Source of the DNA: a virus
Direction: 5' to 3' (one strand)
Virus record (IMG/VR): IMGVR_UViG_3300026094_000008
Coordinates: 1 to 46,779 of that record
Length of the DNA stretch: 46,779 bases
Below the pieces are notes generated by a model that saw only the letters and a program-made list of their open reading frames with translations, was not told the origin of the DNA and did no database searches. This document shows positions 1 to 46,779 of the stretch, one piece after another (position 1 is the first letter of the stretch; each line of letters starts with the position of its first letter). The position numbers and the translations under genes were made by a program.

Positions 1-28
1 CCTGTTTAAGTGTTGCTAGATCAGACAT
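1..28 (-). CDS. 5' end of an unidentified gene, cut by the window edge
   Basis: The minus strand has an ATG at 28-26 preceded, after 8 nt, by a strong Shine-Dalgarno sequence AAGGAG (complement of 37-42) and, further up, by a late-promoter motif. The readable start is MSDLATLKQ, which is too short to identify. It diverges from the neck gene 14. In many T4-like phages gene 13 lies directly upstream of 14 on the same strand, so this divergent neighbour is a departure from that order. Confidence 0.6.
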
Positions 29-48
29 TTTGTAAACTCCTTGACTAG

Positions 49-55
49 TATTTAT
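49..55 (-). promoter_or_regulatory. Late promoter -10 motif ATAAATA for the leftmost minus-strand gene
   Basis: The minus strand reads ATAAATA here, about 20 nt upstream of the start codon at 28 and followed by AAGGAG. It matches the T4-type late promoter core (TATAAATA) and its marine T4-like variants. It sits back to back with the plus-strand motif at 60-66. Confidence 0.65.
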
Positions 56-59
56 GCTG

Positions 60-66
60 CTAAATA
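60..66 (+). promoter_or_regulatory. Late promoter -10 motif CTAAATA for the gp14-gp15 unit
   Basis: CTAAATA is the form of the late -10 element seen in marine T4-like phages. Transcription starting about 6 nt downstream would give a very short leader that begins just before the Shine-Dalgarno AGGAG at 75-79. Only 4 nt separate it from the divergent motif at 49-55. Confidence 0.65.
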
Positions 67-74
67 TGTAAAAC

Positions 75-79
75 AGGAG
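75..79 (+). promoter_or_regulatory. Shine-Dalgarno AGGAG that decides the gp14 start
   Basis: AGGAG lies 7 nt before the ATT codon at 87. The first in-frame ATG (159) has no Shine-Dalgarno match at the right distance. The reading frame is open from just after a stop at 69, and the residues from 87 onward look like a normal gp14 N-terminus. The site therefore supports initiation at ATT 87. Confidence 0.6.
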
Positions 80-86
80 AAGAACA

Positions 87-1466
87 ATTCCTCGGCTATC
101 ATTATACCGTCCAGAAAAGGGCAACGATTACGACTTTCTAGATCAACAGATTTCCGAAATGTTTACTGTAGGCGGTACTGACATTCATCTACACAAGTAC
201 CTTGGTGTTCCTACCGACGGCGAACAGGGAACAGCGGATCAGCCTGTGTATGATTCACTGGATCCCACAAACATACAGGATCTTCTTTTCCTCGAAAACA
301 GAGACAGAAAATACGATGAAGATATCTACACTCTGAGAGGCATATACAATGTACAAGATATCGACTTTAATCTTTCTCAGTTTGGCCTATTCTTAGACAA
401 CGACACACTGTTTTTGACTATCCATATAAATTCTTCAGTAAAAACTGTCGGTAGAAAGATAATATCAGGTGACGTTATAGAACTTCCGCATTTGAAAGAT
501 TACTACGCACTAGATGAAGCAAGTGTAGCACTGAAAAGATTCTATGTAGTAGAGGATGTGACCAGAGCATCGGAAGGTTTCTCACCTACTTGGTATCCAC
601 ATCTATACAGACTGAAACTGAAACAGATTGTTGATTCACAGGAGTTCAAAGACATACTGGATCTTCCCGCAGATGAAGAAGATCCAGGTGGTGAGACTTT
701 GAGAGATCTGCTTTCTACCTATGATAGAGAGATGAATATAAATGACTCCGTAATAGAGCAGGCAGAAGCAGATGCTCCTAAGAGTGGATATGATGTCAGT
801 CACTACTATCAGCTGCGGCTAGATCCAAACGAAACAGGTGCCACAGTAGAAGTAGAGCAGGTAGACGGTGAGTTTACATCAGCACCTCCCGCTGGCAAGG
901 GCTATCAGGGCTATATGCTGGGAGAGGATGCTACACCGAACGGACAACAGTTCGGACATGGTATTCAGTTTCCTGCTTCGCCTAACAAGTATGACTACTT
1001 TTTGCGCACTGACTTTAGACCTAAAAGAATGTTTCAGTTTGATGGCAACAAGTGGGTCAAGGTACACGACGATGTAAGAATGACTATGACAAATTCCCAA
1101 GACAGACGCACACAGAAGACTGGCTTTATAAACAACAGAAACTTTGTGTATAACGATCTAGCAGCACAGGATGTTGTGAATTTAGAGAAAGGCGATACAG
1201 AAATACATACCAATATCGCAGTCGCAGACCAAGCAGAGTATCTTGTTCTAAAATACGATACTATAGAAAAATCCTATGCTGTTGCGGATTATCCTGCTAT
1301 GATTACCACACAGGACAGTTCCAAAATCACAATAGAACTGCCTGAGGTATCTGGTGTTCAAGAGTCAATTGATTACACAGGAGCTTGGGAAGTGAAATTC
1401 TATCGCAACAGAGAAGCAGAGCGACAGGCACTGTCACAAGCTCTCAGACCACGGGCAGATAACTGA
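87..1466 (+). CDS. 14: Neck protein gp14 (T4-like), with apparent ATT start
   Basis: This is a structural protein of the neck that joins filled heads to tails, called from overall resemblance to marine T4-like gp14. Recognisable stretches are TNIQDLLFLENRDRKYD, the NVQDIDFNLSQFGLF block, and the ASEGFSPTWYPHLYRLKL block. T4 gp14 is about 256 residues, so at roughly 459 residues this copy is long. The extra C-terminal half carries a fibre-like segment (FLRTDFRPKRMFQFDGNKW). The frame is open back to 72 and codes for YRPEKGNDYDFLDQQI before the first ATG at 159, which is gp14-like sequence. No ATG, GTG or TTG exists there, but ATT at 87 has AGGAG 7 nt upstream, giving M/I-PRLSLYRP. The gene shares its last base with the start of gp15 (TGATG). 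The assignment is firm; the start is inferred. Confidence 0.85.
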   Translation: MPRLSLYRPEKGNDYDFLDQQISEMFTVGGTDIHLHKYLGVPTDGEQGTADQPVYDSLDPTNIQDLLFLENRDRKYDEDIYTLRGIYNVQDIDFNLSQFGLFLDNDTLFLTIHINSSVKTVGRKIISGDVIELPHLKDYYALDEASVALKRFYVVEDVTRASEGFSPTWYPHLYRLKLKQIVDSQEFKDILDLPADEEDPGGETLRDLLSTYDREMNINDSVIEQAEADAPKSGYDVSHYYQLRLDPNETGATVEVEQVDGEFTSAPPAGKGYQGYMLGEDATPNGQQFGHGIQFPASPNKYDYFLRTDFRPKRMFQFDGNKWVKVHDDVRMTMTNSQDRRTQKTGFINNRNFVYNDLAAQDVVNLEKGDTEIHTNIAVADQAEYLVLKYDTIEKSYAVADYPAMITTQDSSKITIELPEVSGVQESIDYTGAWEVKFYRNREAERQALSQALRPRADN

Positions 1467-2935
1467 TGTCAAAACAACTTGATCATTTCTACGACGGACA
1501 ACTAAGAAGATATATCACTCAGATGATAAGAATGATGAGTGGCTTTTCCTACAAAGACAGTTCAGGCGAAGTAACTACAGTGCCTGCCATGTACGGCGAT
1601 CTTACACGTCAGGTTGCGAATATTATAAGAAACAATTCTGAAAACAAAATACCAAACGCACCGAGAATGGCGCTGTATGTTACAGGCCTAGAATTGGACA
1701 CTTCGAGACTAGCAGACTCATCCTATGTCAACAAGGTTAATATTCGAGAAAGAGAGTTTGACTCTGCAGGCAACGAGTATCTAAACACAGAAGGCAAGAA
1801 CTATACTGTTGAACGTCTTATGCCTACACCCTACACTCTTACTGTTAGTGTAGACCTATGGAGCACAAACACAGATCAGAAACTGCAGATACTTGAACAG
1901 ATTCTTATGCTGTTTAATCCTTCTCTCGAACTGCAGACTACAGATAACTATCTCGACTGGACTTCGCTGTCCGCAGTATATCTCGACGGTATAACTTGGA
2001 GTTCACGATCAATACCTCAAGGCACTGAAACCGAAATCGATGTAGCAACACTATCGTTTACTACACCTATCTACATCTCACCGCCTGCTAAAGTAAAACG
2101 ACTAGGTGTTATTACAGACATAGTTAGTAGAATTCACAATTCCAAGCAGGAGTTAATAGACGCCACTACAGATATTGATTTTTCACTGCCTGACGGCGAT
2201 GCTGATATAGAAACAGAACTGTTTGTAAATGAGTCGGGCGACATCGAACGTGCTACCACAAGAAAAGACTATGACACAGAAGAGTCTGTGCTGGCAATTC
2301 TAAAAACCACCTATCAAAATATTGATCTACTTGTAATGAACAACACTCTACAACTGGTTAAAAACGGTAGTGTAGGTGGATTATCATGGTGGCAATTCCT
2401 AGAAGCATTTCCGTTCAAGTTCGAAGAAGGTATTTCTACTATACGATTACAGCGTTCGGATCTTGCCACAGAAATTGTAGGCACGCTTGCGATATCAAAT
2501 GTAGACACCGAAGCTGTTGTAAACTGGGACGAAGATTCAATTCCCACTGACACTGTTATTAACAGCAGTCTAGGAGCAAGGTCTAAGATAGATTATATAA
2601 TAGATCCGCAAAAATCAAATCCTCAAAATCTAGACCTAGGTTCTAATCCAAGAATCCTTATTCTAAATTCAATCGGTGATTCTCAAAACACAGACGGCGC
2701 TGACGCTTGGAAGAATCAAGACGGATCAGACTTCGTTGCCACTGCTAACGACATTATAGAATGGACGGGTACAGAGTGGCAGGTGGTATTTGATTCTACT
2801 GACAATGATTCGTCAGTAACTCCTGTGTATACTACAAATCTTAACACTGGCGTTCAATATAAATTTGAAAATTCAGAATGGCGCCTTTCATTCGAAGGCG
2901 AATATCCGAACGGAACCTGGCGCATAGAATTCTAA
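1466..2935 (+). CDS. 15: Tail completion and sheath stabiliser gp15 (T4-like)
   Basis: In T4, gp15 caps the tail tube and sheath and is the surface that binds the neck. The N-terminal half shows the family pattern: FYDGQLRRYITQMIRM at about residues 8-23, PAMYGDLTRQ at about 40, ERLMPTPYTL at about 115, DQKLQILEQILMLFNPSLEL at about 136-155, and a membrane-proximal-like SPPAKVKRLGVI at about 206. At 489 residues it is much longer than T4 gp15 (272). The extra C-terminal part is acidic with repeated Trp-containing strands (IIEWTGTEWQVVF, SEWRLSF) resembling small fibre modules. It overlaps gp14 by 1 nt, so translation is probably coupled. Its position next to gp14 agrees with the T4 order. Confidence 0.85.
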   Translation: MSKQLDHFYDGQLRRYITQMIRMMSGFSYKDSSGEVTTVPAMYGDLTRQVANIIRNNSENKIPNAPRMALYVTGLELDTSRLADSSYVNKVNIREREFDSAGNEYLNTEGKNYTVERLMPTPYTLTVSVDLWSTNTDQKLQILEQILMLFNPSLELQTTDNYLDWTSLSAVYLDGITWSSRSIPQGTETEIDVATLSFTTPIYISPPAKVKRLGVITDIVSRIHNSKQELIDATTDIDFSLPDGDADIETELFVNESGDIERATTRKDYDTEESVLAILKTTYQNIDLLVMNNTLQLVKNGSVGGLSWWQFLEAFPFKFEEGISTIRLQRSDLATEIVGTLAISNVDTEAVVNWDEDSIPTDTVINSSLGARSKIDYIIDPQKSNPQNLDLGSNPRILILNSIGDSQNTDGADAWKNQDGSDFVATANDIIEWTGTEWQVVFDSTDNDSSVTPVYTTNLNTGVQYKFENSEWRLSFEGEYPNGTWRIEF

Positions 2936-2948
2936 CATAATTACTAGT

Positions 2949-3389
2949 ATGGAAACTGTAATTTGTTCCGGCGCGCTCTTCTTTGCGCTTAATTCAAAAA
3001 GATTTTTATTTTTACATCGTGCTAGAGGTAAAAGATCTAATGTATGGGGATTAGTAGGCGGCACAAATGAGAATTGCGAAACTCCTTGGGAGGGGTTAAA
3101 AAGAGAAATTGACGAAGAAATCGGAAAACAAATAATTATAAAGTCTATGCCTCTAGAAACGTTTGTTTCGAATGACAAAAAATTTAATTTTCATACATAT
3201 CTATGCATAATAGAAAAAGAATTTCAACCTCTGTTGAACGAAGAACACAACGGCTACGCATGGGTATCTTACGGCAAGTGGCCAAGACCGTTGCACTATG
3301 GTTTACATAATACACTTAACAAAAAACAAAATAAAACAAAAATACAAACACTGTTTGAAATCACGGAGTTATTAAATGTCAATGGGTGA
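2949..3389 (+). CDS. Nudix hydrolase
   Basis: Nudix enzymes hydrolyse nucleoside diphosphates linked to another group, using Mg2+. The Nudix box is clear from residue 38 to 60: Gly38, Glu44, then RE at 52-53 and EE at 56-57 followed by Gly59, fitting G-x5-E-x7-REU-x-EE-x-G. The 146-residue length is normal for a single-domain enzyme. It lies 14 nt after gp15 without a convincing Shine-Dalgarno and overlaps the cupin gene by 14 nt, so it is probably read with the late genes. Nudix genes are frequent accessory genes in marine T4-like phages. The substrate cannot be told from sequence; mRNA cap-like ends, dNTPs, ADP-ribose or nucleotide-sugars are all possible. Confidence 0.85.
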   Translation: METVICSGALFFALNSKRFLFLHRARGKRSNVWGLVGGTNENCETPWEGLKREIDEEIGKQIIIKSMPLETFVSNDKKFNFHTYLCIIEKEFQPLLNEEHNGYAWVSYGKWPRPLHYGLHNTLNKKQNKTKIQTLFEITELLNVNG

Positions 3390-3750
3390 ATCAGTTACAA
3401 CTACAGACTTCGGTTATCAGCTTATGTGGGCTGACACTGACGACTACAATTGCAAAATTTTAATTTTTAATCAGCCAGGCGATATTACTCCTATGCATTT
3501 TCATAGAGATACTAACAAGTCTTGGTTTGTAAACGCAGGAAGATTTAGGATTAGGTGGATAGATACAACAGACGGTAATCTCTACGAAAAAGATGTCGTA
3601 GAAGGTAATGTGTTCCATGTCCCTACTTTGATGCCTGTAAGCATTGAATCACTATCTGCTAGTGCAACACTAGCACAGGTTAGCAATCAAGATCCAGACC
3701 TAGATTATTTTCATATCAATCCTGCTCGAGGAAATTTCGATGCTTCCTAA
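3376..3750 (+). CDS. Small cupin-fold protein
   Basis: This single-domain protein of 124 residues has a cupin-like metal-binding pattern. The first motif is PMHFHRDTNKSWFV at about residues 39-52, with His at 41 and 43 and a Gly-containing turn (NAGRFRIRW) after it. The second half has GNVFHVPTLMPVSIES, with a His-x-Pro like cupin motif 2. The usual motif-1 Glu is replaced by Ser/Trp. Cupins bind a metal and act as isomerases, dioxygenases or sugar/ligand binders; the reaction here is unknown. Genes of this kind occur near gp15/gp16 in marine T4-like phages. It overlaps both neighbours (14 nt and 11 nt). Confidence 0.65.
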   Translation: MSMGESVTTTDFGYQLMWADTDDYNCKILIFNQPGDITPMHFHRDTNKSWFVNAGRFRIRWIDTTDGNLYEKDVVEGNVFHVPTLMPVSIESLSASATLAQVSNQDPDLDYFHINPARGNFDAS

Positions 3751-4000
3751 AATGACTAATATTCCGAAAGTAAAAAAAGATCTCAAAAAATATCAAGAAG
3801 CAATTGGCTCTATTCCAAATAATTATATACAGCAAAAAGCACAGAAACTTCTAGACGATCTTGTTAACGAATTTAAAATGATAGACAAAGGTCATGCAAG
3901 CGAATATGATGGTAACATACAACCTAAAGATATTAGAGATAATGTAGTTAGATCGATCGAAATTAGACGCGAACTAGAAAAATATGTTCGACTTAGATAA
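3740..4000 (+). CDS. Small charged helical protein of unknown function
   Basis: This 86-residue Lys/Glu-rich protein is predicted mostly helical by eye (runs such as KVKKDLKKYQEAIG and RSIEIRRELEKYVRLR). I recognise no family. The start at 3740 is chosen because GAGG at about 3728-3731 is well spaced; the in-frame ATG at 3752 has none. It overlaps the cupin gene by 11 nt and its 3' end overlaps the convergent fibre gene by 8 nt, so it ends the plus-strand unit. It is not obviously the small terminase gp16, which is larger in T4 (164 aa). Confidence 0.6.
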   Translation: MLPKMTNIPKVKKDLKKYQEAIGSIPNNYIQQKAQKLLDDLVNEFKMIDKGHASEYDGNIQPKDIRDNVVRSIEIRRELEKYVRLR

Positions 4001-6089
4001 CTGATATTCGTTTAATATTGATAGGTCCTACCATTGCACTGTGACTTAGACATTGATATCTATATGTTCCGAATATTGTTTCTAGTATTCTCCAATATAA
4101 TGTTCCAGAAGCTTTTCCTTGTGCATTAGAACCAGTAGAAACATTTCCATCTGAATCTACATGAACAAGACCGTCTGTAAGATTGTTTCCTTGTGAATCT
4201 TGAATAGCAAAGGGATGTCCTCCTATTTGATCTAAATCAAATGCTACTGTAGCGCCTGATAGCGCATATATTGTTGGATTCTCTCCAGCGTAGTGTGGAG
4301 CAAATGTATATGCAGACGTTCCCACGTTATTCACTCTAAACATCAAAAGAGCAGGTTCGTAAATTTTATCTATTGTAAGTCCTGCAGCATTGGTTTCTGT
4401 AAGACTCGCAAATGATGTTGCAGACTCTTGCTGAGTAATAGTTAAAGTATCGCCGCTAACACTTGTAACAATTCCTGTACCGCCTGCGATAGTAAGAGTA
4501 TCGGTTACAGAATCTGCAGTTGTTGATCCTGAATCGCCGACAACAGTAGCAAATAAATTTTGGTCTGGGTCACCGCCCGTGCCATCTGTTGTAACAGTTG
4601 CAAATGTAAAATTACCAGATCCGTCTGTGGTTAAAACTTGCCCATCTGTGCCGTCTGAGATGTTTAAGTCTAATAAAGTTTGGGGAATAGAAGGTTTATT
4701 TATAAGATCAACGTAGTCTCCTGAAAATGCTTCAGAGTCGCTAACTGCATCTGTAATTCCATAACCTGATAAAGTAGTAGGCGTGGAAGTTAAATCACCA
4801 AATGCAACTGATGTAAGAGCTCCGATTCCTTCCGCTGTGGGCGGAGTAAATCGAAAAACACCTAATGTACTATCATAGGTTATAGCACCGTTTCCTGCCG
4901 GTGCTAATTCATTGCCGACACTTATATCTGATAATAATAATACATCTGGTGTGTTTGTAAAATTACTATAGTCGAGATAATAAGAACTGTCAAATCCGTC
5001 AAGTGTGTCAGCATCAAGACCAGTTCCACCTTCAGCTATATCAGTACCCGGTGCCCACTTTGCACCATCCCACTTAAGGACTTGGCCTGTTTGAGGAGCA
5101 CTGGTTGTTGTATCAACATCAGAAAGAAAGTCAATCGAAAAACTATCCAAGTTAATCGTAATCTGATTACTGTCTGTTAACGATTCAGTAGATATATTTT
5201 CTCCACCTAAAACACTTATTGTAGTAGTGTTGGCTGCATCGTACGATCCATCATCTGTTTCAACAAGGTCAAATGTAGCTGTGCCGTCGGAACCTCCAGT
5301 TTGGTCTGCAAATGTAAAATTACCAGATCCGTCTGTGGTTAAAACTTGCCCATCTGTGCCGTCTGAGATGTTTAAGTCTAATAAAGTTTGGGGAATAGAA
5401 GGTTTATTTATAAGATCTTGAAAGTCATTAGAATAGGCAACTGCGCTGAGAGGGCTTTGATATCCTACACCTACTGCGTCATTATAAGTTATATCTGTTA
5501 GCAATTTACGCCAAGCACCTGCATGAGCATAGTATAATGCGCCAGTAGAATGAACGTGCATAGTCATCCCATGATAAATATTGGGATCGTATTCAGCTAG
5601 CTGAAATTCTTGATCAACTGCGTTGGCATATTTGATTATATTATTACCAAAATCATATGTACCTGAAACATATGTCAGATTATTTTCAGAATCTGCTTCG
5701 TAGGGTATGTTAGGCACTTCGGCTAGATTAGCAACCGGAACCCATTCAGCTGCATGAGCAAAATACAATCTACCTTCTGAATGTACATGAGCAATCATAC
5801 CATGATAAGTGACAGGATCTACTTCGGTCTGAAGATCAGATAATGTATCCCAGTGAAAGCGTATGCGGTTTTTTTGACTTTGTAAATCTAGCTGTGCTGT
5901 TGGCAGTATATTATCAAAATCTGATCTTGCAATTTCAAATCCCCCAATGTCCTTTCCTGAATACACTTGGAGACTGTTTGTTGCTTTGTTAAAAAACACT
6001 TCTCCGCTGGATCCTGTAGTGCGAGACAAAAAATCACCGGGACGAGGAATAATTCGAATTCTATCTACAATAGGGGCAAAATTTGACAT
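3993..6089 (-). CDS. Tail-fibre-like protein with cupredoxin-like C-terminal domain
   Basis: This 698-residue virion or fibre protein has three parts. Residues about 1-220 include two related units with YHGMIAHVHSEGRLYFAHA and YHGMTMHVHSTGALYYAHA. The middle is a fibre-like repeat region containing LINKPSIPQTLLDLNISDG twice, encoded by two identical 110-bp DNA copies. The C-terminus (about 600-698) looks like a type-1 copper (cupredoxin) domain: His625, then Cys680, His683 and Met686 in the C-x2-H-x2-M order (YQCLSHSAMVG). That ligand set is complete. Similar domains occur at the ends of marine phage structural proteins; copper binding is not proven. A late promoter (6108-6114) and AAGGAA precede the ATG. 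Confidence 0.75.
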   Translation of the reverse strand: MSNFAPIVDRIRIIPRPGDFLSRTTGSSGEVFFNKATNSLQVYSGKDIGGFEIARSDFDNILPTAQLDLQSQKNRIRFHWDTLSDLQTEVDPVTYHGMIAHVHSEGRLYFAHAAEWVPVANLAEVPNIPYEADSENNLTYVSGTYDFGNNIIKYANAVDQEFQLAEYDPNIYHGMTMHVHSTGALYYAHAGAWRKLLTDITYNDAVGVGYQSPLSAVAYSNDFQDLINKPSIPQTLLDLNISDGTDGQVLTTDGSGNFTFADQTGGSDGTATFDLVETDDGSYDAANTTTISVLGGENISTESLTDSNQITINLDSFSIDFLSDVDTTTSAPQTGQVLKWDGAKWAPGTDIAEGGTGLDADTLDGFDSSYYLDYSNFTNTPDVLLLSDISVGNELAPAGNGAITYDSTLGVFRFTPPTAEGIGALTSVAFGDLTSTPTTLSGYGITDAVSDSEAFSGDYVDLINKPSIPQTLLDLNISDGTDGQVLTTDGSGNFTFATVTTDGTGGDPDQNLFATVVGDSGSTTADSVTDTLTIAGGTGIVTSVSGDTLTITQQESATSFASLTETNAAGLTIDKIYEPALLMFRVNNVGTSAYTFAPHYAGENPTIYALSGATVAFDLDQIGGHPFAIQDSQGNNLTDGLVHVDSDGNVSTGSNAQGKASGTLYWRILETIFGTYRYQCLSHSAMVGPINIKRISVI
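4600..4709 (-). repeat. 110-bp perfect direct repeat, copy 1
   Basis: This copy is base-for-base identical to 5308-5417. It lies in frame inside the fibre gene and codes for the segment NKPSIPQTLLDLNISDG and flanking residues. Perfect identity including third codon positions implies recent duplication or ongoing recombination between copies. Confidence 0.95.
5308..5417 (-). repeat. 110-bp perfect direct repeat, copy 2
   Basis: This is the second copy of the repeat at 4600-4709, 708 bp apart. Since 708 is a multiple of three, recombination between the copies would delete or duplicate 236 codons without breaking the frame. Confidence 0.95.
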
Positions 6090-6107
6090 ATCAGTTCCTT
6101 ACTGATG

Positions 6108-6114
6108 TATTTAT
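6108..6114 (-). promoter_or_regulatory. Late promoter ATAAATA for the 698-aa fibre gene
   Basis: The minus strand reads TTAAATAAATA here, 19 nt before the ATG at 6089, with AAGGAA (6094-6099) between. It lies in the 105-bp divergent gap between the fibre gene and the plus-strand glycosyltransferase-like gene. For the latter, the only comparable plus-strand motif is GTAAATA at 6182-6188, which would give an almost leaderless message. Confidence 0.65.
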
Positions 6115-6194
6115 TTAATAAGATGATATAGTAAATCACTGTTTTATACTTCTAAATGTAGAGAGATTTTCTTTATCCTTAGTAAATAGGGTAT

Positions 6195-7424
6195 ATGGTT
6201 ACTTCGAAAAAAGATCTTTTTAAAAACTATTATCAGCATAAAAAAAGAACAATATACGAAACATCTACTATCTATAAGCCGTCTATAAAAATTCCTTGTA
6301 GACTTTTTACTCCTAGTCGGCTTTTTAGTGTATGTAGGAAAGAAGGTATAAAGGAGTTTGCACATTTCTTTGAGATACAAAATTGCAACAGCAAACATGT
6401 GCTCTTTGTTGAATATGTTGGGAATAATAAATCTACTATAAGCAATTTAGAACAATTAATGTCTTTGAATACAGAGATTTTTTTTGTTTTAGATGATACT
6501 TATGAAGGATTATTAACTCAAGAGGAAGTAGATGAAATTATAAATTTATGTAACCAAAAAAATATTCCATACATATTTTATTCTAGTAATGAAAAACTTA
6601 AAGGACCTCAAGTATATTTTTTTAGTTATCACCTTTTGTACGATGTCTATGATAATATAAATGTACAATCTGATATAGTTAATCTTAACTTGTTTCCTCG
6701 GCAAAAAAAATTTTTGTGTATGAATAGAGAAGCAAGATTTCACAGATTAGAAATTGTTGACCATTTTTTGAAAAAAGATTTACTGAAACATTCCTTCGTG
6801 AGCTGTTTTAGCAGATACTGGCAAGATATTGAAACTACTGTAGTACAACAAGAACAGGCACTGAAATATCAAAGTCAAACCTATCTAGACGAAAATATAC
6901 TTTACAAAAATTTACCTGACGAATCAATTGAAAGACTTAAATCATATTTGCCGCTGCATTTAGATTTAAATGCTGGTCATCCTCAAGAAAAATCAAGACA
7001 CTTGCCAAATCCAAAAAAATATTATGAAAACAGTTATTGGAGTATCGTCGGTGAGCGAGATTTTTACGACGACCGATACCAAGGTTGGACGGAAAAGGTT
7101 TTAAAATGTTTCTTTTTTTATCATCCTTTTGTTATTGTAGGACTACCCCATACGTTAAAATCGCTACAAGAACTAGGATTTATTACATTTGGTCATGTAA
7201 TCGACGAAACCTACGATCAAATAGAAGATCATGAAAAAAGAATGACTGCAGTAAAATCTCAAATTGATTATCTTTCTAATTTAAATTATGCAGAGCATTT
7301 TAATTTGTATCAACAATTATTGCCTATTCTTAAACATAATAGACAGCACTATCTAAACCTTAATCTTAATTATAAACCCTCTATTTTTATTAATCAAGTA
7401 TTAGAATGGTATTATCATTCTTAG
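6195..7424 (+). CDS. Putative glycosyltransferase (GT10/fucosyltransferase-like C-terminus)
   Basis: This 409-residue soluble protein's C-terminal half has the look of a nucleotide-sugar binding glycosyltransferase. YWSIVGERDFYDD at about residues 278-290 is followed by GWTEKVLKCFFFYHPFVIVG at about 295-314 and then HTLKSLQELGFITF. The T/S-EK-x-h-hxxxPhIhhG pattern is that of GT10-type enzymes and of related phage proteins usually left unannotated. FLCMNREARFHRLE at about 173-186 begins the putative catalytic half. Its base composition is more AT-rich than the fibre genes, as for a late acquisition. It is the only plus-strand gene between two minus-strand blocks and overlaps the convergent 115-aa gene by 35 bp. 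Acceptor unknown. Confidence 0.5.
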   Translation: MVTSKKDLFKNYYQHKKRTIYETSTIYKPSIKIPCRLFTPSRLFSVCRKEGIKEFAHFFEIQNCNSKHVLFVEYVGNNKSTISNLEQLMSLNTEIFFVLDDTYEGLLTQEEVDEIINLCNQKNIPYIFYSSNEKLKGPQVYFFSYHLLYDVYDNINVQSDIVNLNLFPRQKKFLCMNREARFHRLEIVDHFLKKDLLKHSFVSCFSRYWQDIETTVVQQEQALKYQSQTYLDENILYKNLPDESIERLKSYLPLHLDLNAGHPQEKSRHLPNPKKYYENSYWSIVGERDFYDDRYQGWTEKVLKCFFFYHPFVIVGLPHTLKSLQELGFITFGHVIDETYDQIEDHEKRMTAVKSQIDYLSNLNYAEHFNLYQQLLPILKHNRQHYLNLNLNYKPSIFINQVLEWYYHS

Positions 7425-7737
7425 TTGGCATTTTATTAATTTCTGTTTGACGAATGCAAAATTGAAATAGAGTTTTGCTACATTCTTCAATATTTCCTTT
7501 TTCATAAAGGAAAGGTTGAAAATAAATTATCTGCGGCGAGCTTTCTTTAAATGTTGTTGACGAATCTATAACAATTTGTATATTCTCTAAATTCAATAAT
7601 GTATCTGTCACAATTAAATCTGCGTCTAATATAGTATCTACAAAAACAAATTTTTCTTTAGCAAGAAACTCTAACTCTTGTTTGAGAATTTTAGACTTTA
7701 AGTTTAAGAATAATTCGACGCAAGGTTTTTTAATCAT
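7390..7737 (-). CDS. Unknown 115-aa protein, last gene of the modification operon
   Basis: I recognise no family. It is AT-rich with alternating hydrophobic strands (FVFVDTILDADLIVTDT, IQIVIDSS, QIIYFQPF), which suggests a small alpha/beta fold. The start overlaps the upstream oxygenase gene by 4 nt (ATGA), so translation is likely coupled. Its 3' end overlaps the convergent 409-aa gene by 35 bp, so no dedicated terminator is visible. Confidence 0.65.
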   Translation of the reverse strand: MIKKPCVELFLNLKSKILKQELEFLAKEKFVFVDTILDADLIVTDTLLNLENIQIVIDSSTTFKESSPQIIYFQPFLYEKGNIEECSKTLFQFCIRQTEINKMPTKNDNTILILD

Positions 7738-8336
7738 TCTACAATTACTAAACTAAAATGAATAAGATATCTGTTTAATTCTGCTTCATTCAAAGTTATT
7801 TGATGTCTTAGATATCCGGGAAAAAACATCACGTTTCCTTGAGGCATTAATAAAGAAACTTCGGGAGAATTTATACTATTGTTTTCAATTATTGATAGAT
7901 TTGAATAGAAACTAACATCAACAACTGGAGATTCTATACTCAAGAAGCCAGACAACGGAGGAGTATTTAAAAAATAAATTCCATTCATAAAAACAAAAGT
8001 TTCCTTATGTGGCATTAACAAGCCTCCGGGACTTGTAATACTTCCAGACATATGTTTGATCCCTATTTTAGTAGGATCTTCTAAATACCATCTCTCTTTT
8101 AATTTAGGTATGATAGTCGAAATTTCTTCTACAAGGTTATCGAAATTAGGATTATGATGCAGATCACAGGGGCTAATAAATGTTTTATGATGTTTTCGAT
8201 TTTGATTAACAGTTTTTTCTTTATAACTATCTAAAACATCTATAATCTCCGATTGTTCATGTTCGTGCTTACTGTAAGTTGTATTGAAAATCGGAGTAGA
8301 AAAAATATCGCCTTCGTCTATAGTCGCGTCGGTCAT
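7734..8336 (-). CDS. 2OG-Fe(II) oxygenase-like protein (2OG-FeII_Oxy_5 type)
   Basis: This 200-residue protein starts with a DIFSTPIF segment typical of the phage 2OG-FeII_Oxy_5 family. It carries a core of GLLMPHKETFVFMNGIYFL (His110) and PQGNVMFFPGYLRHQI (His178) followed by R189 near the end. His110, His178 and Arg189 fit the metal and 2-oxoglutarate positions, but the usual acidic partner after the first His is Glu112 in HKE rather than Asp. The family uses 2-oxoglutarate and O2 to hydroxylate a substrate. The target here is unknown. It shares the IFSTPI signature with the protein at 12654-13172, so the two are probably paralogues. AAAGGAC precedes the ATG. Confidence 0.7.
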   Translation of the reverse strand: MTDATIDEGDIFSTPIFNTTYSKHEHEQSEIIDVLDSYKEKTVNQNRKHHKTFISPCDLHHNPNFDNLVEEISTIIPKLKERWYLEDPTKIGIKHMSGSITSPGGLLMPHKETFVFMNGIYFLNTPPLSGFLSIESPVVDVSFYSNLSIIENNSINSPEVSLLMPQGNVMFFPGYLRHQITLNEAELNRYLIHFSLVIVE

Positions 8337-8349
8337 CGTTGTCCTTTAA

Positions 8350-8682
8350 TTATCCTGTTCTATAAAGTATGTGTACGCCAAAAGGAGTTTGAATTGGTTC
8401 TGGATGTAAATTATCAATTTCGGTAATTAAACATGCACTCCATATTTCAGAGGTTATTTCGTCCGCCGAAAACCATCCCAGATCTCCACCTTTGACCCAA
8501 CTGTCGCACGCACTATTTTCTTTCACAGCTACTTTCCAGGTATATCCGCCTCGCAATAAACTTTCTATTATATCTTTTGCGTCCATTATTGCAAATGCCA
8601 AGTCTCTGCTGTGAGTAGAATTAATTGCTTCGTCCCAACTTAATAATATATGGGAGCATCTCATTTTTTGAGGATTAACCAT
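8350..8682 (-). CDS. Parvulin-type peptidyl-prolyl cis-trans isomerase
   Basis: This enzyme would speed cis-trans isomerisation of Xaa-Pro bonds. The whole 110-residue protein is one rotamase domain: CSHILLS (His11), the catalytic-loop SACDSWVKGGDLGWF with Cys59 and GGDLGWF at 65-71, and TPFGVHILYRTG at the end with His104. His11, Cys59 and His104 match the dual-His and Cys of the parvulin active site. There is no signal peptide or SurA/PrsA-type extra domain, so it should act in the cytoplasm. AGGAC lies before the ATG. It sits between two predicted 2OG oxygenases, some of which may be prolyl hydroxylases, which hints at a shared proline-rich or fibre substrate. That link is inference. Confidence 0.9.
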   Translation of the reverse strand: MVNPQKMRCSHILLSWDEAINSTHSRDLAFAIMDAKDIIESLLRGGYTWKVAVKENSACDSWVKGGDLGWFSADEITSEIWSACLITEIDNLHPEPIQTPFGVHILYRTG

Positions 8683-8690
8683 AATTTGTC

Positions 8691-9242
8691 CTATACAATA
8701 ATATCAAAATTTACAACAGCTCGGTTTTTTTGTTTTGGTATGCCTCCGCTGTGTTTAATTAAGCCATCAAATAAAACCACACGGCCTTTTTTCGGACTTA
8801 CTGTTTGTATTATTTCACCTTCTGAATTAAAAAATACGGTATCACCGTCTGCCTCATTTACATAATAAAGTATGACCCAATGAGGATAAGGCAAATCAGT
8901 ATGTGGTGCATAGTAATCTAAATTTGTATGTTGAGGTGTAATTAAAAACATCCTACCAAACAATATATCCTTTAATGAACCACCAGCAGCAGCACAAGTT
9001 GTAGTAGCAATTATAGAAAAATTTTCTAATTGCTCTGAGATTGTTGCACTAGATTTAAGTATATGACTAAAACTAATAGGAGTAAATCCGTTTTCTTCAG
9101 CTGTGGGTTCGTGTTTTACTGTGAATTTTACAGTAGGAAAAATTTCAGCATCGTTCACTTTTCCAAAGATTATTGCCTCATAATAATCCTGTAAAAAAGT
9201 AGGAATTATATCGTCAAATACATATATCTGATAGTCAGTCAT
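8691..9242 (-). CDS. 2OG-Fe(II) oxygenase, prolyl-4-hydroxylase-like
   Basis: This 183-residue protein has a complete double-stranded beta-helix oxygenase signature. It carries APHTDLPYPHWVILYYVN with His114 and Asp116 (HxD), GDTVFF, then KGRVVLFDGLIKHSGG with His164, and Arg174 ten residues later for 2-oxoglutarate. That arrangement is the one in prolyl-4-hydroxylase-like enzymes. The N-terminus resembles the small helix that opens these phage proteins (FDDIIPTFLQDYYEAII). It lies 8 nt from the parvulin gene and 14 nt after the small 70-aa gene. The substrate could be a peptidyl proline, a lysine or a small molecule; sequence alone does not decide. Confidence 0.85.
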   Translation of the reverse strand: MTDYQIYVFDDIIPTFLQDYYEAIIFGKVNDAEIFPTVKFTVKHEPTAEENGFTPISFSHILKSSATISEQLENFSIIATTTCAAAGGSLKDILFGRMFLITPQHTNLDYYAPHTDLPYPHWVILYYVNEADGDTVFFNSEGEIIQTVSPKKGRVVLFDGLIKHSGGIPKQKNRAVVNFDIIV

Positions 9243-9256
9243 TTTGCCACTTAAAT

Positions 9257-9469
9257 TTAAAAATTAGGATATTCGTCTGGCTCTTCGCCGGCACCCCATG
9301 GTACTTCTACGATTTCAGTATCTCCGCCCCACTCGGCAGCAACCTCCGCGGCTCTTTCTTTTGTTTTAAATTTAGTTATTTCTACATAGCCTGTTTTGTA
9401 AAGATCGTGGCTCTTCCATTCCTTTACTTTAGGATTATCAAGATTTGGTCTTTTTATGGAAAATGGCAT
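9257..9469 (-). CDS. Small conserved-looking protein of unknown function
   Basis: This 70-residue protein starts MPFSIKRPNLDNP. I place the start at 9469, not at the earlier in-frame ATG (9493), because AAAGGAG lies 7 nt before 9469 and that earlier ATG falls inside the upstream gene's 3' end. The centre (YVEITKFKTKERAAEVAAEW) suggests a compact alpha/beta fold with a helix, and the C-terminus is acidic. No family recognised. The stop is 14 nt before the start of the downstream oxygenase. Confidence 0.65.
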   Translation of the reverse strand: MPFSIKRPNLDNPKVKEWKSHDLYKTGYVEITKFKTKERAAEVAAEWGGDTEIVEVPWGAGEEPDEYPNF

Positions 9470-9483
9470 TTGTTTGCTCCTTT

Positions 9484-10041
9484 TTATATACACTCTGCAA
9501 AATCTATCAACGAATCAAAAACATATGTTCTTTCTTTGATTTTTCGATAGGTAAACTTATTTAAGTCTTTTTCGGTTTGTTCTCCATAACCTGTTCTTAC
9601 TAGCACCGGCCTGGCTCCGATTTTAATAGCTGCTTTTAAATCTGTGATTTTATCTCCTACAAAAAATCCTTTTTTAAACTTAATTGATGGATTGTTTTTT
9701 TCGCATTCTTTGAACATTCCAATGTTAGGCTTTGCATAAAAATCTTTTTTATCGTTAGATGAACTATAATATATTCCGTCAATATTTGGACATCCTGCTT
9801 CCCCTAATAACTCTAACATATATTGATGAACAGAATCAACATCTTCGGTTGTTAGTATTCCTTTATCAATTCCTCCTTGATTGGTTATTATAACTATCTT
9901 ATATCCTTTTTGCCTTAACAACGACACTGCTTCAAGAGATCTAGGTATAGGTATAAAATTAGTAGCGGTAGTTATACAATTGCCAGTATCCTTGTTTATT
10001 GTGCCGTCTCTATCTAATCCTATCACAGTATCAAGCATCAT
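9484..10041 (-). CDS. HAD-superfamily phosphatase, GmhB/HisB-N type
   Basis: This 185-residue HAD hydrolase has all four motifs. DRDGT at 10-14 gives the nucleophile Asp10 and acid/base Asp12. IITNQGG at about 51-57 has Thr53, KPNIGMF starts with Lys104, and FFVGDKITDLKAA has Asp130 and Asp134. The VLVRTGYG that follows is typical of D-glycero-D-manno-heptose 1,7-bisphosphate phosphatase (GmhB) and histidinol-phosphatase-like enzymes. It lacks the Cys cluster that binds zinc in most GmhB proteins. With a GT9 heptosyltransferase-like gene in the same operon, a role in heptose or other sugar-phosphate metabolism is plausible. It overlaps the upstream oxygenase gene by 11 nt. Confidence 0.8.
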   Translation of the reverse strand: MMLDTVIGLDRDGTINKDTGNCITTATNFIPIPRSLEAVSLLRQKGYKIVIITNQGGIDKGILTTEDVDSVHQYMLELLGEAGCPNIDGIYYSSSNDKKDFYAKPNIGMFKECEKNNPSIKFKKGFFVGDKITDLKAAIKIGARPVLVRTGYGEQTEKDLNKFTYRKIKERTYVFDSLIDFAECI

Positions 10042-10609
10042 AAGTATACCAACCTGTAATAATATATTTTTCTCCTTGATAAATCGGATTTCCCCTGTGC
10101 GGAAATGTAAATCCGCAAGGAAAAAATACCAATTTTCCTGCTACTGGTTTTAGTTTTATTCCTTGATATAAAAATTCAGTTTCGCCGCCTTCGTTTACAT
10201 CATTTAGATAGAGCATATAGGTTACTATTCTAGCCCCAGATCCAACATCTGCAGTTTCTTGATGCCATGCATGGTAGCCTTGATGAGGCATAGTTTTTTG
10301 AACACTCATGCCTTTAGGAGTATGCTGTTGAGATCTTTTAAGCATATCATATTTTTCTACATACTGAGTTGTATATATTTCGTTCATTCTGTCATAAAAA
10401 TACTTGCAAAGCCCAAAATCGTAGTGGAAGGTATTTTGCGTATGGGCCCAGTCAAACACTATTCGTTCGTCTGAGTTTTTTCCAATATCGTTCTGTAAAT
10501 TAGTAATGTTAGTTTCACGCATTAATTCAAAGTGGCGTATAACTTCGTTACAATATTCTTTTTCAAAAGCGTCTTTGTACTCTTCTATTCCGTTATAATC
10601 ATTTAACAT
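10031..10609 (-). CDS. 2OG-Fe(II) oxygenase (P4H-like, phage type)
   Basis: This 192-residue protein resembles the 2OG oxygenases that are widespread in marine T4-like phages. The core runs HAWHQETA (His116, Glu118), ARIVTYMLYLNDVNEGGETE at 126-145, LKPVAGKLVFFPCGFTFPHR with His171, and GEKYIITGWYTY with Lys181 in place of the usual Arg. The first ligand pair is HxE instead of the more usual HxD, but the GGETEF and FPxxFTFxHRG signatures are those of the family. AAGGAG is correctly placed before the ATG. Substrate unknown; see the operon finding. Confidence 0.85.
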   Translation of the reverse strand: MLNDYNGIEEYKDAFEKEYCNEVIRHFELMRETNITNLQNDIGKNSDERIVFDWAHTQNTFHYDFGLCKYFYDRMNEIYTTQYVEKYDMLKRSQQHTPKGMSVQKTMPHQGYHAWHQETADVGSGARIVTYMLYLNDVNEGGETEFLYQGIKLKPVAGKLVFFPCGFTFPHRGNPIYQGEKYIITGWYTYDA

Positions 10610-11307
10610 TTTTTCAAACTCCTTATTCTATTCTTGAATAGATTATATGCGTCATCTAATTTTAAATTTGGATACCATTTTTTAATAGATGTTGCTTTCT
10701 GCTGTTCTATCATTATTTCTGTTTTTCTTTTATCATTGAGAATTTCTTTTAAATTAATTTTTTCTCTAGACTTAAATTTTACAGCATAAAGAGGATCGCC
10801 GCGTGAAAAACTTATTCGTTCGCAATTAGGATCTAAATAAAAGCTGAAATTAGTTGGTCTAATCCATTTGCTAATATTATATTCTCCACAAATATTAGTG
10901 ATAGGACTAGTATGTAAAGGTGGATCAATCACTTCTATTAATAGATCTTTTTTGGATAAAAAGAAATATTGTAAATGGATTGTACACATAGGAACATTGT
11001 TCAATAATTCGTGTTCTGGATAACTAACAAATAGAAAAGAATCTAAGCTGTCCTTAGATCTATCGTTCACCATGCTAAAACTGTTATGTTTGTTTTTATA
11101 AATTGTAAAATCTAATGGACTTAAAATATAATAGACATTTTTTAAATAATCAACTGTTGCAGGACATTTTAAAAAATCAAATTTTCCAATATTTTTAATA
11201 TACTTTAGTGCGTTTATAGGAGTTTGAATTAACGGATCCAATTCAAAAAGTCCTAGGTCCGTTCGCAAATTTTCTAGCATTCCAAAATATTCTATATTCT
11301 GTGTCAT
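10603..11307 (-). CDS. Unknown 234-aa protein of the modification operon
   Basis: I do not recognise this protein with confidence. It is basic and AT-rich. The middle has LNNVPMCTIHLQYFFL and DPPLHTSP, followed by WIRPTNFSFYLDPNCERISF at about 150-169 and SRGDPLYAVKFKSRE. These WxRP, FxxF and GDPL features resemble a group of unnamed proteins that sit near 2OG oxygenases in marine phages (possibly DUF6065-like, low certainty). No signal peptide or membrane segment is seen. It overlaps the downstream oxygenase gene by 7 nt and starts 6 nt after the SGNH-like gene. Confidence 0.6.
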   Translation of the reverse strand: MTQNIEYFGMLENLRTDLGLFELDPLIQTPINALKYIKNIGKFDFLKCPATVDYLKNVYYILSPLDFTIYKNKHNSFSMVNDRSKDSLDSFLFVSYPEHELLNNVPMCTIHLQYFFLSKKDLLIEVIDPPLHTSPITNICGEYNISKWIRPTNFSFYLDPNCERISFSRGDPLYAVKFKSREKINLKEILNDKRKTEIMIEQQKATSIKKWYPNLKLDDAYNLFKNRIRSLKKC

Positions 11308-11313
11308 ATTTTA

Positions 11314-12144
11314 TTATTCTATATTTTGCTCTTTCAAAAAAGGTATATAATAATCTGCGATTAACTTGTGTACATATTCGTTATAGTGTTCATCGTCTAC
11401 CTTTTCTTCTTCTAGATCTTTTGAACTAAACTGTTTTAAAAAATTTAATGCGTCAACATCTGCAATTGTTGTTTTTTTTAGTTTAGTATAAAAATTATTA
11501 ACTTCTTTAGGAATAAAACATCTTGAGTTGATATTCCATAGATACATGTTAGCATTGTTTATATTGCATAGCATATCACAGAACGCAATATCTTTCATAT
11601 AATCTTGCTGCTCTAGGTGTGTCTGCAGATAATGATACATTTTAACATACATATACGAAGAAGTTCTTAAGTTTGGCTGCAGAGTCGGTGTGGTATTTTT
11701 TATATAGGGCATATTATCGTAATCATAGGCTTCGGGTTTGAAGTAATCCTGTAACCATTTACCACTATAAATATCCGGCTGACATTGGCCAATTGTCCAT
11801 CTATCTATAAGATTATCACATTCTGCCTTCTCTGTAAAGAAGTCTAATGGAAAAATATCTGTCTCAGCCAAACTAGGATTTATCGCAATTGGAAATCTGC
11901 CCCAATAAGTAGATTGGATATAGACTTCTTCAATGTCAGAATATGTTTTGAAGGCATGTGAGAGAAAATTAACTATCTCTCGATTTCCCATACCAGCGCT
12001 GGCCATAATTATTGATTTTTTATTATTTTTTTGGGCATATATTTCTGCATAATTATTTTTTTGCCAAACATTATTTCCTTTGTTTATTAACAATTCATGA
12101 TAACCTATAGAGTGACTGCAACCTATAAAAAGTGTTCTTCCCAT
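11314..12144 (-). CDS. SGNH/GDSL-like hydrolase
   Basis: This 276-residue protein opens with GRTLFIGCSHSIGYHE. GCSHS matches SGNH block I (G-D-S-H-S variants), with Ser10 the likely nucleophile. ASAGMGNREIVNFL follows at about residues 48-61 as block II-like, with Gly and Asn. Near the C-terminus Asp250 and His253 (DDEH) give the D-x-x-H catalytic pair of block V. SGNH enzymes are esterases or acetyltransferase-linked hydrolases that often act on sugar O-acetyl groups, so a role on glycans fits the neighbouring sugar enzymes. No Shine-Dalgarno is visible before the ATG and the upstream 7 nt are pure AT. Cytoplasmic; no signal peptide. Confidence 0.6.
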   Translation of the reverse strand: MGRTLFIGCSHSIGYHELLINKGNNVWQKNNYAEIYAQKNNKKSIIMASAGMGNREIVNFLSHAFKTYSDIEEVYIQSTYWGRFPIAINPSLAETDIFPLDFFTEKAECDNLIDRWTIGQCQPDIYSGKWLQDYFKPEAYDYDNMPYIKNTTPTLQPNLRTSSYMYVKMYHYLQTHLEQQDYMKDIAFCDMLCNINNANMYLWNINSRCFIPKEVNNFYTKLKKTTIADVDALNFLKQFSSKDLEEEKVDDEHYNEYVHKLIADYYIPFLKEQNIE

Positions 12145-12151
12145 AATAATA

Positions 12152-12652
12152 TTAATTTTTAAATAAGTCGAAAAAGAAGACTTGTGTTAATCTTCCAGTT
12201 GCAGGATTATTACCAAATCCAGATTTTAAGCTACTATGTAAATTACTGCCTCTATAAATAATGAGCCTATTATAGATATTAGCAACTGCATCTACTAATT
12301 CAAATTCACCATCAATTTCTCTAAAAATACCTGTGCCTGATTCTAAAGGAGCATCTGGAGTAAGATAAAGTACGCCGGCCCAGTCAGCATCGTCGCTGTG
12401 TACCCAGGACTCAGCATCTTCGTAACATAGCTGAAAAGAAAAACTATCCATTTTCCAATCTTTTATTTTTGCATTTAAAATTTTTTCAAATCTTTTTTGA
12501 ATAAAATTTTGATATTCTTCGTCAGCTGCTAGTGTTCTAATGCCTGGAAAAGTGCCAGTAACTGGAAAATCTAATTCTATAACCTGTTCTCTTATAAGAT
12601 CTGGACTATCTAAAAAATTATCGATTACTAATAAACTAGGCAATAAACTCAT
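12152..12652 (-). CDS. 2OG-Fe(II) oxygenase-like protein (DUF6445 type)
   Basis: This 166-residue protein begins LLVIDNFLDSPDLIREQVIE, the usual start of the DUF6445-like group (an unnamed relative of the 2OG oxygenases). PGIRT at 36-40 is its conserved turn. The oxygenase core shows SWVHSDDADWAGVLYL with His85 and Asp87, SGTGIFR, YRGSNLHSS with His139, and GRLTQVFFF with Arg154. All four metal and cosubstrate residues are present in order. It is a shorter relative of the 229-aa protein at 13169-13858. The intervening 172-aa gene belongs to a different oxygenase subfamily. Confidence 0.75.
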   Translation of the reverse strand: MSLLPSLLVIDNFLDSPDLIREQVIELDFPVTGTFPGIRTLAADEEYQNFIQKRFEKILNAKIKDWKMDSFSFQLCYEDAESWVHSDDADWAGVLYLTPDAPLESGTGIFREIDGEFELVDAVANIYNRLIIYRGSNLHSSLKSGFGNNPATGRLTQVFFFDLFKN

Positions 12653-12653
12653 A

Positions 12654-13172
12654 TTACATGTAATCCATATAAATGTTTCCGCTTATTGTAGAGCCAACAT
12701 TTCCAGCCATTACAAAATGTTCTAGATAACTTGGAAAAATTATAATATCACCTTTTTTAAGTTGGGGTCTAAAATCTAAAGGAAAATCTGATAAATTAGT
12801 TCCTAGGTGATTTTGAATATCTTTAAAAATAGGGCTCATAAAAACAGTTTTTGAAGAATCTACAGTTTCATAAATTACGAAACTCCATGAACTATGAGGA
12901 TGGATATGAATATCCTGCCAATCATGTTCTTGATATTTGTTTCTCCAAATTTCTCCGAATCTAGGATTGTCTCCTATTAAGTTCGCACCAAGATTGTTAC
13001 TGATTACTTCGGCTAGATAATTTACAGTTTCTTCTGAAACAGTATGATCTTGACCTAATGTACTAGGTGTCTGACTAAGCCATATTTTTTCCGTAGGAGG
13101 ATTTCCTATATCTATCTTGTCAAGGTCAATTGTATCTATAAATATCGGCGTTGAAAAAATATCATATCTCAT
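12654..13172 (-). CDS. 2OG-Fe(II) oxygenase-like protein (2OG-FeII_Oxy_5 type)
   Basis: This 172-residue protein has the DIFSTPIF start seen in the 200-aa protein at 7734-8336. The core has DWQDIHIHPHSSWSFVIYE with His89, His91 and His93, then KKGDIIIFPSYLEHFVM with His152. The C-terminal Ser-x-Ser/Arg cosubstrate position reads STISGN, so the usual Arg is not obvious. This could mean altered cosubstrate binding or a pseudo-enzyme. The family's HxHPxSxxSGxxY motif is partly kept. Its 5' end overlaps the 229-aa gene by 4 nt (ATGA), consistent with translational coupling. Confidence 0.7.
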   Translation of the reverse strand: MRYDIFSTPIFIDTIDLDKIDIGNPPTEKIWLSQTPSTLGQDHTVSEETVNYLAEVISNNLGANLIGDNPRFGEIWRNKYQEHDWQDIHIHPHSSWSFVIYETVDSSKTVFMSPIFKDIQNHLGTNLSDFPLDFRPQLKKGDIIIFPSYLEHFVMAGNVGSTISGNIYMDYM

Positions 13173-13858
13173 ATAAAAAACATCTGCATTAATCTAGGAC
13201 TATCTTTTGTAAACGAGTTTTTGGTAATGTAAGCTGTATGTAGCATATTTCTCTTATATAATATTAGTCTATTAAATCTCATTTCTGCTGTGTATATTTT
13301 TTTAAAATCCTTGTAATCATCTGTTATATATTCTGGATAATTGTTTGGATTTAGATCATCATCGGGATAATGACTAGGAGTTATGTCTCCTTTGTATGTA
13401 TAAAAACTTGTGCCTCCTGTGCAGCTTTCTGGACTATTAAGAAAAATTCCTGCGGCAAATCCTTCGGTGCCGTCTATGTGAGGACATTGTGCTGCTAATT
13501 CAGTTGTATCATTTATAAGATTTACACAAAACGTAGATTTTTCCACAAGGCAGGTACAATCATAGTCTCTTGTATCTTTATAATATACATCATTTATTAA
13601 TTGATTAAATAAATTTGACAAGAAGCCTAAATAATACGATGCGTCTACTCTGCCACCAGGAACTCCGGCAACAATCGAAGGATTATATGTAGGCGGTATA
13701 CTTAGAGCTAGTTTCTGTACTTTTTCAGGATTCATATAAAAATTATCAATAATAATAATTTTTTGTCCAGAATGTATTTCTTCTATTTTTACATTTAAAG
13801 CAGAGTTCGGTGAAAAAAAAGAAATTTCCTCTGCTAGATTATTAAATATTCCTTGCAT
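13169..13858 (-). CDS. 2OG-Fe(II) oxygenase-like protein (DUF6445 type, long form)
   Basis: This 229-residue member of the same group as the 166-aa protein has IIIIDNFYMNPEKVQKLALS at 34-53, then VAGVPGGRVDASYYL at 63-77. The core is CPHIDGTEGFAAGIFLN with His127 and Asp129, CTGGTSFYTYKG, RLILYKRNMLHTAYI with His207, and SPRLMQMFF with Arg222. All key positions are kept. It has an inserted acidic loop (about 157-190) absent from its short relative. No Shine-Dalgarno is visible. A 33-nt AT-rich gap separates it from the carbamoyltransferase gene; I see neither a clear promoter nor a hairpin there. Confidence 0.75.
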   Translation of the reverse strand: MQGIFNNLAEEISFFSPNSALNVKIEEIHSGQKIIIIDNFYMNPEKVQKLALSIPPTYNPSIVAGVPGGRVDASYYLGFLSNLFNQLINDVYYKDTRDYDCTCLVEKSTFCVNLINDTTELAAQCPHIDGTEGFAAGIFLNSPESCTGGTSFYTYKGDITPSHYPDDDLNPNNYPEYITDDYKDFKKIYTAEMRFNRLILYKRNMLHTAYITKNSFTKDSPRLMQMFFI

Positions 13859-13891
13859 AATACTTTATAACACGCTATTCACTTTATTTCT

Positions 13892-15703
13892 TTAGTTCTC
13901 ACTTTTAATTAATAAATCGTGCTCAGGCAAATATAGATATTCAATTTGACTATTTACTAAAGTTCTAACAGCATCGTCAAGGGTTTCAACTAATGGTTCA
14001 CCGCCTAAATTAAAGCTGGTATTAAATAATATCGGAATGTCTGTTAATTTATAAAATTCTTCTATTAATTCATAAAAGATTTTATTTTGCTCTTTAGATA
14101 CTGTTTGTATTCGACAAGTACCGTCGACATGAATAGTACTAGGAATTTTTTCAGCTACTCCGGGCATGCAATTCATAGCATACATCATATGCGGAGACTC
14201 TGTCATTCCCTTCATATCAAACCAATTATTTGCATGTTCTTTTAATACCGAAGCAGCAAACGGTCTAAAATACTCACGTCGTTTTACCCTATTTACAATG
14301 TCTTTTCCGTTTTCTGCTGTAGGATCAAACAGCAAACTTCTATTTCCTAATGCTCTAGGTCCGGCTTCGGCCCTTCCTTGAAATAATGCTACAATATTTT
14401 TTTCTCTAATTAGGTCAATAATATCGCTTACTGTAACAGTTTCTATATTTGTAGCATTGTACTTTTGATAAACTTCATTGATATTATCTAATGAATAAGT
14501 ATACTTAGGACCAAGATAAAGAGATTCTGCACGCGGTCTCTGCTTTGAATCTTGAGTAGTTTTATGATTCCAATATAATGCTGCACCCATTGCAGTTCCG
14601 GCGTCGTTTGATACTGGCTCTACATAAAAATTAATATCGTGTTTATTAAGATCGTCGAGGTAGAAGTAATTAGCAACACAGTTTAATCCGTAGCCACCAC
14701 TAAAAACTACATTTTTAATTCCAGTCTTTTCGACTGCTTTTAGTATTAGTTCAAGGGCAAACTCTTGTGTTTCTTTTTGAACAGCATATGCCATGTCTCG
14801 CCGATTTTGTAACAAAGTTACATCTCCGTCATAATCCGGAGGAGTTAACAACTCATCATAGCGAGCAGCGTTTAAAAAAGCACCGTTAGGATAAGTTGGA
14901 ATTATTACATTTCTGTCTGAAGTTTTCCATCTACTACCGGTGCCGCTGTCTGTAAAAATTTTAGGAATATTAGGATTAGGGTTACCATATGGCGAAAGCC
15001 CCATAGTTTTTCCGGCTTCGATACTTTGCCATCCGCAGTACTGTGTAACAGATTCATATGATTTAACAATTCCGCCGGTGTCATCAATAAAACATTCGTA
15101 TGTTCCGTTGTGTTCTTCTCTAGCGTTAGACGAATGAAGGTTAGGAATATATGCATGGCCGATAGGGCCGTTTCCGCCTATGTGCTTGTATACTGTTCTA
15201 AAATCTGCAGGATAATTACAGGTGAACATACTCTCTAATTCAAAACCTATTTGTTGCTCACCGTCCCATTCCATATTTAAAAATGTGCCAGCGCCGTCAA
15301 TTATAACAGCAACAGCTTCTTTGAATCCGCTTCTATAAAAAGCAGCCTGAGCATGTAGCTTATGATGTTGGTCAGCTAAATCAATAACTTGAGGATGATT
15401 GTACATATCTATGTCAGAAGAACGATCAATTAGTCCTAGTTTTCTCGCAAGTCCTGTATAAACATCATCGTTGGTGAAATCAACCCGGCCAGCCGTGGTG
15501 TTAAGAGGTTGTGTGTGTGCTACTACTAGATAATCTATTTTATCTGTATAGTCCAATATCTTAATCATACTAGCGTAAGGGCCACCGTCGTACTTTTGCC
15601 GACTAAACCGTTCTTCTTCTGAACTAAAAACAATTTCACCGTCTTTTAGTAGGCATACTCCTGCGTTATGTCCTCGTGTAATGCCGGCTATCCAAAGACT
15701 CAT
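13892..15703 (-). CDS. NodU/CmcH-type carbamoyltransferase
   Basis: This 603-residue enzyme would transfer carbamoyl from carbamoyl phosphate, via a carbamoyl-adenylate, to a hydroxyl, typically on a sugar or antibiotic. The N-terminal YrdC/Kae1-like domain has GITRGHNAG with His12, ADQHHKLHAQAAFY around residues 110-124, and VIIDGAGTF at about 133-141, the metal-site residues of this family. GKTMGLSPYG and FSGGYGLNC follow. The C-terminal domain carries GRAEAGPRALGNRSLL and the late FNTSFNLGGEPLVET. Length and order are those of a complete two-domain enzyme. Homologues occur in marine T4-like phages. The gene starts 1 nt into the stop of the GT9-like gene (TAATG), so the pair are co-translated, which suggests a sugar acceptor. 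Confidence 0.9.
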   Translation of the reverse strand: MSLWIAGITRGHNAGVCLLKDGEIVFSSEEERFSRQKYDGGPYASMIKILDYTDKIDYLVVAHTQPLNTTAGRVDFTNDDVYTGLARKLGLIDRSSDIDMYNHPQVIDLADQHHKLHAQAAFYRSGFKEAVAVIIDGAGTFLNMEWDGEQQIGFELESMFTCNYPADFRTVYKHIGGNGPIGHAYIPNLHSSNAREEHNGTYECFIDDTGGIVKSYESVTQYCGWQSIEAGKTMGLSPYGNPNPNIPKIFTDSGTGSRWKTSDRNVIIPTYPNGAFLNAARYDELLTPPDYDGDVTLLQNRRDMAYAVQKETQEFALELILKAVEKTGIKNVVFSGGYGLNCVANYFYLDDLNKHDINFYVEPVSNDAGTAMGAALYWNHKTTQDSKQRPRAESLYLGPKYTYSLDNINEVYQKYNATNIETVTVSDIIDLIREKNIVALFQGRAEAGPRALGNRSLLFDPTAENGKDIVNRVKRREYFRPFAASVLKEHANNWFDMKGMTESPHMMYAMNCMPGVAEKIPSTIHVDGTCRIQTVSKEQNKIFYELIEEFYKLTDIPILFNTSFNLGGEPLVETLDDAVRTLVNSQIEYLYLPEHDLLIKSEN

Positions 15704-16740
15704 TATTTAACATCTCCGGTCGATGTAAAAGGTTTTGCTCCTGGAATTAATTTTGGCTGACTAGGGTTAACATTTGTACTTGCTTGTAATTTTGATTTTT
15801 TTGATTTTCCTACTCTTTTACGAACAATATTACAAATAGTTTCGATCTGAGTTTCATCTAATTCCATTATTTCGTCGTTGTGACGATCTTGTTCATCCTC
15901 CATTGTTAATCTAATCGGAGCATAAACTCTTTTTCCGTTTCCAACATCAATAATATCAAAGTTAGGATCCTCAGGATAAGAAATATTTATGGGGTATGTA
16001 CTTCCTGTGATAATAGTAGCTGTTTTGCCAAGTGCTTTAGCAATATGCTGTCCTAAGCTGTCGCAACCTAAAAAATGATCTGCTACTTCTATTATGCCGC
16101 ACCAAACTTTTAAATCAGGTATTTCTGGTTGAGCAATAGGAGATTCGTTATTTTTAGTTTCAACATTAACCGGAATCTCGCTCATTATAATGATTCCGTA
16201 TTCTTTCCTTAATTTTTGTATAATATCTATAATATTATTAAGTTGAAAACTTCTTGATGTAGAATCCACTATAAAATTATTTATATTTTCAATACTTCTG
16301 CCAAACGGTTGAATAACTATAACTTTATCAAATCCAGTTACTTGCTTAATTTCTTCTACAACACTTGCTCCTGATATCATTTCATGTTTGTTTATAAAAA
16401 TATTAGGCTTATTGAGATTTCTAATGCCTTTATTGTTTATCGCGATGTCAAATGCCTGAGACAAGTTACACTTTTGATTGTAATATTCCCAAATTCTATA
16501 AGGCTCTGGACTTATACAATTTCTTACTCGAACTTTTTCCTCAAATAAGTTTTGGTGCCAAACATCATATGCTTTCTTTCCTAATAAAGGATGTCCTTTA
16601 AAAAAGTCTCTTCCTCCTTCACAAACAATAATAAAATCATCTTCAGGATTTTCTTCTGCGTATAATTCAAATGCAGGAATAGAACAAATAACGCGGCCAG
16701 CACCGCCATTTATAAAAAACGCTGTAGATCTTTTAGTCAT
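15703..16740 (-). CDS. GT9-like glycosyltransferase (heptosyltransferase type)
   Basis: This 345-residue protein begins with FFINGGAGRVICSIPAFELY, the N-terminal Rossmann loop seen in ADP-heptose:LPS heptosyltransferases. The C-terminal half has VIVIQPFGRS at about 140-149 and ADHFLGCDSLGQHIAKALGK at about 221-240, then TATIITGSTYP, which fit the nucleotide-sugar site of GT9. The last about 50 residues are basic and disordered-looking. The usual N-terminal membrane-attachment helix is absent. It is the first gene of the operon, with a late promoter at 16761 and AAGGA before the ATG, and it is coupled to the carbamoyltransferase. Donor and acceptor unknown. Confidence 0.7.
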   Translation of the reverse strand: MTKRSTAFFINGGAGRVICSIPAFELYAEENPEDDFIIVCEGGRDFFKGHPLLGKKAYDVWHQNLFEEKVRVRNCISPEPYRIWEYYNQKCNLSQAFDIAINNKGIRNLNKPNIFINKHEMISGASVVEEIKQVTGFDKVIVIQPFGRSIENINNFIVDSTSRSFQLNNIIDIIQKLRKEYGIIIMSEIPVNVETKNNESPIAQPEIPDLKVWCGIIEVADHFLGCDSLGQHIAKALGKTATIITGSTYPINISYPEDPNFDIIDVGNGKRVYAPIRLTMEDEQDRHNDEIMELDETQIETICNIVRKRVGKSKKSKLQASTNVNPSQPKLIPGAKPFTSTGDVK

Positions 16741-16760
16741 ATAGATTCCTTAATATAAGA

Positions 16761-16767
16761 TATTTAT
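16761..16767 (-). promoter_or_regulatory. Late promoter ATAAATA for the modification operon
   Basis: The minus strand reads CAATAAATATCTT here, 20 nt before the ATG at 16740. It follows directly after the terminator of the chaperone gene, so the 14-gene unit down to 7390 should be transcribed separately and late, like the structural genes. Confidence 0.65.
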
Positions 16768-16786
16768 TGAGGATGGTTTAAGTATC

Positions 16787-16813
16787 AAAAAAAAGTGGCA
16801 TAATGCCACTTTT
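16787..16813 (-). terminator. Intrinsic terminator after the tail-assembly chaperone gene
   Basis: A perfect inverted repeat (AAAAGTGGCA / TGCCACTTTT, arms 16791-16800 and 16804-16813) surrounds the loop TAA. On the minus strand it ends in a run of eight T. It lies 12 nt after the stop of the 231-aa gene and just before the promoter of the next unit. Confidence 0.85.
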
Positions 16814-16824
16814 CTAAAAATATT

Positions 16825-17520
16825 CTAATCTTCTAGAGGATCACTAAACGGTACCTGGGGGAACATAAACAACGCAACGTGCGGCGGAACATTATTTGCC
16901 ATCATAACGTCTGGCAGGTCTCTTAATAGCTGTCTATAGTTTCTCCATTCTGTTTTAAGAGATTCTGGCATGTCGTCAGCTATTTCGCTATCAGAATTTG
17001 ATAATAATGCATCACGATGTTTTCTAATAAAGTTCCAATCGGGTAGATCGCCAACATCCTCTCCTAGAAATACATCAGTAACAGTTCTTGTAGGTATAGT
17101 TACATTGTTATTACTATCGACGATTATACCAAATTTGTCATATATATCGGCCGGTTGTAAAGGTAGCTGATAAGATAATCTATCATATCCTTCTATTGCA
17201 GGAGATTGGGGATGGAATACTTCTTCTGTATAATCTTCTTCTGCTTCGTCTATTACAGGTCCTCGTAATTGACATAACAGCGGATTTTCTACACAATCAA
17301 TTTCTACATATCTACAACCTTCAGGAACTGGTCTGCCGTCGGCTTTCTCCTCCGCAGTTATAGGACCCATTGCTTCTTTGCCTGTTTCGTTATCGATAAT
17401 TAGGTAGAGTTTATCTGGCCCGTCATAAGTTGCAGTTCTGGTTTTACCTTGATTTTGACTATGGTCTACCATATATTCGTCTGGTAATCCAAATTCATAA
17501 TCTACTTCAATTAAAGGCAT
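16825..17520 (-). CDS. Tail-fibre assembly chaperone-like protein
   Basis: This 231-residue acidic protein's C-terminal part (about 160-205) has the Phage_tail_APC-like pattern: IRKHRDALLSNSDSEIADDM followed by LKTEWRNYRQLLRDLPDV. The signature RdxLLxxSDW...DxP...WxxYRQxLRdlP is kept, except that the Trp after SD is Ser. Such chaperones help fibre or tail subunits fold and trimerise. The N-terminal part (MPLIEVDYEFGLPDEYMVD) is unlike any family I know. It lies directly after the three Cys-rich genes, which are possible clients. A late promoter (17548) and TAGGAG precede it, and a strong terminator follows. Confidence 0.65.
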   Translation of the reverse strand: MPLIEVDYEFGLPDEYMVDHSQNQGKTRTATYDGPDKLYLIIDNETGKEAMGPITAEEKADGRPVPEGCRYVEIDCVENPLLCQLRGPVIDEAEEDYTEEVFHPQSPAIEGYDRLSYQLPLQPADIYDKFGIIVDSNNNVTIPTRTVTDVFLGEDVGDLPDWNFIRKHRDALLSNSDSEIADDMPESLKTEWRNYRQLLRDLPDVMMANNVPPHVALFMFPQVPFSDPLED

Positions 17521-17547
17521 TTTTACTCTCTCCTATATAGTAGTACG

Positions 17548-17554
17548 TATTTAT
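17548..17554 (-). promoter_or_regulatory. Late promoter ATAAATA for the chaperone gene
   Basis: The minus strand reads TTAATAAATACG here, 28 nt before the ATG at 17520. It overlaps the stop codon of the Cys-rich gene just upstream. It gives the chaperone an extra promoter inside a longer readthrough unit. Confidence 0.55.
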
Positions 17555-18357
17555 TAATAATAAGTTAGTTTAACGACGCCGCTGCCACCAGTACCGCCTT
17601 GTCCACAACAACTGCTGCCACAATAATTAGTATGGGCGGTTTGGCCACCAGCAGCATAAGGAACTGACCAGCAACCGCAGCGGATCCAACAAAAGTTACT
17701 ATGCTGGTCTATCTTACCTACATTTAGAAATATTCCGGTTGATGCTGAACTAATCTGTTTCCAGCAGTGACACGTACCGCCAGGATATTGATACGGAGTT
17801 GCGCCGTACTGTCCGTTGTGATTAAATGATGCCATGTCGCCGTCGTTGTCGCCGGGTTGTCGGCAATAGGACGGAAAAGAAAAACAACTACTATTCCAAC
17901 TGCCATTTGCGCAGCCTCTTGCGCCGCCGCACGCACAAAACCCACTAAGTCCAAATCCATTTACATATGATGTACATCCACAACAGCCGTTACATTCTCG
18001 ACTATAACAAGGATAAACACCACCGGCGCACACCGTGTAAGTACATCCGACATCAGATGTTATAGTTTTGGTATTATAGCTACCGCCGCCGCCGCCGGCG
18101 AAGTGCTGACATCTATTACAGGAGCATGTGCCGGCTCCATTGCCGCCAGCACCCCACAGTTCCCAACGCAACACTCTTACATTAGTAGGAACAGTCCAAG
18201 CACAACAGCATCCACTAGTACATGCACCCGGCGAACCATAAAACCATTTTGTACAGAAACTCGATCTCGTAGTGTCTGCAATGTTTTCTTGGGTTATAGC
18301 CTGAGCTTGAATGTTTTCGCTAGTAAGTTTTGCTTTGTAGCTTTTATAACTTGCCAT
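17554..18357 (-). CDS. Cysteine/glycine-rich fibre-like protein, paralogue 1
   Basis: This 267-residue protein has 28 cysteines. It opens MASYKSYKAKLTSENIQAQA, and a Cys-dense region follows. Recurrent features shared by all three paralogues include a CCCAWTVP segment near residue 45, WELWGAGGNG, CSCxRC, CAGGVYPC, SREC, GFGLSGFC or NGFNLSGFC, CHCW, CWIRCGCWSVPY, SSCCGQGGTGG and a final VKLTYY. The WELWGAGG and GQGGTGG parts resemble the glycine-rich domain found at the tips of phage fibres, but with Cys added throughout. No signal peptide is seen, so any disulphides would form after release, or the thiols bind metal. AGGA precedes the ATG. Confidence 0.75.
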   Translation of the reverse strand: MASYKSYKAKLTSENIQAQAITQENIADTTRSSFCTKWFYGSPGACTSGCCCAWTVPTNVRVLRWELWGAGGNGAGTCSCNRCQHFAGGGGGSYNTKTITSDVGCTYTVCAGGVYPCYSRECNGCCGCTSYVNGFGLSGFCACGGARGCANGSWNSSCFSFPSYCRQPGDNDGDMASFNHNGQYGATPYQYPGGTCHCWKQISSASTGIFLNVGKIDQHSNFCWIRCGCWSVPYAAGGQTAHTNYCGSSCCGQGGTGGSGVVKLTYY

Positions 18358-18366
18358 TATGAATTC

Positions 18367-19149
18367 CTACACATATGTTATTTTTACCAGTCCAGGACCA
18401 CCTGTGCCGCCTTGTCCGCAACATCCACTACCACAATATGTACTCATTGCGCCTTGTCCGCCGTGACCATAAGGCACTGACCAACATCCGCAGCGTATCC
18501 AACACTGTCTAATACTCTGGTTAACTGTTCCGCCTATAATTGCTGCCGGGCCCGGAAACACTTCCTGAACGTGGCAGTGACAATACGCACTAGTTGTGCT
18601 CCAGCCCGGTACCATTGTCTGTTGATAAAAGTCGCCATTATTATCTCCTGGTGCACGACAAAATCCATTATAAGCAAAGCACCCTGTATTCCAACTGGTA
18701 TTTGCTCTTCCTGTTTGGCCTCCGCAAGCACAAAAGCCACTTAGGTTAAACCCATTTGCATATGTAGTGCATCCATTACAGGCTACGCATTCTCTACTTA
18801 AACAGGGATAAACGCCGCCTGCGCATACTGTATAAACACAGCCTTCGCTAGTACCTATGCTTTTTGTATTATAAGAACCGCCCTGCGCTCCTTGATAGTG
18901 ATGACATCTTCTACAGGAACACGCGCCATGGCCGTTGCCACCGGCGCCCCATAACTCCCAGGTTATTTTTTTAACTCCTGTAGGAACAGTCCAGGCACAA
19001 CAGCATCCACTTGAACATCGACAAGGATTTCCGTAGATCCATTTTACACCAAATGTATTCAGTGCATTATTATCAATGTCAGCATCTTGAATAGATCCGT
19101 CGGTGATTTCTTCGGCTGATATTTTTTTATAACTCGAATACGTTGCCAT
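18367..19149 (-). CDS. Cysteine/glycine-rich fibre-like protein, paralogue 2
   Basis: This 260-residue protein has 26 cysteines on the same scaffold as paralogue 1. It is much closer to paralogue 3: three DNA blocks are identical or nearly so (18372-18414, 18728-18843, 18983-19048 against 19167-19209, 19520-19635, 19775-19840). Between these blocks the middle segment (residues about 150-215, for example QTGRANTSWNTGC) diverges strongly. The N-terminal 35 residues also differ (MATYSSYKKISAEEITDG), as expected for an attachment region adapted to a different partner. It ends GPGLVKITYV. Function inferred from the glycine-rich fibre-tip resemblance only. Confidence 0.75.
   Translation of the reverse strand: MATYSSYKKISAEEITDGSIQDADIDNNALNTFGVKWIYGNPCRCSSGCCCAWTVPTGVKKITWELWGAGGNGHGACSCRRCHHYQGAQGGSYNTKSIGTSEGCVYTVCAGGVYPCLSRECVACNGCTTYANGFNLSGFCACGGQTGRANTSWNTGCFAYNGFCRAPGDNNGDFYQQTMVPGWSTTSAYCHCHVQEVFPGPAAIIGGTVNQSIRQCWIRCGCWSVPYGHGGQGAMSTYCGSGCCGQGGTGGPGLVKITYV
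18728..18843 (-). repeat. 116-bp near-identical block shared with 19520-19635
   Basis: 115 of 116 bases match 19520-19635 (offset 792). It codes for the CAGGVYPCLSREC to NGFNLSGFC part of paralogue 2. The neighbouring coding sequence diverges, so the block suggests gene conversion or strong local constraint. Confidence 0.9.
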
Positions 19150-19161
19150 TAAATTTTCTCA

Positions 19162-19941
19162 CTATGCATATGTTATTTTTACCAGTCCAGGACCACCTGT
19201 GCCGCCTTGACCGCAGCAGCCACTACCACAATAGCTAGACATACCTCCTTGGCCTCCGTGACCATAAGGAACAATCCAGCAGCCGCAACGTATATAGCAT
19301 ACATGTATTTGCTGTTCTACGTTGCCGCCGATAAAAGGCGCACTAGTTGGTCTTGTTTGTTGCCAATGACAGTGACAGTTAAAAATGCCGCCGAAGCTAC
19401 CGCTGTGGTTTCCCATTCCAAAATCGCCGCCGTTCTGGCCTGGTGCAAGACAGCAAGGCCAACAACTAAACGAACTGTTGGTCCAGTCAGTATTTGCACA
19501 ACCTGTTCTGCCACCTATTGCACAAAAGCCACTTAGGTTAAATCCATTTGCATATGTAGTGCATCCATTACAGGCTACGCATTCTCTACTTAAACAGGGA
19601 TAAACGCCGCCTGCGCATACTGTATAAACACAGCCGGGCTCAGTAGAAATCATCTTGCTATTATAATAACCACCTTGTGCACCAGCAAAGTGATGACATC
19701 TACTACAGGAACACGCGCCATGGCCGTTGCCACCGGCGCCCCACAACTCCCAAAATACTCGACGTGTATTTTCTGGAACAGTCCAGGCACAACAGCATCC
19801 ACTTGAACATCGACAAGGATTTCCGTAGATCCATTTTACATTTAATCTATGTCGAGTCTCGATATCTAATTTTTCGTCAGTAATAATTCCCGGAGGTATT
19901 TGGTCTGACTTTACCTGTTTATAAGAGTTGTAATTTGCCAT
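19162..19941 (-). CDS. Cysteine/glycine-rich fibre-like protein, paralogue 3
   Basis: This 259-residue protein has 27 cysteines. It shares with paralogue 2 the blocks KWIYGNPCRCSSGCCCAWTV, CAGGVYPCLSREC, VACNGCTTYANGFNLSGFC and GSGCCGQGGTGGPGLVKITY. The central part (TGCANTDWTNSSFSCWPCC onward) is different. AAGG lies before the ATG. It is the first of the three after the 238-aa fibre-end-like gene, so the unit is fibre end, three Cys-rich proteins, then chaperone. The long plus-strand ORFs over these genes are antisense shadows of their regular codon pattern. Confidence 0.75.
   Translation of the reverse strand: MANYNSYKQVKSDQIPPGIITDEKLDIETRHRLNVKWIYGNPCRCSSGCCCAWTVPENTRRVFWELWGAGGNGHGACSCSRCHHFAGAQGGYYNSKMISTEPGCVYTVCAGGVYPCLSRECVACNGCTTYANGFNLSGFCAIGGRTGCANTDWTNSSFSCWPCCLAPGQNGGDFGMGNHSGSFGGIFNCHCHWQQTRPTSAPFIGGNVEQQIHVCYIRCGCWIVPYGHGGQGGMSSYCGSGCCGQGGTGGPGLVKITYA
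19520..19635 (-). repeat. 116-bp near-identical block shared with 18728-18843
   Basis: This is the partner of the block in paralogue 2; the single difference is a T for C inside a run near 19543. Two further blocks of 43 and 66 identical bases flank it in the two genes. Confidence 0.9.
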
Positions 19942-19950
19942 AAATTTACC

Positions 19951-20667
19951 TTAGACTGTAAGTATTCGCCATCCGGCGCTAGCATTGTAATAAACCAAAG
20001 AAAATGCAGCTCCTTCTGTACTAACTACTAGGTCATCGGAATCTCCCATGATGTTACTGCCGTTTCTAGCTACAGTAAGAGAATTAGTATCGAACGTATT
20101 GTCAACATCAAAGAATCTTACTTCGTCGCCTTTTGAGGGAGATCCTGGTAGATCAACAGTTACAGTTCCGCTTGATGTGCTTACCCAATTTGTTTGAAAA
20201 GCAAGGGTGGTTCTGTCAGAACTTACATCTACGTCTTGAAAGCCCGACACCTGCCACTTAGAACCGGTGTATACTTCTAACAATTCGTAGTCCGTATTAA
20301 ATCTTACAAAACCTGCACTAGCGCCGCCAGGCCTATCTGCAATAGTGCCGGTTGGTATAGTAATGTGTGTAGAAGCAGTACCGAACCCTGTTGAATCTTC
20401 TATAGTTCCGCCAGAAACAAGATCGCCGCCTGAATTAATATCACCTGCAATGCCGATGCCGCCGCTTAATACCAAAGATCCGGTTGAAGTACTATTACTT
20501 GCAGTAGTGTTTGTTATTTCAAAAGGTGCATCTGTGATTACCTTACCTGTACCGTCTGGATCTAGTATTAGATTAGCGTTGGGCACAATACCTTGTACTA
20601 TATTGTCACGAGCAAATAAATTACCTAGTAGCGGTCTTCCTGTTACACCTGTTGATATTTTACGCAT
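19951..20667 (-). CDS. Fibre/virion structural protein, 238 aa
   Basis: This is a fibre-type protein. ILDPDGTGKVITDAPFEITN at about residues 34-53 and SLVLSGGIGIAGDINSGG are the short-strand repeats seen in the large fibres here. RPGGASAGFVRFNTDYELLE (about 113-132) followed by VYTGSKWQV is the same RxxxGxxRFNTD...EVYxGxxW module found at the ends of the 1399-aa, 1097-aa and 169-aa proteins. The C-terminus (about 145-238) forms a further beta-rich domain. AAGGA precedes the ATG and the next gene follows after 9 nt. Probably a short tail-fibre subunit or tip-binding piece. Confidence 0.7.
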   Translation of the reverse strand: MRKISTGVTGRPLLGNLFARDNIVQGIVPNANLILDPDGTGKVITDAPFEITNTTASNSTSTGSLVLSGGIGIAGDINSGGDLVSGGTIEDSTGFGTASTHITIPTGTIADRPGGASAGFVRFNTDYELLEVYTGSKWQVSGFQDVDVSSDRTTLAFQTNWVSTSSGTVTVDLPGSPSKGDEVRFFDVDNTFDTNSLTVARNGSNIMGDSDDLVVSTEGAAFSLVYYNASAGWRILTV

Positions 20668-20677
20668 TTTTTATTCC

Positions 20678-21001
20678 TTAGGAAGTTTCTGTCTCTAAGC
20701 CGTAAACAACTGCTGTAACTTCTGTACTATTAGAACGTACAAAAACATTATATCCTGCCTGTAATACAACTCCGGTTCTTTCAAGAGTTCCGTTACCTAG
20801 TAGATCTGTATCAAACTCTATATAATCTGCATCTGCAGGAGCAGCTTGGTCTGTAAGCGCAATACGTACAGATCTTGTTTGTGAATTCCTGTTAGTAACA
20901 CTTATAGTTACAACGGAAAAGGTTTCTGCAGGCACAGTATAAACTATATCGTCGGTGCCAGCTCCAAGTGCTTGTCTTCCTAAAACTCCGTTAATTGCCA
21001 T
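20678..21001 (-). CDS. Small virion protein, about-110-aa family (copy A)
   Basis: This 107-residue all-beta protein's pattern (residue 20-45: VYTVPAETFSVVTISVTNRN, then an alternating strand, then LQAGYNVFVRSNSTEVTAVV) matches the proteins at 36097-36426 and 44605-44940 in length and layout. That makes three distant copies, each next to a large fibre gene. They are likely spacer, collar or linker subunits; the role is inferred. GGAG precedes the start. Confidence 0.6.
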   Translation of the reverse strand: MAINGVLGRQALGAGTDDIVYTVPAETFSVVTISVTNRNSQTRSVRIALTDQAAPADADYIEFDTDLLGNGTLERTGVVLQAGYNVFVRSNSTEVTAVVYGLETETS

Positions 21002-21016
21002 CGTTTTTTATCTCCA

Positions 21017-24000
21017 TTATCTCAAGTAGTAATTGAAAGCTAGCGGTTGTCCGAGGACTGCACCTTCAAAGTTTACGTTTGCTCGTATATTTATCTGTTC
21101 GCCCGACACAGTAGTAATCTGGTTAGTATTAATAAACACGTCGCCGGCCGTTACAGAGTTAACATTTAGACTGGCGCCGCCGCCGCCAATCTGTGCTTCA
21201 ATAAATGCTTTGACTGCTCGCTGTGTAGGAACAACGTTATCAGAGTTAGCAGTAAAGAACGGATCTGTTGAGAACTCGTTGATTGCTGCAGAGTTTCCGC
21301 CTAGTGTAACTTCACCTAGTGATAGTTCCTGCAAGCCAGCAATATTAAATGCTTCAGCATCAAGTGTAGCCACACCAGTAGCCTGTTCGATTGAGAACAA
21401 ATTACCTACTCTGAAGTTACCGTCTTGGTCTGTAGCTGTAAAGAACACCCTACCACCGTCGAACTCATTTGTTTCTCTATCAGGGTCTGGAGCATTTACA
21501 GGTATACCGGGATAGTTAGTATCAACAAAGTTACCGGTGCCAATATCAAGGAAGTCATGACTGGAGGCACGTACCTGACTGTATCTAATTCTAAGTGTAG
21601 CTCCTACACCGTCTTGAGGTGCGTCTGTAATGCTCATTTCAGGTGATAGCTGTAAGAATGCCGTAAATGACCCTTCGTTGCTACCTATAAAAGACACAGT
21701 GTTAACCAGTTTAAATACCTGTTCTGGCAGGCTATCAAACACAATGTTCGATCCGTTAACTGGTCTAGCAGAGAGGCGTCTTACAGCAACAAAACTGCCA
21801 TCCTGGAAGAAATCAGCAAACCCGTTCGAGTTTTGATCGTTAATTTCTGCAGTTGCAGTAGTAAAGGAAGATCCTCTAGCAACGAATGTCGGGTTAGCAA
21901 GAGAACCATTGCCTAGTCTAACCGCAAGCTCTACAGGTTCAATATTGTTAGGATCAAATATTGAAATTGTAGGAGCAGTATCGTAATTGCTGCCCGGCTC
22001 TGTTAAACGTACTTGGAATAACTGTTCATTAGCTACGCCAGTTCTGCCTTTTGCTCTGGCGCCGATTTCTGCGATCGAAACTGTAGTTGTTGGACTACTT
22101 GCGCCGACAACCAAGAACTGATGATTAAGATTAGGATTACCGTGAGCTACTGCGTCATATCCGGCAGCTTCTGCTCCTAATGTAAACAGTTCCCAAAGAA
22201 TACCGTCTTCCGAATAAGCAATAGAGTTATCGTCTCTGGTTGCTACAAAAATACCTTGTCCGTATGATAGTTGACGGTATACTCCGCCTGTTGGTAAAGT
22301 AGTCTGTATCCATGTTATGCCGTCTGTCGAGTATACGGCAGTAGTTGTATTGCTAGCAATAGCAACGAATCTACCATTACCCCATTCTACATCTACCCAG
22401 TCAGCCGATGCGCCAATCGGAGAAGTTGTCCATGTTAAACCGCCATCTTGGGAATAATAAGCGTTACTACTTCCTCCTTCAAGTGCCATAAATCTGCCTT
22501 TGCCGTGTGTCAACGCAGTAACACCTGTAGCTGGCAATACTCCAGACTGAATACTCCATGTAGCGCCACCGTCTGTTGAAGCGCTGACATCGGTTGATGT
22601 AGAATTTGTAATCAAGAATCTGTTATCGCCCGGCGCAGGTTGTCCGAACGCAATTTTAATTGTGCCTGAACCTATTCCACTGTCGGCTGACTCAAATGTG
22701 TCAGCATCTGATGAATAGTTTACAGTTCCGTCTGCGGCGGCAATTACCAATGCGGATGGTTTTAGTATACTAGATCCGTCGTCTAGCAGACCACTTGCAG
22801 AATCAACCCAGCTAGCAGAAGTAGCAAGCGTAGCAGAAGAGTAGTTTGAGCCTTCTATACTTACATTTGCTGTGCTGCCGCTAGCTGGGGCAATAACAAA
22901 TACACCTTTCTGTCCTAAACCATCGAAATCAAAATCTATTATAGATCCGTTTGTTTCGTCTATAGTTGTGATTGTTACTGTAATATCGTTGAGAGGAGTT
23001 GTTCCTCCTAATAGATTACCTGATATAGTAACAGTGTTTAATCTAGTATAACCTTCGCCGGCGTTGTTAAGAGAGAGGTAGTACTTAGAACCAATTCTGG
23101 TTACATCAAAGGTTGCTTGCTCTCCGTCAGAATTTGTAGTGGTAGCAACTGAATTATATTGTGCTGCAGTTTCAAAATATTCTGCAGTTGAATATGTATT
23201 CGAAGCAATAGATTCTGCAGTAGCAGTTTTTGAAGGAACAGTAAAGAATGCTCTCGGCTCTACTTGATAAGTAGAACTTGAGTTAGGCGCAGTTATAGTC
23301 GTACCTGCTATAACATGTTCCCAGCCGAGCTCCATTTCAATAGCAGTCCCTGTGCCCGATCCTGCACCTGTAGCAGTGAATATAGTTCCCGGTCTTGGAT
23401 TAATAAGGGTTTCATTGCTGATACTGTCCCAATCTGTGTCACCTGCGTCTTCGATTCTATAAATTGTCGATGTAGTAAAACTTCCTGCTGAGGTTGGAGT
23501 ATAAGTAGTTGGTCTTACTACTTCTGCTTCTTTTGAGCCCGAATCATATGTATATACGGTGCCATACTGTCCGGTAGCTGCTCCAGCAGTTATGTATATT
23601 GCCATGCCTGGATAAGCAGAGCTTAGATTTCCATCTGTTGCTGCAAGGAATAAGCTAGTAAAACTACCTGTTTGAGCTGTATTCGAAACAAGTGTAAACC
23701 CACTTCCGCCAGCAGTGTCTGGCTCAGTTTCTACTATTCTTATCTGTTTTACTGCTCCGTCTCTGAATTCGTCTGCTACTAACTCTTCGCTGTCTCCAGC
23801 ACCGAATATATTGATTTCAGCTTCGGTATACCTATCACCAGCATGTCCGAACTCAAGCTGGAGAATTTCGTCTTGGTCAGTGAAAACATTTTCTACAGTA
23901 GCATTAAATTGTGTTCTATTATCGACAACAGCAGTTACTGGTGTTTCGTCTGGATCCACACCTTCTGCAGAAGAACCAAATGTACCGTAGGAATTATTAC

Positions 24001-27000
24001 CGTTTGTAGCACGAATTCTTCCGCCTGCTTCTGCTAGGTAGCCCACATGTGAATAATATGTGAATACTGAAACTAGTTCTGCTCTGCCGTTATTGGTAAT
24101 CCATGCTCCAATTCCGTCTGAAATAACCTGTGTAAAGTCATTAGAAACGATAGAATCGTTACCGCCGTTGTGTAATGCGCCGTCAATTTTTTGTCCTACA
24201 GCAGCAAAGCCAAACGTCGACACATTCTGCACGTAAGGAGATCTTGCGGTTATCCATGCTCTAGAATCTTCTGGACCAAATCCAGGATCAAGAGATGCAT
24301 AAGCTCCTGCGGTAGGTCTGCTGGTTCCAAATTCGTTGGCTGGTTTTAAATCACCTTTCAACCCGTCCAGCGACATCAGTCTAAGTCCAGTACCGTTTCT
24401 AAGATAGAAGAGGTCTTCTTCTTGGGAACCTATTACTGAATTGTAGTAGTACCTACCTGCTAGTTTTGATTTATAAAAACCAGGTCTGTATATTGTAACA
24501 CCTTCTGTGTATTTTCTTTCCCACTGTTTTGGCTGTACAAGATCCCATTCAATAGCGTTAATGTATTCTCTAAGATCTCTAGCACATATTTCTTCGTTAT
24601 ATTCGAAATCAGCGCTTACATTTAAAATAAACGAGTATTGTCTGTCAATATATCTCACAGTCTGAATTGAAATTTCTTCTTTGTTTTCTAACAAACTATA
24701 CTGGGCTTCTTGGAGATTTTCATCTGTCCAAGTCACTACAGGATATTCTACATCGTCAAGAACAATCAAGTTTAGAGTATTCGCAACATCTCTTGCTATG
24801 TCGAGCAAAGTTTCTGCTTTAGTAGCTTCGGTAGAAGTTGCAGGTGCTCCTGAAAAGTCTTGTGCTATTCCGCTCTGTAATTCTGTAACGTCTGTTTCTA
24901 CAATTACTTCTTGAATAATTGTTTTAATATAATCTAAACCGTCTACTAGTGCGGTTTGTTCTGTAGAACCATCTGTTAAATTGCTGTCTTCTGTGTAAAT
25001 TCTTGCAATTTCTCTAGAAGCACTGTTGCCGCCATACATTATGTCATATCTTATTGCATCAATAAAATACCCTAGTTCTTTGCTTCTTTGAGCATCATCG
25101 TATGTAAGTGCTGCATAATTTTGATCTATATAGGCAATAAATTCTGCCCGTAAAAAATCGCGGTTATTTGTTAATTGATCAACAGCATTCTGTTGGTCAG
25201 TTGTAGAAAGATCACCCGGAGGTATGCTAAGTGCGTCAGCATTTGCATCTCCGTTTTCTACAATATCTCGTACTTCGTTAAATGCTGCATTAACTCTTGA
25301 CAGTGCATTTACATCTAATTTTATAGCTCTTAAATCAGTTACTAATGTCTGACTAAGGCTAATACCGTCTAGTGTTTCTTCCAGTTGTGTTGCTATATCT
25401 GTTCCTGCTGTACCTCTTCTTACAGCTAAACCTCTAGTTACAGCATTGTAGTTTGTGTTAAGAACCGTGTCCCAACTTGAACCTTCTATAATTAATTGTG
25501 TTTCTCTTCTAAAAGATTTTTTGTCATAATCAAAGGCCGATTGCTGAGGAGTAAGTTCTTCTTCAGTACCGCCTATAACCGTAGATATTGTAAACGTATT
25601 TTCGTCTATAATATCTTTTACAAAATAATTCACATCGTCTTGCAGACCAACGTTAAAAAGCGTAAGTTCGGAAGAATTGTTGGGTATAGTAAATTGAACC
25701 GGCATGTTTGCTGTTAGCCAGCTTGTGTCTGCTATAACTACTTGATTTGTTCCGACCTCTGATACTGCTACATCAAAGAACCAGTCGTCTACATAGGCTT
25801 TTGCTTCTTGGACAACAAGTTCTTTATTCAATTCTAATTGTCGAACTGCATTATAGTTTTCAATAAAATCGACCTGGTCTACATTACCTTCCGAAGATGC
25901 GGACCAAATTATATCGTTTACGTATTCCCACGTAGCGTTTACCGTAATTATTGCGTCTACTACTCCGTTTACATTGTTGTTTACCAAGCGGCGAGCATAT
26001 TCGTTTGCTGCTAGTGTAGCATCTTTCTGCTCTCCTAATACCTTTTTAGATTCTGCTCTTAGGTATGAATATGCAGTTAGTATACCAGCATAGTTAGTGT
26101 CTAGCATCCAATCGTATCTAGCAGCCTCTGCTATTAAACCTAGGTCTCTACTACATTTTGAGTGAATATAGGAAAATCCACTGTATTCGTTTGTTACAAA
26201 TTGGATTGCATCTACAACAATAGTGTCTGCATTTGTATCGATTGTGTTCTTAGCAGTTTGGAATTCTGCTGCAGGCCAAGTAGCGTCTGGGAACGATATA
26301 GCCGGAACACCTGTTAGACTTTCGGCTGTTAGTGCATCCTGTATGATGTCAATATTAAGTTCAATCTGACCAGCTTCGGTTGCAGTAGCCGGAGTACCTA
26401 GAGTAGTCTGTATTTCTGTGTTACCTGATTGTGTAGAAACGCTCTGTTCCTGTATAACCTGTTTTGTTATATCACTTAGGTGTTCGTACGCGTCGACTAT
26501 GTTTGCAATTTCTCCGTTCCAAACAGTTGTATCTTGGAAGAAATACGATTCTGTTAATTTTGTTACTGCTTGTGTGCCTTGATAAAGCACATCATAACTT
26601 AATGATTGTAGAAGATATTCTAGCTCTCTTCTATATAGATCTTCGTCGTACTCAAATTCGAACCAAATGCTTGCTGGATCAGGATCGTTAACTGTATTTT
26701 CTTGTACTTGATTATCAATATAAGCAATTGTGTCTTCTATAATAAAGTCTATATTTGCTTGGATAAGATTTTTTGAATCTACTCTATCTTGGTCTGCTCC
26801 GGTAGGAGTAGGATAAGAAAGCGAAGGACTAGAATCTCTACCTTTTCTAATTATGTCTACTATATTGTTAAAAGAATCGGTTGCACGAGTGGTTGCTGTT
26901 GTAGAACTAACAAGATCTGCAACTTCGTCTCGCATAAATCTTATTGCACCGACAATAGCAGCTTGATCTGTTCTTAGTATATTTCTATTATACGCTTTGT

Positions 27001-28174
27001 CATAGACAATTCCGTTAGCAAAACTGTTGTAGTTTGTGCCTAGTGCTATATCGAAAGCAACGTCTTCTAGAATATTTGCAAAATCTTCTCTATATTTTGC
27101 ACTATCAAAAGTAAAGGTACCAAAATTCTCATTAATAAAATCAATAGTCTTTTCTTGTATTTCTGGTAGTGCTGCAACAAGTGCGTTACTAGCTGCAACT
27201 TCTACATCAGGCGAATCTACCGTTGATGGATAGGTAATTGTGATAGTGCCAGAGCCCGAGTCAATAATTGCAATTATGTCGTTCATTAAATCATCTATAA
27301 TGGCAGAAACTGCTAGTGTTCCCCCTGTTCCCGGAATTTGCTCTACTTCGGTTTGAAACGGAGGAGTGACAATAATATTCCTGCCGACTGTCTGTATCAG
27401 AGCGCTTAGATAGGTTAGAGCATCAAGAACAGCTTGTTTGTCATCAGATCCTATCCCAAAATCTACGCCGTCATAATAAGCTTCACCAGCATTAACACTC
27501 TGCCAGTTGCCGCCGTATGTAAGATCGTATGCTACAGAATCTATTATAAATCCTATATCTTTTTTGGCTTTTGTTCTACTGTATCTTATATTAGGATATT
27601 CTTCTGCGAGATAGGCAATAACTTCTGCTTTAATAAATTCTTTGTTGAGGAGGCCTAGGTCTCTGCTGTTTCCGATATTAGGATCCGACAGATCGTATGC
27701 AGGGACTAGTTTAGCATCAATTTTGTTTCCAAGTTCTACATCAATAGTCTTCTTTATATTTCTTGCTAATCTTTCTGCCTCTGATGCTACCTGAGGAGCT
27801 TCTGCATAAGGCCATGAATCAATTTGTGCAATTGTATTTCCAGGAGTGTTTCTAAAAGAAACTCCTTCAACCACATCGCCGATTACAGCTTCTATTCTTT
27901 CTATTGCTAAAGAGCTATACTTGAAATCATTCTTAGAAGTCAATATGCTGTTAGAATCTTTTCTTGGCTGAACATTTGTAGAACGCAATTCGTCTCCCAT
28001 TATGCAGCATTCTGCTGGCACGATAATAGGTAAAACTTCTCTATATTGTCCAGTAGACACTTTGATAAGTGTCTTTCTAATTGATCTAGCAGGAACTGCT
28101 TCGTCGTTACCGGCTGTAACTGCGTCTGTTACAATTTTTCCTAGACTTTCAATTGTCTCAAATATCGTTGCCAT
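21017..28174 (-). CDS. Giant virion/fibre protein, 2385 aa, with seven helical modules
   Basis: This is the largest gene in the window. It starts with the second half of a beta-helix-like segment (LPIIVPAECCIMGDELRST, about 48-66). Seven copies of a helical module follow near residues 196, 353, 506, 670, 878, 1023 and 1188, with the pattern YxxxKxxRDhGhhhDAhxYDhhhGxN. A beta-helix part spans about 1245-1410, with RPTAGAYASLDPGFGPEDSR and SPYVQNVSTFG. Sialidase-type Asp-box repeats (SxDGG/TxW) lie at about 1870-2010. The C-terminal end has ATDQDGNFRVGNLFSIEQAT (about 2244) and VPTQRAVKAFIEAQ. Architecture and C-terminus match the 1824-aa protein. It probably forms a fibre or tail-associated adhesin with glycan-binding parts. 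Its SD, AGGAGG, lies in the end of the 656-aa gene. Confidence 0.8.
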   Translation of the reverse strand: MATIFETIESLGKIVTDAVTAGNDEAVPARSIRKTLIKVSTGQYREVLPIIVPAECCIMGDELRSTNVQPRKDSNSILTSKNDFKYSSLAIERIEAVIGDVVEGVSFRNTPGNTIAQIDSWPYAEAPQVASEAERLARNIKKTIDVELGNKIDAKLVPAYDLSDPNIGNSRDLGLLNKEFIKAEVIAYLAEEYPNIRYSRTKAKKDIGFIIDSVAYDLTYGGNWQSVNAGEAYYDGVDFGIGSDDKQAVLDALTYLSALIQTVGRNIIVTPPFQTEVEQIPGTGGTLAVSAIIDDLMNDIIAIIDSGSGTITITYPSTVDSPDVEVAASNALVAALPEIQEKTIDFINENFGTFTFDSAKYREDFANILEDVAFDIALGTNYNSFANGIVYDKAYNRNILRTDQAAIVGAIRFMRDEVADLVSSTTATTRATDSFNNIVDIIRKGRDSSPSLSYPTPTGADQDRVDSKNLIQANIDFIIEDTIAYIDNQVQENTVNDPDPASIWFEFEYDEDLYRRELEYLLQSLSYDVLYQGTQAVTKLTESYFFQDTTVWNGEIANIVDAYEHLSDITKQVIQEQSVSTQSGNTEIQTTLGTPATATEAGQIELNIDIIQDALTAESLTGVPAISFPDATWPAAEFQTAKNTIDTNADTIVVDAIQFVTNEYSGFSYIHSKCSRDLGLIAEAARYDWMLDTNYAGILTAYSYLRAESKKVLGEQKDATLAANEYARRLVNNNVNGVVDAIITVNATWEYVNDIIWSASSEGNVDQVDFIENYNAVRQLELNKELVVQEAKAYVDDWFFDVAVSEVGTNQVVIADTSWLTANMPVQFTIPNNSSELTLFNVGLQDDVNYFVKDIIDENTFTISTVIGGTEEELTPQQSAFDYDKKSFRRETQLIIEGSSWDTVLNTNYNAVTRGLAVRRGTAGTDIATQLEETLDGISLSQTLVTDLRAIKLDVNALSRVNAAFNEVRDIVENGDANADALSIPPGDLSTTDQQNAVDQLTNNRDFLRAEFIAYIDQNYAALTYDDAQRSKELGYFIDAIRYDIMYGGNSASREIARIYTEDSNLTDGSTEQTALVDGLDYIKTIIQEVIVETDVTELQSGIAQDFSGAPATSTEATKAETLLDIARDVANTLNLIVLDDVEYPVVTWTDENLQEAQYSLLENKEEISIQTVRYIDRQYSFILNVSADFEYNEEICARDLREYINAIEWDLVQPKQWERKYTEGVTIYRPGFYKSKLAGRYYYNSVIGSQEEDLFYLRNGTGLRLMSLDGLKGDLKPANEFGTSRPTAGAYASLDPGFGPEDSRAWITARSPYVQNVSTFGFAAVGQKIDGALHNGGNDSIVSNDFTQVISDGIGAWITNNGRAELVSVFTYYSHVGYLAEAGGRIRATNGNNSYGTFGSSAEGVDPDETPVTAVVDNRTQFNATVENVFTDQDEILQLEFGHAGDRYTEAEINIFGAGDSEELVADEFRDGAVKQIRIVETEPDTAGGSGFTLVSNTAQTGSFTSLFLAATDGNLSSAYPGMAIYITAGAATGQYGTVYTYDSGSKEAEVVRPTTYTPTSAGSFTTSTIYRIEDAGDTDWDSISNETLINPRPGTIFTATGAGSGTGTAIEMELGWEHVIAGTTITAPNSSSTYQVEPRAFFTVPSKTATAESIASNTYSTAEYFETAAQYNSVATTTNSDGEQATFDVTRIGSKYYLSLNNAGEGYTRLNTVTISGNLLGGTTPLNDITVTITTIDETNGSIIDFDFDGLGQKGVFVIAPASGSTANVSIEGSNYSSATLATSASWVDSASGLLDDGSSILKPSALVIAAADGTVNYSSDADTFESADSGIGSGTIKIAFGQPAPGDNRFLITNSTSTDVSASTDGGATWSIQSGVLPATGVTALTHGKGRFMALEGGSSNAYYSQDGGLTWTTSPIGASADWVDVEWGNGRFVAIASNTTTAVYSTDGITWIQTTLPTGGVYRQLSYGQGIFVATRDDNSIAYSEDGILWELFTLGAEAAGYDAVAHGNPNLNHQFLVVGASSPTTTVSIAEIGARAKGRTGVANEQLFQVRLTEPGSNYDTAPTISIFDPNNIEPVELAVRLGNGSLANPTFVARGSSFTTATAEINDQNSNGFADFFQDGSFVAVRRLSARPVNGSNIVFDSLPEQVFKLVNTVSFIGSNEGSFTAFLQLSPEMSITDAPQDGVGATLRIRYSQVRASSHDFLDIGTGNFVDTNYPGIPVNAPDPDRETNEFDGGRVFFTATDQDGNFRVGNLFSIEQATGVATLDAEAFNIAGLQELSLGEVTLGGNSAAINEFSTDPFFTANSDNVVPTQRAVKAFIEAQIGGGGASLNVNSVTAGDVFINTNQITTVSGEQINIRANVNFEGAVLGQPLAFNYYLR

Positions 28175-28177
28175 CTT

Positions 28178-30148
28178 TTAGTATCCTCCTATACCGCCGC
28201 CGGTAAATCCTGATGATCCTGTGCTGCTGCCCGAAGCAATTCCGCCTGTGGTACTGCCTGTGATTGTGCTGTCGTAATCGACATTATCTTGTCTTCCGTA
28301 TTCTGGTATAAAATATTGTTCTACTATGCGTGTAGAGTTGTCACCATTTAGCACCTGATATAATTCTTCCGGTTCTGTTTGTGCTAGAACATTCTGTATG
28401 AGAGAAATTCCATAATTAATGCTAGCAACTGTTTCTTGTTTTTGGTTTTGATAGTCTGAATTTTCTGGAGCATTAACATACGCTAGAGCAGCTTCGCGAG
28501 AACGAACATTGCCGCCGTGCTGTAGATCCCAAATAAATGCATCAACTATGAAACCCATATCTCTTTCACATTTTACAGTGTCATAATCAAAACTCGAAGT
28601 GAACGGTGCTATATCATTGTTTACTTGATAGTCAGTCCATTCTACAATTTCTCTCTGGATAAAACGTCTATTAAGTTTTAGCAACTCTGCTGCTTTTGGT
28701 TCTTTCGTTCCTTGCTCTACCTGTTGAGCGGCATATCTAATTGATTTCCACGGTCTATCTATATTTTTTCCATATATAGGAGCCGGTTCGTCCTTGCCAA
28801 ACTCTGCAACATAATATACATCTGCCGAATCTCCAATGAACGCCCATTCTGGTATGCCTTCTGCTGAAACAGAAAGTATTTGGCCGTTTTCGCCTATAGG
28901 CAGTCTCTGAGGACCGCCAGTAGAGAAATATACCAAATCGCCTACTTCAGTAAGAACACTTTGTTCAGTACCAACTGCTATAATATTCCAATACGTTCCG
29001 TTGTCTACATCTGGACGAGAATTTTCAGCGCCTGAGCTTTCAGACGAAAAGTCGTCGCCTTCTGATATATGATTTTGAATAGCAACATAAGAGTTGTCAC
29101 CAAATCGCACAACGTCGCCTTCAAAATATTCTTGGTCGTCGAGCCAAGCACCTCGCCAGTTTAGGCCAGTGTTTAGTCTTTCCCAAAATTCTGTATTTGG
29201 CGGCTGTTGATTTTCGCTGTCTTTTATTGCTCTATAATTGTATCCGCCTAGTCGTACTACATCACCTACCTGATATCCTGTGAGAGAAGAATCTTCGTTC
29301 CAGTCTCCTCTAAATCTTAAACCTTCACTGAATAGACTCCAGTTGGCTGTTGATGTAGAAGGTAATTCGTTAGAATTATCTAACAGTGCTATAAATTGGT
29401 TACCACCATAATTTACAACGTCGCCTGGTTGATAATTTTTAAAAGGAGACCATTCTGCTTCGTACTGGAAGCCTTCAACAAACTTGGTCCATTTTTCAGA
29501 ATCTGCTCCAAAGTCTTCCTGTGATGTATGAGGTGTATTTGCTATCCAAAGACTAGCACCAAATTTTACAACATCATTTAGTTTGTATCGTATGGGATAA
29601 TCCCAGTCGCCTTTAAAATCAAATCCCTGATTAAACGGAGTCCATTTTTCAATGTCTTCTTCTAGGCCTAGTTCTTCTGTGGCGGCGGATATGTGCGGTG
29701 TGTTTACTACATAAGTCGAACCACCGTATTTTACAAAGTCATTAATTTTGTAATCAAAAGAAGTTTGCCAGTCGCCTTTCCACTCAAGACCTTCTGCGTA
29801 GATTTCCCATTTATCTATATCCGCTTCAAGACCTGTCGAGGAGTCTTCTGCAGAAATGTGTCCTATTTTTGCAATGTAAAGCCTTGCCCCGTATTTGACA
29901 ATGTTTTCTACTTGATATTCCTGCTGAGGCTGCCAATTTCCTAGCCATGTTTGGCCATCGGCTACTATATTCCATTTGACTGGAACTGCAGTAAGATCGA
30001 TATTAAAATCTTCTGCGCTTGTGTGTCCTATAACACAGATGTATACTTTTCCATTAAAGGAAACTACATCGTCTTTATAATAAACAGTACCAGTGCTCCA
30101 TTCGTTTTTCCAAACAAATCGAAGCCTACCTAGTTTAAATTCAGCCAT
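28178..30148 (-). CDS. Virion/fibre protein with tandem carbohydrate-binding-like repeats, 656 aa
   Basis: Residues about 1-385 hold seven or more repeats of a CBM5/12-like unit of 50-55 residues: W-x-G-x-W...Y...D-x-V-x-h/y-G-x-x-Y-x-A...W. KGDWQTSFDYKINDFVKYGG is a clear one. The region at about 445-480 (YYVAEFGKDEPAPIYGKNID, then RPWKSIRYAAQQV) is the start of a beta-helix segment that is not completed here. One helical module (YDTVKCERDMGFIVDAFIWD) follows near 521. The C-terminus is Gly/Ser-rich and ends GGIGGY. The N-terminus (MAEFKLGRLRFVW) is paralogous to the 1824-aa protein (MAEFKLERFKYNW). Together with the 2385-aa protein it covers the layout of that single protein. Confidence 0.8.
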   Translation of the reverse strand: MAEFKLGRLRFVWKNEWSTGTVYYKDDVVSFNGKVYICVIGHTSAEDFNIDLTAVPVKWNIVADGQTWLGNWQPQQEYQVENIVKYGARLYIAKIGHISAEDSSTGLEADIDKWEIYAEGLEWKGDWQTSFDYKINDFVKYGGSTYVVNTPHISAATEELGLEEDIEKWTPFNQGFDFKGDWDYPIRYKLNDVVKFGASLWIANTPHTSQEDFGADSEKWTKFVEGFQYEAEWSPFKNYQPGDVVNYGGNQFIALLDNSNELPSTSTANWSLFSEGLRFRGDWNEDSSLTGYQVGDVVRLGGYNYRAIKDSENQQPPNTEFWERLNTGLNWRGAWLDDQEYFEGDVVRFGDNSYVAIQNHISEGDDFSSESSGAENSRPDVDNGTYWNIIAVGTEQSVLTEVGDLVYFSTGGPQRLPIGENGQILSVSAEGIPEWAFIGDSADVYYVAEFGKDEPAPIYGKNIDRPWKSIRYAAQQVEQGTKEPKAAELLKLNRRFIQREIVEWTDYQVNNDIAPFTSSFDYDTVKCERDMGFIVDAFIWDLQHGGNVRSREAALAYVNAPENSDYQNQKQETVASINYGISLIQNVLAQTEPEELYQVLNGDNSTRIVEQYFIPEYGRQDNVDYDSTITGSTTGGIASGSSTGSSGFTGGGIGGY

Positions 30149-30166
30149 TAAATAACTCCGTTACTA

Positions 30167-30173
30167 TATTTAT
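30167..30173 (-). promoter_or_regulatory. Late promoter ATAAATA for the 656-aa/2385-aa fibre unit
   Basis: The minus strand reads ATGATAAATATAG here, 19 nt before the ATG at 30148. It is the only clear promoter for the unit running through 17554, since the gaps between those genes are 3-15 nt. Confidence 0.65.
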
Positions 30174-30183
30174 CATACACATC

Positions 30184-33100
30184 TTATTGCATCGAATCGT
30201 TGACATCATTTCTAAAAAATAAAGACTGTCCTACGATAGTTCCTTGTATCTGTGTTCTGTTACCGTTTTCGTCCTGACCACTGAAATCAACATCTCTCGC
30301 AAATCTAAGATATTCTCCCGATGATGTGTCGATTACATTGTCAGATCCGCCTACTCTTGTTCTACCTGCTGTAATCTGGTTAGTTTCAAGATTTTCGCCA
30401 CCAACTGACAACCTGTCTGCTAGGAACGACGCAATTGCTCTTTGGGTCGGAACAATGTTATTAGAATCAGCTGAGAACGTAGGGTCAGTTGAGAATTCAT
30501 TAACTACTGCGCCAGACCCACCTAATCTAATGCCACCAAGAGAAAGCTCGGATAGTCCATCTAGTTCAAAGAATTCTGCCGATATAGTAACAATACCAGT
30601 TGCTTGATCAACTCCAAACAGTTCGCCTACTCTAAAGTTACCGTCTTGGTCTGTAGAGGTATAAAATACTCTTCCGCCGTCCAGCTCAGAAATTTCGTTT
30701 TCTGGCGCTGCTATGAAAAAGTTACCTCCTGCATATATTTCAGGATAATTTGTTTCTTCGAAATTACCAGTTCCAACATCTAGAAAATCGTGGCCAGAAA
30801 TTCTACATTGACTGTATCTTGATCGTAATCTTGCTATAGTACCGTGAACGAGGTTAAACTCATTTGATAAACTAGGTGAAATTGTAAATCTTACTAATCT
30901 TGTGCCTCTCCGTGTACCGTCGTCGCCGAGGTCGTTAATTTCTACACCGACAAATAGAGCTAGATCATTTGGATCAGGGGTATCAGGATCTAATATACCA
31001 TTGATAGTAATCTGTACACCTGGTCCGGGTACTACATCAACCCCTGAGACAGTTAATACATTGTCTTCCGGAATTATATCTGCGAAGCCATCACCTGTAA
31101 TAGTAATGTCAGAGCTCGAACTTCTATAGCCTGCTCCTCTATCAATAAAGTCTGGCTGAGGCAATACTCCGCTGCTTTGCCTAACGTCTATCTCAACTTC
31201 AGTTACAAAGTTAGGGTCGATTACAGTAATTTCACAAGGATTATCTGTTGTGTAAGCTGAGCCTGGATCCCATATTTTAACCACAGTAAATATACCGGTA
31301 AAAACATCTGCTCTAAACTTGGCTTGCCTTCCGGCATTTACGTTGACAATAGCATCTGTCGAAATATCGTCTGCCAGTAAAACCCATTTTCCTGCTGCTC
31401 CTAGAGTAGCATATGCTGCTGTAGACCATTTTTTAGATACTACAAGATCTCTTTCCTGCCAACTGATTCCGTATTCTGTAGTGTAAGCATATTGTGTAAT
31501 GTCTTCAACATCGTTGCCGATAGCAAAGAATATGCCTTGGCTAAATTCAACGTCTTTTACTACAAATTCTGCAGCAGACGACACGGCTGATATAGAACCA
31601 CCATTAAGCCATGTGTTGCCTTTGTCTAGAGAAAACAGTGTGTTTCCCTGTTTATCCACAGCAAGAAATCTATTATCTCCATAAACTACTGCAGCCCAAT
31701 CGTAATCTGTAGTTCCTAACACACCGTCAAGCCTTGACCATTGGATACCGTCAGACGATCTAGCAATAGCGTTAGCATCACCGGATACAGCTAGGAACTG
31801 CCCTTGGCCATAACTTAGACTTTGCCACTGCCCTGTAGTAGAATCACCGCCTACTGGTATACTAGCAGTTGTCCACGAAAGTCCGTCTTCGCTATAAACA
31901 ACAGTGTTTGTACCTTCTGCAATCATTACAAACACACCGCTTCCGAATTTTATATCGACCCAGTTTTCAGTTTCACCTACTGATATAGTATTCCAGGTTT
32001 CGCCGTCTCGAGAATAGCCTATGGTATTTTCATTGCTTGCGATTGCTACAAAAACGTCGTTGCCTGCGGCTATTTTCTGATAGTCTCCTACAAAAGAAGT
32101 GTTAACCTCAGTCCAATTTATTCCGTCATCTGAATATAGTGCAAAGTTAGGATCAGCAATTGACACATATCTTCCGCCTCTGGGAGTCCCTTCGCTAGTA
32201 AAATCAAGGATACTATTAGTACTGTCTTCAGATACCTCAGTAACGTCAATGATTAAGTCATTTGCCGGACTTACGCCTCCCAATAGATTACCCGGTATTG
32301 TAAGAGCATCGCCTACAGCATATCCTGCACCACCGCTGGTTATTGTAACATTATAGGTATCGCCTTTTCGTTGGATATTAGCTCTAGCAGTTATTGCTTC
32401 GTCGTCAAAGGTTTCTCCTGTTCCTAGAGAAAGTTGTATATTTGTATAGGTAACAGTGGTAAATCCAAATGTAAGGTCTTTTATGGTTCTTGCATTTGGT
32501 AAATCATATGCAGCCGCTGTGAACGGGGGCGGAGTTGCTGTTAATCTTGGCTCAATTCTATATACCGCAGTAGAGTCTAGGTCCGGCTCTATAGGAGTGC
32601 CGGGAATTATATGATCCCAGCCTAACTCGCCGTCTGATTCTCTACGTACTGTAACTACGTTAAAGTTTGCATCAAAATCGCTCACAAAGCCGTATTGGCC
32701 AGCGCCGCGTCCTGACTCTATAATAATTCTCATTCCATCTATTTCTTCTAAGAACTGAGTTTCGTCGTTGCTTGATAATCTAATAGAGCTAGTAGCATCG
32801 CTTGTGATTTGTGCAGAGGCAGAGCGTATAAGATACCCTGTACCTCCTTCTGATCCCGAACCTTTGGTGTTTATAAGTCTTCCTTCGAATACAGAACCGT
32901 CTCTAAAATCAGTATAATCCACATTAGCATCTGCGCCTGCGCCTATAATATTTGCGTCTGCAGTAGTATATGATTCGCCACAGTGTGAGTATTCGAATAC
33001 GAATAGTTCGTCTGATGCACCGGCAGCAAATGCTTGTTCTACTTGCGCTTCGTTTGCTCTATTAAACACTTCAACTACATCTGGTGTTTCGGTGTCATCG

Positions 33101-35658
33101 TTTCCGGTAGCAATTGCTCCAAATTTACCATAAGAACAGTTTCCTTGCGCAGAACGTATTTTCCCTCCGTTTTCTGCTAGATATCCCACTGAACAGTAGT
33201 AGGTAAAAATAGAAACTAGTTCTGCTCTTGCGTTATTAGTAACCCATGCACCGATGCCATCTGACAGAACTTGGGTAAAATCATTTGAAACCATAGACTT
33301 ATTGCCGCCATTATGCAGCGCACCATCCACTTTCTTGCCTATACAGCGTGTACCGATATTAGTTACTCCTTGTATGTAGGGAGAACGATTAACAATCCAT
33401 GCTCTTTCGTCTGCAGGACCCCAGCCTGGATCAAGGCTGACACAGGCTCCGCCAGTTGGGCGCTGAAACGCGGCAAATACACCTGGTGGATTCAAACCGC
33501 CTCTTAGTCCCTGTATAGTGCAATTACGCACACCTGTGGTATCTCTACAGTAGAAAAGGTCAGTCAGCTGAGATCCTACTACAGCGTTGGCATATCTATT
33601 TGCTGCTCTTAAAGTACCGTAATTACCGCCAAATCTTATATCTCTTGTAATTCCTCTTACAAAGCTTCTTATATCGTTTCTAGTTTTTGTAGAATCTAGA
33701 TCTTCCGCAGGAAAAACAATTGCAGTAAATGCTTCTATTTCAGCAATAATAAACTGTATATTCTTCTGTAAAATATTTGCAGAATTTACAATCAACTGGT
33801 CTTCGCTTACGGTATTAGTCCCTGAGATTGAAGGATTAATGCTGCCGTCTGCTGCAACAAAGTCGATTCTGTTGAAATAATCAATTGCTCTATTTTGTAT
33901 TATTCCGAAAGCCGCGGCTGTACCTACAGGCAAATTGCGAATCTGTCTTACATCGTTTCCTGGCGTAGTTTCAACCTCTCTATTAAGAACAAGATCGTCT
34001 GCAAACTGTAAGAAGTGATTAATTATAGCAGTATGCGTACTAATATCGTCTTGGTAATCTAGTTTTGGATCTGTTGCTGCTATTGTTGTAGATCTTAATT
34101 CATCTCCTACAACTGCACAGCCTGCTGGTATAACAATAGGTCCTATTTCTGGGTAAAATCCAGTAGCAACTGATATTTTTATCGGAGTTAGTGGAGCAAA
34201 ATTATCCTCTACATATTCGCAGGCAAATCTCACAGTTTGGAAAGGTCTATAAGGATCTAGTCCGAACCCGTCGTCGTCAACGCCGTTATTATCTACGTAG
34301 ATTGTATCTGCATCTTTTAATATATTGCGCCAGTATACTTCCTGTTCTTCTGTAATTGATAAAATCTGACCTTCGTCGCCTATAGGTAAAGCAGTATCAC
34401 CTAAAGTACTTAAATCACCGTACTGGTCTCTCGATAATCCATAGGTAAGTAAATCTCCTACCTCGCGTAACCCTCCAGGAGATCCGGGCTGTATTAACAG
34501 ATCCCAGTAATCAAATATTTCTCCGTTATCGCCCGGAGCATTATCAAATTCTGATATGTGCTCGAAGTTACAGGTATAAGCAGCACCAAAGAAATAAACA
34601 ACATCACCTACTGCGTATAAAGTATCTTCCTGCCAGGAATCTTTCCATCTCTGACCAGGAACAAGCAATCGCCATACATCTTCATTAAGGTAACCTAAAG
34701 TGCTAGCATCTCCGGTGTTTCTGTTTACATCCTGAAGTGCTTCATATAGATATCCGCCGCGTTGTACAATATCTCCTGTTCTATATTCTACTGAGCCACT
34801 GAATTCGCCTCTGAAACGATTGGTTTTTGCCAGTATTCTCCATGCTACTGTACTGTCGTTTTCAGTACGTGAAGGATCTACATCCTGGTTTGCTTGTGTC
34901 GAAAAATATAGATATCCGCCAAATCTTACAATATCACCTTCACCATAGAACACAGTCGGCGACCAATCACCTATAAACTTGTTACCTGTCACTTCTACTA
35001 CGAATTTTGACGGATCTATAGTATTTCCTTGCGAAGTATGTGTGTCGATACACTGAAATATACTACCGCCAAATTTAACATAGTCATTTAGACGATATTC
35101 CGTTTGTGTCTGCCACTCGCCTCTCCATTCTATTCCTCTATGAAAAACTGACCAGTCGCTTTGATTTTCTTCTAGGATTCCTCTCGAAGTATGAGAATTT
35201 TCGCATAGATAAGCTATGCCGTTGTATTTTACAACTGCGCCTGCGCCATAAGATACACTGCTTTGCCAGTTTCCTTTAAAATTTATGAATCTAGAAGTAA
35301 CTTTCCAGTTTGCACGCTGTTGTGCAAAATCACTAGCAACGTGCCCGCTTATGCATTCATACAGGCCGCCGTCGTATAACACTATTTCGCCTATGTTATA
35401 GGATTGTCCTATGGTATAATTTCCTGAAAATGTACGCGAACTTATCATTACTACCCAGTAAGGGTCTGGAATTGGAGGGTCGCTGTTAGGCAAAATGTTT
35501 GTAAGGTCATTGTTGAAAAGTGTAGACGACGTATGTGCTTTTATACATACGTAGCTCTTGCCTCCTACATAAACAACATCGTCTCGTTTATAAGCATTTG
35601 ATGCCTGCCACTCGCCTTGCCAGTTGTATTTGAATCTTTCTAGTTTAAATTCAGCCAT
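30184..35658 (-). CDS. Giant virion/fibre protein, 1824 aa
   Basis: The modules in order are as follows. CBM5/12-like repeats span about 1-385 (for example WRGEWQTQTEYRLNDYVKFG). A beta-helix opening with ADTIYVDNNGVDDDGFG lies at about 449 and IVIPAGCAVVGDELRSTT at about 505-522. One helical module (TKTRNDIRSFVRGITRDIRF) lies near 660. A beta-helix with RPTGGACVSLDPGWGPADER and SPYIQGVTNIGTRC spans about 690-860. Asp-box repeats lie at about 1170-1410 (SEDGLSWTTA, SRDGETWNT). The shared end has STDQDGNFRVGELFGVDQAT near 1650 and VPTQRAIASFLAD. It is a probable long fibre or baseplate-attached adhesin with sugar-recognition domains. The start overlaps the 148-aa gene by 8 nt. Confidence 0.8.
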   Translation of the reverse strand: MAEFKLERFKYNWQGEWQASNAYKRDDVVYVGGKSYVCIKAHTSSTLFNNDLTNILPNSDPPIPDPYWVVMISSRTFSGNYTIGQSYNIGEIVLYDGGLYECISGHVASDFAQQRANWKVTSRFINFKGNWQSSVSYGAGAVVKYNGIAYLCENSHTSRGILEENQSDWSVFHRGIEWRGEWQTQTEYRLNDYVKFGGSIFQCIDTHTSQGNTIDPSKFVVEVTGNKFIGDWSPTVFYGEGDIVRFGGYLYFSTQANQDVDPSRTENDSTVAWRILAKTNRFRGEFSGSVEYRTGDIVQRGGYLYEALQDVNRNTGDASTLGYLNEDVWRLLVPGQRWKDSWQEDTLYAVGDVVYFFGAAYTCNFEHISEFDNAPGDNGEIFDYWDLLIQPGSPGGLREVGDLLTYGLSRDQYGDLSTLGDTALPIGDEGQILSITEEQEVYWRNILKDADTIYVDNNGVDDDGFGLDPYRPFQTVRFACEYVEDNFAPLTPIKISVATGFYPEIGPIVIPAGCAVVGDELRSTTIAATDPKLDYQDDISTHTAIINHFLQFADDLVLNREVETTPGNDVRQIRNLPVGTAAAFGIIQNRAIDYFNRIDFVAADGSINPSISGTNTVSEDQLIVNSANILQKNIQFIIAEIEAFTAIVFPAEDLDSTKTRNDIRSFVRGITRDIRFGGNYGTLRAANRYANAVVGSQLTDLFYCRDTTGVRNCTIQGLRGGLNPPGVFAAFQRPTGGACVSLDPGWGPADERAWIVNRSPYIQGVTNIGTRCIGKKVDGALHNGGNKSMVSNDFTQVLSDGIGAWVTNNARAELVSIFTYYCSVGYLAENGGKIRSAQGNCSYGKFGAIATGNDDTETPDVVEVFNRANEAQVEQAFAAGASDELFVFEYSHCGESYTTADANIIGAGADANVDYTDFRDGSVFEGRLINTKGSGSEGGTGYLIRSASAQITSDATSSIRLSSNDETQFLEEIDGMRIIIESGRGAGQYGFVSDFDANFNVVTVRRESDGELGWDHIIPGTPIEPDLDSTAVYRIEPRLTATPPPFTAAAYDLPNARTIKDLTFGFTTVTYTNIQLSLGTGETFDDEAITARANIQRKGDTYNVTITSGGAGYAVGDALTIPGNLLGGVSPANDLIIDVTEVSEDSTNSILDFTSEGTPRGGRYVSIADPNFALYSDDGINWTEVNTSFVGDYQKIAAGNDVFVAIASNENTIGYSRDGETWNTISVGETENWVDIKFGSGVFVMIAEGTNTVVYSEDGLSWTTASIPVGGDSTTGQWQSLSYGQGQFLAVSGDANAIARSSDGIQWSRLDGVLGTTDYDWAAVVYGDNRFLAVDKQGNTLFSLDKGNTWLNGGSISAVSSAAEFVVKDVEFSQGIFFAIGNDVEDITQYAYTTEYGISWQERDLVVSKKWSTAAYATLGAAGKWVLLADDISTDAIVNVNAGRQAKFRADVFTGIFTVVKIWDPGSAYTTDNPCEITVIDPNFVTEVEIDVRQSSGVLPQPDFIDRGAGYRSSSSDITITGDGFADIIPEDNVLTVSGVDVVPGPGVQITINGILDPDTPDPNDLALFVGVEINDLGDDGTRRGTRLVRFTISPSLSNEFNLVHGTIARLRSRYSQCRISGHDFLDVGTGNFEETNYPEIYAGGNFFIAAPENEISELDGGRVFYTSTDQDGNFRVGELFGVDQATGIVTISAEFFELDGLSELSLGGIRLGGSGAVVNEFSTDPTFSADSNNIVPTQRAIASFLADRLSVGGENLETNQITAGRTRVGGSDNVIDTSSGEYLRFARDVDFSGQDENGNRTQIQGTIVGQSLFFRNDVNDSMQ

Positions 35659-36097
35659 TTTCGAATCCTATGTCCGGAGTACTATATGTAGTTATCACTT
35701 GATCTTCTGGCGCATCACTAAAGGACGGCGACGACAATCCTTCTGGATATTCGAAGTTTTCGTTTATTCTTTGTACAAAGAGGCCAGTGCCTTCTTCAAT
35801 GTAATACAGTAAGCTTCTGCCATCCCATTTTATTTGAGGATATCGTAGGTTATCAAAAACAATTTCATTATTTTCATCTAGTCCATCTAGAAAATCGATG
35901 CCTTCTTCAAAATCTGGATAGTTGTCGTCTGCAGTTCCTTGATTATTAATAAGGACTACGTTTTCGTCGCCGCCTGCTAATTGATCAACTTTGACAAGAA
36001 AAAGTTCGCCATCGTCGTTGCGCCTTAGACCGTACATATATCTTTTGATAATACCGGTTAAAACTTGATCAGGCGAACTGCCTACAAAATATGTCAT
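35651..36097 (-). CDS. Small virion protein, 148 aa
   Basis: It opens MTYFVGSSPDQVLTGIIKR and YGLRRNDDGELFLVKVDQL, resembling a conserved structural protein that sits among fibre genes in marine T4-like phages. It is acidic and beta-rich, with Trp and Tyr (IKWDGRSLLYYIEEGTG, at about 89-105). Its start overlaps the stop of the 109-aa gene by one base (TAATG), and its 3' end overlaps the 1824-aa gene, so these three are co-translated. Exact role unknown. Confidence 0.65.
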   Translation of the reverse strand: MTYFVGSSPDQVLTGIIKRYMYGLRRNDDGELFLVKVDQLAGGDENVVLINNQGTADDNYPDFEEGIDFLDGLDENNEIVFDNLRYPQIKWDGRSLLYYIEEGTGLFVQRINENFEYPEGLSSPSFSDAPEDQVITTYSTPDIGFENG

Positions 36098-36426
36098 TAC
36101 ACTACCTCCACATAGCTGAGAATAGAATCTATAGAATCGTTTGCGCTAGAACGAACCATTAACACGTTGTTTGGTGCTATTATTAGTTTTTCACCTTGGT
36201 TCACCAAACGCAAGCTGGTATTAGCTCCTACTAGAATCTGTCTAGCATAAAATCCGGTTATACTAGAATCATCTTTCAGCATAACATCAACATACACAAA
36301 GTTTTGTGTGAGATTTGTAAGACTTAATCCTATAATAGTTGCCCTGTCTGCTGGTCCGGTTTCGTATATTGTTACAGGCTCTAGGCCTATACTATTTACT
36401 ATTGAGTTTTTAAAAAAAGTTGCCAT
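36097..36426 (-). CDS. Small virion protein, about-110-aa family (copy B)
   Basis: This 109-residue beta-rich protein has ATIIGLSLTNLTQNFVYVDV at about 29-48 and a C-terminal VLMVRSSANDSIDSILSYVE, parallel to copy A at 20678-21001 (VFVRSNSTEVTAVVYGLE) and copy C at 44605-44940. The pattern VRSxxxxxxxxxxSYxEV is shared. AGGA is 7 nt upstream of the ATG. It is placed between two giant fibre genes. Confidence 0.6.
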   Translation of the reverse strand: MATFFKNSIVNSIGLEPVTIYETGPADRATIIGLSLTNLTQNFVYVDVMLKDDSSITGFYARQILVGANTSLRLVNQGEKLIIAPNNVLMVRSSANDSIDSILSYVEVV

Positions 36427-36430
36427 TACG

Positions 36431-39400
36431 TTATCCTAGCATTATTACAATGTCGATTGCTATATCTTCAGCATCTGCGCGAGACACACCTGCTGCTGAG
36501 CCAGCTACTGATACCCAGTTTGTTCCGTCATACACTTCGACTCTTTGATCATCAGTGTTATACCTTGTAAGGCCAGTTTCTGAATTACTTACCGGAGGTC
36601 TCTCTGTGCTTCCCCCTACTGGTAGAACTAATCCAGATGTGCCTCCGAATTTTACATACCCGTTGTTTATGTTATTAAATATTGTTACACTATTCGAAAC
36701 CGTATTTGTAATTGTATTATCTTGAATTTCAAAGTTGTCAATTACTACTGCGCCGTCTGGGTCTAACACTAGATCTTGATCGGTTGTTGTAGTACTTATC
36801 GTGTTATTGTCTATGCGTATATCATCTACATCTATTCTATCTGCACGTAACCTATCTGAAGTAATATCAGCAACGACAGAATTCGCAACAGTAAATCTAA
36901 TTGTGTCATCATTAGCACCTTCGGTTAATTCGGCAGTGACACTGGTATCGCCGTCAACATCTTCTACACCATTAAGTTTCACCCAGTTAGATCCGGTATA
37001 TCCTTCGTATCTTGAAAGATCGGTGTTAAACCTTATTTGGCCTGCTTGAGGTGTAGGTCTTTCTAGACTGGTTCCTACAGGTAATTTCAAACTGCCTACT
37101 GAATCTATAACGACATTCTCGCTGCCGGGGTCAATTACAAAATCTGATATTGTTGTAATAACATTAGCGTTAATACTAAAGTCATCAATAACAACGGATC
37201 CAGTGCCATTTGCTCTTAGTTCAAGATCAGAATTAGATTCAGTTGTAGTAACAAAATTATCATCTACAAGGATGTTTCCATTAGTAAAAGAGTCAGCTGT
37301 AATTCTGCCAGTAGTAGTAAGCGTTGAACCTGTGATATCACCTAAAACATCAAGTGTTTGATTAAATCTTACATCATTTGATGGAACCAGTAGCACACCA
37401 GTTCCGTTGGCTCTTAGTTCAAGATCGGCATTTGACGATGTAGTTGTTATAAAGTTGTCGTCTATAAGAATCTCTTCAAACTGTGCTGCGGCTCCTACTG
37501 AAAGATTTTCGCCTACTGATAGATCACCTGTAAGATCATAATCTCCAGTTTGAACAACGTCACCTTCGACTGTAAAGTCGCCTGTGATTGTAGTATCGCC
37601 CAATGTAGTATCGCCAGACACTGTGAGATCTTGATCTATTTCTACATCGTTTGACGGAACATAAACTGTGCCAGTGCCGTTTGCTCTTAATTCAAGATCA
37701 GCATTAGATTCTGTTGTTTCTATAAAGTTATTAGAAATCGTAATGTCATCAATGTTAAGAACATTAGCAAATAAATTACGCCATTCTTGGCTGACACTTC
37801 CTAAAGAGTAAGTAGAATCTACAGCTGGAATAATATCAGAATCTATGCCGGCTACAAACTCGATAGTGTCTGTTTCTTCGTCACCGATTGTGATATTTCC
37901 ACCTATTGTGACATTGCCTGTAACATCAAGGTCACCGTCGATATTAACATTAGAATCAATATTAACTTCGTTCGAATCAGCAGCAATATTAAAATCGCCC
38001 GTCAGTGTTTCAATTGTGTTGCCGCTTATTCTAAAATCGCCTACGTCAATTCGTGATCCGTTTATAAATGTAGTACTGCCGCCATCAGTAAAAGTAATTC
38101 CTTGTCCGGCACCTAAATTAAAATTAGCTGCTGTAAAACTTATTTCGCCGGTGTCTTGGTTAATTAGAAATAGATCGCCTACCCTAAAGTCACCTTTGTG
38201 ATCTACGCTTACTGAACGTATCTTAGCACCGTTTAGCTCAACTACTTCATTTGCTTGTATAACAGTGGTAGGATCGTTTGTTACTTCTTTGCCGTTTCCT
38301 ACATATGCAAGGTTATGACCTATAGCATAAACTATAACGCCTTTGCCGTCGCCTACCAACCCAAAGTCCCCATATACAGAAGCAGATGATATGATTCTTA
38401 CTTCGGCACCGAAATCTGTAAAGTCAGTAAGTGTGAATGCAGTTGCAGTGGCGCCGCCCGAAAATCTAATGTCCTGAGCTAGTAGTACGTCATCTTCAAA
38501 GTCTGTACTACCGTCTTCTCCGTCGAATCTTGCCATTAACACAGTGTCGTCTGTTACGAGTGCTCTCTGAGTAGGGAGAGGAAAAGAATCTGTATAAAAG
38601 GCAGTGCCGTTAATTATTCTTACGTCATCTATAAATCCGTTCCAAAAAGCTTGAGATCCGTCAAGCCGTGATCCTATTATTAAGGGTTTTGACACACCGT
38701 AATCAGTAGTATCAGTAGTGCTGGCTTTTTCAACACCATTAACAAAAAGTTTAGATGTAGTTCCGCTTCTTGTAAATGCAATATGTGTCCATTCATTAAC
38801 AGATATTGCTTGGTCTGATACTAAAATATTACTACCTTGAACAAATACTTTCGGTATTCCATTTTCAATATAAACTAACGCTGCATTATCAGTTGTCGTA
38901 GCTCTAAAGTCTGTTATAAATCTAAAACTGCTTATAACAATAGGATATACCCAGGCTTCTACAGTAAAATCATTCTCACCAAAGCCAAAATCAGTCTGAG
39001 AAGAAATAGAAGCAAAATCGCCAGTGCCGTCTAGTAATAAGCTAGCAGATCCAAACTGTTTAATGTCGGTGTCTAATTGAGCATCACCGTTGGCTGTGAT
39101 TGTTTTTCCGCCACGTTCTGCAGCAGTTTCAAAACCGTCTTGTTTTCCTAGCACAAAGAATTTGTTGTCAGGATCTACACTTTCTATTGTGGCTGATTCA
39201 AGCAATGTTACACCATCAGTGTCGTAGTATTCTACTGTTTCACCTGCGGTAATTGTTCCAGATAACCCATCTACTCTCAAGCCAGTTTCGCCCGGGCCGC
39301 CTGTGCCTTTAAATCCTACAGTTCCGTCAAAACAGTAAATTGATCTTTTAGCAAAGTATGTGAAAGACGATAACCACTCTACTCTTACACCATTAGTAAG

Positions 39401-40630
39401 TGTCATAGCATCTACGCCAGGCGTGATCAAAGTAATAGAATTAAATAAACCACTTGCTTGACGACTGTTAGCCGTGGCTACCGATCCATCAAGGAATATG
39501 CCTTTGCCTGCGTCACCTTGGTTAAAACCTCTAGGATCTTCTGCTGTAGTAACAGACCCCTGCGTTATAACAGAAATATTTCTTATATACGGCGAACGAG
39601 TAGTTACAGTAAATCCAGGTGCAAATCTAAAACCATAACCAGTATCATTTTGAGAATCGTAAAAGAAGTCTTTCAGTGTGATATCTTCAACTGTGCTTTC
39701 ACCGTTTAGCAGGATAGCGTCATTTGACGCAGTAGCACTGGTAGGTTTTACAGATACAGAACGCAGCCCATATCCTTTTAGTGTTACTCCTACAGGAATA
39801 GTAAGAGGAAATTCTTCTTCGTATTCTCCTGGAAAGATATGAACAGTGTCACCGTCTGACGCTTGACTGAGTGCGAATTTTATACTCGCAAACGGATCCT
39901 GCATATGATCGCCGGAATTTGCGTCGTCGCCGTTTTCAGCAACAAAAAAAGTATTGCCCTGTCTTAAAGTAAGGTCTATACCATCTACTTCTAGTGCTGT
40001 ACTTGAAATAGAACTTGCTACAAGATTTTCTGTAAATACGTCTGCCCACTCTGCTCCGCCTTGTGTTGGATCTGAGCCCAGCGTGTAGGTGTTTGTTTCG
40101 TCAGGTATAATATCAGATGCTATTTCGGCATTAAAAGTAACGTTATCGGTATCCTGATCACCGATTGTTATATTGCCGTCTGCTTGTATATTTCCAGTTG
40201 CAAATATGTTGCCTGTGACATTCAAATTTGATTCAATATTTACTTCGCCGGTACCGTTAGGAGCAATGTCTATATCAGCATTTGATTCATTGGAAGAAAT
40301 TAGATTACCTTCTATTTCTATAGAATCAATCTGTAACTTGTTAAGAGATACAACAGTGTCAAGTGTAGCAAGATTTAGGAACGGTTGATCGGTTGAAATT
40401 GTGTTACCATTTATGGTAATATCAGCTATTTCAGCAACATTATCAACTATAAGGTCTGTAGTTTTTGTAGTGCCTGTGACATCGAGCTCGTGTTGGGGAT
40501 TGCTATTACGAACGCCAATGCGCTGGTTATTAACATCTAGATATAGTAGGTCAGTCTCAAAGGCTAGATCGATACCATTACGTATCAGATTAGACTTTAA
40601 GAGCGGCCCTGAAATACGACCAACAGCCAT
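36431..40630 (-). CDS. Giant virion/fibre protein, 1399 aa, with inserted LamG-like domain
   Basis: It begins GRISGPLLKSNLIRNGIDLA and LLYLDVNNQRIGVRN, a start shared with the 1097-aa paralogue. A beta-helix opening NTFFVAENGDDANSGDHMQD lies at about 223. A LamG/concanavalin-like domain spans about 515-685 (GSASLLLDGTGDFASIS, FTVEAWVYP, WTHIAFTRSGTTSKLFVNGV, GFIDDVRIINGTAFY) and is absent from the paralogue. The shared KGDFRVGDLFLINQDTG lies at about 815. Repeated units TTESNADLELRANGTG with VPSNDV follow, and a fibre-end module RYNTDDQRVEVYDGTNWVSV closes it. The protein has no S74 peptidase domain, so it is not self-cleaved by that route. SD AGGAG lies before the ATG. Confidence 0.8.
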   Translation of the reverse strand: MAVGRISGPLLKSNLIRNGIDLAFETDLLYLDVNNQRIGVRNSNPQHELDVTGTTKTTDLIVDNVAEIADITINGNTISTDQPFLNLATLDTVVSLNKLQIDSIEIEGNLISSNESNADIDIAPNGTGEVNIESNLNVTGNIFATGNIQADGNITIGDQDTDNVTFNAEIASDIIPDETNTYTLGSDPTQGGAEWADVFTENLVASSISSTALEVDGIDLTLRQGNTFFVAENGDDANSGDHMQDPFASIKFALSQASDGDTVHIFPGEYEEEFPLTIPVGVTLKGYGLRSVSVKPTSATASNDAILLNGESTVEDITLKDFFYDSQNDTGYGFRFAPGFTVTTRSPYIRNISVITQGSVTTAEDPRGFNQGDAGKGIFLDGSVATANSRQASGLFNSITLITPGVDAMTLTNGVRVEWLSSFTYFAKRSIYCFDGTVGFKGTGGPGETGLRVDGLSGTITAGETVEYYDTDGVTLLESATIESVDPDNKFFVLGKQDGFETAAERGGKTITANGDAQLDTDIKQFGSASLLLDGTGDFASISSQTDFGFGENDFTVEAWVYPIVISSFRFITDFRATTTDNAALVYIENGIPKVFVQGSNILVSDQAISVNEWTHIAFTRSGTTSKLFVNGVEKASTTDTTDYGVSKPLIIGSRLDGSQAFWNGFIDDVRIINGTAFYTDSFPLPTQRALVTDDTVLMARFDGEDGSTDFEDDVLLAQDIRFSGGATATAFTLTDFTDFGAEVRIISSASVYGDFGLVGDGKGVIVYAIGHNLAYVGNGKEVTNDPTTVIQANEVVELNGAKIRSVSVDHKGDFRVGDLFLINQDTGEISFTAANFNLGAGQGITFTDGGSTTFINGSRIDVGDFRISGNTIETLTGDFNIAADSNEVNIDSNVNIDGDLDVTGNVTIGGNITIGDEETDTIEFVAGIDSDIIPAVDSTYSLGSVSQEWRNLFANVLNIDDITISNNFIETTESNADLELRANGTGTVYVPSNDVEIDQDLTVSGDTTLGDTTITGDFTVEGDVVQTGDYDLTGDLSVGENLSVGAAAQFEEILIDDNFITTTSSNADLELRANGTGVLLVPSNDVRFNQTLDVLGDITGSTLTTTGRITADSFTNGNILVDDNFVTTTESNSDLELRANGTGSVVIDDFSINANVITTISDFVIDPGSENVVIDSVGSLKLPVGTSLERPTPQAGQIRFNTDLSRYEGYTGSNWVKLNGVEDVDGDTSVTAELTEGANDDTIRFTVANSVVADITSDRLRADRIDVDDIRIDNNTISTTTTDQDLVLDPDGAVVIDNFEIQDNTITNTVSNSVTIFNNINNGYVKFGGTSGLVLPVGGSTERPPVSNSETGLTRYNTDDQRVEVYDGTNWVSVAGSAAGVSRADAEDIAIDIVIMLG

Positions 40631-40743
40631 CTCGTCTCCTCAACACGGGGATCCTGTCCCTCCAACCTATTTTTCAGCTTCTTGCTCTTTGCTGGTTGAC
40701 CACAGTTTGTCCTGCTCCGCTCGGTCTAGCTCGGCATTAGTAG
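40631..40743 (-). other. 113-nt leader with a startless open reading frame
   Basis: This stretch lies between the late promoter at 40744 and the ATG at 40630 and is unusually long for this genome. On the minus strand it holds an open frame ending at a stop at 40667-40669, with the readable end AELDRAEQDKLWSTSKEQEA then EK. It is Glu/Lys/Gln-rich like coiled-coil protein, but no ATG, GTG or TTG opens it. AGGAG (before 40630) is for the downstream gene. It may be a gene remnant or chance. Confidence 0.4.
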
Positions 40744-40750
40744 TATTTAT
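40744..40750 (-). promoter_or_regulatory. Late promoter ATAAATA for the 1399-aa fibre gene
   Basis: The minus strand reads ACGATAAATACTA here, about 113 nt before the ATG at 40630, and 23 nt after the stop of the upstream 1097-aa gene. The longer distance to the start gives a leader of roughly 105 nt. Confidence 0.6.
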
Positions 40751-40772
40751 CGTAATGAGGTAAATCGAAGTA

Positions 40773-43700
40773 TTAGCCTAATATCAGCGTATACAGTTCA
40801 GTTAATTCTCTATAATCGCTTTCGCTTATTGTTGCGCTTGTGCCTGCGGCAGAAATATAATCTACACCGTCAAACACCTCCATGAGATTAGTTTCGGTGT
40901 TATACCTTACGTCTCCTTCTGGCGGCGAAGGATCTTGCGACGCAGTGTCACCGAATGGTATTACTACACCTATTGTGGTGTTAAACTTTAAATAGCCAAA
41001 GTCAGTGGGCTGGAAGGTAAGCAATCCATCTGCTACCGTGTTTTTTATTTCACTGCCTTGTATTTTAATATCGTCAATTACAAGGTCGCCTATCCCGTTT
41101 CTGTCAAGGTTAAGATCGGTGTCTGTGCCTATTCTATTATTATCTAATTCAATACTGTCTACTTGAATTTTACGAATTGACAATCTAATAGAATCTATAT
41201 CGCCTACTGTAAGATTATTAGTTGTTAAGTCGATCTGAGGAACAGTAGAGTCTATTGTTACAGAAGTTTTTCTGTCATCAGAAAATACACCGCCAAAAGT
41301 AACAAGAGCAGAATTGAATGCTTCGAATAGAGATTCGTTTGCGTTAAATCTTATCTCACCAGTTGTGCCAGAGTAATTGTTTGGGCCGGCCGGTATTTGT
41401 AGAGAACCGGTAGATTCAATGTTTATATTTTGATTGGGAGAAAAAACTATATCTAAATTTAGTGTATCAAAGGTGTCGTTTATAAATCTAATATCTTCTA
41501 GAGTTACGAGCCCTGTGCCGTTTGCTCTTAATTCAAGATCAATATTTTCAGTCTGAACAAAATTAGTATCTATCGAAATATCGGAAAAATTAAGCCGAGG
41601 TGATTCTACGGCAGTCTCGATATCTATGTTAGAAAAACTGTTTGTTCTATTACTGAAAAAATCTTGATTTAGATTAACAGGTATCTGAGATATGATTTTA
41701 CCTAGGCTATTTGCTCTAAATTCTAGATCTGAATTTGTTTGCGTTGTAAAAATAGCGTTGCCACGAATTGCGATGTTTTCAAAATCTGCGTAACTACCGA
41801 TAGATAAATTTTCTGATATAGCCGCAATGCCTGACAAACTAAAATTACCATCGTTTATTAACGGCTTAGTAATTGTAATATTTTGAAAGGTAGTAGATTG
41901 AAAAGAACTGTTACCGATTACTGTAAGATCATTATCAACTCTAACACTATTACGCGAAATTACTCTGCCTGTTTGATTAGCTCTTAACTCTAGATCTGCG
42001 TTTGATTCCGTAGTTTCTATATAATTATCGTTGATTGAAATAGAATCCGCAGTTGCTTCAGATAGATAGACTTTATTCCATTCTTTTGTGATACTTCCGA
42101 GATCAAATCGAGAATCTTGGTCAGGCAAGAAGTCTTGATCAATGTCGACGTTTAGTTTAACAGTATCAGTTGATTGATTACCTATAAGGTTTAATGAACC
42201 TGCGAAGCTGAAATTCCCGGTAATGGATAAATCTTCTGTAATACTTGTGTTTGAATTTACATTTAATTCATTTTCTGGCGATAGATTTATTTCATTACTG
42301 AGAGAAGTTAAATTATTATCTGAAAAATTTATTAATCCTGTTCTAACTCGATTTGAATTAATTAGTGTTTCGCTATCGCCGTCTACGAAATTTAACTGTG
42401 TGAACGAATCTGCATTTACGTCATTTGCATCTATAGTAGTAGTACCTGTGTCGAAATCTACAAAGAAGTCATCGCCCACTTTATACTTGCCGTTTTGATC
42501 TATTGAAGTAAAAAAAATAGTACCGTTGTTTAGTTCGGTAATTTCATTTTCTTCTATAGCAAGCGTTCTGTCATTGTCTGCTCGTTTACCTGTACCAACA
42601 TAGGCAAAATTATGGTTGATAAGATAAAATAGGCAATCATCGCCGTCTGCTATAGCTCCTTGATTGCCGTATACATTAGCAGATCCTATTGACCTAAGTT
42701 CCGCGCCAAAATTTACAGTACTGCCGTCTTCGCTTATTCTTCCTATACTGCCATTGAATCCTAATATGGCTTGATCTGCAAAGTAGGTAAAGGAAGTTAG
42801 CCATTCTACTCTTACACCATTAGTCATTACTAGACCTTTTGCGTTAGGCGTTAAGAAAGTAACAGCTTGAAACAGCATGCTGGCTGACACTGCCGAAGCA
42901 TTTACTTCTGCTCCGTCAAGAAAAGCGCCTCCACCGGCGTCTCCAGAGTTAAAGCCTCTTGGATCTGAGCTGGTGCGATTTGAACCATAAGTAAGCACTG
43001 TGACATTCTGAACATAAGGAGACCTTTTAGAAATAGTAGCATTTGGTCTAAATCTAAATGCGTAGTGCTCTTCGGTGTCACTATAAAATTCAGAAACTGT
43101 AAGATGTTGTACGGTAGTTTCGCCGTCTAGTAAAAATACATCATTATATTCAAAACCAGCTGCTGGTTTTATAATGGTATTTCTTATATCGTATCCTGTA
43201 ACAGTAACATTGTTAGGTACTTCTAGTGGTAGTTCTTCTTCGAAGTGGCCTGGTCCTACCAGTATAGCTACAGGTCCTTGAACACTTGCATCTGCTGTTG
43301 TTAGTGCTCTCTTAAGAGTGCGAAACGGATCTTGGGGATGGTCGCCTGTGTTTTGATCGCTGCCATTTTGATCGACAAAGAAAATATTACCTTGACGTAG
43401 TGTATAATTAAAATCACCTACTAATATATTAGAAGTAGTAATAGATTGGCCGTTTACTAGCCTTGTATATAGATCCTTCCATGTTTTATTAGCAGTTCCT
43501 AGTCGTGCTGAGTTAGAAGTATCTGGTATAATGTCGCTGCTAACATCACTGGCAAAACTCACAGTGTCTTCTTGAAGATTATCTCCGAATGTGATAGACC
43601 CTTCTAGAGTGATATTACCAGGTGTAAAAATATCACCATCGACTCTAAGATTAGATCTGATATTGGTTTCTGCTGTGCCGTTAGGTACAATATCGATATT

Positions 43701-44066
43701 GCTGTTTGAAATAATAGTTGAAATTTTGTTATCGTCTATTGCTATAGTGCCGTTGTCTAAAGCAGTAAAAACTACAGCAGAACTTGCGTTTAACAGAATA
43801 TCTCCTGATAATACTGCGATAGTGTTATCGTCTATTGAATAATTTGAAAGATTAGCGTCGGCTGTTTCTAGTCTAGTTGTTTGAGTAGTTCCTGAAATTG
43901 TAACTGCTCGATTAGGAGAATCTGTATTTACACCTATGCGATTGTTTTCAACGTCAAGATATAGTAATTGTGTGGTTTGGAGATCGTTTCTAAATGCGAG
44001 ATCTATGCCATTGCGGTCTAGATTAGCAAAAAGTAGCGGCCCTGATATTCTACCTACTTGCGACAT
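40773..44066 (-). CDS. Giant virion/fibre protein, 1097 aa
   Basis: This is the paralogue of the 1399-aa protein. The start (VGRISGPLLFANLDRNGIDL; LLYLDVENNRIGVNT), the beta-helix opening (NIFFVDQNGSDQNTGDHPQD), the middle (NGVRVEWLTSFTYFADQAIL, then GNQGAIADGDD), the NGKYKVGDDFFVDFDTGTT segment, the ESNADLELRANQTG repeats and the end (VRYNTETNLMEVFDGVDYIS) are all shared. The LamG part is missing here, giving a continuous beta-helix. Its codon usage is like its neighbours. A CTAAATA promoter and AGAGG lie upstream. It probably forms part of the same fibre or receptor-binding assembly. Confidence 0.8.
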   Translation of the reverse strand: MSQVGRISGPLLFANLDRNGIDLAFRNDLQTTQLLYLDVENNRIGVNTDSPNRAVTISGTTQTTRLETADANLSNYSIDDNTIAVLSGDILLNASSAVVFTALDNGTIAIDDNKISTIISNSNIDIVPNGTAETNIRSNLRVDGDIFTPGNITLEGSITFGDNLQEDTVSFASDVSSDIIPDTSNSARLGTANKTWKDLYTRLVNGQSITTSNILVGDFNYTLRQGNIFFVDQNGSDQNTGDHPQDPFRTLKRALTTADASVQGPVAILVGPGHFEEELPLEVPNNVTVTGYDIRNTIIKPAAGFEYNDVFLLDGETTVQHLTVSEFYSDTEEHYAFRFRPNATISKRSPYVQNVTVLTYGSNRTSSDPRGFNSGDAGGGAFLDGAEVNASAVSASMLFQAVTFLTPNAKGLVMTNGVRVEWLTSFTYFADQAILGFNGSIGRISEDGSTVNFGAELRSIGSANVYGNQGAIADGDDCLFYLINHNFAYVGTGKRADNDRTLAIEENEITELNNGTIFFTSIDQNGKYKVGDDFFVDFDTGTTTIDANDVNADSFTQLNFVDGDSETLINSNRVRTGLINFSDNNLTSLSNEINLSPENELNVNSNTSITEDLSITGNFSFAGSLNLIGNQSTDTVKLNVDIDQDFLPDQDSRFDLGSITKEWNKVYLSEATADSISINDNYIETTESNADLELRANQTGRVISRNSVRVDNDLTVIGNSSFQSTTFQNITITKPLINDGNFSLSGIAAISENLSIGSYADFENIAIRGNAIFTTQTNSDLEFRANSLGKIISQIPVNLNQDFFSNRTNSFSNIDIETAVESPRLNFSDISIDTNFVQTENIDLELRANGTGLVTLEDIRFINDTFDTLNLDIVFSPNQNINIESTGSLQIPAGPNNYSGTTGEIRFNANESLFEAFNSALVTFGGVFSDDRKTSVTIDSTVPQIDLTTNNLTVGDIDSIRLSIRKIQVDSIELDNNRIGTDTDLNLDRNGIGDLVIDDIKIQGSEIKNTVADGLLTFQPTDFGYLKFNTTIGVVIPFGDTASQDPSPPEGDVRYNTETNLMEVFDGVDYISAAGTSATISESDYRELTELYTLILG

Positions 44067-44083
44067 TTTATTCCTCTTTTAGA

Positions 44084-44090
44084 TATTTAG
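44084..44090 (-). promoter_or_regulatory. Late promoter CTAAATA for the 1097-aa fibre gene
   Basis: The minus strand reads TACTAAATATC here, 18 nt before the ATG at 44066, in the 29-nt gap after the 169-aa gene. Confidence 0.6.
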
Positions 44091-44095
44091 TAGAA

Positions 44096-44605
44096 TTACT
44101 TGTCAAAATTATGGAGTACTGTAATCGGCTTGTCGAGATCTGGGGGAGATGTAAATTCGATGTAATATCCTGCTGGAAATCCTGAAGGATTTTGTACTAT
44201 ATCATAGTTTGTGATCGAAATTTGAAATACATTCTCGACAAAAACTAAGATATTTTGTGGAGCAGCAGGCACAGGAAAATCTGGGTCGGTTGAATCGAGC
44301 GGTCCAAAAACAGTTTCTACTGCATCTCCGTTACCTAGATTTTGTTGGTGTATGCCCGGGTCTTGATTTGGTTCTTTAAATCTCAATTCTCTCCAGGCGC
44401 CGTTTTGATATACTTCAAATTGGTCATCATCTGTGTTGTAGCGCATATGACCATTTGTAGGGGAGTTAGGTCTTTGAGCTTGTGTGCCTTTGGGAATAAG
44501 CATTACATTTTCGCTGTCTACAATTACTTGATCGTTGATGTCATACTTTACGCCTTTTCCATAAATTGATCTAAGATTTGTATTTTGCGCTTTTAGTAAT
44601 CTCAT
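44096..44605 (-). CDS. Small virion protein with fibre-end module, 169 aa
   Basis: The protein starts MRLLKAQNTNLRSIYGKG. At about residues 44-75 it carries RPNSPTNGHMRYNTDDDQFE then VYQNGAWRELRF, the module that ends the big fibres. The rest (about 85-169, NILVFVENVFQISITNYDIV then ITVLHNFDK) is a beta domain seen in small structural proteins of marine T4-like phages. Its start shares 1 nt with the stop of the upstream 111-aa gene (TAATG). Likely a connector between a fibre and another tail component. Confidence 0.7.
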   Translation of the reverse strand: MRLLKAQNTNLRSIYGKGVKYDINDQVIVDSENVMLIPKGTQAQRPNSPTNGHMRYNTDDDQFEVYQNGAWRELRFKEPNQDPGIHQQNLGNGDAVETVFGPLDSTDPDFPVPAAPQNILVFVENVFQISITNYDIVQNPSGFPAGYYIEFTSPPDLDKPITVLHNFDK

Positions 44606-44940
44606 TATACTTCCAAATAACTAACCGTTGCTGCAAGATCAGTTAAATCTGCTCCTATATCAGGTCCGGCTTCGAATGTTATTCGATCTCCTGCTTCTAA
44701 AACAATTCTTTCAGAATCGAAAGTAAATGTTTCTCCTGCAGGTAATTCTAGTTCTCTAACTACTGAAGTAACTTTTATTTGTTTCGCGTTTGTGTCGGGT
44801 ATTAGATGCATTGTAAAAAATGCAGAGTTAGTTGTGCTAGTATTACAAACTAATATGTTAGTAATAGCATAACTTTTATTTGCTGGTACTTCTAATAAAT
44901 CTAGTTCGTTAGTAGTTAACTGTAAATTCTTAATAGCCAT
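44605..44940 (-). CDS. Small virion protein, about-110-aa family (copy C)
   Basis: This 111-residue beta-rich protein has KSYAITNILVCNTSTTNSAF at about 22-41, then LPAGETFTFDSERIVLEAGD and RITFEAG. It follows the same strand order as copies A (20678-21001) and B (36097-36426), although identity is low. AGGAA precedes the ATG. It lies between the 423-aa and 169-aa proteins. Confidence 0.6.
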   Translation of the reverse strand: MAIKNLQLTTNELDLLEVPANKSYAITNILVCNTSTTNSAFFTMHLIPDTNAKQIKVTSVVRELELPAGETFTFDSERIVLEAGDRITFEAGPDIGADLTDLAATVSYLEV

Positions 44941-44949
44941 TTATAATTC

Positions 44950-46221
44950 CTAAAATAACATCGAAAACAGTAATGATCTATTTTTACTTACTATTTCGTC
45001 TGTTGTGTTATTGTTATTTACATAATAAAGACCAGTCTTGCCTGTGCTTTGCTCTTTTGAAAATAATTTTATACCTTCTTGCGGAGCTATAGGAGCAGGT
45101 AGTGTATCGTCGTCGTAAGGAGCTGATGTAATTTCTAGAATATCATCAATTTTAACTGATCCTTCACCTGATGATTTGAGAGTAAGATCACTATTACTTT
45201 CGATTGTAGAAATGCTAGTGCCTTTTAATTCAAGGCCATCAACATCAAATCTATTTTCATATATATCTGCTATATTATTGCCTTGCACTGTGAATTTTAT
45301 TCTACTTTCTTCGAACGAACTTTTAGCAATAGTTCCCGAATCTTCGATATAATTACTAACATTTGCACCTTGTACTGTTGTATCTAGTCTAACTACGAAA
45401 GAGTTTATAACTTCTATCACAGCAATATTAGTTCCATTAAGAGATTCTAGTGGATCGCCGTTTGCTTGTATTCCAGAAATATCTACAGTATCAGTCTCAA
45501 GAAATCCGTGAGGACCGCTTGTTTGAACTACAGTAGTATTATTGTCGTCTGGATTAACTGCGATAATATCAAGAAGAGGATGGAATTCATCTATGGCTTC
45601 AACTTCGGTGTCGCCTTCGCCTAACGAAGACTGAACTCTATTTTCAAAGTTAAAATCTATGAAATCCTTTACTGCCTTTGTATTTGGTATATTATCGTCG
45701 TCTATAATAAAAGTGCCATTCGATGACGGTTCAATTACACCATTGTTATAATTGAAGATTTTTTCTTCATAATCCGGAGTATTAGTAACAGAAATTACTC
45801 CGTTGCCTGTGTCAATGTAAAAGTCACCCTGTGCTACAATGCCAGGTGTATTAAGAGGAAGTTTTTGGCTTCCGGCTTCTGCGTAGAATGTACCTTGTCC
45901 TGATAAACCGCCCAGCGTCCAAGAAATTTGTTCGTCGAAAATCCATCTAGCATCAGGAAGACTGCCTCTGTCTATTTCAATGCCACTTTGAAAGTTAACA
46001 CTAGAGGGTAAGCCGGCACCAACAGTACCCGCACTAAGCACAATAATATTATCTTCGATATTAAGATCTGTAGTATTAATAGTAGTTGTATCACCTTGAA
46101 CTTCAAGGTTTCCGGTAACAACAACTGTACCTACCCCGTCTCCAGTATCTAGAGTAATTGTGCCTTCGTCTATTACGCCGATTTTATAGTTTGACGAATA
46201 CGACTTTAAAACTTTTGGCAT
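44950..46221 (-). CDS. Virion structural protein, 423 aa
   Basis: This is a fibre-like protein. The N-terminus (SSNYKIGVIDEGTITLDTGD and TVVVTGNLEVQGDTTTINTT) is typical of marine T4-like phage structural proteins, with NIEDNIIVLSAGTVGAGLP following. The centre has NIPNTKAVKDFIDFNFENRV, like the VPTQRAVKAFI element at the C-termini of the giant proteins. STIESNSDLTLKSSGEGSVK near residue 338 is the same repeat unit as in the 1399-aa protein. The C-terminus is LYYVNNNNTTDEIVSKNRSL. Its Shine-Dalgarno AGGA overlaps the T-run of the terminator upstream. Confidence 0.7.
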   Translation of the reverse strand: MPKVLKSYSSNYKIGVIDEGTITLDTGDGVGTVVVTGNLEVQGDTTTINTTDLNIEDNIIVLSAGTVGAGLPSSVNFQSGIEIDRGSLPDARWIFDEQISWTLGGLSGQGTFYAEAGSQKLPLNTPGIVAQGDFYIDTGNGVISVTNTPDYEEKIFNYNNGVIEPSSNGTFIIDDDNIPNTKAVKDFIDFNFENRVQSSLGEGDTEVEAIDEFHPLLDIIAVNPDDNNTTVVQTSGPHGFLETDTVDISGIQANGDPLESLNGTNIAVIEVINSFVVRLDTTVQGANVSNYIEDSGTIAKSSFEESRIKFTVQGNNIADIYENRFDVDGLELKGTSISTIESNSDLTLKSSGEGSVKIDDILEITSAPYDDDTLPAPIAPQEGIKLFSKEQSTGKTGLYYVNNNNTTDEIVSKNRSLLFSMLF

Positions 46222-46231
46222 TCTTAAATCC

Positions 46232-46259
46232 TAAAAATAGAGGGCACACTGGGTGCCCT
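46232..46259 (-). terminator. Intrinsic terminator-like hairpin between the 139-aa and 423-aa genes
   Basis: Perfect 7-bp arms AGGGCAC / GTGCCCT (46241-46247 and 46253-46259) enclose a 5-nt loop, followed on the minus strand by CTATTTTTA. The T-run is short and interrupted, so partial readthrough into the 423-aa gene is likely; this would lower its expression relative to the 139-aa gene. Confidence 0.65.
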
Positions 46260-46264
46260 AACTA

Positions 46265-46684
46265 TTACTGCTGTGGCAGGGTTGCTGTGCCTGCAACGTC
46301 GTCGTCTTCTTCGCCTAGATTATATTTAATCTGAGCTGAAGCAATGGAGTCATCTGTGTCTTCTGCAAGTATATCAATATTAGCTTGTTCGTACGAGATA
46401 GTTCTGTTATGCAGTTTAGTTACCTGCACTGTAGTGGAGTCATCTAGTACTGCATCAATAGCGAATTCGCCGGCTGACAGATCGCCGCCGCTTTGGTTTA
46501 CCAATGTTAATGTTTCTGTTGTTGTGCCATCACTTACTTTGTAACGTCTGCTTGAACGCTGTGATACAATCCAGGCTGGTGTAGCAGTTGATGCTACTTC
46601 TGACGCACCTGTAAAAAAGTAACGTGAAACTTCAATTTTACCAGCGCCTTGTCCGATAAATCTTTTGTTAATAGGTCTTCCCAT
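46265..46684 (-). CDS. Small virion structural protein, 139 aa
   Basis: It opens MGRPINKRFIGQGAGKIEVS, a start typical of a conserved small structural protein in marine T4-like phages. The body is beta-rich (YKVSDGTTTETLTLVN, about 48-63) and the end is acidic (YNLGEEDDDVAGTATLP). AAGGAG lies well placed before the ATG. It is followed by a hairpin terminator and preceded by a structured leader. Confidence 0.7.
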   Translation of the reverse strand: MGRPINKRFIGQGAGKIEVSRYFFTGASEVASTATPAWIVSQRSSRRYKVSDGTTTETLTLVNQSGGDLSAGEFAIDAVLDDSTTVQVTKLHNRTISYEQANIDILAEDTDDSIASAQIKYNLGEEDDDVAGTATLPQQ

Positions 46685-46779
46685 TTGTTTTCTCCTTAGT
46701 TAGAAGTCCGATGTAGGGTCTAACCTACTACGCGGTGGGTACCGCATAAGTACACCTTATCAGGGTACACTTATAGACA
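46685..46779 (-). other. Structured 5' leader with three hairpins
   Basis: Three stems lie in the 95 nt up to the window end: 46713-46717 with 46724-46728 (5 bp), 46732-46736 with 46741-46745 (5 bp), and 46746-46756 with 46764-46774 (11 bp). In the last, two pairs are G-U in minus-strand RNA but A-C mismatches in plus-strand RNA. This indicates a structure selected in the minus-strand message. No canonical late motif is visible before the window ends. It could be a leader, a terminator of the gene beyond, or both. Confidence 0.5.

What the first reader, a model, noticed from the sequence alone, without database searches (positions are those of the whole stretch)
7390..16740. Late operon with six 2OG-oxygenase-like proteins, a parvulin, sugar enzymes and a carbamoyltransferase
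One late-promoter unit carries six proteins with 2OG-Fe(II) oxygenase features of at least three types (7734, 8691, 10031, 12152, 12654, 13169), a prolyl isomerase, a GmhB-like phosphatase, an SGNH-like hydrolase, a GT9-like enzyme and a NodU-type carbamoyltransferase. Hydroxylases plus a prolyl isomerase recall the way collagen-like proteins are matured, and hydroxylated residues are common attachment points for sugars and carbamoyl groups. Since it is expressed late and lies next to fibre genes, it may modify virion proteins. A glycan-remodelling role is the alternative.
Basis: partly seen in the sequence, partly recalled or inferred. Interest (0 to 1): 0.75.

Follow-up and report, generated by a model that had tools for sequence, protein, structure and literature searches.

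The report
Phage tail-fibre tip modification gene island
A marine T4-like phage carries, directly behind three cysteine-rich host-binding tail-fibre tip proteins, an operon of sugar-transfer, carbamoyl-transfer and hydroxylating enzymes that is always found beside such tips in relatives, so it probably decorates the tip of the virus chemically rather than serving host metabolism, as similar genes have been explained so far.

Summary
Window 7390-16740 (minus strand) is one compact 14-gene unit. It follows a strong terminator and a late-promoter-like ATAAATA. All six oxygenase-like proteins are supported by family matches and conserved metal-binding residues. The parvulin, GmhB-like phosphatase and NodU-type carbamoyltransferase are confirmed. 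The 'GT9-like' protein is confirmed by fold (GT9 Z 22; WaaF 19.7; TibC 19.1). The SGNH call is unproven.

New here: the neighbouring 10%-Cys, 16%-Gly proteins have the fold of the receptor-binding tail fibre gp24 of cyanophage Pam3 (Z 16.6). Linkage is strict both ways: 62/62 GT9-like loci with room upstream carry Cys/Gly tips, and 61/61 Cys/Gly loci with room downstream carry the GT9-like gene. NodU follows, with a median of five 2OG-type genes. 135 of 145 loci have exactly three tip paralogues. ADP-heptose genes occur in 10/11 long relatives.

Best reading: a fibre-tip glycosylation and tailoring island, working like adhesin heptosylation (TibC/TibA) but not a member of that family. This rests on genomics only; no modification has been shown. 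The collagen analogy fails (no Gly-X-Y repeats). Published readings of such genes (LPS clusters, stuffer DNA, nitrogen metabolism, DNA repair, pyrimidine synthesis) fit less well.

The parts
15703..16740 (-). GT9-fold glycosyltransferase-like protein (T4-GC302, phrog_8954); candidate fibre-tip sugar transferase
   Evidence: AF2 pLDDT 79.6, pTM 0.83; VIA Z 22.0 GT9 3tov, 19.7 WaaF, 19.1 TibC, 18.6 WaaC
13892..15703 (-). NodU/TobZ-type O-carbamoyltransferase
   Evidence: PF16861 3e-58, PF02543 1e-23; PDB 7xb6, GdmN, novobiocin carbamoyltransferase, TobZ
13169..13858 (-). DUF6445 2OG-type oxygenase
   Evidence: PF20043 6.6e-21; H127-x-D129 67/67, H207, R222 kept
12654..13172 (-). 2OG-FeII_Oxy_5-like protein, HxH..H, no canonical Arg
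   Evidence: PF13759 3.9e-9
12152..12652 (-). short DUF6445 2OG-type oxygenase
   Evidence: PF20043 1.4e-15; H85-x-D87 34/34
11314..12144 (-). GCSHS-motif protein (SGNH-like, unproven), conserved in the island
   Evidence: no Pfam match; relatives in many loci; weak GDSL in one relative
10603..11307 (-). unknown, phrog_17480; relatives lie beside NodU in other islands
10031..10609 (-). prolyl-4-hydroxylase-like 2OG oxygenase (HxE..H..K, GEKYIITGW)
   Evidence: PF13640 1e-14; PDB P4H 5hv0/3itq 9e-8; H116/H171 36/36
9484..10041 (-). GmhB-like heptose bisphosphate phosphatase
   Evidence: NF006506 2.6e-38, below its cut-off; PDB 4pnh, 2gmw
9257..9493 (-). small conserved island protein, unknown
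   Evidence: no family; relatives next to the GmhB-like gene
8691..9242 (-). 2OG-type oxygenase
   Evidence: PF13640 2.7e-5, below cut-off; HxD..H..R 8/8
8350..8682 (-). parvulin-type prolyl isomerase
   Evidence: PF00639 1.4e-10
7734..8336 (-). 2OG-FeII_Oxy_5 oxygenase
   Evidence: PF13759 5e-8
7390..7737 (-). last gene of the unit, unknown
   Evidence: no family
16761..16767 (-). late-promoter-like ATAAATA of the unit
   Evidence: position only
16780..16826 (-). intrinsic terminator separating the fibre genes from the unit
   Evidence: -14.3 kcal/mol, z -5.4
16825..17520 (-). tail-fibre assembly chaperone (Phage_tail_APC/TFA)
   Evidence: PF16778 1.6e-10; phrog_4912
17554..18357 (-). Cys/Gly-rich fibre-tip paralogue 3 (28 Cys)
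   Evidence: PF21722 1.6e-7
18367..19149 (-). Cys/Gly-rich fibre-tip paralogue 2; fold of Pam3 gp24
   Evidence: pLDDT 82.5; VIA Z 16.6 7ypx
19162..19941 (-). Cys/Gly-rich fibre-tip paralogue 1
2949..3750 (+). nudix and cupin genes, also part of the island in relatives
6195..7424 (+). unknown 409-aa protein; relatives beside NodU in L036 and L037

Best explanation
A late-expressed island matures the phage's own receptor-binding fibre tip. Shown here: three Cys/Gly-rich proteins have a tail-fibre receptor-binding fold (TNF-like plus glycine-rich domain), are followed by a fibre-assembly chaperone gene, and are then always followed by a GT9-fold glycosyltransferase and a NodU-type carbamoyltransferase. 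Inferred: (1) 2OG oxygenases, one of them prolyl-4-hydroxylase-like, hydroxylate tip residues and/or the sugar; (2) the GT9-like enzyme puts a heptose or similar sugar on the tip, with ADP-heptose made by phage HldE, GmhB-like and HldD enzymes plus a host GmhA; (3) the NodU-type enzyme carbamoylates sugar hydroxyls; (4) accessory enzymes that vary between phages (halogenase, cupin, SGNH-like, methyltransferase) tailor it further, changing receptor binding, stability or evasion.
For: Two-way linkage: 62/62 GC302 loci with room upstream carry Cys/Gly tips, and 61/61 Cys/Gly loci with room downstream carry GC302. The same order holds in S-SSM7, Sf-FS3, S-CAM3 and P-SSM2, in S-CAM1, single-cell viruses and MAG contigs, and across very divergent tips. 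Tip fold: Pam3 gp24 fibre Z 16.6 and Bxb1 tail tip Z 12.2; Pam3 gp24 needs a TFA chaperone and recognises the host (PMC9608196). GC302 fold: GT9/WaaF/TibC Z 19-22, next fold class below 12; TibC heptosylates the protein adhesin TibA (PMC4358343). NodU's solved relatives are antibiotic-tailoring O-carbamoyltransferases (that several act on sugars is general knowledge). HldE and HldD genes occur in 10/11 long relatives, GmhB-like in 56/61. Cyanobacterial LPS lacks heptose (PMC4515613), yet P-SSM2 and S-SSM7, phages of cyanobacteria, carry pathway genes. A distant Vibrio-phage homologue lies between two giant tail-region genes without sugar genes. Control: Syn9 lacks the tips and the island at the same position.
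Against: No modification has been observed. Fibre genes and accessory genes share insertion hot spots, so linkage need not mean substrate. The two locus sets overlap and contain near-duplicate contigs (about 36 GC302 types below 90% identity). Where WaaC/TibC have a catalytic Asp, GC302 has an invariant Arg16 (motif comparison, WaaC from memory), so its chemistry may differ. The window fragment itself has no HldE, and no GmhA was found in eight records. Which residues are modified is unknown.
Confidence: 0.6

Rival explanations
1. Host-surface remodelling: the enzymes change LPS or exopolysaccharide of the infected cell, for example to block superinfection or release trapped progeny, and lie next to fibre genes because both are receptor-related.
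For: ADP-heptose genes, a GT9 fold close to WaaC/WaaF, epimerase and NodU; such genes were called LPS clusters in 2010 (PMC3037559).
Against: Strict linkage is to fibre tips. Cyanobacterial LPS lacks heptose. The unit follows a late-promoter-like site, late for remodelling. The Vibrio homologue sits alone between tail-region genes.
Confidence: 0.2
2. Auxiliary metabolism: 2OG oxygenases act on free 2-oxoglutarate or in DNA repair, and the carbamoyltransferase serves pyrimidine synthesis.
For: Published suggestions (PMC3037559; PMC9146016).
Against: The carbamoyltransferase is of the NodU/TobZ type, not an aspartate carbamoyltransferase. The oxygenases are sequence-diverse, cluster with fibre-tip genes and carry no DNA-repair domains. 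Median five per island.
Confidence: 0.06
3. Small-molecule or peptide natural-product cluster, with the Cys/Gly-rich proteins as precursors.
For: Halogenases, radical SAM, FkbM methyltransferase and an amidinotransferase-like protein in some relatives; very Cys-rich substrate-like proteins.
Against: The Cys/Gly proteins have a full tail-fibre fold, lie in the fibre operon with a fibre chaperone, and their N-terminal 'MAxYxSYKK' end is conserved like a docking segment rather than a leader. No protease or exporter was noticed in the island, though none was searched for.
Confidence: 0.06
4. The enzymes modify other virion proteins, such as the long fibres 21017-35658, and the Cys/Gly proteins are only neighbours.
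For: Long fibre genes are also near wherever the contig reaches that far.
Against: Long fibres are present without the island (Syn9); the Cys/Gly tips were not found without it.
Confidence: 0.08

Closest known systems
TibC/TibA and AAH/AIDA-I (bacterial autotransporter heptosyltransferases, BAHT)
   Same: GT9-type GT-B fold (Z 19.1 to TibC) and ADP-heptose supply; a dedicated transferase acting on a host-binding adhesin.
   Different: No N-terminal beta-barrel, no conserved four-Cys iron finger, Arg16 at the catalytic-Asp position; the substrate would be a phage fibre; coupled to NodU and 2OG enzymes.
P-SSM2 / S-SSM7 'LPS gene clusters' (Sullivan et al. 2010, PMC3037559)
   Same: Same island: GC302-308 genes in the same order.
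   Different: Published as LPS genes or possible stuffer DNA; the passages read do not mention linkage to Cys-rich tips, the tip fold or the GT9 fold.
Pam3 gp24-gp25 tail fibre and chaperone (7ypx, PMC9608196)
   Same: Tip fold and a fibre-assembly chaperone.
   Different: Pam3 has one homotrimeric gp24; here three Cys-rich paralogues plus modifying enzymes.
VirX1 halogenase of cyanophage Syn10 (6qgm)
   Same: Best PDB match of the S-SSM7 island halogenase (3e-51).
   Different: The window has no halogenase; VirX1 is listed without a biosynthetic cluster (PMC8407142).
NodU, TobZ, novobiocin-type O-carbamoyltransferases
   Same: Both domains of the family, PDB matches to TobZ and GdmN.
   Different: Viral, fixed to fibre-tip genes.

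Membership tests
GT9 glycosyltransferase (fold family) | GT-B fold of GT9 enzymes | tested here: met
   Z 22.0/19.7/19.1/18.6 to 3tov/WaaF/TibC/WaaC over 250-280 residues
GT9 glycosyltransferase (fold family) | catalytic Asp in the first loop | tested here: inconclusive
   invariant R16 in GG-AGRV-SIPA; WaaC motif recalled, no residue-level superposition
BAHT (TibC/AAH) | N-terminal beta-barrel before the GT domain | tested here: not met
   GC302 residue 1 aligns to TibC residue 90; barrel is TibC 1-97
BAHT (TibC/AAH) | four-Cys iron finger in the C-lobe | tested here: not met
   only C40 and C91 invariant, both in the N-lobe; TibC needs C339, 342, 358, 370
BAHT (TibC/AAH) | heptosylates a protein adhesin | not testable with these tools
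   linkage only
NodU-type O-carbamoyltransferase | Carbam_trans_N (Kae1-like) and Carbam_trans_C domains | tested here: met
   PDB matches
2OG-Fe(II) oxygenases (six proteins) | HxD/E..H facial triad | tested here: met
   kept in relatives for 7734, 8691, 10031, 12152 and 13169; 12654 has HxH..H
2OG-Fe(II) oxygenases (six proteins) | 2OG-binding Arg/Lys | tested here: inconclusive
   present in five; not conserved in 12654
Pam3-type receptor-binding fibre (17554-19941) | TNF-like plus glycine-rich domain fold | tested here: met
   Z 16.6, rmsd 3.0, 194 residues; one paralogue modelled
Collagen-like maturation | Gly-X-Y repeat substrate | tested here: not met
   no run of 5 or more units in window proteins, none of 8 or more in relatives
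ADP-heptose pathway | GmhA, HldE, GmhB, HldD | tested here: inconclusive
   HldE and HldD matches in 10/11 long relatives, below the equivalog cut-offs; GmhB-like in the window; no SIS_2/GmhA in 8 records

The most novel reading that the evidence does not exclude
Hundreds of marine T4-like phages build a chemically hypermodified receptor-binding tip: a trio of Cys-rich chains (possibly one heterotrimer) hydroxylated, glycosylated with heptose, carbamoylated and in many phages halogenated by a dedicated, modular phage-encoded pathway. This would also give the orphan viral halogenase VirX1 a native type of substrate.
Probability: 0.35. Interest if true: 0.88.

Novelty: new variant of a known kind. 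Interest (0 to 1): 0.68.

Why it matters
It offers one testable function for cyanophage and marine-phage genes that have been explained separately as LPS genes, stuffer DNA, nitrogen metabolism, DNA repair or pyrimidine synthesis. It suggests that host recognition in abundant marine phages may depend on chemical decoration of the fibre tip, and gives a substrate hypothesis for phage 2OG oxygenases, NodU enzymes and halogenases.

Tried and rejected
Collagen analogy: rejected, no G-X-Y repeats. Late promoter by motif count: not above chance; only its position counts. Nucleotide-level relatives in phage records: none. Sequence-profile match of GC302 to PDB: none credible; fold comparison was needed. 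GmhA: the annotated 'phosphoheptose isomerase' (GC306) is not GmhA. SGNH assignment of 11314: no support beyond a motif. The tool's terminator scan missed the 16780-16826 hairpin, probably because the stem absorbs the T-run. Host by photosystem genes: absent from window-like records, but these are fragments, so not decisive. Three NodU 'misses' (L038-L040) do carry NodU next to GC302 in the gene-order listing. Literature: ten searches found no report linking these genes to fibre-tip modification; most subscription journals are not held, and a remembered paper on mycobacteriophage virion glycosylation could not be opened. No viral-library search was made for the GC302 model.

Full report
What is there. 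The window is a 46.8-kb IMG/VR virus fragment of a T4-like phage (gp15 homologue at 1466-2935). Between 16740 and 7390 on the minus strand lie 14 tightly packed genes (gaps -11 to +33 bp). They are separated from the fibre genes by a strong terminator and follow an ATAAATA late-promoter-like site about 20 nt before the first ATG. The motif alone is no more frequent than chance in the window, so only its position counts.

Enzymes. Family searches confirm all six oxygenase-like proteins, the parvulin, the GmhB-like phosphatase and the NodU-type carbamoyltransferase. Alignments with relatives show the metal-binding residues kept. One (10031) resembles prolyl 4-hydroxylases in sequence and in its GEKYIITGW motif. 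One (12654) keeps HxH..H but lacks the usual Arg. The 'DNA endonuclease V' and 'minor coat protein' labels attached by PHROGs to these families look like mis-annotations.

The GT9-like protein. 15703-16740 has no Pfam match and no useful PDB sequence match. Its AlphaFold model (pLDDT 79.6, pTM 0.83) matches GT9 enzymes (Z 22.0), WaaF (19.7), the protein heptosyltransferase TibC (19.1) and WaaC (18.6); the next fold class scores below 12. It lacks TibC's beta-barrel and iron finger, and an invariant Arg16 sits where the catalytic Asp is expected. It is therefore not filed as a BAHT enzyme; it may work like one.

The neighbours. Upstream lie three proteins with about 10% Cys and 16% Gly. The model of one of them (pLDDT 82.5) matches the receptor-binding fibre gp24 of cyanophage Pam3 (Z 16.6 over 194 residues) and the Bxb1 tail tip (Z 12.2). 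[quoted passage not shown] A TFA/Phage_tail_APC gene follows the tips here (16825-17520).

Co-occurrence. In 80 GC302-centred contigs, all 62 with room upstream carry the Cys/Gly proteins. NodU follows in 71 of 74 by a strict script, and the other three have NodU beside GC302 in the gene-order listing. There is a median of five 2OG-type genes, with at least one in all 61 loci that have 8 kb downstream. The GmhB-like gene is in 56, an SGNH/GCSxS-motif protein in 51, a flavin halogenase in 36 and the parvulin in 9. Conversely, all 61 Cys/Gly-centred loci with room downstream carry GC302. S-SSM7, Sf-FS3, S-CAM3, P-SSM2, S-CAM1, single-cell viruses and MAG contigs agree. Syn9 has neither the tips nor the island at the same position. 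The contig sets overlap and include near-duplicates (about 36 GC302 types below 90% identity).

Three tips. 135 of 145 loci hold exactly three Cys/Gly paralogues. In the window's lineage, first, second and third genes form separate clades (support 0.99, 0.91, 0.996). This suggests one heterotrimer or three specialised tips; which one is not known.

Sugar supply. HldE and HldD relatives are present in 10 of 11 long related records. A GmhB-like gene is in the window. No GmhA was found in eight records including S-SSM7 and P-SSM2. The window fragment lacks HldE. Cyanobacterial LPS lacks heptose (PMC4515613), which speaks against host LPS as the acceptor in phages such as P-SSM2. The window's own host is unknown; photosystem genes were not found in window-like records.

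Interpretation. The simplest account of a strict tip-chaperone-GT9-NodU order is that the enzymes modify the tip. Shown: gene order, two-way linkage, folds, catalytic residues. Inferred: substrate, sugar identity, order of reactions, effect on adsorption. The published explanations (LPS clusters or stuffer DNA, nitrogen metabolism and DNA repair, PMC3037559; pyrimidine synthesis, PMC9146016) do not account for the linkage. Host-glycan remodelling remains the main rival.

Noticed in passing
17554-19941: Three Cys/Gly-rich tip paralogues with position-specific orthology within lineages (135 of 145 loci have exactly three); possible heterotrimer.
   Followed up: partly
L002:33055-33390 (S-SSM7): Gene annotated 'phosphoheptose isomerase' (T4-GC306) is not GmhA; best NCBIfam match is the EcbF/BcbF capsule phosphatase.
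   Followed up: partly
L002:29511-30998 and halogenases in 36 of 61 islands: Flavin halogenases related to VirX1 (6qgm) recur in the island.
   Followed up: partly
L036:6139-8065 and 11442-12368: Island relative with two radical SAM proteins and an amidinotransferase-like protein; the last is a reading by eye.
   Followed up: no
L163:9001-9738 (Vibrio phage D505): GC302 homologue (245 aa) alone between 2109- and 1756-aa tail-region genes, without NodU.
   Followed up: partly
L060 (261.8-kb record): Large island-bearing record without psbA/psbD, so the island may not be confined to cyanophages.
   Followed up: no
6195-7424: 409-aa protein of unknown family, convergent with the unit; relatives lie beside NodU in L036 and L037.
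   Followed up: partly
8691-9242, 12152-13858: PHROG labels 'DNA endonuclease V' and 'minor coat protein' sit on oxygenase families.
   Followed up: yes

Follow-up and report, generated by a model that had tools for sequence, protein, structure and literature searches.

The closest described counterpart of the locus analyzed here is the tail fibre of cyanophage Pam3, whose tip, gp24, is a homotrimer folded by the chaperone gp25 (PMC9608196; PDB 7YPX and 7YFW). The gp38 adhesin of S16/T2-type phages has an architecture related to that of Pam3 gp24 (PMC9608196). It is the glycine-rich distal receptor-binding domain of the long tail fibre. These gp38 adhesins are single-copy and are not known to be Cys-rich. 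Extensive disulphide bonding of a phage tail has a precedent in Agrobacterium phage Milano (PMC10811340), but there the bonds join subunits of the sheath, tube and baseplate, which are unrelated proteins, and the structural proteins contain 2.1% Cys, as opposed to about 10% in the family described here.

The DNA that we analyzed is a viral record of 46,779 nucleotides (IMG/VR IMGVR_UViG_3300026094_000008; hereafter, the window). It represents part of the genome of a marine T4-like myovirus and carries genes for a tail sheath stabilizer and a Nol-like carbamoyltransferase, in addition to giant fibre and baseplate-related genes. The genomes of its relatives span 197 to 252 kb, so the window is incomplete. 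Since the isolated relatives are cyanophages, we infer a cyanobacterial host, and the virus probably infects cyanobacteria. Computational analysis of three adjacent cysteine-rich genes in the window, referred to below as tip genes, suggests a variant of the Pam3 design.

Three cysteine-rich paralogues on a predicted glycine-rich fibre fold

The three ORFs follow one another on the minus strand as p1, p2 and p3, with gaps of 12 nt (p1/p2) and 9 nt (p2/p3). p1 (19162..19941) encodes 259 aa with 27 Cys and falls in the position-1 clade of its subgroup; p2 (18367..19149) encodes 260 aa with 26 Cys, and p3 (17554..18357) encodes 267 aa with 28 Cys. An initial annotation made from the sequence had reported three tandem Cys-rich paralogues at exactly this location (17554-19941), with these lengths and with 26 to 28 Cys each. 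The Cys motifs that it listed are present in the proteins, save that p1 carries CYIRCGCW instead of CWIRCGCW, and its claim that a signal peptide is absent would agree with the hydrophilic N-terminus of p1 (MANYNSYKQVKSDQ). Cys accounts for 86 of the 14,347 residues (0.6%) in the 33 other ORFs of the window, and the binomial chance of at least 26 Cys in 260 residues is 2e-23; a chance origin of the Cys richness is excluded. This composition is a family trait, with a mean Cys content of 10.5% (range, 8.8 to 12.7%) over 193 distinct homologues.

The PHROG 4205 profile covers p1, p2 and p3 at full length, from residue 1 to the end (E = 1.6e-49, 3.2e-48 and 3.7e-47, respectively), and the two P-SSM2 relatives align end to end with PHROG 35878; both PHROGs are listed as of unknown function. 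Pfam Gly_rich_2 (PF21722; curated cut-off, 24.3 bits) scores p3 above the cut-off (32 bits) and p1 and p2 below it (18.6 and 16.6 bits), and two of the three copies of S-SSM7 pass it outright. A sequence search of the PDB returned no relative. Gly_rich_2 matches were absent from S-PM2, P-SSM4, S-SM2, P-HM2 and P-SSM7, and the "adhesin block" of S-PM2 (PMC9910659) was therefore dropped as a comparison.

The AlphaFold2 model of p2 (input alignment of 134 rows; pLDDT 85.8, pTM 0.80) predicts a TNF-like beta-sandwich with distal layered loops. Among solved structures, the Pam3 tail fibre matches it best, with Z scores of 16.2 and 15.7 over 190 to 221 residues and a Foldseek E value of 5e-7. This is about 4 Z units above the next entry, the Bxb1 tail tip (Z 11.7), which is followed by the glycine-rich domain of ALK (Z about 10). 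A single-chain model of p1-p2-p3 read through with stops as Gly, built on a shallow alignment of 15 rows, reached only pLDDT 41 and pTM 0.30, too low to be informative. The window tips resemble Pam3 gp24 in the predicted TNF-like plus glycine-rich distal fold, in a TFA-type chaperone and in a probable cyanobacterial host, at a sequence identity of about 14 to 15%. They differ from it in that Pam3 deploys a single homotrimeric gene product, whereas the tip family comprises two or three distinct paralogues.

Composition sets the two further apart. Gly makes up 39% of the Gly-rich domain of Pam3, and cysteine goes unmentioned in the paper, whereas the tip proteins contain about 17% Gly and about 10% Cys and lack a Pam3-type polyglycine lattice. 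Cys in the tip family is enriched at places where ordinary members carry Gly. Ordinary Gly_rich_2 proteins of related phages are nearly Cys-free and far richer in Gly: that of P-SSM2 (485 residues) has 134 Gly but 2 Cys, and that of S-SSM5 (389 residues) has 130 Gly but 2 Cys. The tip family is thus a variant of a known fibre-tip fold with cysteine in place of glycine.

Copy number and paralogue identity

Relatives were found in about 130 viral contigs plus isolated cyanophages. Homologues of the window type occur in 80 viral contigs and in the isolates S-SSM7, S-SSM6a and Sf-FS3; two further triplets of this type lie on contigs binned in Flavobacteriales and Rhodobacteraceae MAGs (L088 and L089), probably by misbinning, since their gene content is that of phages. 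A more distant S-CAM type is represented by S-CAM1, S-CAM3 and 46 contigs, and a third type by P-SSM2, P-SSM5, single-cell viruses and four contigs. Each of the 82 complete window-type loci, counting the window itself, contains exactly three copies in tandem, and the sole exception to three is a locus that starts at a contig end. The same holds for 46/46 complete loci of the S-CAM type, with two exceptions that are both at contig ends, and P-SSM2-type phages have two copies in 6/6 loci. Many of these contigs are closely related (a 97% identity threshold leaves 55 window-type triplets), so that the loci do not amount to 130 independent tests of copy number.

The copies are also distinct by position. 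The S-CAM type has monophyletic positions 1, 2 and 3 (support 1.00, 0.97 and 0.98, respectively), and copies a and b of the P-SSM2 type are also monophyletic (0.93 and 1.00). In the window type, every subgroup resolves the positions into pure clades; when subgroups are combined, p2 is the only position that stays together, with weak support (45 in the UFBoot tree). In that tree, all window-type copies group in a single clade (100), separate from the S-CAM copies (79), which implies either independent trebling or an old triplet homogenized by gene conversion. Trebling may have occurred independently in the two lineages.

Recent gene conversion between the neighbours p1 and p2 is real in the window (18367-19941). 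Over codons 41-80 and 101-140 the two genes have almost all silent sites in common, and identical residues use the same codon in 67 of 70 cases; they diverge strongly at codons 141-220 and become near-identical in DNA again at the 3' end. These tracts, the fixed three copies and the position-specific identity had not figured in the initial annotation. The divergent central segment that it pointed out at about 150-215 (about 141-215 in our analysis) does differ between paralogues, with 32 to 51% identity at residues 161-225, but its proposal of a variable surface there fails, as orthologues are 60 to 69% identical over the same residues and dN/dS is 0.18 (0.08 to 0.17 elsewhere). The central segment is a paralogue-specific region under purifying selection, which marks paralogue identity rather than a hypervariable receptor surface.

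These patterns bear on how the three proteins are assembled. Each could form a homotrimeric receptor-binding tip of its own, dedicated to one receptor or one fibre, so that the three serve as a multivalent host-range set, in keeping with the homotrimeric state of Pam3 gp24 (PMC9608196) and with the concentration of paralogue differences in the central segment. We regard this as unlikely, since variation in number, order and sequence would be expected of a host-range set, whereas copy number is invariant within each lineage and the segment expected to vary is under purifying selection. That relatives keep exactly three copies, each distinct, rather suggests assembly into one cross-linked tip. 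A 1:1:1 trimer is the most economical assembly, because all three-copy relatives retain three distinct copies; one copy of each per trimer would account both for the retention of three copies and for their separate identities. We propose this heterotrimer tentatively, at somewhat below even chances, and view as slightly more doubtful its strictest form, i.e., a disulphide-welded obligate heterotrimeric adhesin with one copy of each paralogue in one asymmetric fibre tip. The main difficulty is the P-SSM2 type: three is not universal, and two copies, which the separate homotrimers would accommodate, are unexplained by a 1:1:1 trimer. That window-type position clades are firm only within subgroups also counts against it.

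Conservation and possible pairing of cysteines

The conserved Cys frame noted at the outset is borne out by the alignment of 193 homologues, in which 22 columns are at least 90% Cys and 16 of these about 100%. Signs of pairing come from reciprocal relocations. A Cys is found at position 104 or 134 in 182/193 sequences and at 142 or 163 in 190/193, never at both sites of either pair. The 104/134 swap took place on the same tree branch six times (p 9e-9) and the 142/163 swap twice (p 8e-5; hypergeometric test, 300 pairs tested). Retention of Cys at either of two sites is expected if both reach the same partner thiol; reciprocal relocation points to paired thiols and is compatible with either disulphide or metal. 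Deeper lineages have retained Cys richness with most Cys positions shifted, and the S-CAM and P-SSM2 types together have only three columns with 90% Cys.

Other potential signs of bonding were discarded. Of 66 distinct triplets, 39 have an odd and 27 an even summed Cys count, so that not all Cys can pair inside one 1:1:1 complex, and parity lends no support to full pairing. A Cys at position 34 occurs in p1 and p3 and never in p2, but its co-occurrence has exceptions (the window and L003), and it was rejected as an inter-subunit bond. High cross-paralogue Cys correlations were not counted, as many are lineage-wide.

A metal-binding lattice (Zn, Fe or Cu) would account for the cysteines in a different manner. 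Metal sites at fibre tips are known, e.g., in T4 gp37, and the tip proteins offer a C-H-C motif with the fully conserved His191 as well as CxCxxC, CxxxCxC and CxxC spacings. Where a conserved Cys is lost, however, His or Asp takes its place less often than N, G, M, A, Y or W, and pairwise bonding fits the reciprocal relocations at least as well, which makes a metal lattice improbable. Overall, we consider it probable that the cysteines are linked by disulphides.

Gene neighbourhood and a putative cross-linked tip

The tip genes are embedded in a minus-strand tail fibre module. Its 5' end is a giant protein of 2385 aa (21017..28174; tail fibre PHROGs, best E = 3.5e-77), the presumed carrier of the tip. 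A small protein of 107 aa (20678..21001; tail fibre PHROG 11338, E = 7e-10) and one of 238 aa (19951..20667), assigned to the tail module by weak tail PHROG matches and position, lie between this gene and p1; P-SSM2, S-CAM1 and S-CAM3 have similar 106-aa proteins ahead of their tips. On the other side of p3 is a tail-fibre-assembly chaperone of 231 aa (16825..17520; Phage_tail_APC, PF16778, E = 1.6e-10; tail fibre assembly PHROGs), and a chaperone gene of this family adjoins the tips in the window, S-SSM7 and L002 loci.

A Nol-like carbamoyltransferase and a 345-aa gene follow the tip module in the window (13892-16740); in related cyanophages, a carbamoyltransferase occupies this position and sugar genes come next. 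S-SSM7 (L081:14589-15248) and Sf-FS3 (L082:12550-13182) carry a DUF6445/2OG-Fe(II) oxygenase gene directly after the chaperone, where the window has none. In the P-SSM2 type, a gene for 224 to 243 aa lies between the two tip genes (L083:8837-9514, L087:7083-7757 and L090:4498-5229); it is in the size range of the chaperone and has no Pfam match in P-SSM2.

The predicted Pam3 fibre fold and the location between fibre and chaperone genes uphold the fibre-tip adhesin framework of the initial annotation, and we consider a fibre-tip role of the three proteins very likely. A virion decoration away from the tip is highly unlikely: Gly_rich_2-like folds do occur in non-tip proteins, e.g., giant-virus collagen-like proteins, but the location between giant fibre gene and fibre chaperone is fixed in divergent lineages.

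Taken jointly, the data lead us to favour, with moderate confidence, a cysteine-cross-linked tip, possibly a 1:1:1 (hetero)trimer, that forms the distal end of a T4-like cyanophage tail fibre and contacts the host. Each tip protein would adopt the Pam3-like TNF-like plus glycine-rich fold, with the polyglycine lattice largely swapped for a cysteine lattice. p1, p2 and p3 would assemble in the cytoplasm, helped by the neighbouring TFA chaperone, and cap the trimeric giant fibre as a single asymmetric trimer with one copy of each. Disulphides would most likely lock the cysteine lattice after lysis, once the virion meets oxygenated seawater. From fold and gene context, we infer that the proteins reside in the virion and contact a host receptor; our searches found neither virion proteomics nor a solved structure of them. 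The fold and role are already known. Cys-rich tips were not described in the open-licence papers that we searched, against which the cysteine lattice and the fixed triplet appear new.

The proteins with which marine cyanophages grip Synechococcus and Prochlorococcus are poorly known. The tip triplet provides a defined candidate for a host-gripping protein in isolated phages such as S-SSM7, S-CAM1 and P-SSM2. A heterotrimeric tip, if true, would depart from the homotrimeric organization that is usual for phage fibre ends. Likewise, the change from a polyglycine to a cysteine lattice, if confirmed, would represent a route for hardening a virion part that is exposed to seawater.
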